Below, one piece after another: positions 1-37,632 of a stretch of 37,632 bases of DNA; position 1 is the first letter of the stretch; each line of letters begins with the position of its first letter. The stretch covers positions 183,398 to 221,029 of the forward strand of contig NZ_CADEFR010000001.1 of assembly GCF_902826655.1 (NCBI RefSeq). The letters are read 5' to 3'. A model generated the notes under the pieces. That model was not told where the DNA came from. It was given only the letters and a program-made list of their open reading frames with translations, and searched no databases. Both the position numbers and the translations under genes were made by a program. The stretch is from an uncultured Methylibium sp. Lineage in GTDB: Bacteria; Pseudomonadota; Gammaproteobacteria; Burkholderiales; Burkholderiaceae_C.

Positions 1-723
1 CCGCCCGGCGAGGCTGAAGTAGTTGCCCTTCGACAGCCGCCCGCGCGGCTGAAACGCCGCGGCCAGCCCGTCGGTGCGCTGCGTCAGCGCGGGCGCGCCC
101 AGGCCCGCGGCGTTGACGACGATGCGCGCCTCGATCTCGGTGCCCGCGGCCTGCACGCGGTGGCGCACGCCGCCGCAGACGATGCGCTCCACCGGCGAGG
201 CCAGCGCGACCAGGCCGCCGGCAGCCTCCAGGTCGGCCTGCAGCGCGAGCATCAGGCCGTGGCTGTCGACGATGCCGGTCGACGGCGACCACAGCGCGGC
301 GCTGCATTGCAGCGCGGGCTCCATGGCCAGCGCCTCGTCGCGGCTCAGCAGTCGGGTGTCGTCTTCGCCGTCCACGCCGTCCACACCGTTCGCGCGGGCG
401 CGGGCCTGCAGCGCGACCAGCTTCGCGTGCTGCGCCTCGTCGGCGGCCACCACCAGCTTGCCGCAGCGGCGATGGGCCACGCCGCGCGCGGCACAGAAAG
501 CGTAGAGCGCCTGCTTGCCGGCCACGCACAGGCGCGCCTTGAGCGACCCGGTGGGGTAGTAGAGCCCGGCGTGGATGACCTCGCTGTTGCGCGAGCTGGT
601 GCCGGTGCCGACGGCGGCCTCGCGCTCCAGCACCAGCGTCTCGAGCCCGCGCAGCGCGAGCGCGCGACCGACCGCCAGACCGACGACACCGGCGCCGACG
701 ACGACCGCATCGACGCGGTCCAT
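1..723 (-). CDS. FAD-dependent oxidoreductase, LhgO-like (C-terminus cut by window edge)
   Basis: The N-terminal 241 residues are visible and the frame stays open to base 1. They begin with a beta strand and a GAGVVGLAVGRALA dinucleotide-binding motif (GxGxxG, residues 11-16), followed by the SSRNSEVIHAGLYYP stretch typical of the L-2-hydroxyglutarate dehydrogenase/oxidase (LhgO) branch of the DAO family. Family members oxidise 2-hydroxy acids or amino acids with FAD; the substrate here cannot be told. The start ATG lies 6 bases after the cphA stop, so the gene is probably the last or a late member of the cphA operon. That suggests a job in handling products of cyanophycin turnover, which is inference only. 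The C-terminal substrate domain is outside the window. Confidence 0.85.
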   Translation of the reverse strand, partial: MDRVDAVVVGAGVVGLAVGRALALRGLETLVLEREAAVGTGTSSRNSEVIHAGLYYPTGSLKARLCVAGKQALYAFCAARGVAHRRCGKLVVAADEAQHAKLVALQARARANGVDGVDGEDDTRLLSRDEALAMEPALQCSAALWSPSTGIVDSHGLMLALQADLEAAGGLVALASPVERIVCGGVRHRVQAAGTEIEARIVVNAAGLGAPALTQRTDGLAAAFQPRGRLSKGNYFSLAGR

Positions 724-729
724 CGCGAG

Positions 730-3306
730 CTAGCCTTCCGCGACGCGCTTCGCCAGGTGCGCGAGCGCTTCCTCGACCTGGTCGACCAGCACCAGGCACA
801 GGTCGCCGGGCTTGAGCCGCGCGAGCGCGGTGTCGATGGCGATGAACTCGCCGCGGATCTCGTCGACGTGGCGGGTGCGCGGCGCGCCGGCCAGGCCTTC
901 GCGCAGCAGCTTCATCACCTCGCCGTCGGCGCGGCCGCGCTGCGCGGCGTCCTGGTACAGCAGCACCTCGTCGAAGGCGCCGCCCAGGATCACGGTCTGC
1001 TCGCGGATGTCGTCGTCGCGCCGGTCGCCGGCCCCGCTGATGACGACCGACCGCGTCTGGCCCGGCGCGGCCGGCATCGCGTCGACCGCGGCCACCAGCG
1101 CGCGCATCGCGTCGGGGTTGTGGCCGTAGTCGGCGATCAGCGTCGCGCCCTTGTAGTCCATCACGTTGAAGCGGCCGGGCGCGTTGTCGGCGTCGTTGAC
1201 GAAGCTCGCCAGCCCGGCGCGCACCACGTCCCAGTCCAGGCCCACGCCCCAGGCGGCGGCGACCGCGGCCATCACGTTCTCGACCTGGAAGCCGATGGCG
1301 CCGTGGCGCGTGATCGGCACGTCGCGCAGCAGCACGCGCTCGCGCCAGGCGCCCTCGGCCGCGACCACCGCATCGCCCTCGACGAAGACCGCGCGCTTGC
1401 CCTGCGCACGGTGCGTCGCCATCACCGGATGGTGGCGGTCGGCGGCGAAGAAGATGATGTCGCCGGGGCAGGTGTGCGCCATGTCCGCGACGATGGGGTC
1501 GGCCGCGTTCAGCGCCGCATAGCCGTGGTCGGCGACGTTCTGCACGATCACGCGCTTGAGCACCGCCAGGTCCTCGACCGTGGTGATGTAGTTCAGGCCC
1601 AGGTGGTCGCCGCTGCCGATGTTGGTGACGACCGCCACCTCGCAGCGGTCGAAGCCCAGGCCCTCGCGCAGGACGCCGCCGCGCGCGGTCTCGAACACGG
1701 CCGCGTCGACGTCGGGGTGCATCAGCACGTTGCGTGCGCTCTTGGGGCCGCTGCAGTCGCCGCTGTCGATCTGGCGGCCCTCGACGTAGACGCCGTCGGT
1801 GTTGGTCATGCCGACGCGCAGTCCGCTGGTGGCGAACAGGTGCGCGATCAGCCGCGTGACGGTGGTCTTGCCGTTGGTGCCGGTCACCGCGACCACCGGG
1901 ATGCGGCCGTCGTCGCCGTGGTGGTAGAGGTGGCCGATGATGGACTCGCCGACGTTGCGGCCCTTGCCGTAGGACGGCGACAGGTGCATGCGCAGGCCCG
2001 GCGCGGCATTGACCTCGACGACGCCGCCGCTCTGTTCTTCCAGCGGGCGCAGCACGCTCTCGCAGACGACGTCGACACCGCAGATCTGCAGGCCCACCAT
2101 CTGCGCCGCCGCGACGGCGCGCGCCGCCACCTCGGGGTGCACGTCGTCGGTCACGTCGGTGGCGGTACCGCCGGTCGACAGGTTGGCGTTGTTGCGCAGG
2201 ATCACGCGGCGGCCCTTCTCGGGCACCGAGCCGGGCTCCAGACCCTGCACCGCCAGCCGCGCGATGGCGATCTCGTCGAAGCGGATCTTGGTCAGCGAGG
2301 TCGCGTGACCCTCGCCGCGCCGCGGGTCGGCGTTGACCAGGTCGACCAGCTCGCGCACCGTGTGCACGCCATCGCCGCTGACGTGCGGCGGATCGCGCCG
2401 CGCGGCGGCGGCCAGCTTGTCGCCGACCACCAGCAGCCGGAAGTCGTTGCCCGGCAGGTATTTCTCGACCATCACCGTGCCGATCTCGTCGGCGGCGCGG
2501 TAGGCGATCTCGAGGTGCGGTCGGTCGACGATGTTGACGGTGACGCCCTTGCCCTGGTTGCCGTCCAGCGGCTTCAGCACCACCGGCAGGCCGATCTCCT
2601 GCGCCACGGCCCAGGCTTCGTCGGGGCTGGCGACCGGCCGGCCGATCGGCACCGGCACGCCGGCCGCGCGCAGCAGGTTCTTGCTGAGGTCCTTGTCCTG
2701 GGCGATGGCCTCGGAGACCGCGCTGGTCGTGTCGACCTCGGCAGCCTGGATGCGCCGCTGGCGCGAACCCCAGCCGAACTGCACCAGGCTGCCCTGCGTC
2801 AGCCGGCGGTACGGGATGCCGCGCGCGACGGCGGCCGCGACGATGGAGCCGGTGCTGGGGCCGAGGCGCACGTCCTCGTCGGTCTCGCGCAGGCGCTTGA
2901 TCGCGGCGTCGATGTCGAAAGCCTGGCCGGTCTGCGCGGCCTCGATCAGCTCGCGCGCGATGGCGAAGGCCAGGCGACCGACCTCCTCCTCGCTGTACTC
3001 GACCACGACCTGGAAGATGCCCGGCTCGACCGTCTGCGAGGTGCGGCTGAAGGTCACCGGGCAGCCGGCCTGCGCCTGCAGGGCCAGCGCCACCGACTCC
3101 AGCACGTGCGCCAGCGCCAGCGAGCCGGTGTGACCCAGCGGCTGCAGCGCGCCGACGGCGGGGAAGAGCGCGCGCAGCCGGGCCTCGAAGGCGGCGCGAT
3201 CGGCGATCGCACATTCGGGCGTGGTGCAGGCGACGATCGCCTCGATGGCCGTGTGACGGCTCCACAGGTTGGGGCCGCGCAGCGCGCGGATGCGGGAGAC
3301 TTGCAT
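730..3306 (-). CDS. cphA: Cyanophycin synthetase CphA, full length
   Basis: 858 residues, the usual size for CphA1. Cyanophycin synthetase alternately adds Asp to the poly-Asp backbone and Arg to its side chains, using ATP. Domains in order: an N-terminal domain (about 1-160), an ATP-grasp domain (about 200-480, with KPLDGNQGKGV at 245 and VEVNAAPGLRMH near 430-441), and a Mur-ligase-like domain with an intact P-loop GTNGKTT (476-482) and a C-terminal subdomain with DYGHNP near 726-731. Both ligase sites therefore look functional. Oddity: the N-domain motif that is HxxEH in CphA1 enzymes reads HVLES here (67-71), so the second His is lost. The gene lies 46 bases after a CphA paralogue that keeps this motif but has lost the Mur site. 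Start: ATG after a weak GAG element. Confidence 0.95.
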   Translation of the reverse strand: MQVSRIRALRGPNLWSRHTAIEAIVACTTPECAIADRAAFEARLRALFPAVGALQPLGHTGSLALAHVLESVALALQAQAGCPVTFSRTSQTVEPGIFQVVVEYSEEEVGRLAFAIARELIEAAQTGQAFDIDAAIKRLRETDEDVRLGPSTGSIVAAAVARGIPYRRLTQGSLVQFGWGSRQRRIQAAEVDTTSAVSEAIAQDKDLSKNLLRAAGVPVPIGRPVASPDEAWAVAQEIGLPVVLKPLDGNQGKGVTVNIVDRPHLEIAYRAADEIGTVMVEKYLPGNDFRLLVVGDKLAAAARRDPPHVSGDGVHTVRELVDLVNADPRRGEGHATSLTKIRFDEIAIARLAVQGLEPGSVPEKGRRVILRNNANLSTGGTATDVTDDVHPEVAARAVAAAQMVGLQICGVDVVCESVLRPLEEQSGGVVEVNAAPGLRMHLSPSYGKGRNVGESIIGHLYHHGDDGRIPVVAVTGTNGKTTVTRLIAHLFATSGLRVGMTNTDGVYVEGRQIDSGDCSGPKSARNVLMHPDVDAAVFETARGGVLREGLGFDRCEVAVVTNIGSGDHLGLNYITTVEDLAVLKRVIVQNVADHGYAALNAADPIVADMAHTCPGDIIFFAADRHHPVMATHRAQGKRAVFVEGDAVVAAEGAWRERVLLRDVPITRHGAIGFQVENVMAAVAAAWGVGLDWDVVRAGLASFVNDADNAPGRFNVMDYKGATLIADYGHNPDAMRALVAAVDAMPAAPGQTRSVVISGAGDRRDDDIREQTVILGGAFDEVLLYQDAAQRGRADGEVMKLLREGLAGAPRTRHVDEIRGEFIAIDTALARLKPGDLCLVLVDQVEEALAHLAKRVAEG

Positions 3307-3352
3307 CGCTCGTTGTTGTTCGTGGTTCGATGTCGGTACGGCGCGCCGGGCC

Positions 3353-5518
3353 TCAGCGGGCCCACTTCACTTCGGGCTCGAAGGTCTCGATGCCGGCGGC
3401 GATCAGTTCGGGCGCGATGCCCAGCGCCCAGGCGGTGGCCACCGCCGCGAGCACGGTCTCGTCGGGCACCACGGCCATGCGGCCGCGGCCCAGCGCCACC
3501 GAGCCGGTCTCCATCGTGCCGGTCGCCAGCACCGCGCGGCCGTCGCGCAGGAACACGACGCGGCCGCCGGATTCGCGCTGCGCGGCCAGCGCCGCGGTGG
3601 CCGGGTCGCGGGCGTAGAGGATGACCTCGCCGTCGCACAGCTCGGCCAGGCCGGCCACGCGCTCGTCGGCCGCGTTCAGCACCGCCACGCCGTCCGACAG
3701 CACCACGTCGACCTGGGTGCGCAGCACCTTGACCAGCTGGTCGGACTCGCGCACGTCGAACTCGCCCAGGGCCTCGGCCCCGCCCAGGTCGGTGACGACG
3801 CCGACCTGGCAGCGGTCGTAGGCCAGACCGTCGCGCAGGATGGCCTCGGCGCCGTTCTCGAACACGGCCACCTCGACCTGGCGGTTGATCAGCAGGCGGT
3901 GGCCGGCGTCCCAGTGGGCGCAATCGCCGCGCTCGACCTGGCGACTGCCGAGGAAGAGCCCGTCGCGGCAGGCCAGGCCGACGTGGCGCCCGCTCAGGTG
4001 CACCAGCCAGGCCACCAGGCGTGCGACGGTGTGCGTGCCCTGCGAGCCGGCGACGCCGACGATGGGAATGCGGCCGCTCTCGTCCTCGGAGAACAGGTGG
4101 TCGACGATCGCGTGGCCGACCGGCCGCGGCACGCCCTCGGCGGGCCGCAGGTGCATCAGCAGGCCGGGGCCGGCGTTGACCTCGACCACCGCCCCGCCCT
4201 GCTGCTGCAGCGGGCGCGAGATGTCCTCGGCCACGACGTCGACGCCGGCGATGTCCAGGCCCACCACGCGCGCGGCCAGCGAGACGATGTGGTCGACCTC
4301 GGAGTGGACCTGGTCGGTGCAGTCGATCGAGACGTTGCCGTTGCGCTGGATCAGCACCTGCCGCCCGGCCTCGGGCACCGAGCCCGGCGTCAGGCCCTGG
4401 CGCTGCAGGTCGGAGACGATGGCGCCGTCCTTGTCGGCCTCGACCAGGCCCAGCGGATGGTCTTCGGTCTCGCCGCGCCGCGGGTCGTTGTTGATCTGGC
4501 TGGCCACCAGTTCCAGCACCGTGGAGCGGCCGTCGCCGGTGACCCAGGCGGTCTCGCCGCGCGCCGCCGCCACGACCTTGCCGCCGACCACCAGCAGCCG
4601 GTGCTCCTTGCCCGGCACGTAGCGCTCGACCATGACCTCGCTGCCGTTCTCGGCCGCGAAGGCGTAGGCCGCCTCGATGTCCGGCCGGCTGCGCAGGTCC
4701 AGCGTCACGCCGCGGCCGTGGTTGCCGTCGGTGGGCTTGACGGCGACCGGCAGGCCGATGTCCTCGGCCGCGGCCCAGGCCGCCTCGGCGCTGGCGACGA
4801 CCTCGCCCTCGGGGATGGGCACGCCGCAGGCCTTGAGCAGCGACTTGGTCAGGTCCTTCTCGCCGGCGATGCCCTCGGCGATGGCGCTGGTGCGGTCGGT
4901 CTCGGCGGTCCAGATGCGGCGCTGCTTGCGGCCGTGGCCCAGCTGCACCAGGTTGCCGCCGTTCAGGCGGATGTGCGGGATGCGCCGGTCGGTCGCGGCG
5001 CCGACGATGGCGGCGGTGCTGGGCCCGAAGTAGCAGGCCTCGACCTGCTCGCGCACCTGCGCCACCGCGCCGGGGACGTCGAAGCCTTCGTCGTTGATCG
5101 CCGCCATCAGCAGCCGGTGGCCCTGGGTCAGCGCCGCGCGGGCCACCTGCTCCTCGCGGGCGCGGAACACCATGCGGTAGACGCCGCGCCGGGAGGTGCT
5201 GCGGGTCTGGCCGAAGCCGGTCGGCATGCCCGACAGGTTGAGCAGTTCGATGACGACGTGCTCGAGCACGTGGCCGGACCAGGTGCCTTCCTGCAGACGC
5301 TGCAGGAAGCCGCCGCGCTCGCCGACGCCGCAGTGGTGTTCTTCCAGCGCCGGGAGCAGGCTGCAGAGCCGGCCGTTGAAGCCGGGCAGCTGGTTGGAGG
5401 GAAAGTCCTCGAGTTCGCCGAGGTCGAGCCAGGTTTCGAGTACCGGGCGATAGGTCCAGATGTTGGGACCGCGCAGGTAGTTGATGCGTAGCAGCTGAAC
5501 GTCGCTCTTCTTGCTCAT
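3353..5518 (-). CDS. cphA': CphA-like protein with degenerate, truncated Mur-ligase domain (cphA')
   Basis: 721 residues, homologous to the downstream CphA along its length but ending about 140 residues early. The N-domain carries HVLEH (H83, E86, H87), the HxxEH pattern reported as a hydrolytic, primer-making site in CphA1. The ATP-grasp domain is well kept (KPTDGNHGRGV at 261, VEVNAGPGLLMH near 445-456). The Mur-ligase P-loop is broken: where CphA has TGTNGKTT this has AGSQGTHT (490-497), without the Lys, and the C-terminal subdomain with DYGHNP is missing because the protein stops at EVKWAR. Arg ligation by this protein is therefore unlikely. Tandem cphA/cphA' pairs are known in Burkholderiales such as Cupriavidus. 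The start ATG overlaps the stop of a small upstream frame as ATGA. Confidence 0.92.
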   Translation of the reverse strand: MSKKSDVQLLRINYLRGPNIWTYRPVLETWLDLGELEDFPSNQLPGFNGRLCSLLPALEEHHCGVGERGGFLQRLQEGTWSGHVLEHVVIELLNLSGMPTGFGQTRSTSRRGVYRMVFRAREEQVARAALTQGHRLLMAAINDEGFDVPGAVAQVREQVEACYFGPSTAAIVGAATDRRIPHIRLNGGNLVQLGHGRKQRRIWTAETDRTSAIAEGIAGEKDLTKSLLKACGVPIPEGEVVASAEAAWAAAEDIGLPVAVKPTDGNHGRGVTLDLRSRPDIEAAYAFAAENGSEVMVERYVPGKEHRLLVVGGKVVAAARGETAWVTGDGRSTVLELVASQINNDPRRGETEDHPLGLVEADKDGAIVSDLQRQGLTPGSVPEAGRQVLIQRNGNVSIDCTDQVHSEVDHIVSLAARVVGLDIAGVDVVAEDISRPLQQQGGAVVEVNAGPGLLMHLRPAEGVPRPVGHAIVDHLFSEDESGRIPIVGVAGSQGTHTVARLVAWLVHLSGRHVGLACRDGLFLGSRQVERGDCAHWDAGHRLLINRQVEVAVFENGAEAILRDGLAYDRCQVGVVTDLGGAEALGEFDVRESDQLVKVLRTQVDVVLSDGVAVLNAADERVAGLAELCDGEVILYARDPATAALAAQRESGGRVVFLRDGRAVLATGTMETGSVALGRGRMAVVPDETVLAAVATAWALGIAPELIAAGIETFEPEVKWAR

Positions 5519-5709
5519 TTCTTGCGGGGGCGATGGCCCCGGGCGGCCCAGGACCGACGCACGATTGTGCGCCCGGCGGGCTCCTTGGCACCATGCTCCG
5601 GCCCGCTCTCCATGCGGCAGGCCAGTCCGGCATCGGTCAGAATCTCGGGCCCTTCCGGGGGATAGTGGCCAGCCTTGCGGGCCTTGGCAAAAAAGTCTGA
5701 ATGCATCAT
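5515..5709 (-). CDS. Possible small basic protein translationally coupled to cphA'
   Basis: A 64-residue frame starting MMHSDFFAKARKAGHYPPEG and ending in a basic tail, GHRPRKK. Its TGA overlaps the cphA' ATG as ATGA, the arrangement used for coupled genes throughout this window. An AGGA element lies about 5 bases before the chosen ATG (alternative ATGs at 5715 and 5706). Third codon positions are G or C in about three quarters of codons, as expected for coding DNA here. There is no signal peptide or membrane segment, and I recognise no family. Its start overlaps head to head with the start of the ABC transporter gene at 5701. It could instead be untranslated leader of cphA'. Presence of the frame is observed; its being a gene is inference. 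Confidence 0.5.
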   Translation of the reverse strand: MMHSDFFAKARKAGHYPPEGPEILTDAGLACRMESGPEHGAKEPAGRTIVRRSWAARGHRPRKK

Positions 5710-7971
5710 CACCATCCTGTCGACGAGGCGGCCGCCTCCGGGGCGGCCCGTGCGGCCTTGCAAGCCCGGCTTGCACCGGACGAGAACGTGCTGGCCACGT
5801 TGGAGGTTGACCTCGACGCGAAGCTGCACTTCGCGCACGGACTGCTCGCGCTGACCGACCGGCGCCTGATGGCCCTCTGTGCGGGCAGCGAACAGTGGCA
5901 GGACTGGCCTCTTGACGCCCGGCTGACACTGCGGCACGCCGACCACGGCGGGGTCGGCAGCCTCGAGCTCCACGATGATCGCGCCCGCCTCCGGCTGTGG
6001 CGCTACACGCTGGGTAACAACGTGCAAGCCTTGCGTCTGCTGCGGCAGTTCGAGCAGCTGCAGGCCCAGCGCCAGAACGGTGCGGCCGACACCGCGGCGG
6101 ACGAAGTCGCCGCCGAGCCGGAAGAGGCCAGCGGCGCCGAAGCCGAGGCCCAGCCGCCGTCGACCTGGGTGCTGCTGCGGCTGTGGCGCTTTGCCCGGCC
6201 CTACCGGCGCCAGCTGCTGGCCGGGTTTCTACTGACGCTGGCATCGACCGCGGCGACCCTGGTGCCGCCCTACCTGACCATCCCGCTGATGGACGAGGTG
6301 CTGATCCCGTTCCAGAACGGCCAGCGCATCGAACCCGGCTACGTGATGCTGCTGCTGTCGGGCCTGCTGGGCGCGGCCCTGGTGGCCTGGAGCCTGGGCT
6401 GGGCGCGCACCTGGCTGCTGGCGCTGGTGTCCGAGCGCATCGCCGCCGACCTGCGCACCGCCGCCTTCGAGCACCTGCTGCACCTCAGCCTGGACTACTT
6501 CGGCAGCAAGCGCACCGGCGACCTGATGGCGCGCATCGGCTCCGAGACCGACCGCATCAGCGTCTTCCTGTCGCTGCACGCGCTGGACTTCGCCACCGAC
6601 GTGCTGATGATCGCGATGACCTCGGCGATCCTGTTCTCGATCAACCCCTGGCTGGCGCTGGCGACGCTGCTGCCGCTGCCCTTCATCGCGTGGATGATCC
6701 ACCGCGTGCGCGACAAGCTGCGCACCGGCTTCGAGAAGATCGACCGCGTCTGGGGCGACGTGACCAACGTGCTGGCCGACGTGATCCCGGGCATCCGCGT
6801 CGTCAAGGCCTTCGCGCAGGAGCGGCGCGAGGCGGGGCGCTTCCGCGAGGCCAACAAGCTCAACCTCGCGGTCAACGACAAGCTCAACAAGACCTGGAGC
6901 CTGTTCTCGCCGACGGTGTCGCTGCTGACCGACATCGGCCTGCTGGTGGTCTGGGCCTTCGGCATCTGGCTGGTGGCGGGCGGGCAGATCACGGTGGGCG
7001 TGCTGACGGCCTTCATCGCCTACATCGGCCGCTTCTACACGCGGCTGGATTCGATGAGCCGCATCGTCAGCGTGACGCAGAAGGCGGCCGCCGGCGCCAA
7101 GCGCATCTTCGACATCCTGGACCACGTCTCCAACGTGCCCGAGCCCTCGCAACCGGTGAAGATCGAGCGGCTGCAGGGCCGCATCGAACTGAGCGAGCTG
7201 GGCTTCCGCTATGGCACGCGCACGGTGATCCGCGGCCTGGACCTGGACATCCGCCCCGGCGAGATGATCGGCCTGGTGGGTCACAGCGGCTCGGGCAAGA
7301 GCACGCTGGTGAACCTGATCTGCCGCTTCTACGACGTGACCGACGGCCGCATCTTGGTCGACGGCACCGACATCCGCCGCTTCGGCGTGGCCGACTACCG
7401 GCGCCACATCGGCCTGGTGCTGCAGGAGCCCTTCCTGTTCTTCGGCACCATCGCCGAGAACATCGCCTACGGCAAGCCCGAGGCGACGCGCGAGGAGATC
7501 GTGGCCGCCGCGCGCGCCGCGCACGCGCACGAGTTCATCCTGCGCCTGCCGCTGGGTTACGACTCGCTGGTCGGCGAGCGCGGCCAGGGCCTGTCCGGCG
7601 GCGAGCGCCAGCGCATCTCGATAGCGCGCGCGCTGCTGATCGACCCGCGCATCCTGATCCTCGACGAGGCCACCTCCTCGGTCGACACCGAGACCGAGAA
7701 GGAGATCCAGAAGGCGCTGGACAACTTGGTCCAGGGCCGCACGACGATCGCGATCGCGCACCGCCTGTCCACCTTGCGCAAGGCCGACCGGCTGGTGGTG
7801 ATGGACCGCGGCAAGGTCGTCGAGGTCGGCCCGCACGACGAACTGATGGCGCGGCGCGGCGCCTACTGGCGCTTGTATGAAGCGCAGCTGCGCCGCGTCG
7901 AGGCCGACGACGATGCCGAGCCGCCGCGCCGCGAGGCCGCGCCCTCGGCCCACACCGCCGACCTGGCCTGA
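5701..7971 (+). CDS. Cyanophycin-associated ABC transporter, fused permease and ATPase
   Basis: 756 residues. Residues 1-150 form a soluble domain (PH-like in appearance, LTDRRLMALCAGSEQW) ending in an acidic Ala/Glu linker. An exporter-type six-helix membrane domain follows at about 160-460 (first helix in RQLLAGFLLTLASTAATLV). The nucleotide-binding domain has Walker A GHSGSGKST, signature LSGGERQR, Walker B ILILDEATSSVD and the switch His in IAIAHRLST. All catalytic motifs are intact, so this is a type IV (MsbA-like) half-transporter acting as a dimer. It is divergent from the cyanophycin synthetase genes and followed by a DUF1854 gene, the setting in which this family is named cyanophycin metabolism-associated. 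The substrate is unknown. The N-terminus MHHHHP is natural; I see no clear ribosome-binding site, so the start is less certain. Confidence 0.9.
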   Translation: MHHHHPVDEAAASGAARAALQARLAPDENVLATLEVDLDAKLHFAHGLLALTDRRLMALCAGSEQWQDWPLDARLTLRHADHGGVGSLELHDDRARLRLWRYTLGNNVQALRLLRQFEQLQAQRQNGAADTAADEVAAEPEEASGAEAEAQPPSTWVLLRLWRFARPYRRQLLAGFLLTLASTAATLVPPYLTIPLMDEVLIPFQNGQRIEPGYVMLLLSGLLGAALVAWSLGWARTWLLALVSERIAADLRTAAFEHLLHLSLDYFGSKRTGDLMARIGSETDRISVFLSLHALDFATDVLMIAMTSAILFSINPWLALATLLPLPFIAWMIHRVRDKLRTGFEKIDRVWGDVTNVLADVIPGIRVVKAFAQERREAGRFREANKLNLAVNDKLNKTWSLFSPTVSLLTDIGLLVVWAFGIWLVAGGQITVGVLTAFIAYIGRFYTRLDSMSRIVSVTQKAAAGAKRIFDILDHVSNVPEPSQPVKIERLQGRIELSELGFRYGTRTVIRGLDLDIRPGEMIGLVGHSGSGKSTLVNLICRFYDVTDGRILVDGTDIRRFGVADYRRHIGLVLQEPFLFFGTIAENIAYGKPEATREEIVAAARAAHAHEFILRLPLGYDSLVGERGQGLSGGERQRISIARALLIDPRILILDEATSSVDTETEKEIQKALDNLVQGRTTIAIAHRLSTLRKADRLVVMDRGKVVEVGPHDELMARRGAYWRLYEAQLRRVEADDDAEPPRREAAPSAHTADLA

Positions 7972-7975
7972 CCCG

Positions 7976-8446
7976 ATGAAGCGCGACGACGACTTCCACC
8001 TCGAGCGCGACGGCCACGGCCGCCTCGTGCTGCTGCGTGCCGGCGAACGCCACGAGGGCGTGGTGCCGGTGCGCGCTTTCCCGCTGGCCGCCCCCGACGA
8101 AGGCCTGTCCCTGATCGGACCCGAGGGCCGCGAGCTGCAATGGATCGCCCGCCTGGCCGCGCTGCCGCCGGCGCAGCGCGCGCTGATCGACGAGGAGCTG
8201 GCGAACCGCGAGTTCACGCCGGTGATCCGCCAGATCAGGAGCGTGTCGACCTTCTCGACCCCCAGCACCTGGGAGGTCGCCACCGACCGCGGCGACACGC
8301 GCTTCGTGCTGAAGGGCGAGGAAGACATCCGACGCCTGGGCGGCGGCGCGCTGCTGGTCGCCGACAGCCACGGCATCCAGTTCCTGGTGCCCGACCTGCT
8401 GGCGCTGGACAAGCGCTCCAAGCGCCTGCTCGAACGCTTTCTCTGA
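7976..8446 (+). CDS. DUF1854 protein, cyanophycin metabolism-associated
   Basis: 156 residues beginning MKRDDDFHLERDGHGRLVL, with no signal peptide or membrane segment. The conserved core includes FPLAAPDEGLSLIGPEGREL and VIRQIRSVSTFSTPSTWEV, typical of DUF1854, a family that recurs beside cphA and the ABC transporter in Burkholderiales. Biochemical function is not known to me. The ATG lies 4 bases after the transporter stop, so the two are almost certainly cotranscribed and may act as a unit, with the small protein as a cytoplasmic partner of the transporter (inference). The frame extends further upstream inside the transporter gene, but the ATG at 7976 fits the conserved N-terminus best. 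Confidence 0.85.
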   Translation: MKRDDDFHLERDGHGRLVLLRAGERHEGVVPVRAFPLAAPDEGLSLIGPEGRELQWIARLAALPPAQRALIDEELANREFTPVIRQIRSVSTFSTPSTWEVATDRGDTRFVLKGEEDIRRLGGGALLVADSHGIQFLVPDLLALDKRSKRLLERFL

Positions 8447-8592
8447 AGCCGCCGACCGCCGCGCGCGCGCGGGTCTGGCAAGTCGGAACTGGGGATGCGC
8501 GTTCGGCGCACAAGGCTCAGAGTGCCTCGCAGACGCCACGCAGGCGCACCGCCCGGGTGTGGGCAGGCCAGCCTGGCGCGAGGAGCATCTCC

Positions 8593-8919
8593 ATGGCCTT
8601 CGACTTCGACCCGCTCTTCGGCAAGGCGCTCGACGCCGGCCTGAAGGCCGCCCAGCCCGGCGGCCAGGCCGCGCAGGACTGGATCCGCGAGAGCGCCCGG
8701 GCCAACGCCGGCGCGCTGCGCGCCATCGCCGAGGGCGTGGCGACGCGGCAGATCTCCAGGGAGACCGGCGCGATGCTGCTCGACGAGAGCGGCCGCGCGC
8801 TGCAGTCCGAAGCCGCGGCGCTGGCAGTGACCGTCAAGGCGGCCGCGCAGGCCGCCGTCGACGCCTTCCTCGGCACGCTGCTCGGCGGCCTGAAGACGGC
8901 GCTGAAGCTGGCGCTCTAG
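8593..8919 (+). CDS. Small helical protein of unknown function
   Basis: 108 residues starting MAFDFDPLFGKALDAGLKAA behind a good GAGGAG ribosome-binding site. It is Ala-rich and predicted largely helical, with a hydrophobic/amphipathic C-terminal segment (VDAFLGTLLGGLKTALKLAL) but no signal peptide. I do not recognise a family. It lies 18 bases before a peptidoglycan-hydrolase-like gene, itself with a strong ribosome-binding site, so the two form a pair. The C-terminal helix could insert into or lie on a membrane. A helper, chaperone or immunity role for the downstream enzyme is possible, but nothing in the sequence proves it. Confidence 0.75.
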   Translation: MAFDFDPLFGKALDAGLKAAQPGGQAAQDWIRESARANAGALRAIAEGVATRQISRETGAMLLDESGRALQSEAAALAVTVKAAAQAAVDAFLGTLLGGLKTALKLAL

Positions 8920-8937
8920 CCCCGCAAGGAGACGGAC

Positions 8938-9636
8938 ATGGCCACCGGTTCCGACCTCGTGAAGCTGGGCAACAGGCACCTCGGCGAGACCTACAAGCTC
9001 GGCGCCTTCGCGCCCAAGGACAACGCGCGCTGGAAAGGCCCCTGGGACTGTGCCGAGTTCGCGTCGTGGCTGGTCTTCCAGACCACCGGCCTGCTGGTCG
9101 GCTGCACCGACAACGCCGCCAACCCGGCGCGCGCCGATGCCTACTCGGGCGCATGGGCGCGCGACGCCCAGGCCTCGCGGCGCCCCGTGAGCCTGGGCCA
9201 GGCACGCGCCACCGCCGGCGCGGTGCTGGTGCGCAAGCCCGCGCCCGGCGGCATCGGCCACGTCGCCATCTCGCGCGGCGACGGCAGCACCGTCGAGGCC
9301 CACTCCGAACGGCGCGGCGTCACCACCGACAAGGTCGACGGCCGGCGCTGGGACCTGGCGATGCGGGTGCCGCTGATCGACTATCCCGACGAGTTGCCGG
9401 TCGCGGTGTTCCGCCCGCCCGCCGCGCTGATCCTGCGCCTGCGATTCCCGCCGATGCAGGGCGCGCTGATCCGCAAGATGCAGCAGGCCCTCAGGGTGCG
9501 CGGCTTCGATCCGGGCGACGTCGACGGCGTCTTCGGGCCGCACACCGATGCGGCCGTGCGCAGCTTCCAGCTGCAGGCGGGGCTGGTGCCGGATGGGGAG
9601 GCCGGGCCGAGGACCCTGGGGAAGCTGGGGCTGTAG
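8938..9636 (+). CDS. NlpC/P60- or CHAP-like peptidase with peptidoglycan-binding domain
   Basis: 232 residues behind AAGGAG. The N-terminal part has the layout of a papain-fold cell-wall hydrolase: C38 in WDCAEFASW at the start of a helix, and H108 in GGIGHVAISRGDG on the following strand, with a second conserved-looking His in STVEAH. The C-terminal part (about 165-232) is a peptidoglycan-binding domain of the PG_binding_1 type (MQQALRVRGFDPGDVDGVFG, then DAAVRSFQLQAGL). No signal peptide is visible, so export would need another route such as lysis or a contractile or type VI apparatus, or the protein acts inside. It is paired with the small helical protein upstream. The family call is from motif pattern; the exact Pfam family is uncertain. 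Confidence 0.75.
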   Translation: MATGSDLVKLGNRHLGETYKLGAFAPKDNARWKGPWDCAEFASWLVFQTTGLLVGCTDNAANPARADAYSGAWARDAQASRRPVSLGQARATAGAVLVRKPAPGGIGHVAISRGDGSTVEAHSERRGVTTDKVDGRRWDLAMRVPLIDYPDELPVAVFRPPAALILRLRFPPMQGALIRKMQQALRVRGFDPGDVDGVFGPHTDAAVRSFQLQAGLVPDGEAGPRTLGKLGL

Positions 9637-9662
9637 CTCCACGCGAGGCCTCGCAGACCCGC

Positions 9663-9683
9663 GCTCGGGAGAATTTCCCGAGC
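9663..9683. promoter_or_regulatory. Palindrome CGGGA-N5-TCCCG before the lanmodulin-like gene
   Basis: A perfect inverted repeat with 8-base arms (GCTCGGGA and TCCCGAGC) and a 5-base centre, GAATT. It ends 54 bases before the ATG of the EF-hand gene. The same half-sites with the same spacing recur at 13040-13054, between the kinase and receptor genes. A response-regulator site is plausible. It could also be a terminator hairpin for the preceding gene, but no T-run follows it. Confidence 0.45.
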
Positions 9684-9737
9684 CGCCCGGCACCCGCGTT
9701 GCTAGCCTCTGTCGGCTCATCGACCGGAGTACCACCC

Positions 9738-10139
9738 ATGAAGCGCACCCTGACCCTGCTGGCCCTGATCGTCGGGGCCTCGTTCGCCACGGCGGCGACG
9801 CCCACCGACGCCCAGATCGACGCCGCGATGAAGAAGGCCGACCCGGACAACGACGGCACGCTCGATCTGAAGGAGGCGCTGAAGTTCGGCATCTCCAGGA
9901 AGGCGTTCGAGGCCGCCAACCCCGACAAGGACGGCACGCTGGACCGCAAGGAGATGCTCGCGGCGGTCACCGCGATGTTCGAGGCCGCCAATCCGGACAA
10001 GGACGGCACGCTCGACTGGAAGGAGGCGCGCAAGGCCGGCATCAAGTCGAGGAAGACCTTCGACGCGGCCAACCCCGACAAGGACGGCACGCTGGACCTC
10101 GCCGAATACCTGGTCGCGCTGACGCTGCAGGCCCGGTAG
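9738..10139 (+). CDS. Lanmodulin-like periplasmic EF-hand protein
   Basis: 133 residues, the length of Methylorubrum extorquens lanmodulin (LanM). A signal peptide (about 1-20, ending ATAA) implies a periplasmic location. Four 12-residue EF loops lie at 35-46, 61-72, 85-96 and 112-123. All have Pro at loop position 2, Asp at 3, 5 and 9, and Glu at 12; the first is DPDNDGTLDLKE. Pro at position 2 and Asp at 9 are hallmarks of LanM, which binds lanthanides picomolar-tight. Loops are 12-15 residues apart, as in LanM and unlike the longer spacing of calmodulin. Loops 2-4 begin with Asn, as does the weak fourth loop of LanM, so affinity may differ. Loop 3 has a Trp at position 10. GGAG lies 8 bases before the ATG. 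A plain calcium-binding EF-hand protein is the alternative. Confidence 0.82.
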   Translation: MKRTLTLLALIVGASFATAATPTDAQIDAAMKKADPDNDGTLDLKEALKFGISRKAFEAANPDKDGTLDRKEMLAAVTAMFEAANPDKDGTLDWKEARKAGIKSRKTFDAANPDKDGTLDLAEYLVALTLQAR

Positions 10140-10265
10140 GCGGGCGGCGCGGGGATTCCCCTTGTAGGTACTTGGCTAACACCCGCCGGGCGGCGGTCGG
10201 TGCAACACTGCCGCCCGCCCGGACCGCAACGGCCGGGCGCGTCTCCACTTCAGGCGAGCCACGGC

Positions 10266-10805
10266 ATGAGCTTCACCACCGAAACCCACCCGGGCGTCAC
10301 GGCCCGCCCCGACGCCGCGTCGGACGGCTTCACGCTCAACCACAGCATGCTGCGGGTCAAGGACCCGGCGGTGGCGCTGGACTTCTACACGCGGGTGTTC
10401 GGCATGCGCGTGCTGCGCAAGCTGGACTTTGCGGAGATGAAGTTCTCGCTGTACTTCCTGCACCGGCCGGTGGCGGGCGAAGCCGCGGCACCGGACGACG
10501 TCGGCGAGCGCACCGCCTGGACCTTCGCGCAGCGCGGCATCCTCGAGCTCACGCACAACTGGGGCACCGAGGCGCAGGCCGACTTCAGGTACCACGACGG
10601 CAATGCCCAGCCGCAGGGCTTCGGCCACATCTGCTTCTCGGTGCCCGACCTCGACGCGGCCGTGCGCTGGTTCGACGCGAACGGCGTCGCCTACGTCAAG
10701 CGGCCCGAGCAGGGCAAGATGCGCGACGTGGCCTTCATCAAGGATCCCGACGGCTACTGGATCGAGATCGTCGAGGCCGCGCGCCTGAAGAACCTGGGGC
10801 GCTGA
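10266..10805 (+). CDS. gloA: Lactoylglutathione lyase (glyoxalase I)
   Basis: 179 residues of the vicinal-oxygen-chelate fold in two halves. Glyoxalase I converts the hemithioacetal of methylglyoxal and glutathione to S-lactoylglutathione. The metal ligands are recognisable: His in LNHSMLRVKDP, Glu in ILELTHNWG, His in GFGHICFSVPD and Glu in GYWIEIVE. The insertion after the first half (LHRPVAGEAAAPDD) and the WTFAQRGILELTHNWG stretch suit the longer, eukaryote-like class, which is often zinc-dependent. The start ATG follows a weak GAGCC element; an in-frame upstream extension is unlikely to be coding. It stands alone, convergent with the response-regulator gene. A GGGGATTCCCC palindrome lies at 10151-10161 in the 126-base upstream gap. 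Confidence 0.95.
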   Translation: MSFTTETHPGVTARPDAASDGFTLNHSMLRVKDPAVALDFYTRVFGMRVLRKLDFAEMKFSLYFLHRPVAGEAAAPDDVGERTAWTFAQRGILELTHNWGTEAQADFRYHDGNAQPQGFGHICFSVPDLDAAVRWFDANGVAYVKRPEQGKMRDVAFIKDPDGYWIEIVEAARLKNLGR

Positions 10806-10824
10806 GCCGGCGGCCCGCGGGCCC

Positions 10825-11583
10825 TCAGGGCCCGCTCAGGCCGTGCTCGCGCCCGTAGCGCAGCAGCTCGACCGCGGTCACGACGCCCAGCGTCTGGCGG
10901 ATGCGGGTCTGGTAGTTGGCGACGGTCTTGACCGACAGCCGCAGGGTCTGCGCGATCTCGTCGACGCTCTGCCCGGCCAGCAGCTGCGTGAGGATGTCGA
11001 ACTCGCGGCTCGACAGCCGCGCGTGCGGTGGGCCGCCCGCACCCTGCGCGACCTGCAGCGCCAGCATGTCGGGCGACAGCGCGCGCTCGCCGCGGGCGGC
11101 GCGCCGCACCGCGTCGACCAGCACCTCGGGCGCGCTGCTCTTGGTCACGAAGCCGGCCGCACCGGCGCGCAGGCACTGGTCCAGCATCGCGGCGCTCTCG
11201 TGCATCGTGAAGACCAGCACCGGCAGCTCGGGCCGGCGCAGCGTCAGGCGGCGCAGCAGCTCCAGGCCGCTGCGGCCGGGCATCGACAGGTCCAGCACCA
11301 GCAGGTCGGGCAGCTCGTGCGACGCGCCGCCGTTGCACAGCGCGCTGTAGGCGCTGTCGGCGTCGCCGTACTCGGCCACCACGGCCATGTCGGCCTCCAG
11401 CTCCAGCAGCCGCCGGTAGCCGGCGCGCACCACGGCGTGATCGTCGGCCAGCGCGACGCGCAGCGGCGCGCCCTCGCGGCCTTCGACGCGCAGCGGCGCG
11501 CTCGGGCTGCCTTCGACGCGCAGCGGCGCGCCGAATGAAGAGTCCACACGCGGCGTCGTACGCACAGCAGTCATCGTGTTCAT
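10825..11583 (-). CDS. NarL/LuxR-family response regulator
   Basis: 252 residues. A 10-residue unit, APLRVEG plus three variable residues, is repeated at the N-terminus before the real receiver strand APLRVALADDH. The receiver domain has the acidic pair DD, the phosphoacceptor Asp in LLVLDLSMPG, Thr in VLVFTMHES and Lys in GFVTKSSAP. A LuxR-type helix-turn-helix follows (LSSREFDILTQLLAGQSVDE to VKTVANYQTRI). Its ATG overlaps the stop of the kinase gene (TGATG), so the pair is coupled. NarL-type regulators of this kind control alcohol-dehydrogenase and lanthanide-switch genes in some bacteria (for example PedR2), but the target here is inferred only from neighbours: lanmodulin-like protein and TonB receptor. 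A second ATG at 11574 is possible. Confidence 0.92.
   Translation of the reverse strand: MNTMTAVRTTPRVDSSFGAPLRVEGSPSAPLRVEGREGAPLRVALADDHAVVRAGYRRLLELEADMAVVAEYGDADSAYSALCNGGASHELPDLLVLDLSMPGRSGLELLRRLTLRRPELPVLVFTMHESAAMLDQCLRAGAAGFVTKSSAPEVLVDAVRRAARGERALSPDMLALQVAQGAGGPPHARLSSREFDILTQLLAGQSVDEIAQTLRLSVKTVANYQTRIRQTLGVVTAVELLRYGREHGLSGP
11461..11532. repeat. 30-base tandem repeat inside the response-regulator gene
   Basis: Two full 30-base units (11461-11490 and 11491-11520) and a 12-base partial third, each starting CAGCGGCGCG and ending CTTCGACGCG in the full units. The period is ten codons, so the frame is kept. The result is an N-terminal extension that copies the first beta strand of the receiver domain. 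Confidence 0.85.
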
Positions 11584-13106
11584 CAGGATCCGGAAGTCGT
11601 GTTGTAGCGCAACAGGGCCTGCAGGCGCAGCCCCGGGGATGCCGGGCGCTGCGGCCGCGCGGGCTGGCAGTCGAGATCGCCGCCGGCCGCCCACACGCGC
11701 TCCTTGATGCCGGCCAGGCCGTTGCCGCGCTGCCAGACGCCGGGATGGTCGAGGCCGCAGCCGTCGTCCTCGACCGACCAGTGCAGCATGCCGCCGCCGT
11801 CGACCGGCTGGATGTGCACGCGCAGCGTCGCCTCGGCGGCGCGCGCGTGGCGCGCCACATTGGTCAGCGCTTCCTGGCTGATGCGGTAGACCGCCAGCAC
11901 CAGCTCGCGCGGCAGCCGTGCGTCGTGGTCCAGGCCGGCGATGTCGAACTGCAGCCGGTAGTGCGTGGTCTGGCCCGGCGACTGGGCCCAGGCCCGGACC
12001 AGGTTGTCCAGCAGGCTGCGCAGGCGCTCGACGTCCTCGGCATCGTGCCCCGCCTCGTCGTCCGGCGCGCCGGCCAGCGGCCGCAGGCGCGTCAGCAGCG
12101 CGCGCACTTCCTGCTGGATGCGTTCGCACTGCCCGCTCATGCCGGCCACCACGGCGGCCAGCTCGGGCTGGTCGGCCAGCCGGCGCTGCAGCCACGCGGC
12201 GTCGACGCGCAGCGCGGTGAGGTGCTGGCCGAACTCGTCGTGCAGCTCGCGCGCGAGGCGGCTGCGTTCGTCCTCCTGCAGCGTCAGCACCTGGGCAGCG
12301 AGCTGGCGGCGCTGCGCCTCGGCCTGCTCCAGGGCCCCGGCCAGGTGGCGCAGTGCATTGGCGATGGCATCGAGCTCGCGGATCGGCATCGCCGGCAGCG
12401 CACGCACCGCCGACACGTCCTGCTGCTCGACCCGTGCGATCGCCGACAGCAGCGGCGCCAGCGGGCGGAACGAGCGCTTCAGGTGCCAGCGCATCACCAG
12501 CAGCATCACGCCGCCGCAGCCCGCCACCAGCACCAGCATGTCCAGCAGCTGGGCCATGGCTTCGCGCTGCTCGGCGTCGTGCGATGCGACCCACTGCGCC
12601 TGCCACGGCAGGCCGTCCGGCCGCGGCAGCACGATGCCGACGGTGCGGTCGGCCGGCGGCGCGAACAGCACGCCGTTGAGCGCCACCAGGGCCCGCAGCG
12701 GCCACGACGGCGGCGGCTCGACCGGCGGCTCCAGGCGCACGCGGCCGGTCGCGTCGATCAGCCGCAGCTCGAGGTGACGCGGCCCGTCGTCGTGGCCGAC
12801 CGCCTGCAGCGCCGCCACCAGCTCGTCGTCGCTGCGCACCTGGGCGGCGACCAGCAGCGCGTTGGTGCGCGCCTGCGCCAGTGCGCCGGCCAGCTCGTCG
12901 CGCATGTCCTCGCGGGCGCGCCACAGGCCCAGCAGCAACGCCAGCACCAGCGCGGCCGCGACCACCGCCAGGGCGCCGCGCATCACCAGGCGCGGCAGGT
13001 CCATCGGCGCGGCCGCCGCCGGGACCGGCGCGGTCAGGTCGGGAGTTTTTCCCGGAGGGACTGGCACGTCCATCGCAACAGAATCGGCGCCCTTTGCGAA
13101 GTTCAT
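11583..13106 (-). CDS. NarL-type sensor histidine kinase with periplasmic domain
   Basis: 507 residues from the ATG at 13106; ATGs at 13073 and 13004 are alternatives, and 13004 would start right at the first membrane segment. Membrane helices at about 44-62 and 185-205 flank a periplasmic domain of about 120 residues. A HAMP-like linker, a coiled coil and a HisKA_3 motif follow, with the phospho-His in LARELHDEFGQHL, and then a HATPase domain (ISQEALTNVARHA, VEDDGCGL, GNGLAGIKERV). The periplasmic part loosely resembles the LapD/MoxY N-terminal family, whose kinase members regulate methanol oxidation; I hold this at low confidence. The gene is coupled to the response regulator by TGATG and divergent from the TonB receptor. 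The signal sensed is unknown; a metal ion is plausible from context. Confidence 0.88.
   Translation of the reverse strand: MNFAKGADSVAMDVPVPPGKTPDLTAPVPAAAAPMDLPRLVMRGALAVVAAALVLALLLGLWRAREDMRDELAGALAQARTNALLVAAQVRSDDELVAALQAVGHDDGPRHLELRLIDATGRVRLEPPVEPPPSWPLRALVALNGVLFAPPADRTVGIVLPRPDGLPWQAQWVASHDAEQREAMAQLLDMLVLVAGCGGVMLLVMRWHLKRSFRPLAPLLSAIARVEQQDVSAVRALPAMPIRELDAIANALRHLAGALEQAEAQRRQLAAQVLTLQEDERSRLARELHDEFGQHLTALRVDAAWLQRRLADQPELAAVVAGMSGQCERIQQEVRALLTRLRPLAGAPDDEAGHDAEDVERLRSLLDNLVRAWAQSPGQTTHYRLQFDIAGLDHDARLPRELVLAVYRISQEALTNVARHARAAEATLRVHIQPVDGGGMLHWSVEDDGCGLDHPGVWQRGNGLAGIKERVWAAGGDLDCQPARPQRPASPGLRLQALLRYNTTSGS
13040..13054. promoter_or_regulatory. Second CGGGA-N5-TCCCG palindrome, kinase/receptor region
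   Basis: CGGGA-GTTTT-TCCCG, with the same half-sites and 5-base spacing as at 9666-9680. It lies 105 bases before the TonB-receptor ATG. It falls inside the kinase frame if that starts at 13106, or 36 bases upstream of it if the kinase starts at 13004. This is a candidate operator for the adjacent LuxR-type regulator. Confidence 0.4.
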
Positions 13107-13158
13107 GACGCGACGTTCATGGCGCAAGGTTCATCAGAAGAATATGAGGAGACTCGGA

Positions 13159-15519
13159 ATGACACGCTCTGCACGATCGACCGCCGTTGGGTTCCGGCAG
13201 CGCCCGCGCCTCGCGGGACCCGCACTATCGCCGCTGTCCCGCGCCTTGCGCGCGATCGGCGCGCTAGGGCTTCCCCTGATCGCGATGCACGGTGGAGCAG
13301 TTGCACAGACTGCTCCGGCGCAGCAACTCGAGCGCGTCGAGGTCATCGGTGTTTCCCCGCTGCCCGGCCAGGGCATCGACCGCAACCTGCTGCCCTACTC
13401 GACCCAGCTCATCAAGCGCGACCGCATCGACGAGGCGCAGGCGCAGAACCAGGTCGACTACCTGAACCGCCGCGTGCCGGGCGTGCAGGTCAACGACATC
13501 CAGGGCAGCCCCTTCCAGGGCGACCTGACCTACCGGGGCTTTCGCGCGTCGCCGCTGATCGGCGCCGGCCAGGGCCTGTCGGTCTACCTGGACGGCGTGC
13601 GCATCAACGAGCCCTTCGGCGACGTCGTCAACTTCGACCTCGTGCCCGAGTTCGCGGTCAGCAGCATCGCGCTGGTCCCGGGCGCGAACCCGGCCTTCGG
13701 CCTCAACTCGCTGGGCGGCGCGCTCGCCTACACCACGCACGACGGCCGCAGCGCGCCGGGCCTGCGCGGCGAGATCTCCGGCGGCAGCTTCGGCCGCAAG
13801 CGCTTCGACCTGAGCTGGGGCCACAGCAGCGACAGCGGCTGGCACCAGTACGTCGCCGCCACCGCCTTCGACGAGAAGGGCTGGCGCGACTTCTCCGACG
13901 GCCGGCTCGGCCAGTTCCTCGGCAAGTTCGGCCACGACAACGGCACGACCAGCTGGAGCGTCGGCCTGCTGCTCGGCAGCAGCAAGCTGGTGGGCAACGG
14001 CCTGTTGCCGGCCTACACCATCGACGAGGGCGAGCTGACCGAGGACCTGTACTTCAACCGCCGCCAGGCGGTCTACACCCACCCCGACCAGACCAAGAAC
14101 CAGCTGGGCCAGCTGGGCTTCAACTTCCAGCACGCCGTCGACGCCAACAGCTCGATCTCCGCGCTGGCCTACGTGCGCAAGAGCAAGCGCGACACCATCA
14201 ACGGCGACGAGGCCGAGGAAGAACCGGTGCTGCCGGACGATCCGAACGCCGCGTTCAACACCACCAGCACACGCCAGACCGGCTACGGCGCGGCGATCAG
14301 CTTCGCGCGCGCCAGCGGTGCCCACCAGTGGCAGGTCGGCGCCAGTGTCGACATGGCGCGGGTGCGCTACCGCCAGCTCGAGCAGGAAGGCTTCTTCACC
14401 GACACCCGCGGCGTGGTCGCCGAGGAAGGCGAGGACCCCGAGCTGTCGGCCAACGTCGAAGGCAAGTCGACGAGCTTCGGCCTCTACCTGACCGACACCT
14501 GGCAGGTCGGTGCGCGCACCCACGTCACCGGCACGGCGCGCTACAACCGCTCGACGGTCAGCAACACGCTGACCACGCGCGACGACGACACCGACGAGAT
14601 CGAGACCAAGCCGCGCGAGCGCTTCACCTACAACAGCATCAACCCGGCGCTCGGCATCGCGCACCGGCTCGGCGAGGCGGTGACGACGCCGACGATCTTC
14701 GCCAACGTCGCGCGCAACACCCGCGTGCCGACCGTCATCGAACTCGGTTGCGCCGACCCCGAGGAGCCCTGCCGCCTGCCGGCCGGCCTGCAGGCCGATC
14801 CCTTCCTCGAGCAGGTCAAGTCGACGACGATCGAGGCCGGACTGCGCTGGCCGTTCGCGCCGGGCAAGCGCTTCAGCATCGAGGCCTACCGCACGGTGAA
14901 CAAGGACGACATCCTGTTCCGCAGCACCAGCGTGACCGGCCAGCTCGGCTACTTCGCCAACTTCCCGAAGACGCGCAACCAGGGCGTCGACACCGAACTG
15001 GCGGTGAGCGCAGGCGCTGTCGACTTCGGCATCGGCTACAGCTACCTCGAGGCCACCTACCAGGCCGACGGCGTGCTGCGCCAGGGCGAGCGCAACGTCA
15101 CGATCACGCCGGGCACGCGCATCGCCGGCCTGCCGCGCCACACGCTCAAGCTGGCGCTCGACTGGCGCCTCGGCGGCGGCTTCAGCGTCGGTGCCGACAC
15201 GCAGACGGTCGGCAGCCGCGGCGTCTCGGGCAACGAGGACGGCCTGCTCGAGGACGGCGCGACCGGCGACGAGGTGCGCACGCTCAAGATCCCGAGCTAC
15301 ACGCTGCTGAACCTGCGCGCGAGCTGGAAGCCCGGCAAGCAGTGGGAGTTCTACCTGAACGTCAACAACGTGACCGACAAGCGCTACGAGACCTTCGGCG
15401 CGCTGGCCGAAACGGTGTTCACGCCGACCGGCGCCTACGCCGGCGACGAGGCAGACGCGCTGTTCGTCGCGCCGGGCGCGCGGCGCTCGGTGTTCGCCGG
15501 ACTGCGCTTCAAATTCTGA
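13159..15519 (+). CDS. TonB-dependent outer-membrane receptor with acidic loops
   Basis: 786 residues. A long basic, then hydrophobic leader ends near AVAQTAPA (signal peptide), followed by a TonB-box-like ERVEVIGV, a plug domain (IQGSPFQGDLTYRGFRASP, VYLDGVRINEPFGD) and a 22-strand-type barrel ending in Phe. Such receptors import metal chelates, cobalamin or carbohydrates using TonB energy. Several presumed extracellular loops are strongly acidic (GDEAEEEPVLPDD, AEEGEDPE, RDDDTDE), and one has a Cys pair (CADPEEPC). Start: ATG at 13159, served by AGGAGA at 13146-13151; an ATG at 13144 would contain that ribosome-binding site. The two-component system is divergent and a terminator follows. 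The substrate is unknown; a lanthanide or metal chelate is an inference from the neighbouring lanmodulin-like gene. Confidence 0.93.
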   Translation: MTRSARSTAVGFRQRPRLAGPALSPLSRALRAIGALGLPLIAMHGGAVAQTAPAQQLERVEVIGVSPLPGQGIDRNLLPYSTQLIKRDRIDEAQAQNQVDYLNRRVPGVQVNDIQGSPFQGDLTYRGFRASPLIGAGQGLSVYLDGVRINEPFGDVVNFDLVPEFAVSSIALVPGANPAFGLNSLGGALAYTTHDGRSAPGLRGEISGGSFGRKRFDLSWGHSSDSGWHQYVAATAFDEKGWRDFSDGRLGQFLGKFGHDNGTTSWSVGLLLGSSKLVGNGLLPAYTIDEGELTEDLYFNRRQAVYTHPDQTKNQLGQLGFNFQHAVDANSSISALAYVRKSKRDTINGDEAEEEPVLPDDPNAAFNTTSTRQTGYGAAISFARASGAHQWQVGASVDMARVRYRQLEQEGFFTDTRGVVAEEGEDPELSANVEGKSTSFGLYLTDTWQVGARTHVTGTARYNRSTVSNTLTTRDDDTDEIETKPRERFTYNSINPALGIAHRLGEAVTTPTIFANVARNTRVPTVIELGCADPEEPCRLPAGLQADPFLEQVKSTTIEAGLRWPFAPGKRFSIEAYRTVNKDDILFRSTSVTGQLGYFANFPKTRNQGVDTELAVSAGAVDFGIGYSYLEATYQADGVLRQGERNVTITPGTRIAGLPRHTLKLALDWRLGGGFSVGADTQTVGSRGVSGNEDGLLEDGATGDEVRTLKIPSYTLLNLRASWKPGKQWEFYLNVNNVTDKRYETFGALAETVFTPTGAYAGDEADALFVAPGARRSVFAGLRFKF

Positions 15520-15558
15520 CGAGTCCCTCGCGGCGGACGAGCGATCCGCCGCCCTCGC

Positions 15559-15592
15559 GCCCCGGCCGACGCTGCGTCGCCCGGGGCTTTTT
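15559..15592 (+). terminator. Rho-independent terminator after the TonB receptor
   Basis: Stem GCCCCGG (15559-15565) with CCGGGGC (15581-15587), extended by an inner CGAC/GTCG pairing, then TTTTT. It lies 40 bases after the receptor stop and separates it from the C1 operon. Confidence 0.8.
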
Positions 15593-15607
15593 CTCGCCCG
15601 CGCGGCC

Positions 15608-15620
15608 GTGACACACTGTG
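15608..15620. promoter_or_regulatory. GTGACACACTGTG: candidate activator site
   Basis: An imperfect palindrome that matches the GACACAGTGT elements upstream of fhcB in nine of ten core positions. It lies 75 bases upstream of the -24/-12 match at 15696, a usual distance for an upstream activating sequence. CTGTGC at 15616 also pairs with GCACAG at 15630. Confidence 0.4.
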
Positions 15621-15695
15621 CATGCTTTGGCACAGCACGCCCCGTCGGCCCGTCCCGTGACGCGCTGCACCTCGGCAACACGGGATGGCGCCGGC

Positions 15696-15711
15696 GGGAA
15701 CGCCGCTTGCT
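15696..15711 (+). promoter_or_regulatory. Candidate sigma-54 promoter of the RFAP-synthase/mtdB/mch operon
   Basis: GGGAACGCCGCTTGCT matches TGGCACGN4TTGCW at 10 of 12 defined positions, with GG and GC exactly 12 bases apart (15697-98 and 15709-10). The predicted transcript starts near 15722, about 30 bases before the first ATG. The match was found by eye. Confidence 0.45.
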
Positions 15712-15753
15712 CCCTGCGTGTTTCCTGCCCCGGCGCCCCGCGACCCGTTCCCG

Positions 15754-16782
15754 ATGCTCATGACCCCTCCGACCCCGCTGCGACCTGCGCTCGACCGTGC
15801 GGTCGGCGTGCATGCGCCGGGTCGCCTGCACCTGGGCTTCCTCGACCCCTCCGGCTCGCTGGGCCGGCGCTTCGGCAGCCTGGGTCTGGTGATCGACGGT
15901 GTCGAGACGGCGCTGACGCTGCGCGCTGCCGCACGCCAGCAGGTCGAGGTCGCGGTCCCCGATGCCGACGGCGCTGCCGCTGACGCCGACCGCGCCGCGA
16001 GCTACCTCGCCACGCTGCAGCGCGCGACCGGCTGCGACACGCCGCTGCAGTTGCGGCTGCTGTCGCTGCTGCCGGCGCATGCCGGCTTCGGCTCGGGCAC
16101 GCAGCTCGCGCTGGCGGTCGGCCGGGCCTTCGCGCAGCTGCACGGTCTGGATCTCACGACGCGCCAGATCGCGCAACTGCTGGGCCGCGGCCTGCGCTCG
16201 GGCGTCGGCATCGCCGGCTTCGACCAGGGCGGCCTGCTGCTCGACGGCGGGCCGAGCGAGGACGGCCGTCCGGCGCCGCTGCTGTCGCGCGTCGAACTGC
16301 CGGCCGACTGGCGCGTGCTGCTGATCCTCGACCCGTTGCGCCAGGGCTTGAGCGGCGGCGACGAGAAGAGCGCGATCGCCGCGCTGCCGCGCTTTGCGCA
16401 GGCCGATGCCGCGGCGATCTGCCACGAGGTGCTGATGCGCGTGCTGCCCGGCGCAGCGACCGGCGACTTCGCGTCCTTCGCCGCCGGCGTCAGCCGCGTG
16501 CAGCAGCTGGTCGGCTCGCATTTCGCGCCGGCGCAGGCCGGCCGCGTCTACGCCAGCGCCGCGGTCGAGCGCGTCTGCGACTGGATCGCGCAGCAGGTCG
16601 AGACCGGCATCGGCCAGAGCTCCTGGGGCCCGACCGGCTTCGCGTTCCTGCCGTCGGCCGAGGCCGCCGAGGCACTGGCCGCCCGCGCCCGCGCGGCCGG
16701 CATCGTCGACCCGGCGCTGCGGCTTCAGGTCGCAGCGCCTCGCGCCACGGGGGCGCTGGTCACGAGCCAGCCCGCCCGCTGA
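15754..16782 (+). CDS. Beta-ribofuranosylaminobenzene 5'-phosphate (beta-RFAP) synthase
   Basis: 342 residues of the GHMP-kinase-like family. The enzyme condenses 4-aminobenzoate with phosphoribosyl pyrophosphate, losing CO2 and pyrophosphate, the first committed step of H4MPT synthesis. Visible signatures: HAPGRLHLGFLD near the N-terminus, the Gly-rich loop LPAHAGFGSGTQLALAVG, LGRGLRSGVGIAGFDQGG, and QSSWGPTGFAFL near the C-terminus, all typical of bacterial beta-RFAP synthases. It heads the operon with mtdB and mch. ATGs at 15754 and 15760 are both possible; an upstream ATG at 15685 would put the start before the predicted sigma-54 transcript start and is less likely. Confidence 0.93.
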   Translation: MLMTPPTPLRPALDRAVGVHAPGRLHLGFLDPSGSLGRRFGSLGLVIDGVETALTLRAAARQQVEVAVPDADGAAADADRAASYLATLQRATGCDTPLQLRLLSLLPAHAGFGSGTQLALAVGRAFAQLHGLDLTTRQIAQLLGRGLRSGVGIAGFDQGGLLLDGGPSEDGRPAPLLSRVELPADWRVLLILDPLRQGLSGGDEKSAIAALPRFAQADAAAICHEVLMRVLPGAATGDFASFAAGVSRVQQLVGSHFAPAQAGRVYASAAVERVCDWIAQQVETGIGQSSWGPTGFAFLPSAEAAEALAARARAAGIVDPALRLQVAAPRATGALVTSQPAR

Positions 16783-16826
16783 CGCCCTTCCCTTTCCCCT
16801 CCCCCGACCCGATGGAAGCCACCGCG

Positions 16827-17732
16827 ATGGACCGCCCCTACATCCTCCACATGTTCACGCCGGGCAAGCAGATGAGCCCGTTCGACATCAATATGGCGGC
16901 CGACGCCGGCTACCAGATCCTGCCGACCTACAGCGAGGTGACGCTCGAGGGCGTGACCGGCCTGACGCAGGACGCGATCTTCTCGCGCGGGCCCAAGGGC
17001 GTGGCGCGCACCGGCATCTTCATCGGCGGGCGCGACGTGATGCTCGCGGCCGACATGCTGGACACGGCGCGCAAGGCGATGGTCAAGCCCTTCGTCGTGT
17101 CGGTGATGGCGGACCCGAGCGGGTCCTACACCACCGCCGCGGCGATGGTCGCCTGCGTCGAGGCGCAGCTGCGCAAGGTGCACGGCACCGACCTGGCCGG
17201 CAAGCGTGTCGTGATCCTCGGCGGCACCGGCACCGTGGGCCGCATCGCCGGCGTGCTGGCGCAGCAGCTCGGCGCCGAGGTGCGCCTGTCCAGCCGCCAG
17301 GGCGTCGAGGCCGCGCAGCACGCCGCCGACGAGACCAACGTGCGCTTCGGCAGCGCGATGAGCGGCGTGTCGGGCAAGGGCGTGGACGCGATCCGCGCGT
17401 CGATCGCCGACGCCGACGTGGTGCTGGGCACCGCCGCCGCCGGCGTGCAGGTGCTGAACGAGCAGGACCGCCTGTGCGCGACACGCATGCTGGTGGCGGC
17501 CGACGTGAATGCCGTGCCGCCCGAAGGCATCGCCGGGGTCGGCGTGATGGACAGCGGCAAGCTGCTTTCGGGCAGCAAGGCGGTGGGCATCGGCGCGCTG
17601 GCGATCGGCAACGTCAAGTACCAGACCCAGCACCGGCTGCTGGTGCGCATGCAGGAATCGGACAAGCCGATCTACCTGAGCTTCCCCGAGGCCCTGGCGG
17701 TCGCGCGCGAGGTGCTCTCCGAAAGCCCCTGA
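16827..17732 (+). CDS. mtdB: NAD(P)-dependent methylene-H4MPT dehydrogenase
   Basis: 301 residues. MtdB oxidises methylene-H4MPT to methenyl-H4MPT with NAD+ or NADP+. The N-terminus DRPYILHMFTPGKQMSPFD and the stretch GLTQDAIFSRGPKGVARTGI match known MtdB closely. A Rossmann motif follows in VVILGGTGTVGRIAG, then VVAADVNAVPPEGI and VGIGALAIGNVKYQTQHRL. I chose the ATG at 16827 because GGAAG lies 8 bases before it and homologues start here; an in-frame ATG at 16812 would add five residues. The gene sits 44 bases after the RFAP synthase, and the next gene starts on the base after its stop. Confidence 0.95.
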   Translation: MDRPYILHMFTPGKQMSPFDINMAADAGYQILPTYSEVTLEGVTGLTQDAIFSRGPKGVARTGIFIGGRDVMLAADMLDTARKAMVKPFVVSVMADPSGSYTTAAAMVACVEAQLRKVHGTDLAGKRVVILGGTGTVGRIAGVLAQQLGAEVRLSSRQGVEAAQHAADETNVRFGSAMSGVSGKGVDAIRASIADADVVLGTAAAGVQVLNEQDRLCATRMLVAADVNAVPPEGIAGVGVMDSGKLLSGSKAVGIGALAIGNVKYQTQHRLLVRMQESDKPIYLSFPEALAVAREVLSESP

Positions 17733-18866
17733 ATGAGCGCGACGCTGGTCGTCGCCGGCCGCTCGGCGCGGTGGATGGCCGAGGCTGCCGCGCGCGACGG
17801 CTGCGAGGTGATCGCGCTCGACGTGTTCGGCGATGCCGACACGCGGCGCGCGGCACGGCGCTGGGTCGACGTCGGCGATGCCGCCTTGCGCATCGACGCG
17901 GCGCGCCTGCTGCCGGCCCTGGCCGAAGCGGCGCAGGACCGCGGCGTGATCGGCTGGATGGCCGGCAGCGACTTCGAGTGCGAACCCGCGCTGCTCGCGA
18001 GCGCCGCGGCGCAGTTGCCGTTGCTCGGCACGGCGCCCGACGCGGTGGCTCGCGTGCGCGATCCCGCCCGGTTCTTCGCGGCGCTGGACGCACTCGGCCT
18101 GCCGCATCCCGAGGTGGCCGACGCGCCCCCGGCCGATCCGCGCGGCTGGCTGCTCAAGGATGCACTTGGCACCGGCGGCTGGCACATCCGCCGCGCCGAC
18201 GATCCGCACCCGGCCGATGCCGCGCGCCGGCCCTACTGGCAACGCGAGTCGGCGGGGCAGCCGATGTCGGCGCTCTTCATCGCGGCGGCCGACGGCGTGC
18301 AGCTCGTCGGCTTCAATGCGCTGATCGTGCGGCCGCTCGGTGTGCATCCGCATGTCTATCGAGGCGCGATCGGCCCGCTGCAGTTGCCCGTCAAGGTCGA
18401 GGCTCCGCTGCGCGACGCCATCGCCCGGCTGGCCGCGCGCTTCGCGCTGCGCGGCCTGGCCAGCCTCGACTTCCTGCTGGACGGCGAGCACTGGACGCTG
18501 CTCGAGATCAACCCCCGCGCCTCCGCCAGCATGGCGCTGTACGCCGAGCGGCCGCTGGTGCGCGCGCATCTCGCGGCCTGTCGCGGCGATGCGCCGGTCG
18601 CCGTCGAAGGCGCCGGCGGCCCGGGCACGACGCGTGGCCACGAGATCGTCTTCGCCCGCCAGGCCTTCCGCCTGAGCCCCGCGCAGGCCACGATGCTGGC
18701 CGAGGCCGGCGACTGCCACGACCTGCCGGCTGCCGGCACCGCCTTCGCCGCCGGCGACCCGGTGTGCAGCATCGGCGCGCTGGGGAACAATGCCGACGCG
18801 GTCCGTGCCGCGCTGGCGAGCCGGCGCCAGGCGCTGCGCGACACGCTGACTCCGAAACCCGTTTGA
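17733..18866 (+). CDS. ATP-grasp protein of the H4MPT/methylofuran island
   Basis: 377 residues. Its start ATG directly follows the mtdB stop. The ATP-grasp fold is indicated by the central lysine segment PRGWLLKDALGTGGWHIR and the metal-binding end FLLDGEHWTLLEINPRASASM. It belongs to the predicted ATP-dependent carboligase group found in methylotroph C1 islands and methanogens (the group I associate with COG2232). ATP-grasp enzymes join a carboxylate to an amine or thiol via an acyl phosphate. The acceptor here is unknown; formation of a peptide-like bond in methylofuran or H4MPT synthesis is the contextual guess. No membrane segment or signal peptide is seen. Confidence 0.85.
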   Translation: MSATLVVAGRSARWMAEAAARDGCEVIALDVFGDADTRRAARRWVDVGDAALRIDAARLLPALAEAAQDRGVIGWMAGSDFECEPALLASAAAQLPLLGTAPDAVARVRDPARFFAALDALGLPHPEVADAPPADPRGWLLKDALGTGGWHIRRADDPHPADAARRPYWQRESAGQPMSALFIAAADGVQLVGFNALIVRPLGVHPHVYRGAIGPLQLPVKVEAPLRDAIARLAARFALRGLASLDFLLDGEHWTLLEINPRASASMALYAERPLVRAHLAACRGDAPVAVEGAGGPGTTRGHEIVFARQAFRLSPAQATMLAEAGDCHDLPAAGTAFAAGDPVCSIGALGNNADAVRAALASRRQALRDTLTPKPV

Positions 18867-18886
18867 ATGAACTGCGAGAGAGCGCC

Positions 18887-19921
18887 ATGACCGAACCCAC
18901 CGCCGCCCCGGCCTTCGCTTCCAGCACGCTCAGCGTCAACGCCGGCGTGCAGCCGCTGGTGCAGCGCCTGGTCGCCGAGGCCGACGCCCTGCGCGTCGCC
19001 GTCAGCCGCGACGCCAGCGGCGTGACGATCGTCGATGCCGGCATCGGCGTGGCCGGCAGCCTGGAGGCCGGCCGCCTGATCGGCGAGATCTGCATGGGCG
19101 GGCTGGGCCGCGTCGAGCTGGCCGCGCAAGGCGCGCCCGACTCCACCGCCGGCTGGCCGACCTGGCTGGAAGTGCGCAGCAGCCAGCCGGTGCTGGCCTG
19201 CCTGGCCAGCCAGTACGCCGGCTGGTCGCTGAGCGCGACCAAGGAAGAGGCTGGCGGCAAGAAGTTCTTCTCGCTCGGCTCGGGCCCGGCGCGCGCGCTG
19301 GCGCAGAAGGAGGACCTGTACAAGGAACTCGGCTACCGCGATCCGGTGGCGGCGGCGCAGCGCAGCGGCACGCTGGTGCTGGAGGTCGACCGCGTGCCGC
19401 CGCAGGTCGTGATCGACAAGGTGTTGCGCGACTGCGGCCTCGCGCCGCAGCAGCTGACGCTGATCCTCACGCCGACGCGCAGCCTCGCCGGCACGACGCA
19501 GGTGGTGGCGCGCGTGCTCGAGGTCGCGCTGCACAAGGCGCACGAGCTGCACTTCCCGCTGGCGGCGATCGTCGACGGCGTGGCCAGCGCACCGCTGCCC
19601 GCGCCCGGCGCCGACGGCCTCGATGCGATGGGCCGCACCAACGACGCCATCCTCTACGGTGGCCGCGTGCACCTGAGCGTGGACGCCGACGACGCGGCCG
19701 CGCGCACGCTGGCGCAGCAGCTGCCGTCGCTCAACTCGCGCGACTACGGCCGCGGCTTCGCCGACATCTTCAAGGCCGCCGAGTACGACTTCTACAAGAT
19801 CGACGGCGCGCTCTTCGCACCCGCCGAGGTGTGGGTTTCGAGCCTGCAGTCCGGCAGGACCTGGCATGGCGGCAAGCTGAACCTGGAGCTGCTGCGCGGG
19901 CAGTGGCTGGGCGAGGCCTGA
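18887..19921 (+). CDS. mch: Methenyl-H4MPT cyclohydrolase
   Basis: 344 residues. Mch hydrolyses methenyl-H4MPT to N5-formyl-H4MPT. Conserved stretches include LSVNAGVQPLVQRLV, GLGRVELAA, the YAGWSLSATKEEAGGKKFFSLGSGPARALA region (pterin and phosphate binding in known structures) and GRTNDAILYGGRVHL. Length is slightly above the usual 320 or so because of an N-terminal extension rich in Ala, Pro and Thr. The ATG follows GAGAGAG, 20 bases after the ATP-grasp gene. It lies in the same operon as mtdB, the preceding step of the pathway. Confidence 0.95.
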   Translation: MTEPTAAPAFASSTLSVNAGVQPLVQRLVAEADALRVAVSRDASGVTIVDAGIGVAGSLEAGRLIGEICMGGLGRVELAAQGAPDSTAGWPTWLEVRSSQPVLACLASQYAGWSLSATKEEAGGKKFFSLGSGPARALAQKEDLYKELGYRDPVAAAQRSGTLVLEVDRVPPQVVIDKVLRDCGLAPQQLTLILTPTRSLAGTTQVVARVLEVALHKAHELHFPLAAIVDGVASAPLPAPGADGLDAMGRTNDAILYGGRVHLSVDADDAAARTLAQQLPSLNSRDYGRGFADIFKAAEYDFYKIDGALFAPAEVWVSSLQSGRTWHGGKLNLELLRGQWLGEA

Positions 19922-19934
19922 TCAGCTGGCCGCG

Positions 19935-20861
19935 ATGCGCGTCGCGATCTTCACCGACGAAACCGGCTGGCACACCCGCCAGCTGCAGGCCGCGTTGCGC
20001 GCGCGCGGCGCCGAGGGGCGCTGCGTCGATCTCGAGGATTGCCGCATCGACACCACGGCGGCCTGGCACGGCCTCGTGATCCCGGGCTTCGGCGACGCGC
20101 TGCCCGACGCCGCGATCGTGCGCGGCATCGCCGGCGGCAGCTTCGAGCAGGTGACCAAGCGCCTGGGCGTGCTGCACGCGCTGCGCGAACTCGGCGTCGC
20201 GGTCTACAACGACGCGCGCGCCATTGAGCGCAGCGTCGACAAGGCGATGACCAGCCTGCTGCTGCATGCGGCCGGCATCCCGACGCCGCCGACCTGGGCG
20301 ATGGAGTCTGCGGCGCAGGCACAGCGCCTGGTCACGCGCGAGAGCGCGGCCGGCCGGGCGCTGGTGCTCAAGCCGCTGTTCGGCTCGCAGGGCAAGGGCC
20401 TGCAGCGCGTCGGCCGGGTCGACGGAGCGCACGTGCCGCTGCCCGACCTGAAGGACTACGGCGGCCTGGCCTACCTGCAGCGCTTCGTGCCTGCCGTGCC
20501 GGGGATCGCGACGCCCGGTTTCGACTGGCGCGTGCTGGTGATCGGCGGGCGCGCGGTGACGGCGATGCGGCGCATCGGCACGACGTGGATCCACAACGTC
20601 AAGCAGGGCGCGCGCGTCGAGCCGGCGGTGCTGGACGCGGCGCTGGCCGACCTGGCCGAGCGCGCCGCCGCGGCGCTGCAGATGGACTACGCCGGCATCG
20701 ACCTGCTGCCCACGCCCGAAGGCCCGCAGGTGCTGGAGGTCAACGGCGTCGCAGCCTGGCAGGGCCTGCAGAAGGTGACGCGCTTCCCGATCGCGCGCGC
20801 GCTCGTCGACGACCTGCTCGACCGCAAGCTGGCCGCGGCGGCCGGCGCGCGGCGCGCATGA
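19935..20861 (+). CDS. RimK-like ATP-grasp ligase of the C1 island
   Basis: 308 residues with a RimK/glutathione-synthetase-type ATP-grasp: the lysine strand ALVLKPLFGSQGKGLQRV, then RVLVIGGRAVTAMRRIG and the metal site GPQVLEVNGVAAWQGLQKV. RimK-type enzymes add glutamate to a carboxylate; the methanogen relative MptN glutamylates H4MPT. Bacterial H4MPT is thought to lack this residue, whereas bacterial methylofuran is reported to carry a polyglutamate chain. A role in methylofuran polyglutamylation is therefore possible, as inference. Its stop overlaps the next start as ATGA. The start ATG lies 13 bases after mch. Confidence 0.87.
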   Translation: MRVAIFTDETGWHTRQLQAALRARGAEGRCVDLEDCRIDTTAAWHGLVIPGFGDALPDAAIVRGIAGGSFEQVTKRLGVLHALRELGVAVYNDARAIERSVDKAMTSLLLHAAGIPTPPTWAMESAAQAQRLVTRESAAGRALVLKPLFGSQGKGLQRVGRVDGAHVPLPDLKDYGGLAYLQRFVPAVPGIATPGFDWRVLVIGGRAVTAMRRIGTTWIHNVKQGARVEPAVLDAALADLAERAAAALQMDYAGIDLLPTPEGPQVLEVNGVAAWQGLQKVTRFPIARALVDDLLDRKLAAAAGARRA

Positions 20862-21730
20862 GCGCCGCGCAGGATCCGCGCACGCTGTTCCTGCGCGCCT
20901 GCGCGCTCGACGTCGGGGTGCGCAAGCCCGGCAACGTCAGCGCGGCCTCGCCGGGACACGGCATGGATGCGCGGCTCTTCCTCGACAGCGCCGACGCGGC
21001 GCGGCACGGGCTCTTCGCTCCCGGTGCCCGCGTCGGCATGCGCATCGAGGCGGCGGTCGAGGCCACGCTCGCCGTCGCCGGCTGCAACACCAACCTCGGC
21101 ATCGTGCTGCTGTGCGCGCCGCTCGCGCTGGCCATCGAACGCTGCGCGGCACCCTGCACGGCCACGAGCTTGCGGCGCAGCCTGCGGGAGGTGCTGGACA
21201 GCCTGGACATCGAGGACGCGCGCGCCGCGTTCCGCGCCATCGCCGCCGCCCACCCCGGCGGCCTGGGTCGCGCCGAGCAGCAGGACGTGAACGCCGCACC
21301 GAGCGCGACCCTGCTCGAGGCGATGCGCCTCGCGGCCGACCGCGACCGCATCGCGCTGCAGTACGTCAGTGCCTGCGGCGACCTGTTCGGCCTCGGCCTG
21401 GCCTCGCTGGCCACGCATGCCCCTCGGCCGGGCCGGGTCGACGAGGCCGCGGTCCAGGCGCTCTACCTCGCTTTCCTGGGGCGCTTTCCGGATTCACACA
21501 TTGTCCGCAAGTTCGGACCGCAGCAGGCACAGGCTGTCACCGACGAGGCCGCGCCCTGGCTGGCGCGCGCCGAGCGTGGCGAGCCGGTCGGCGCCGACCC
21601 CGCCTTCGCGGCCTGGGACGATCGCCTCAAGGCCCGCGGACTCAACCCCGGCAGCAGCGCCGACCTGACCGTGGCGACACTGTTCATTGCTGGCGCAGTC
21701 GGCGCTGCCGAACTACCGGTTCCCCCATGA
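20858..21730 (+). CDS. Triphosphoribosyl-dephospho-CoA synthase-like (CitG/MdcB family) protein
   Basis: 290 residues. The CitG-like core is recognisable: KPGNVSAASPGHGMDARLFLDSA, VGMRIEAAVEATLAVAGCNTNLGIVLLCAPLA and GLGRAEQQDVNA. CitG and MdcB attach the adenylate-derived ribose of ATP to dephospho-CoA. No citrate or malonate decarboxylase genes are nearby, so in this setting the protein probably does something else, perhaps a nucleotide- or ribose-transfer step in cofactor synthesis (inference). Relatives occur in many bacterial H4MPT islands, and their function is not known to me. It is coupled to the RimK-like gene by ATGA and appears to end the operon, 96 bases before fae. Confidence 0.85.
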   Translation: MSAAQDPRTLFLRACALDVGVRKPGNVSAASPGHGMDARLFLDSADAARHGLFAPGARVGMRIEAAVEATLAVAGCNTNLGIVLLCAPLALAIERCAAPCTATSLRRSLREVLDSLDIEDARAAFRAIAAAHPGGLGRAEQQDVNAAPSATLLEAMRLAADRDRIALQYVSACGDLFGLGLASLATHAPRPGRVDEAAVQALYLAFLGRFPDSHIVRKFGPQQAQAVTDEAAPWLARAERGEPVGADPAFAAWDDRLKARGLNPGSSADLTVATLFIAGAVGAAELPVPP

Positions 21731-21826
21731 TTGCGCCGCTGGCATGGAACGTGTAAGTTCAGTGAAGTACTGGCAACGCGCCCAGTGCTTTCCCTTCCTC
21801 AGCAGAACTGCACACGGAGACTCACC

Positions 21827-22336
21827 ATGGCAAAGATTGACCGGATGATGGTCGGCGAATCGCTCGTCGGCGACGGCAATGAAGTAGCTCACATCGACCT
21901 GATCATCGGCCCGCGCGGCAGCGCCGCCGAGACCGCGTTCGCCAATGCGCTGGTCAACAACAAGGATGGCTTCACCTCGCTGCTGGCGGTGGTGGCTCCC
22001 AACCTGCTGACCAAGCCGGCGACCGTGATGTTCAACAAGGTCACGATCAAGGGCGCCAAGCAGGCCGTCCAGATGTTCGGCCCGGCCCAGCGCGGCGTCG
22101 CGATGGCGGTCGCCGACTGCGTCGAGGACGGCACGATCCCGGCCGACGAGGCCGACAACCTCTTCGTCAGCGTCGGCGTGTTCATCCACTGGATGGCCGA
22201 AGACGACAAGAAGATCCAGGACTACAACTACCAGGCCGTCAAGGAGTCGATCAAGCGCGCCGTGTCCGGCTCGCCGACCGCCCGCGAAGTCGTGGCCAAG
22301 AAGGGCAGCGCTGCCCACCCGTTCGCCGCCAAGTAA
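21827..22336 (+). CDS. fae: Formaldehyde-activating enzyme
   Basis: 169 residues, the standard Fae length. Fae condenses formaldehyde with H4MPT to methylene-H4MPT and is the entry point of the pathway. The family signature is clear: [20 protein letters not shown], with the catalytic-region His, then [15 protein letters not shown] and [23 protein letters not shown] lies 8 bases before the ATG. Codon use is strict, as expected for a highly expressed gene, and a strong terminator follows. I see no convincing -24/-12 element in the 96-base gap before it, so it may have its own sigma-70-type promoter or depend on read-through. Confidence 0.98.
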
Positions 22337-22390
22337 GGCGCCGGCGGTGTCCGGCGTGCCGTAGCGCGCCGGCTTGCACACCGAAACGAG

Positions 22391-22421
22391 AAAGCCGACC
22401 GGTCACCCGGTCGGCTTTTTT
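22391..22421 (+). terminator. Strong terminator after fae
   Basis: A perfect 10-base-pair stem, AGCCGACCGG with CCGGTCGGCT, loop TCAC, followed by TTTTTT. The A-rich left flank may let it also stop the converging folB-like transcript. Confidence 0.9.
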
Positions 22422-22434
22422 GCATGGGCGCCGT

Positions 22435-22920
22435 TCAGCGCCCGGGGACCATGCCGGCGCCGATCAGCGAGAGCACGGTCGCGCCGCGCCCGCCCGGGGA
22501 TTCGGCCGGACGCCGGCGCTCGATCGCCACGCCCACCGAATCGACATCGTCGAACTTCTTCGGCTTGACGACGACCACCCGCACCCAGTGCGCGCCGAAC
22601 TCGCCGAGCAGGATCTCGGCGATCGTCTCGGCGAACGATTCCAGCAGCGTGAGCCGGTGTTCCTTCAGCAGCCGCTGCAGGCGTTCGCGCACCACGCCGT
22701 AGTCGATGGTGTCGCCGATCTGGTCGGTGTCACAGGCGCGGGGCCGCGGCACGCCGGCCGTCAGGTCGATGCGGATCGTCTGCGGGCGGTGCAGTTCGCT
22801 GTCGTGGATGCCGATCACCGTCTGGCCGGTGAAGCCCTCGATGAAGATCAGGTCCAGCGGCTGGGCGTCGCTGCCGGGCTCGGCCAGCGGCGGCTGGAGA
22901 TGGGGACGATGGGCGATCAA
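22435..22920 (-). CDS. Dihydroneopterin aldolase-like protein (FolB family)
   Basis: 161 residues. The FolB fold is shown by DLIFIEGFTGQTVIGIHDSE, then RPQTIRIDLTAGVP, DTIDYGVVRERLQRLLKEHR and LLESFAETIAEILL with the usual catalytic-region Glu. FolB converts dihydroneopterin to 6-hydroxymethyldihydropterin, the pterin precursor of both folate and H4MPT. Its location inside the C1 island suggests it feeds H4MPT synthesis. The only well-placed start is TTG at 22920, 7 bases after GGAG; no ATG fits. The C-terminal 35 residues (ERRRPAESPGGRG onward) extend past the normal FolB end. It converges on fae, and a sigma-54-like promoter lies upstream. Confidence 0.87.
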   Translation of the reverse strand: MIAHRPHLQPPLAEPGSDAQPLDLIFIEGFTGQTVIGIHDSELHRPQTIRIDLTAGVPRPRACDTDQIGDTIDYGVVRERLQRLLKEHRLTLLESFAETIAEILLGEFGAHWVRVVVVKPKKFDDVDSVGVAIERRRPAESPGGRGATVLSLIGAGMVPGR

Positions 22921-22976
22921 GGGCGGCTCCGGGAATGCAGGTGTTGCCAGGCGTTGCAGCAGGGTCCGCGCCGGGC

Positions 22977-22992
22977 TGCAAGAGCCGGACCA
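22977..22992 (-). promoter_or_regulatory. Candidate sigma-54 promoter of the folB-like gene
   Basis: Read on the minus strand, TGGTCCGGCTCTTGCA matches TGGCACGN4TTGCW at 10 of 12 defined positions with correct GG-GC spacing. Predicted transcript start is near 22966, about 46 bases before the TTG codon. Confidence 0.4.
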
Positions 22993-23003
22993 TGCCAGAT
23001 TTT

Positions 23004-23024
23004 GGAACACTTGGGGGCTGTTCC
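23004..23024. promoter_or_regulatory. Inverted repeat GGAACA-N9-TGTTCC in the folB/activator gap
   Basis: A perfect 6-base inverted repeat spanning 21 bases, two helical turns, in the 268-base divergent gap between the folB-like gene and the activator gene. It is a plausible operator for the activator itself or for another regulator. Apart from this and the -24/-12 match I see nothing else in the gap. Confidence 0.35.
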
Positions 23025-23188
23025 CCGGGCTTCCACCCCCTTTAGCCCGACGAGATCGCCGCGCCAGAATCGAGACGGATTGACCCACAGGGGGACAGGC
23101 TGCGCGCGTCCGGCGTCGCGCCCCACCCTGGGGGCAACCCGGACCCGGCCCCATCGCGCCCGGTCCGCACAAGAAACAAGGGGACAGC

Positions 23189-25276
23189 ATGAGCAGCACC
23201 AGCAACCGCCTTCCGGCGGGTGACCCCACTTCCCGCGGCACGGTCCAGCCGCTGCCGCCGCGCGGCCCGGTCTCGCTGCGCGAGGCCGGCCAGCACGCCC
23301 ATCGCATCCTCGACGCGGTGCGCCTGCGCGCGACCGAGGACGACGACGTGATGGCGCGGTCCTGGACGCGCTGCCTGGAACAGCATCGCCTGCACCCGGA
23401 CCGCCCGCGCCACCCGTCGGTGGTCATACCGGCCGAGCTGGCGCAGCGGCAGTCGCGCCTGGCCGACGTGATCGACTGCGCGCGCTACGAGATGGCGACG
23501 CTGTACCAGCAGCTGGCCGATACCGAGTCGGCCGTGGTACTGACCGACACCGATGGCGTGATCCTGCACATGGTCGCTTCGCCCGCGTTCGCCGAGGACG
23601 TGACGCCGCTCGGCTTTCATGTGGGCGCGGTGTGGAGCGAGGCCGAGGCCGGCACCAACGGCATGGGCACCTGCCTGGTCGCGGCCAGCCCCGTGGCCGT
23701 GCGGCGCGAGGACCACTTCTTCACCCAGCTGACCTCGCTGACCTGCTCGGCCGTGCCGGTGTTCGACCCGCAGGGCCAGATGACGGCCGTGCTGGACGTG
23801 ACCAGCCGCTCGAGCCTGCAGCAGCAGCACTCGCTGGTGCTGCTGGGCATGACGGCGCAGATGATCGAGAACCGCCTGCTCGAACTTCGCCACCCCGAGG
23901 CCCACCTGCTGCACTTCCACAGCCGGCCCGAGTTCGTCTACACGCTGCACGAAGGCAAGCTCGCGCTCGACGAGGAAGGCCGCATCCTGGCCGGCAACCG
24001 CAGCGCGCTGTTCCAGCTGGGCCTGCGCTCGGTGGCCGAGCTGCGGGCGCGACGGCTCGACGAACTCTTCCACACGCGGCTCGACGACATCGTGCAGCGT
24101 TGCCAGCGCAGCGCCTTCCATCCGGTGGTGAGCTTCGGGGCGCAGGGCCAGAGCCGCTTCTTCGTGGTGGCGCGCCCGCCGGCGTCGGAGATCGAGGCGC
24201 ACGAGCTGCGCGGCGGCGGCCTGGCAGGTCTGGCGCCGACGGCGCGCTCGCGCAGCCTGCCCTCGCGCGCCGAGCCGCGGCGCGACATGACGCCGACCCC
24301 GGGCACGGCGCGCAGCGTCGGCGAGCCGCGCCTGGCCGGCCCGCTGGACCAGGCCCGTCGCGCCATCGCCCGCGACATCCCGGTGCTGCTGCACGGCGAG
24401 ACCGGCTCCGGCAAGGAGGTCTTCGCCCGCGCGCTGCATGCCGCCAGCCCCAAGGCGGCCGGCGCCTTCGTCGCGGTCAACTGCGCCAGCCTGCCCGAGA
24501 CGCTGATCGAGGCCGAGCTGTTCGGCTACCGCGCCGGCGCCTTCACCGGCGCGCTGCGCAGCGGCCGGCGCGGCAAGGTGCTGGAAGCCGATCGCGGCAC
24601 GCTCTTCCTCGACGAGATCGGCGACATGCCGCTGCCGCTGCAGGCGCGGCTGCTGCGCGTGCTCGACGAACGCCGGGTCACGCCGCTGGGCGCCGAGGAG
24701 ACGGTCGAGGTCGACTTCCAGCTCGTCAGCGCCAGCCACCACCCGCTGGCGCAGATGGTGGCCGAGGGACGCTTCCGCGAGGACCTGTACTACCGCCTGT
24801 GCGGCTTCGAGGTGCAGCTGCCGCCGCTGCGCGAGCGCAGCGACAAGCGCGCGCTGATCGAGGACCTGCTGGCCCAGGAGTCCAGCGGCACGGCCCGCTT
24901 GTCGCCGCAGGCGCAGGCCGCGCTCGAGGCCCATCCCTGGCCCGGCAACGTGCGCCAGCTGCGCCACGTGCTGCGCACGGCGCTGGCGCTGGTCGGCGAC
25001 GACGGGCTGATCGGCAGCGCCGAGCTGGTCTCGCTGCGCGCGGCGGGTCGCCCGACGACCCCGGCCGCCGCGGCCGATGCCACCAGCGCCGACAATGGCG
25101 AGGCTCCGGCCCTGCCGCCGATGAACCCGATCCAGGCCAAGGAGCGCGAGGTCCTGCTGCAGCTGCTCGAGGACCACCGTTGGAACGTGAGCAATGTCGC
25201 CAAGGCGCTCGATGTCAGCCGCAACACCCTCTACCGCAAGCTCCACAAGCTGCACATCGCCCTCTCCCACGCTTGA
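23189..25276 (+). CDS. Sigma-54-dependent transcriptional activator, AcoR-like
   Basis: 695 residues in the AcoR-type layout: an N-terminal GAF-like sensor region (about 70-240, with WSEAEAGTNGMGTCLVAASP), a PAS-like segment (about 250-340), an AAA+ domain and a Fis-type helix-turn-helix. The AAA+ domain has Walker A GETGSGKE (403-410), the sigma-54 contact loop GAFTGA (450-455), Walker B GTLFLDEIGDMPL and an arginine-finger region FREDLYYRL. The HTH is NVSNVAKALDVSRNTLYRKL. With GAFTGA intact, it should activate sigma-54 promoters, of which good candidates lie within this island. The ligand is unknown. AAGGGGA lies before the ATG. It may be cotranscribed with dmrB, but a repeat element separates the two. 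Confidence 0.95.
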   Translation: MSSTSNRLPAGDPTSRGTVQPLPPRGPVSLREAGQHAHRILDAVRLRATEDDDVMARSWTRCLEQHRLHPDRPRHPSVVIPAELAQRQSRLADVIDCARYEMATLYQQLADTESAVVLTDTDGVILHMVASPAFAEDVTPLGFHVGAVWSEAEAGTNGMGTCLVAASPVAVRREDHFFTQLTSLTCSAVPVFDPQGQMTAVLDVTSRSSLQQQHSLVLLGMTAQMIENRLLELRHPEAHLLHFHSRPEFVYTLHEGKLALDEEGRILAGNRSALFQLGLRSVAELRARRLDELFHTRLDDIVQRCQRSAFHPVVSFGAQGQSRFFVVARPPASEIEAHELRGGGLAGLAPTARSRSLPSRAEPRRDMTPTPGTARSVGEPRLAGPLDQARRAIARDIPVLLHGETGSGKEVFARALHAASPKAAGAFVAVNCASLPETLIEAELFGYRAGAFTGALRSGRRGKVLEADRGTLFLDEIGDMPLPLQARLLRVLDERRVTPLGAEETVEVDFQLVSASHHPLAQMVAEGRFREDLYYRLCGFEVQLPPLRERSDKRALIEDLLAQESSGTARLSPQAQAALEAHPWPGNVRQLRHVLRTALALVGDDGLIGSAELVSLRAAGRPTTPAAAADATSADNGEAPALPPMNPIQAKEREVLLQLLEDHRWNVSNVAKALDVSRNTLYRKLHKLHIALSHA

Positions 25277-25279
25277 CCG

Positions 25280-25353
25280 CCCCGTTGCGGCTTCGCCGCT
25301 CCCCCCAGGGGGCGCCGCTGGCGGCCCGGCGGAGCCGGATCCGCGGCGGCCGC
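25280..25353 (+). repeat. Dispersed intergenic palindromic repeat, copy 1
   Basis: About 74 bases starting CCCCGTTGCGGCTTCGCCGC and ending GCGGCGGCCGC. It contains the hairpins GCGGC-TTC-GCCGC and CCCCC/GGGGG. A nearly identical copy lies inverted at 33754-33829. It fills the gap between the activator gene and dmrB. Similar elements are, from memory, frequent between genes in Burkholderiales. Confidence 0.8.
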
Positions 25354-25355
25354 TG

Positions 25356-25994
25356 GTGGGGGACGAAGCCCGTCGGTGGGCGGCCGACTATGGCGACGAG
25401 CACGCGCCGGCCAGCGAGGACGCGCCGGGCTCGCGCTTCGCCTGGTGCGTGACCGGCTCGGGGCACTACCTCGAGGAGTCGATGGCGCTGGCGCAGCGGC
25501 TGCCGCAGGTCGACCTGTTCCTGTCGGCCGCGGCCGACGAGGTGCTGCCGCTGTACGGCATGCGGCTCGAGTGGCTGCGCGAGCGCTTCCGCGTGTTCCG
25601 CGACAAGAGCGCCAGCTCGGTGCCGGTCGGGCGTCTTTACGCCGAGGCCTATCACACGGTGGTCATTGCGCCGGCCACCAGCAACACCGTCGCCAAGTGC
25701 GCCTACGGGTTGAGCGACACGCTGCCGACCAACCTGTTCGCGCAGGCCGGCAAGCTGGGCGTGCCCAGCCTGGTGTTCGCCTGCGACACCGAGCCGGTGG
25801 TCGTGACCAAGGCGCCGCGCAGCCACGCCACCGAGTGGCTGACGCTGCGCCCGCGGCGCATCGAGCTCGACAACGTCGAGCGCCTGCGCGCGATCGACTT
25901 CTGCACGGTGCTGACCTCGCCGGCCGAACTGGAGGCCGCGCTCGACGCGCGCCTGCAGACGCTGAAGCTCGCATGGAACGCATCGTCTTCCTGA
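25356..25994 (+). CDS. dmrB: Dihydromethanopterin reductase, flavoprotein type (DmrB)
   Basis: 212 residues of the FMN-binding HFCD/flavoprotein fold: RFAWCVTGSGHYLEESM at the N-terminus and APATSNTVAKCAYGLSDTLPTNLFAQAGK around the flavin. The homologue from Paraburkholderia xenovorans reduces dihydromethanopterin to H4MPT, the last step of cofactor synthesis. The start is uncertain. No ATG fits; GTG at 25356, just after the repeat element, gives an N-terminus of about 27 residues before the first conserved strand. Upstream in-frame sequence runs through the repeat and is unlikely to be coding. Its 3' end overlaps the next gene by 22 bases. Confidence 0.87.
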   Translation: MGDEARRWAADYGDEHAPASEDAPGSRFAWCVTGSGHYLEESMALAQRLPQVDLFLSAAADEVLPLYGMRLEWLRERFRVFRDKSASSVPVGRLYAEAYHTVVIAPATSNTVAKCAYGLSDTLPTNLFAQAGKLGVPSLVFACDTEPVVVTKAPRSHATEWLTLRPRRIELDNVERLRAIDFCTVLTSPAELEAALDARLQTLKLAWNASSS

Positions 25995-27364
25995 CCGGCC
26001 GGCTCGCGCAGGCCAACCTGGAGCGCGTGCTCGCGAGCATCCAGCCGCCCGCCTTCGCCTACGAGGTGCGCGAGATCGGCCTGCAGGTCGCCGCGCTGAT
26101 GACGGCCGACATGATCCGGCGGCGCGTGGCCCCGCCCGTGGCGGCGGATCGCATCATCGTCCCCGGCCGCTGCCGCGGCGACGTCGAAGGCCTGCGCGAT
26201 CACTTCGGCCTCCCGGTGCAGCGCGGCCCCGAGGAGCTGAAGGACCTGCCGCGCTTCTTCGACCGGGAGGCCGCACCGATCGCGCTCGACGAGTACCGCG
26301 TCGCGATCTTCGCCGAGATCGTCGACGCGCCGCGGCTCAGCGTCGAGCAGGTCGTCGAGCGCGCGCGCGCCTACGCCGCCGACGGCGCCAACGTCATCGA
26401 CATCGGCTGCCTGCCGGCCACGCCCTTCCCGCATCTGGAAGATTGCGTGAAGGCGGTCAAGGCCGCCGGGCTGGAGGTCAGCGTCGACTCGATGCTGACC
26501 GACGAGCTGCTGCGCGGCGGTCGCGCCGGCGCCGACTACCTGCTGAGCCTCAAGGCCAGCACGCTGTGGGTCGCCGACGAGGTCGAGGCGGTGCCGGTGC
26601 TGATCGCCGAGGACCAGTCGGACATGGCGACGCTGTACACCGCCATCGAGGCGATGGAAGCGCGCGGCAAGCCCTACCTCGCCGACCCCATCCTCGACCC
26701 CATCCCCTTCGGCTTCACGAGCTCGATCGTGCGCTACCACGCGCTGCGCGCGCGCTTCCCGGAGGCGCCGATCATGATGGGCATCGGCAACGTCACCGAG
26801 CTGACCGAGGCCGACACCAGCGGCATCAACGCGCTGCTGTTCGGCCTGTGCGCCGAGCTCGACGTGGCCGCGGTGCTGACCACCGAGGTCAGCCGCCATG
26901 CGCGGCGCGCGGTCGCCGAGGCCGACGTCGCGCGCCGCGTGATGCACGCCGCCGCCCGCCACAACCAGCTGCCCAAGGGACTGAGCGACGCGCTGATGAC
27001 CGCGCACGACAAGCGCCCCTTCCCCGACACGCCCGAGGAGATCGCGGCCACCGCGCTTCAGGTCAAGGACCCGAACTTCCGGGTGCAGGTCGCGGCCGAC
27101 GGCCTGCATGTCTACAACCGCGACGGCGTGCGGCGCGCGCAGGACGCCTTCGCGCTGTGGCCGCAGCTCGGTCTGGAGGACGACGCGGCGCACGCCTTCT
27201 ACATGGGCGTCGAGCTGGCGCGCGCCGAGATCGCCTTCAAGCTGGGCAAGCGCTATGTGCAGGACCAGCCGCTGGACTGGGGCGTGGCGGTGCGGCGCGA
27301 GCGTGAAGACACCGACGGCTGGTGCGCCCCCGGCAGCACGCTGACCCACAAGAAGGCCTCATGA
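25973..27364 (+). CDS. DHPS-like DUF6513 protein of the H4MPT island
   Basis: 463 residues. The N-terminal 110 residues form a separate alpha/beta domain (ERIVFLTGRLAQANLERVL, ADRIIVPGRCRGDVEGL). A TIM-barrel with dihydropteroate-synthase features follows: ARAYAADGANVIDIGC, GLEVSVDSMLTDELLR and YLADPILDPIPFGFTSSI. DHPS condenses a pterin diphosphate with an aminobenzoate. In H4MPT synthesis the equivalent joins the pterin to beta-RFA-phosphate, and this protein is the obvious candidate for that step (inference from fold and context). It overlaps dmrB by 22 bases, and its stop overlaps the next start as ATGA, so expression is tightly linked. Confidence 0.88.
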   Translation: MERIVFLTGRLAQANLERVLASIQPPAFAYEVREIGLQVAALMTADMIRRRVAPPVAADRIIVPGRCRGDVEGLRDHFGLPVQRGPEELKDLPRFFDREAAPIALDEYRVAIFAEIVDAPRLSVEQVVERARAYAADGANVIDIGCLPATPFPHLEDCVKAVKAAGLEVSVDSMLTDELLRGGRAGADYLLSLKASTLWVADEVEAVPVLIAEDQSDMATLYTAIEAMEARGKPYLADPILDPIPFGFTSSIVRYHALRARFPEAPIMMGIGNVTELTEADTSGINALLFGLCAELDVAAVLTTEVSRHARRAVAEADVARRVMHAAARHNQLPKGLSDALMTAHDKRPFPDTPEEIAATALQVKDPNFRVQVAADGLHVYNRDGVRRAQDAFALWPQLGLEDDAAHAFYMGVELARAEIAFKLGKRYVQDQPLDWGVAVRREREDTDGWCAPGSTLTHKKAS

Positions 27365-27954
27365 ACGACCAGATCTTCGAGGCGGTGATCATCACCGTCG
27401 ATGCCGACGGGACGGCGCACGTCGCACCCTTCGGCGTGCGCTATCGCGGCGCGCAGGTCGTGCTCATGCCCTTCAAGCCCAGCGCGACGCTCGACAACAT
27501 CCGCGCCACCGGCCATGCCGTGCTGAACCTGACGACCGACACGCGCGTGTTCGCCAGCAGCGTGTGCGCACGCTGGCTCGGCGCGGCGCCCTTCGGCACG
27601 CCGCCGCTCGTTCCGACGAACCGCCTCCCCGGCCTGCGCCTGGCCGGCGCGCTGGCCCACAGCGAGCTCGAACTCGTCGCCGACGACGCGCATGCCGAAC
27701 GGCCGACGCTGACCCTGGCGCGCGCGCTCGACGTGACGCACGCGCCCTTCCCCGGCTTCAACCGCGCGCAGGCCGCGGTGGTCGAGGGCGCCGTGCTGGT
27801 GAGCCGCCTGCACATGCTGCCGGCCGACAAGGTCGATGGCGAGATGGCCTACCTGCAGATCGCGATCGACAAGACCGCCGGTCCCGACGAGCGCGAAGCC
27901 TGGGGCTGGCTGCAGCAGGCGGTCAGGCAGCATCGCGAGGGCGCGGCGCGATGA
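27361..27954 (+). CDS. DUF447 flavin-reductase-fold protein of the C1 island
   Basis: 197 residues beginning MNDQIFEAVIITVDADGTAH, with APFGVRYRGAQVVLMPFKPS, LDNIRATGHAVLNLTTDTRVF and FPGFNRAQAAVVEGAVLVSR. These are marks of DUF447, a split-barrel flavin-binding family present in methanogens and H4MPT-containing bacteria (Orf7 of the Methylorubrum C1 island, from memory). The reaction is unknown to me. It is coupled at both ends by ATGA overlaps, to the DHPS-like gene and to mfnB, which puts it firmly in the cofactor-synthesis operon. Confidence 0.87.
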   Translation: MNDQIFEAVIITVDADGTAHVAPFGVRYRGAQVVLMPFKPSATLDNIRATGHAVLNLTTDTRVFASSVCARWLGAAPFGTPPLVPTNRLPGLRLAGALAHSELELVADDAHAERPTLTLARALDVTHAPFPGFNRAQAAVVEGAVLVSRLHMLPADKVDGEMAYLQIAIDKTAGPDEREAWGWLQQAVRQHREGAAR

Positions 27955-28643
27955 AGCTGCTGGTCAGCGTGCGCGATGTCGACGAGGCCCTGGCCGCCGC
28001 GTCGGCCGGCGCGGACTTCATCGACCTGAAGGAGCCACGCGCGGGCGCGCTCGGCGCCCTGCCGCCGGCGACGATCCGCGCCGTGGTGGCGGCGCTGCGG
28101 CGGCGCCATCCGGGACGGCCGGTCAGCGCGACCGTCGGCGACTTCGCGCCTCACGAGGTGGACGCGGTCCTGGAGCGTGTCGACCTCACGGCGGCCTGCG
28201 GCGTCGACTACGTGAAGGTCGGTGTCGCGCCCGGCGCGCACGCACTGCTGGCCCGGCTTGCGCTGCGACGCGAGGCCATCGTCCCGGTGTTCATCACCGA
28301 CGCGGGGGTCGACGCCGCGCTGATCTCGGCCGCGTGCGAAGGCCCGTTCCCGGCGCTGATGCTCGACACCGCCGACAAGCTGCAGGGCAGCCTGCTCGAG
28401 CGCCTCGACGACGCGCCCTTGCGGCGCTTCGTCGAGCAGGTCCGCCGTCACGGCAAGCTGTCGGGGCTGGCCGGTGCGCTGCGCGCCGCCGACCTGCCGC
28501 GGCTGCAGGCGCTGGCACCGGACTTCGCCGGCTTTCGCAGCGCCGTCTGCGACGGGGCACGGACCGGCGCCCTGGACGCGGCACGCGTCGAGCGGCTCGC
28601 CGCGGCGCTGACGTGGCCGGCGAACGAGGCTGCGCCGGCCTGA
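27951..28643 (+). CDS. mfnB: (5-formylfuran-3-yl)methyl phosphate synthase
   Basis: 230 residues of the MfnB (DUF556) family. MfnB makes the furan ring of methanofuran/methylofuran from two molecules of glyceraldehyde 3-phosphate. The Schiff-base Lys in DLKEPRAGALGALPP is residue 27, the same number as in the Methanocaldococcus enzyme. Further active-site lysines appear in VDYVKVG (K89) and LDTADKLQGSLL. The start overlaps the DUF447 stop as ATGA, with GAGGGC upstream. It appears to end this operon, because the next gene converges 10 bases away. Confidence 0.93.
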   Translation: MKLLVSVRDVDEALAAASAGADFIDLKEPRAGALGALPPATIRAVVAALRRRHPGRPVSATVGDFAPHEVDAVLERVDLTAACGVDYVKVGVAPGAHALLARLALRREAIVPVFITDAGVDAALISAACEGPFPALMLDTADKLQGSLLERLDDAPLRRFVEQVRRHGKLSGLAGALRAADLPRLQALAPDFAGFRSAVCDGARTGALDAARVERLAAALTWPANEAAPA

Positions 28644-28653
28644 GCCCGGCCGC

Positions 28654-28950
28654 TCAGCGCGCGCCGACCGCGCGCAGCCCGGCCTGGCGAACGCGATCGA
28701 CCTCGGCCGCGGTCCAGGTCGCCTCCTGGCGGCCGCGCTCCAGCAGCCCGAGGCGCCGGGCCTCGTCGACCTCGGCGCGCAGTTGCTCGCAGGGCGTGCA
28801 GGTCACGGCCGGCAGGGCGCGGGCCATCGCCACGCGCGGCGCCGGCAGCGCCATGCCGAGCTCCATCTCGGCCGCGCTCGGCGCGGCGTGAGCCGCCGCG
28901 GCGGCCAGCAGGCCGGCGGCCGCAAGAAGAAGGCGTCGGGTCGTCGTCAT
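28654..28950 (-). CDS. Small exported protein with a CxxC motif
   Basis: 98 residues behind AGGAG. A clear signal peptide (TTTRRLLLAAAGLLAAAAAH, cleavage near AHA-A) sends it to the periplasm. The mature part of about 75 residues has CTPC followed by a charged helix (EQLRAEVDEARRLG) and AEVDRVRQAG near the end, somewhat like the DUF4148-type exported proteins common in Burkholderiales. CxxC could bind a metal or be redox-active. It is divergent from an OmpR/CusS-type two-component system with a 145-base gap, so it may be that system's target (inference). It converges on mfnB. Confidence 0.72.
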   Translation of the reverse strand: MTTTRRLLLAAAGLLAAAAAHAAPSAAEMELGMALPAPRVAMARALPAVTCTPCEQLRAEVDEARRLGLLERGRQEATWTAAEVDRVRQAGLRAVGAR

Positions 28951-29095
28951 CGTGATCTCCTGGTGGTGTCGGAAAGTCGACGCCGTGAAATCTAGGCAGG
29001 CCACCGCACAAGGCCCCGACGCGCGGATGACGGTTCCGTAATCCCTGCCGCCGCCGCGTCGGCGGACAATCGGCACGAGTCCCACCGACCCTGCC

Positions 29096-29782
29096 ATGGC
29101 ACGACTGCTGATCATCGAGGACGAGGCCAAGGCCGCCGACTACCTGCAGCGCGGGCTGACCGAGAACGGCCACGTGGTCGACGTCGCGCGCGACGGCATC
29201 GAGGGCCGCCACCTGGCGAGCGAGGGCCGCTACGAACTGGTGCTGCTGGACGTGATGCTGCCGGGGCTCGACGGCTTCGAGGTGCTGAAGGCGATCCGCG
29301 CCCGCGGCCAGCTGCCGGTGCTGATGCTGACGGCGCGCGAGCGCGTCGAGGACCGCGTGCGCGGCCTGCAGGACGGTGCCGACGACTACCTGGTCAAGCC
29401 CTTCGCCTTCTCGGAGCTGCTGGCGCGGGTCGGCGCGCTGCTGCGGCGCAGTGCCGGTCCCGCCGCCGGGCCGCCGACCTCGTGGCGGCTGGCCGACCTG
29501 GAGCTCGACCTCGAACGCCGCCGCGTGCAGCGCGCCGGCAAGCGCATCGAGCTCAGCGCCAAGGAGTTCCAGCTGCTGACGCTGCTGCTGCGGCGGCGCG
29601 GCCAGATCCTGTCGCGCACGACGCTGGCCGAGCAGGTCTGGAACATGAACTTCGACTCGGGCACCAACCTGGTCGAGGTCGCGGTGCGCCGGCTGCGCGC
29701 CAAGCTCGACGACCCCTTCATGCCCAAGCTGCTGCACACGGTGCGCGGCATGGGCTACGTGCTCGAGGATCGCAGCGCATGA
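29096..29782 (+). CDS. OmpR-family response regulator (CusR/CopR-like)
   Basis: 228 residues. The receiver domain shows EDE at residues 8-10, the phosphoacceptor Asp in [10 protein letters not shown], Thr in LMLTARE and Lys in YLVKPFAF. The winged-helix DNA-binding domain is of the OmpR type ([49 protein letters not shown]). The N-terminus and the linker resemble heavy-metal regulators such as CusR and CopR. Its stop overlaps the kinase start as ATGA. No C1-specific feature is seen; the pair looks like an insertion within the island. Confidence 0.95.
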
Positions 29783-31215
29783 AGCCGCTCGACCGCAGCA
29801 CCTGCCCGTACTCGATCGGGCGACGGCTCTCCTGGAAGCTCGCCGGGCTGGCGGCCGTGGGGCTGTCGCTGCTGGGCCTGCTGGTCTTCTTCGCGGTGCG
29901 CATGCAGGTCGCGCAGGCCCAGCAGCACCTGATGGACCTGCGCGTGCAGAAGGTGCTGGACATCGCCCGCAAGGCCGCCGCCGACGGCGCCGATCCGGCC
30001 GAGCGCGCCGCCGCCTACGCGATGCGCCGCAGCGGCACGCGCCTGGAGATCACCGATGCGCGCGGCGCCCGGGTCTACCGCGACCCGGACCAGCCGCCCT
30101 TCGTGCTGTCGCCGCACGTGGTCGAGCGTCGCTTCGAGGCCCGACTCGGCACGGCGCTGCCCGAGCCGCTGCGCTTTCACCTAGTGGTCGACGCGCACGA
30201 CGACGCCGAGCTGCTGCACCGGCTGGGACTGATCCTCGCGGTGGTCGTGCCGGTCGGTACGCTGGCGATCGGCGTCGCGGCGCTGGTCACGGTGCGCCGC
30301 GGCCTGGCGCCCCTGCGCGAGCTGGCGCGCCAGACGCGCGAGATCCAGCCCGACCAGCTGGGCAGCCGCCTCGTGCTGGCGCCGCCGGTCGAGGAGCTGC
30401 AGCCCTGGGTCGACCAGTTCAACGCCATGCTCGAGCGGCTGGAGCGCGCCTACCTGCAGCTGGAGAACTTCAACGCCGACGTCGCGCACGAGCTGCGCAC
30501 GCCGCTGGCCAACCTGATCGGCCAGACCGAGGTCTCGCTGTCGCGCGAGCGGGCGGCCTCCGACATGCGCGAGACGCTGCAGTCCAACCTCGAGGAGCTG
30601 CAGCGCCTGTCGACGCTGGTGCACGACATGCTGTTCCTGTCGCGCGCCGACCGCGGCGTCGGCGCGCGCCGCGGCGCGACGCGCAGCCTGGCCACGCTGC
30701 TGTCCGAGGTGGCCGAGTTCCACGAGGCCGCGCTCGACGAGCGCGGCCTGCGCGTGCAGGTCGACGGCGATGCGCAGGTCGCGGTGGACGAGGGCCTGGT
30801 CAAGCGCGCGGTGTCCAACCTGCTGGACAACGCGACGCGCTTCGCCGAGGCCGGCTCGACGCTGAAGATCGTGATCGAGAGCCCCGAGCCCGCGGCCGCG
30901 GTGCGGATCACGGTCGAGAACCGCGGCGCGGCGATCGCCCCCGAGCACCTGCCGCGGCTCTTCGACCGCTTCTTCCGCGTCGACTCGTCGCGACCCGACG
31001 GCGGTTCGCACCACGGCCTGGGCCTGGCGATCGTCGCGGCGATCGCGCGCATGCACGAGGGCCGCACGCAGGCGACGTCGAGCGAGGGGCTGACGCGCAT
31101 CGGCTTCGAGCTCGCGCCGCAGGCGCCGCGCACGCGACCGCCGGTGCACGAGCCGCCGGGCACGGCCGATGCGCCCGGCCACCGCGGCGCGGCCGGTGCC
31201 GCGCAGGCCGCCTAG
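29779..31215 (+). CDS. CusS-type sensor histidine kinase
   Basis: 478 residues. Membrane helices at about 22-42 and 149-170 flank a periplasmic domain of about 105 residues that is short for the heavy-metal sensor family. HAMP follows ([14 protein letters not shown]), then HisKA with the phospho-His in [17 protein letters not shown], the N box [10 protein letters not shown], a G1-like NRGAAI and the G2 box [17 protein letters not shown]. The canonical DNG of the G1 box reads ENRGA, which is common in this family. A Pro/Ala-rich tail of about 30 residues ends the protein. It is coupled to the response regulator by ATGA. The signal is probably a metal or envelope stress; the sequence does not say which. 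Confidence 0.93.
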
Positions 31216-31221
31216 GACGGT

Positions 31222-31968
31222 CTAGGCGCTTCGACGGTCGGACTCCCCGCGCTCCGCCCCGGTGCCTGCCGAGCCCTCGCGCAGCGCCAGCCAGGCGATC
31301 ACCCCCGACCCCAGGTCGACCAGAGCGTGCAGCACGATCGCCGGCCAGAGCGAGCCGAGGATCGCCACGACCAGCGTGAACAAGGCGCCGACGACTCCGG
31401 TGCGAAGCACACCGCTCCATCCCTGGTAGGCATGCGCGACCGCGAAGAACGGCAGGGACAGCGCCGCGGCGCCCCACCAGCCCAGCCACGGCGCGAAGAC
31501 CCAGACGAAGTAGCCGCGATACAGGAACTCCTCGCAGAACCCTGCGGTCAGCGACAGCCCACCGAACCAGTGCAGCTCCGTCCGCGTGTGCGGCAACACG
31601 GCGGCGAGCCCGCCGAGCTGCTGCCGCACGCTCGCCCTGGCGTCGGCGCTGCGGACCAGCGCCGCGACCGCATAGGCGTAGTACGCGGCCGGCAGCAGGC
31701 ACAAGGCGACCGCGGCCCACCAGCGCCAGCCCTCGGGCAGCACGAAGCCGAGCGACGCCCAGGACCGGTCGTTCGCCATCCACAGCGCCGCCCCGACGGC
31801 GACCAGCGGCCAGGCGCCGGCGATGACCAGCCTCCAGAGCCGCCGGCGGGCCTGCGCCGGGTCGGCCCGTGACTGGCGTCGGAACGCCGGCCAGAACACG
31901 AGGTAGTCCCAGGCCGGCAGGACGACGGCGAACAGCGCCACATAGAGCAGATCGGGGAGCGTCGGCAT
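31222..31968 (-). CDS. CPBP-family intramembrane metalloprotease
   Basis: 248 residues with about six hydrophobic segments. The CPBP (Abi/Rce1-like) signature is present: CEEFLYRGYFVW gives the EExxxR motif, followed by the His motifs FFAVAHAYQGW and IVLHALVDLGSG. Family members cleave prenylated or other membrane proteins or act in bacteriocin immunity; the substrate here is unknown. The gene converges on the sensor kinase with only 6 bases between stops and lies 67 bases downstream of mfnE on the same strand, so read-through from the mfn operon is possible. Confidence 0.9.
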   Translation of the reverse strand: MPTLPDLLYVALFAVVLPAWDYLVFWPAFRRQSRADPAQARRRLWRLVIAGAWPLVAVGAALWMANDRSWASLGFVLPEGWRWWAAVALCLLPAAYYAYAVAALVRSADARASVRQQLGGLAAVLPHTRTELHWFGGLSLTAGFCEEFLYRGYFVWVFAPWLGWWGAAALSLPFFAVAHAYQGWSGVLRTGVVGALFTLVVAILGSLWPAIVLHALVDLGSGVIAWLALREGSAGTGAERGESDRRSA

Positions 31969-32035
31969 GAAGACTCCGCATTCACTGTAGCCGCGCGCCG
32001 CAGGGCGCAGGCGGCTCCGATGCCCTCGGCAGGCC

Positions 32036-32644
32036 CTAGGCGGCGTACGGCCGGCAGCTCAGCGTGTCGTCGAGCAGCCGCGCGCGGGCTCGCGCCAGCT
32101 CGGCCTTGTGCAGCACCTCGATCGGGAAGGCGGCGCTGCGCGCCCGGGCCGCGAACTCGGTGTCCAGCACACCGGCCTCGCCCAGCTGGTCGAGCGACAG
32201 CGCCGGGTCGATGGCGCAGGACTTGACGACGATCAGGCGCTCGGCGTGCACGCGCTGCGCGAGCCACAGCGCCAGGCTGTCGGAGCTGACGCCCCAGTGC
32301 GTCAGCTCGCCGGCCTGCTGACGCAGCAGGTCCAGCGGCACCCACAGCGCCGGCTGGCCGCGGTGCAGGGCCTGGCGGATCTGCGCCTCGTCGGCAGCCG
32401 GCTGCAGCGCCGGGCAGAGTCCGCGCATCAGCATCGCCGTCTGCGCCATGCCCAGCACCGCCATGTTGTGGCCGGCCAGGTCGTCGACGCGCCACCAGGC
32501 CTGCGCCTCGCGCGCCTGGTCGGCGAAGGCACCGCCGCCGGGCACGACGATCACGCGCCCGCCGCCCAGCTCGGCCAGCAGGTCCAGCCAGGGCCGCAGC
32601 AGCGGATCGCGCGACAGGCTGCCGCCGAGCTTGACGACCCACAT
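32036..32644 (-). CDS. mfnE: MfnE-like amino-acid-kinase-fold protein (furan phosphate kinase)
   Basis: 202 residues of the amino acid kinase superfamily: VVKLGGSLSRDPLL at the N-terminus, VIVVPGGGAFADQAR, GVSSDSLALWLAQ and ERLIVVKSCAIDP. In methanogens MfnE phosphorylates [5-(aminomethyl)furan-3-yl]methyl phosphate to the diphosphate used in methanofuran assembly. The assignment rests on the family and on neighbours mfnF and mfnD. The start ATG shares a base with the mfnF stop (TGATG), so translation is coupled. The protein is at the short end for the superfamily, as is usual for this group. It may be the last mfn gene of this operon. Confidence 0.85.
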   Translation of the reverse strand: MWVVKLGGSLSRDPLLRPWLDLLAELGGGRVIVVPGGGAFADQAREAQAWWRVDDLAGHNMAVLGMAQTAMLMRGLCPALQPAADEAQIRQALHRGQPALWVPLDLLRQQAGELTHWGVSSDSLALWLAQRVHAERLIVVKSCAIDPALSLDQLGEAGVLDTEFAARARSAAFPIEVLHKAELARARARLLDDTLSCRPYAA

Positions 32645-33708
32645 CAGACGCCTGCCTTCGGCAAGAGCAGCCCGACCGCGACGCTGGGCGCCGCGACCTG
32701 GGCCCAGCGCAACAGCTCGTCGCCGCGGTCGGCCGCGCCGCGGTCCAGCGCCAGCGACGCGAAGCTGAGGCAGGGCCGGTCCAGGGCGGCCGCCAGTTCG
32801 GACGCGAGGAAGCCGCCGCAGCCGGCGCTGACGACGGGCGCATCGGGCGACAGGCCGGCGGCGGCGATCACGCGTTCGAGCTGGCCGCACAGCTCGGTCA
32901 GCTGGGCGGTGCGCCAGGCGTGCGCGAAATCCAGCCACGCGTCGTCGGACGCATCGCGCGCGTCCAGGCCGATCATGCGGGCCAGCCGGCGTCGCGTGGC
33001 CGCGGCGTCCTTGGCGCCGTCGTCGGCGGCCGGGTGCTGGTCGTGCGCGGGATCGAGCTCGCCGGTCAGGCGGTAGACGTCGGCCGTGGTGGCGAAGAAC
33101 TCGTTCATCACGTTGTAGCGCTGCTCGCCGAAGGCGATGCGCGGCGCCAGCGCGCACAGCGGCGTGCGCACCACGCCCTGGTAGACGAGCTCGCCGCTGG
33201 CCAGCCGCGCCGCGTCGCTGCGGCCGCGCGCCTGCACGGTACCGCCGCGCAGGGCGATCAGGTCGGTGGTGGTGCTGCCGACATCGACCAGCACGCCCTC
33301 GTCGATGCCGCGCGCCGCCAGCTCGGCGGTGGCCCGCCAGTTGGCCGAGGCGATGGCCTCCCAGCCCTGCGCGACCTCATCGCCCGGTGCGCACCAGCCG
33401 CGCTCGCCGGCATAGAAGGCCAGCGGGCCCTGCAACGAGGCCTCCAGCGCGTCGGCCAGTGCCAGCACGCCGGCCTCGCGGTGCTCGAACAGGTCGACCA
33501 TCTCGCCGGTCATCGTGATCGCATGCGAGGCGCCGGCGCTCGCCGGCCAGCGCTCGCGCGCGGCCGCCAGCACGATCTCCAGCCGGTCCAGGCCCTGCCA
33601 CAGCGGGCAGGGCCACTGGGCGACGTCGCGCACGACGCCGCGCTCGACCAGGCTGGCCTTGACGTGCGCGCCGCCGATGTCCCAGCCGATGACGGTAGAT
33701 TCAGACAT
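32644..33708 (-). CDS. mfnF: MfnF-like H4MPT-linked C1 transfer pathway protein
   Basis: 354 residues of the ASKHA/hydantoinase-like fold: VIGWDIGGAHVKASLVERG (phosphate-1 loop), VLVDVGSTTTDLIALRGG (second phosphate loop), GVVRTPLCAL and VVSAGCGGFLASELA (adenosine region). The methanogen relative MfnF joins the furan diphosphate to glutamyl-tyramine. In bacteria these are annotated H4MPT-linked C1 transfer pathway proteins (Orf19 group, from memory). GGAG lies 8 bases before the ATG. It is coupled to mfnE and separated from mfnD upstream by 131 bases that hold a dispersed repeat. Confidence 0.88.
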   Translation of the reverse strand: MSESTVIGWDIGGAHVKASLVERGVVRDVAQWPCPLWQGLDRLEIVLAAARERWPASAGASHAITMTGEMVDLFEHREAGVLALADALEASLQGPLAFYAGERGWCAPGDEVAQGWEAIASANWRATAELAARGIDEGVLVDVGSTTTDLIALRGGTVQARGRSDAARLASGELVYQGVVRTPLCALAPRIAFGEQRYNVMNEFFATTADVYRLTGELDPAHDQHPAADDGAKDAAATRRRLARMIGLDARDASDDAWLDFAHAWRTAQLTELCGQLERVIAAAGLSPDAPVVSAGCGGFLASELAAALDRPCLSFASLALDRGAADRGDELLRWAQVAAPSVAVGLLLPKAGV

Positions 33709-33753
33709 CAATGCCGCTCCACGCCCGGCGCGACGCACGAACCGGCCTACCGC

Positions 33754-33829
33754 GCGGCCGCCGCGGAGCCGGCTCCGCCGGTCCGCCAGCGGCGCCCCCT
33801 CGAGAGGGAGCGGCGCAGCCGCAACGGGG
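33754..33829 (-). repeat. Dispersed intergenic palindromic repeat, copy 2 (inverted)
   Basis: About 76 bases. Read on the minus strand it begins CCCCGTTGCGGCTGCGCCGC and ends GCGGCGGCCGC, matching copy 1 at 25280-25353 almost throughout. It fills most of the gap between mfnD and mfnF. The hairpins may affect message stability or transcription between the two genes. Confidence 0.8.
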
Positions 33830-33839
33830 GTGGTGGTCA

Positions 33840-34787
33840 TCAGGCGGCGGCATCGGCGACCTCGTCGTGCAGCGCCAGCACCTCGGCGGCGATCGACCGG
33901 CCGAGCGCCGCCGACAGGCCGACGAAGGAACAGGTCAGCCGCGGGTTCACCTCGATCGCCACCGGGCCGCGCACCGGGTGCCAGACCAGGTCGACGCCGA
34001 CGTAGCCGCGCAGCCCGGGGATCGCCTGCGCGACCGCGCGTGCCAGCGCAGCCAGCGGCGCGGCGAGCACGTCGCCGCGGCCGATGCAGGCGACGCGCAC
34101 GCCTTCGTCGCGCAGCACGCCGGTGGCATCGACGGCGATGCGCTGGCGGTTGATGGCCAGCAGCTCGGCGTCGCCGTCGCGGCACAGCAGCGACAGGCTC
34201 AGGGCCTCGCCCTCGACCCAGGGCTCCAGCGTGGCCGGCAGGCCGCGCGCCTGGCGCTGCTGCAGGTCGGCCTCGGCGGCGGCGCGGCTCGCATGGCGGC
34301 GCGTGTCCAGCGTGCCGGCACCGTCGTCGGGCTTCACGACCCAGGCGTCGGCCGCTGCCTCGAAGGCCAGCGGCGTGGCGAGCCCCTGCGCCGCCAGCCG
34401 CGCCAGCGTGGCGCTCTTGGACGCGCCGATGCGGATCGCCTCGAGCCCGCAGCCGACCCAGCGCGCGGGGTCGACCAGCATCGCCATGCGTTCGAGCACG
34501 CCGCCGCTCTCGGGCGCGACGACCCAGACGCGATCGTGGCGCGGCGCCTCGCGCCGCACGAAGTCGAGGGCCGACTCGCCCGCGCGCGGGCGCAGTGCAC
34601 TGCCGAAGGGCGCCGGCGCGACGCCCGCGGCACAGCCGTAGGCGACCCCCAGGCCGGGCCGCAGGGCCAGCTCGTTGACCAGCGCGTCGCGCATCGCCCG
34701 GCCCGCGTCCTGCAGTTCGCGATCGGCGTCGGCGCCCTGCCCGGCACCGCTGAGATACTCGTAGACGAAGATCCTGCTGGCTGTCAT
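33840..34787 (-). CDS. mfnD: MfnD-like ATP-grasp ligase
   Basis: 315 residues. The N-terminus RIFVYEYLSGAGQGADADRE is characteristic of the tyramine-glutamate ligase group (MfnD, COG1821). The ATP-grasp core shows AWVVKPDDGAGTLDTR and ends in GPVAIEVNPRLTCSFVGLSA. MfnD attaches glutamate to tyramine in methanofuran synthesis. Bacterial methylofuran is reported to contain tyrosine in place of tyramine, so the substrate here may be tyrosine (inference); no tyrosine decarboxylase is in view. It lies first in the minus-strand mfnD-mfnF-mfnE set. Its ATG is only 3 bases from the ATG of the divergent HisA-like gene, and I see no clear ribosome-binding site. Confidence 0.87.
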   Translation of the reverse strand: MTASRIFVYEYLSGAGQGADADRELQDAGRAMRDALVNELALRPGLGVAYGCAAGVAPAPFGSALRPRAGESALDFVRREAPRHDRVWVVAPESGGVLERMAMLVDPARWVGCGLEAIRIGASKSATLARLAAQGLATPLAFEAAADAWVVKPDDGAGTLDTRRHASRAAAEADLQQRQARGLPATLEPWVEGEALSLSLLCRDGDAELLAINRQRIAVDATGVLRDEGVRVACIGRGDVLAAPLAALARAVAQAIPGLRGYVGVDLVWHPVRGPVAIEVNPRLTCSFVGLSAALGRSIAAEVLALHDEVADAAA

Positions 34788-34790
34788 CCG

Positions 34791-35567
34791 ATGCACATCG
34801 TTCCGGTCATCGACCTTCTGGAAGGCCGGGTGGTCCGCGCCGTTCGCGGCGAGCGGCAGCGTTACCGACCCGTCGTGTCGACCCTGTGCCACAGCGCTGC
34901 ACCGCCCGCCGTGGCCCAGGCCCTATGCGAACACTGTGCCACCGACACGCTGTACGTCGCCGACCTGGACGCCCTGCAGGGCCGGCCGGTGCAGGTCGGC
35001 GCCCTGGCCGCGCTGCTGCAGGCACAGCCGGCGCTGCAGCTGTGGCTCGATGCCGGCTTCGCGGCCCGCACCGACTTCGAGGCGCTGCGGCAGGCGCTGG
35101 AGCCCGGGGCGGCCCGCGTAATCCCTGTGTATGCCAGCGAGTCGCTGCGCTCCGCCGACGAACTGCTGCGCTGTTTCGCAACACCGGCGCAGGGCCTGCT
35201 GTCGCTGGACCGCCGCGGCGGCCTGCCGCTCGACCGCGCCGGCGTCTGGGCCACGCCGGACCGCTGGCCGCAACGGCTGATCGTCATGACGCTGGACCGC
35301 GTCGGCAGCGCCGAAGGCCCGGATCTCGACGCGCTGGCCGCCGTGCGCGAGCGCGCGCCGCAGGCCCGCCTGGTCGGCGCCGGCGGCGTGCGCGATGCGG
35401 CCGACCTGCGGGCCGCGTCGGCGGCCGGGGCCGAGGCCTGGCTGGTGGCATCGGCGCTGCACGACGGGCGGCTGGACCGCGCGGCCCTGCGCGAGCTCGC
35501 GACACAGTGTGCCGGCGGGGAGGCGGCCGATCCGGCCGCGGCGACACAGTGTCGCGTCATCGTCTGA
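34791..35567 (+). CDS. HisA-like TIM-barrel protein of the H4MPT island
   Basis: 258 residues. The N-terminus MHIVPVIDLLEGRVVRAVRG has the HisA/HisF phosphate-barrel start, and later strands include TLYVADLDALQGRP, LQLWLDAGFAA, LLSLDRRGGLP and LVGAGGVRDAADLRAASAAG. This is the HisA-related group (COG1411, Orf9 of the Methylorubrum island, from memory) always found with H4MPT genes. The reaction is not known to me, and histidine synthesis is unlikely. No ribosome-binding site is evident. The 3' end of the coding sequence contains two GACACAGTGT elements that may serve the next promoter, and fhcB starts 73 bases downstream. Confidence 0.88.
   Translation: MHIVPVIDLLEGRVVRAVRGERQRYRPVVSTLCHSAAPPAVAQALCEHCATDTLYVADLDALQGRPVQVGALAALLQAQPALQLWLDAGFAARTDFEALRQALEPGAARVIPVYASESLRSADELLRCFATPAQGLLSLDRRGGLPLDRAGVWATPDRWPQRLIVMTLDRVGSAEGPDLDALAAVRERAPQARLVGAGGVRDAADLRAASAAGAEAWLVASALHDGRLDRAALRELATQCAGGEAADPAAATQCRVIV
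35499..35510. promoter_or_regulatory. GCGACACAGTGT element, distal copy upstream of fhcB
   Basis: Shares GCGACACAGTGT with the perfect palindrome at 35541. The two are 42 bases apart, close to four helical turns, so they would lie on the same face of the DNA. It is inside the end of the HisA-like coding sequence. Confidence 0.45.
35541..35555. promoter_or_regulatory. GCGACACAGTGTCGC palindrome, proximal copy upstream of fhcB
   Basis: A perfect 15-base palindrome with 7-base arms around a central A, ending 56 bases before the -24/-12 match at 35612. A related element lies before the RFAP-synthase promoter at 15608. It is a candidate binding site for a sigma-54 activator. Confidence 0.5.
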
Positions 35568-35611
35568 GGGTCGATGCGATGCGCGCCGCGTCGGCACGGC
35601 TGTGCAGAATA

Positions 35612-35627
35612 GGGCACGCGCTTTGCA
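35612..35627 (+). promoter_or_regulatory. Candidate sigma-54 promoter of fhcB
   Basis: GGGCACGCGCTTTGCA matches TGGCACGN4TTGCW at 11 of 12 defined positions; only the first T is replaced. The predicted transcript start, near 35638, is about 3 bases before the fhcB ATG, which would make the message almost leaderless. Confidence 0.5.
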
Positions 35628-35640
35628 GCACACTGCACGG

Positions 35641-36891
35641 ATGAGCCCGACGCCGAGCGCCGCCACCCCCTGGACCTGTCCGTTCTGCCCGCTGCTGTGC
35701 GATGGCTACGCGCTGGCCCAGGGGCCCGACGGCCTGGCCCTCGTCGGCAGCGACTGCCCGCGCGCTGCCGCATCGCTGGCGCGCTGCGCCAGCGCGACCG
35801 TCACGCCGACGATCGACGGGCAGCCGGCCTCCGCGGACGCTGCCCTCGACGCTGCCGCGCGCCTGCTGGCCGCCGCGCGCCAACCGCTGTTCGGCGGCCT
35901 GGGCACCGACGTCGATGGCGCCCGCGCGCTGTATCCGCTGGCCTGTGCCACCGGCGCCATCAGCGATGCGGCCGGTGGCGAGGCGCTGCTGCACACGCTG
36001 CGCGCACTGCAGGACCGCGGCCAGTTCACGACGACGCTGGCCGAGGTGCGCAACCGCGCCGACCTCATCGTCTGCATCGGCGAGTCGCCGCGCGAGAACC
36101 TGCCGGAGATCTGGCGTCGCCTCGGCGTGGGCCGCGGTGACGATGAGCGCCTGGTCGCGCAGCGCGAGATCGTCTTCATTGGCGCGCCGGCCGATCCGGT
36201 GCTGGCCGGCCGGGCGGGCATCGACGCGAGCAGCGTGCCGCTGCAAGGCGACCTGTTCGACACGGTCGCGTTGCTGGCGGCCTGCATCGCGCAGCGGCGC
36301 GTCGCGGCGCCGCCGGCGATCGCCGCGCTGGCCGAGCGCCTGCGCGCGGCGCGCTACGCGGTGCTGATGTTCGAGTCCAAGCGCCTGCCTGCGCAGGGCA
36401 CGCTGATCGTCGAGGCGCTGAACCAGGCCGTCGCGACGCTGAACCGCAGCACGCGCGCCGCGCTGCTGCCGCTGGGCGGCGGCGACGGCGCGTCCAGCGT
36501 CAACCAGACCTGGACCTGGCTGTCGGGCCTGCCGCTGCGCAGCCGCGCCGGGCCGCTGGGCCTGGAGCACGAACCGCTGCGCTACGGCGCGCAGGCGCTG
36601 ATCGACGACGGCGCGGTCGACGCGCTGCTGTGGGTCGCCAGCTTCGGCACCGAGCCGCCGTGCCCGCCGGGCGCGCTGCCGACCGTGGTGCTCGGCGGCC
36701 CGGGTGTCGCGGCGCCGGCACGCGGCGTGTTCATCCCGGTCGCGACGCCGGGCCTCGGCGGCAGCGGCCACCTGTTCCGCACCGACAGCTCGGTCGTGCT
36801 GCCGCTCGAGCCGGTGCGTGACGACGGCCTGCCCGGTGTGGCCGATGTGGCCAAGGCGCTGACGGCGCGCGTGAGGGCGCTCAAGACATGA
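35641..36891 (+). CDS. fhcB: Formyltransferase/hydrolase complex subunit B (formylmethanofuran dehydrogenase B-like)
   Basis: 416 residues. FhcB is the counterpart of the molybdenum/tungsten subunit FwdB, but the bacterial Fhc complex transfers and hydrolyses the formyl group instead of reducing CO2. Four N-terminal cysteines (C13, C16, C20 in WTCPFCPLLCDG, and C39 in GSDCPRA) follow the [4Fe-4S] ligand pattern of FwdB. I do not find the FwdB Cys/Sec metal-ligand motif further on. Conserved stretches include IVCIGESPRENLPEIW and GGGDGASSVNQTWTWLSGLPLR. The ATG has no ribosome-binding site. Its stop overlaps fhcA as ATGA. Confidence 0.95.
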   Translation: MSPTPSAATPWTCPFCPLLCDGYALAQGPDGLALVGSDCPRAAASLARCASATVTPTIDGQPASADAALDAAARLLAAARQPLFGGLGTDVDGARALYPLACATGAISDAAGGEALLHTLRALQDRGQFTTTLAEVRNRADLIVCIGESPRENLPEIWRRLGVGRGDDERLVAQREIVFIGAPADPVLAGRAGIDASSVPLQGDLFDTVALLAACIAQRRVAAPPAIAALAERLRAARYAVLMFESKRLPAQGTLIVEALNQAVATLNRSTRAALLPLGGGDGASSVNQTWTWLSGLPLRSRAGPLGLEHEPLRYGAQALIDDGAVDALLWVASFGTEPPCPPGALPTVVLGGPGVAAPARGVFIPVATPGLGGSGHLFRTDSSVVLPLEPVRDDGLPGVADVAKALTARVRALKT

Positions 36892-37632
36892 GCAGCATCC
36901 GCATCCGCAACGGGCGCGTCATCGACCCGCAACACGGCATCGACGCCGTACGCGACCTCGGCCTCCGCGACGGTCGCATCGTCGAGATCCATCCGCAGGA
37001 GGCCGTCGGCGAGGAGATCGACGCCGCCGGCTGCGTCGTGATGGCCGGCGGCATCGACCTGCACAGCCACATCGGCGGCGGCAAGATCAACCTCGCGCGC
37101 ATGCTGCTGCCCGAGGACCACCGCCTCAACCGCGACCCGATCGCGCTGCCGATCAATCCGCTGGAACTCGCTTCTTGCGGCCACTGCGCGCCCGGCACGC
37201 TGGCCACCGGCTACCGCTACGCCGAGATGGGCTACACGGCCGCCTTCGAGCCGGCGATGCTGGCCGCCAACGCGCGCCACGCCCATATGGAGATGGGCGA
37301 CACGCCCATCCTCGACCACGGCGCCTACGTGATGCTCGGCAACGACGAGCTGATGCTCCAGCTGATCGCCGAAGGCAAGGACTTCGAGACGATCCGCGAC
37401 TATGTCGGCTGGACCATCAACGCCTCCAAGGCGCTGGGCGTGAAGGTCGTCAACCCCGGCGGCATCTCGGCCTTCAAGTTCAACCAGCGCAAGCTCGACG
37501 TCGACGAGCAGCACGCGCACTGGCAGGTGACGCCGCGGCAGATCGTGCACACGCTGGCGCGCGCGCTGCAGGAACTGGGCGTGCCGCACCCGCTGCACAT
37601 CCACGGCAGCAACCTCGGCGTGGCCGGCAACA
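36888..37632 (+). CDS. fhcA: Formyltransferase/hydrolase complex subunit A (3' end beyond window)
   Basis: The first 248 residues of FhcA, a member of the amidohydrolase superfamily with a total length of about 550. FhcA hydrolyses formylmethylofuran to formate. The N-terminal composite domain (SIRIRNGRVIDPQHGIDAVR) leads to the zinc-binding strand VVMAGGIDLHSHIGGGKINL. ELASCGHCAPGTLATGYRYA, the Lys-containing VKVVNPGGISAFKF (a candidate for the carboxylated Lys of this family) and PLHIHGSNLGVAGN follow, as in FwdA. The start overlaps the fhcB stop as ATGA, so the subunits are made together. fhcD and fhcC probably follow outside the window. Confidence 0.95.
   Translation, partial: MSSIRIRNGRVIDPQHGIDAVRDLGLRDGRIVEIHPQEAVGEEIDAAGCVVMAGGIDLHSHIGGGKINLARMLLPEDHRLNRDPIALPINPLELASCGHCAPGTLATGYRYAEMGYTAAFEPAMLAANARHAHMEMGDTPILDHGAYVMLGNDELMLQLIAEGKDFETIRDYVGWTINASKALGVKVVNPGGISAFKFNQRKLDVDEQHAHWQVTPRQIVHTLARALQELGVPHPLHIHGSNLGVAGN

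What the first reader, a model, noticed from the sequence alone, without database searches (positions are those of the whole stretch)
9738..10139. A lanmodulin-like protein in a betaproteobacterial setting
All four EF loops have Pro at position 2, Asp at 9 and Glu at 12, with 12-15 residues between loops, a signal peptide and the same total length as LanM. This combination is the LanM signature, yet LanM is best known from alphaproteobacterial methylotrophs. Three of four loops start with Asn rather than Asp, which in LanM marks the weak site, so its metal preference could be distinct.
Basis: partly seen in the sequence, partly recalled or inferred. Interest (0 to 1): 0.88.

Follow-up and report, generated by a model that had tools for sequence, protein, structure and literature searches.

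The report
Rewired lanmodulin-like protein in betaproteobacteria
A soil bacterium with methanol-using genes encodes a small, apparently secreted protein that looks like lanmodulin, the rare-earth-binding protein of other bacteria, but with its four metal-binding loops shifted by one position along the chain, which offers a natural test of what makes such proteins prefer rare-earth metals.

Summary
The gene is real. Window 9738-10139 (+) encodes 133 residues with four EF loops, each with Pro2, Asp9 and Glu12. The best PDB sequence match is lanmodulin, LanM, yet it scores below NCBI's LanM cut-off (98.3 against 135 bits). A structural reason is visible: all 12 proteins of its kind have loop spacings 14-12-15, whereas 66 of 68 LanM loci with alphaproteobacterial match have 12-13-12. 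The continuous 12-residue helix sits between EF2 and EF3, where LanM has a break, and LanM has such helices where this protein has breaks. Alignment prefers a one-EF register shift, as in a circular permutation, in 190 of 209 pairs. Context supports function: in the window it lies near a two-component system, a TonB receptor and tetrahydromethanopterin genes; a related receptor lies near a canonical LanM in another Burkholderiales genome. All 12 genomes carry an XoxF-type dehydrogenase, found in 44 of 399 family genomes. Best reading: a periplasmic lanthanide binder, homologous to LanM, with shifted EF order. Metal binding is untested.

The parts
9738..10139 (+). CDS of the LanM-like protein, 133 aa
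   Evidence: best PDB match Mex-LanM; NF053806 98.3 bits
9738..9794 (+). putative Sec signal peptide (about residues 1-19)
   Evidence: read from the sequence; low pLDDT in the first 20 residues; no predictor run
9840..9875 (+). EF loop 1, DPDNDGTLDLKE; least conserved loop in the clade
9876..9917 (+). 14-residue linker with a helix break (FGIS) between EF1 and EF2
9918..9953 (+). EF loop 2, NPDKDGTLDRKE
9954..9989 (+). 12-residue linker: single continuous helix between EF2 and EF3 (most similar to the LanM linker EF3-EF4)
9990..10025 (+). EF loop 3, NPDKDGTLDWKE
10026..10070 (+). 15-residue linker with a helix break (AGIK) between EF3 and EF4
10071..10106 (+). EF loop 4, NPDKDGTLDLAE
10825..11538 (-). 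LuxR-type response regulator; 68% identical homologue beside the relative in L010
11583..13109 (-). HisKA_3 sensor histidine kinase (start not settled)
12865..15519 (+). TonB-dependent receptor (start probably over-extended); 63% homologue near the relative in L010, 61% homologue near canonical LanM in G301
15685..16782 (+). beta-RFAP synthase family protein (tetrahydromethanopterin synthesis)
   Evidence: TIGR00144 over cut-off
16812..17732 (+). methylene-H4MPT dehydrogenase-like protein
   Evidence: Pfam Mpt_N 7e-36; no NCBIfam match
18962..19921 (+). mch, methenyl-H4MPT cyclohydrolase
   Evidence: TIGR03120 over cut-off

Best explanation
An exported (periplasmic) lanthanide-binding EF-hand protein, homologous to lanmodulin but with the EF-hand order shifted by one, as a circular permutation, or loss of the first EF hand and gain of a last one, would give. 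Its EF1-EF2-EF3 correspond to LanM EF2-EF3-EF4. It should pair EF1 with EF2 and EF3 with EF4, as sequence neighbours around one central helix, whereas LanM pairs EF2/3 and EF1/4. Proposed working: Ln3+ brought in by the neighbouring TonB receptor is bound at the conserved NPDxDGTLD sites of EF2-4, folds the protein, and is buffered or passed to the XoxF-type methanol dehydrogenase that all 12 genomes encode; the neighbouring two-component system may regulate the set. Shown here: sequence family, linker order, genome context, co-occurrence. Inferred: periplasmic site, EF pairing, metal identity, affinity, role.
For: Homology: LanM gives the best PDB sequence match, the lowest Foldseek E-value (8fns 1.6e-4, tied with a plant calcium kinase chain) and the best NCBIfam family; EF-linker-EF units group with LanM apart from generic EF proteins at 100/96, and at 100/98 with loop columns removed. 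Register: 14-12-15 in 12 of 12 of the kind (L011, whose first loop is degenerate) against 12-13-12 in 66 of 68 LanM loci; predicted helices agree. The best cyclic cut falls in the middle of LanM's first helix (182 against 157 uncut for 17 alpha LanMs; 201 against 164 for two Burkholderiales LanMs), while a control of two canonical sets peaks uncut. 190 of 209 pairs prefer the shift; under six scoring schemes 143-168 of 187 alpha pairs and 24-32 of 33 Burkholderiales pairs do. Linker 2 is most like LanM linker 3 (z 4.3 alpha, 3.4 Burkholderiales) and linker 1 most like Burkholderiales LanM linker 2 (z 3.4). HMMER picks the shifted register in L003, L005 and L009. Function: XoxF-type enzyme at 81-100% identity in all 12 genomes, against 44 of 399 in the family, with all 5 carriers sampled among the 44. 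In Variovorax 4 carriers of 101, all among 28 with XoxF and 4 of the 5 with the 86-87% type. Regulator, kinase and TonB receptor near it in the window, L009 and L010; a 61% homologue of the receptor near a canonical LanM in G301. M. extorquens lanM also lies with a TonB transporter gene (PMC7391723 passages).
Confidence: 0.72

Rival explanations
1. An exported calcium-binding EF-hand protein, descended from the Burkholderiales two-EF or 14-23-14 EF proteins by doubling and shortening, that resembles LanM by convergence.
For: Same 14-residue linker in local EF proteins; best VIA-align rows are canonical EF pairs.
Against: Units group with LanM (100/96; 100/98 without loops), the 12-residue helix resembles LanM linker 3 (z 4.3), Pro2 in EF2-4 of all 11 full-length proteins, and all 12 genomes have XoxF. 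The unit trees are short (55 or 31 columns) and warn of long branches, so this is not excluded.
Confidence: 0.15
2. An ordinary LanM whose linkers merely grew longer; no register shift, EF1-4 correspond one to one.
For: Default profile alignment is in register; P0001 and L010 align in register to the NCBI model; 19 of 209 pairs prefer it.
Against: Spacing order is reversed in 12 of 12; the continuous helix is in a different place in the two models; most pairs, and the mean under all six scoring schemes, prefer the shift.
Confidence: 0.1
3. A lanthanide-responsive partner of the adjacent histidine kinase or TonB receptor rather than a buffer or shuttle for XoxF.
For: Regulator, kinase and receptor near it in the window, L009 and L010.
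Against: None of the three is found in the held flanks of five loci.
Confidence: 0.15

Closest known systems
Lanmodulin (Mex-LanM of Methylorubrum extorquens; NCBIfam NF053806; PDB 8fns, 6mi5)
   Same: Four EF loops of the form xPDxDGTxDxxE; 133 residues; signal-like N-terminus; short linkers; a TonB receptor gene nearby
   Different: Spacing 14-12-15 instead of 12-13-12; continuous-helix and broken linkers swapped; EF2-4 start with Asn; below the model cut-off
Hans-LanM (Hansschlegelia quercus; PDB 8dq2, 8fnr)
   Same: Asn1 in three of four loops
   Different: Hans has Glu9, and Pro2 in one of the three loops shown; here Asp9 and Pro2; phmmer score 32.8 bits
LanM-type proteins of Burkholderiales (G301, G059, G466 here; Derxia lacustris in PMC12482762)
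   Same: 14-residue broken linker, with a GIS motif in G301 and G059; regulator and PQQ dehydrogenase nearby in G301 and G466
   Different: 12-14-12 spacing; G301 and G059 pass the LanM cut-off (G466 not scored); G059 has no close XoxF
Burkholderiales exported EF proteins with spacing 14 or 14-23-14
   Same: 14-residue linkers, EF pairs
   Different: No Pro2 in the loops listed, no 12-residue helix, separate in the unit trees

Membership tests
Lanmodulin | Four EF hands, under 200 residues, at least one pair under 14 residues apart (search rule of PMC10232371) | tested here: met
Lanmodulin | Adjacent EF hands 12-13 residues apart (hallmark in PMC10232371) | tested here: not met
   14, 12, 15; only the middle pair fits
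Lanmodulin | Pro at position 2 of at least one EF hand | tested here: met
   all four
Lanmodulin | NCBIfam NF053806 equivalog score of 135 bits | tested here: not met
   98.3; four relatives 78.9-90.1; five canonical controls 141.9-181.6 pass
Lanmodulin | Three-helix fold with EF2/3 and EF1/4 paired | tested here: inconclusive
   AF2 helix order differs and Foldseek TM to 8fns is 0.40/0.49, but the model has no metal and sequential aligners cannot see a permutation
Lanmodulin | Picomolar lanthanide response, about 10^8 selectivity over Ca2+ | not testable with these tools
   needs purified protein
Lanmodulin | Periplasmic export | tested here: inconclusive
   signal-like N-terminus by eye
XopAW calcium-binding family (NF041410) | score of 120 bits | tested here: not met
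   19.6 bits

The most novel reading that the evidence does not exclude
A natural circular permutant of lanmodulin that keeps lanthanide selectivity. It would show that selectivity resides in the loops and the short spacing rather than in LanM's unusual EF2/3 plus EF1/4 pairing, and that the LanM fold can be re-cut, which bears directly on sensor and rare-earth separation design.
Probability: 0.45. Interest if true: 0.88.

Novelty: new variant of a known kind. Interest (0 to 1): 0.78.

Why it matters
LanM is the reference protein for biological lanthanide recognition and rare-earth recovery, and its EF pairing and 12-13 spacing are treated as hallmarks (PMC10232371). A homologous family with the opposite linker order lets one ask which features lanthanide selectivity needs. 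It also supplies a candidate lanthanide carrier for Burkholderiales with XoxF, a group that a methanol study says should be retested for lanthanide-dependent growth (PMC7065363 passages), and its score below the LanM model suggests that model-based annotation would miss it.

Tried and rejected

Not in print: searches were lanmodulin alone (108 papers, 40 listed), with Variovorax and with Comamonadaceae (0 papers each), with Betaproteobacteria, Burkholderiales and permut (3 papers each), two of lanmodulin / circular permutation / circularly permuted (377 papers, 20 listed, none of those with lanmodulin), and five of six family terms (12 papers). No title or abstract start listed names this form. 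Subscription journals and supplements were not searched, and the 696-sequence LanM set of PMC10232371 may hold some of these proteins. Papers: PMC10232371 section 5 read, otherwise passages; passages only of PMC12482762, PMC7391723, PMC9260416, PMC11561317, PMC7065363, PMC11845868, PMC11996626.

Full report
WHAT IS THERE. Window 9738-10139 on the + strand encodes a 133-residue protein with a signal-like N-terminus and four 12-residue EF loops, DPDNDGTLDLKE, NPDKDGTLDRKE, NPDKDGTLDWKE and NPDKDGTLDLAE. Spacings are 14, 12 and 15. Pfam gives EF-hand_1 at 8.6e-20. NCBIfam gives lanmodulin LanM at 3.4e-28 with 98.3 bits, under the curated 135. The best PDB sequence matches are Mex-LanM 8fns and 6mi5, 1.3e-26 and 1.7e-26. 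The window's genome has this one gene of the kind and a distant two-EF gene at 39% identity.

RELATIVES. A scan of genome contigs found 104 loci and kept the best 80. L003-L013 are the close kind, from records titled Methylibium, Variovorax, Rhodoferax, Azohydromonas and unclassified Burkholderiales, Pseudomonadota or Proteobacteria MAGs. L068 is a partial second copy in the last. The other 68 bear alphaproteobacterial titles, except one titled Frankia. With the window this makes 12 genomes of the close kind, 11 full-length proteins and one cut by a contig end (L013); identity to the window protein over the alignment is 61-67%. In an even sample of 399 family genomes 5 carry it at E 1e-50 or better; next come partial matches in two of these genomes and two LanM-type proteins, G301 and G059, at about 1e-22, then generic EF proteins from 1e-11. 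In 399 order genomes only the window's own stands out; G466 there has a third LanM-type protein.

THE REGISTER SHIFT. All 12 have 14-12-15 (for L011, whose first loop is degenerate). Of the 68 other loci 66 show 12-13-12, L064 has three scored loops with 13-12, and L030 was not scored by the motif. In AlphaFold2 models built from alignments, the window protein (pLDDT 88.5) has helix breaks in the two long linkers and one continuous helix, residues 70-84, between EF2 and EF3. The alpha LanM L021 (pLDDT 81.2) has continuous helices between EF1-EF2 and EF3-EF4 and a break between EF2 and EF3. LanM pairs EF2 with EF3 and EF1 with EF4 (PMC10232371, figure legend passage), so moving LanM's chain ends into its first helix yields the order seen here. 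I tested this by aligning the 11 full proteins to every cyclic cut of 17 of the alpha LanMs. The mean score peaks at 182 with the cut in the middle of the first helix, against 157 uncut; a cut in the second helix gives only 158. Against two Burkholderiales LanMs the figures are 201, 164 and, for the second helix, 189. The control, Burkholderiales against alpha LanM, peaks uncut at 294. Pairwise, 190 of 209 prefer the shift and 19 do not. Under six scoring schemes the mean difference stays positive, with 143 to 168 of 187 alpha pairs and 24 to 32 of 33 Burkholderiales pairs. Pairs are not independent, and much of the signal is linker length. On linker residues alone (9 of the 17 alpha LanMs and three Burkholderiales ones), linker 2 is most like LanM linker 3 (z 4.3 and 3.4) and linker 1 most like Burkholderiales LanM linker 2 (z 3.4), as the shift predicts. 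Linker 1 is not closest to the alpha linker 2 (z 1.3, against 1.7 and 2.0 for linkers 1 and 3), which it does not predict. Linker 3 is mixed (z 3.0 with alpha linker 1, 2.9 with Burkholderiales linker 2), so whether EF4 is the old EF1 moved or a new copy is open. The NCBI model aligned L003, L005 and L009 one EF out of register by itself, and P0001 and L010 in register. The default profile alignment is in register with gaps.

HOMOLOGY OR CONVERGENCE. Burkholderiales encode many small two-EF proteins with a 14-residue linker, and some 14-23-14 proteins, a possible independent source. In a tree of EF-linker-EF units (63 rows, 55 columns) units of this family and of LanM stand apart from these at 100/96, and at 100/98 with the loop columns removed (31 columns). 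The trees are short and warn of long branches; I take homology with LanM as likely, not proven.

CONTEXT. In the window the gene is followed by a glyoxalase, a LuxR-type regulator, a HisKA_3 kinase and a TonB receptor, then beta-RFAP synthase, a methylene-H4MPT dehydrogenase-like protein and mch: a methylotrophy neighbourhood. Regulator, kinase and receptor recur near the gene in L010 (68, 48, 63% identity) and L009 (40, 35, 34%). L012 has a kinase, a regulator and two PQQ dehydrogenases; the partial second copy in G051 lies next to a PQQ dehydrogenase. L005 has weaker regulator and kinase matches 4-6 kb away, and XoxF about 15 kb away on the same contig. L008 has two TonB matches 6-10 kb away. 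L003, L004, L006, L007 and L011 have none of these in the flanks held, and L013 is too short. In G301 a canonical LanM sits between two PQQ dehydrogenases, with a regulator and, about 4 kb off, a TonB receptor 61% identical to the window's over the 438 residues held: a similar place, filled by canonical LanM. G466 has a regulator, a kinase and a PQQ dehydrogenase near its LanM-type gene. Of the 68 alpha loci 56 have a PQQ dehydrogenase in the flank, many of them at only about 40% identity to XoxF. How specific the TonB receptor is to this setting was not measured (one search failed).

XOXF. The window's genome has an XoxF-like N-terminal fragment on contig C116, a C-terminal PQQ dehydrogenase fragment on C69 and two more PQQ dehydrogenases; the three with that region carry a D-x-D motif (WDFDG, YDHDG, WDFDG). 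That the second Asp marks lanthanide enzymes is recalled knowledge; the title of PMC7294098, which says so, was seen only in a reference list. Matches at 81-100% identity are in all 12 carrier genomes (G446 and G289 appear to be one genome), and in 44 of 399 family genomes, with all 5 sampled carriers among the 44. Three of the five share one genus, in which all six genomes sampled have XoxF. In Variovorax 4 of 101 carry the protein and 28 of 101 have XoxF; all four carriers are among the 28, and they are four of the five with the 86-87% type. PMC7065363 (passages) reports xoxF in 28 of 34 Comamonadaceae genera, a wider spread than my threshold gives. G059 has a LanM-type protein but no close XoxF, so the link is not strict.

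METAL SITES. In the 11 full proteins Asn1 and Pro2 are invariant in EF2 and EF3; EF4 has Asn1 in 10 and Pro2 in 11; Asp9 is invariant in EF2-4; EF1 varies (Pro2 in 7, Asp9 in 3). So EF2-4 are the conserved sites. Asn1 occurs in Hans-LanM EF1-3, whose Kd,app is 68 pM for La and 91 pM for Nd, but there with Glu9. Mex EF4 with Asn1 and Asp9 is weak, and N108D strengthens it. Affinity can therefore not be predicted here.

VERDICT. A LanM-homologous, register-shifted EF-hand family of Burkholderiales, most probably periplasmic lanthanide binders serving XoxF. Not filed as LanM, because the spacing hallmark and the NCBI cut-off are not met; it probably works like LanM.

Noticed in passing
window 733-7971: Two cyanophycin-synthetase-like ORFs on the - strand (733-3306, 3356-6244) and a CphA-associated ABC transporter on the + strand (5701-7971, NF052233 1384.6 bits).
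   Followed up: no
window 15685-27954: Tetrahydromethanopterin-linked C1 genes: beta-RFAP synthase, Mpt_N dehydrogenase, ATP-grasp, mch, MptN-like ligase, CitG-like, FolB-like, DUF6513, DUF447.
   Followed up: partly
L086 (G059), L109/L185 (G301), L169/L186 (G466): LanM-type proteins with 12-14-12 spacing in Burkholderiales; the first two pass the NCBI LanM cut-off.
   Followed up: partly
L187 5825-5998 (G051 C76:25809-25997), also L068 and L098: A second copy whose recognisable part covers the last two EF hands, beside a PQQ dehydrogenase whose motif is WDYDG (L148).
   Followed up: partly
L164 (G542): Four-EF protein with 14-9-13 spacing and a signal-like start, a further short-linker arrangement in the order.
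   Followed up: no
L079: Record titled Frankia sp. RB7 holds a LanM of Bradyrhizobium type, so the title is probably wrong or the assembly mixed.
   Followed up: no
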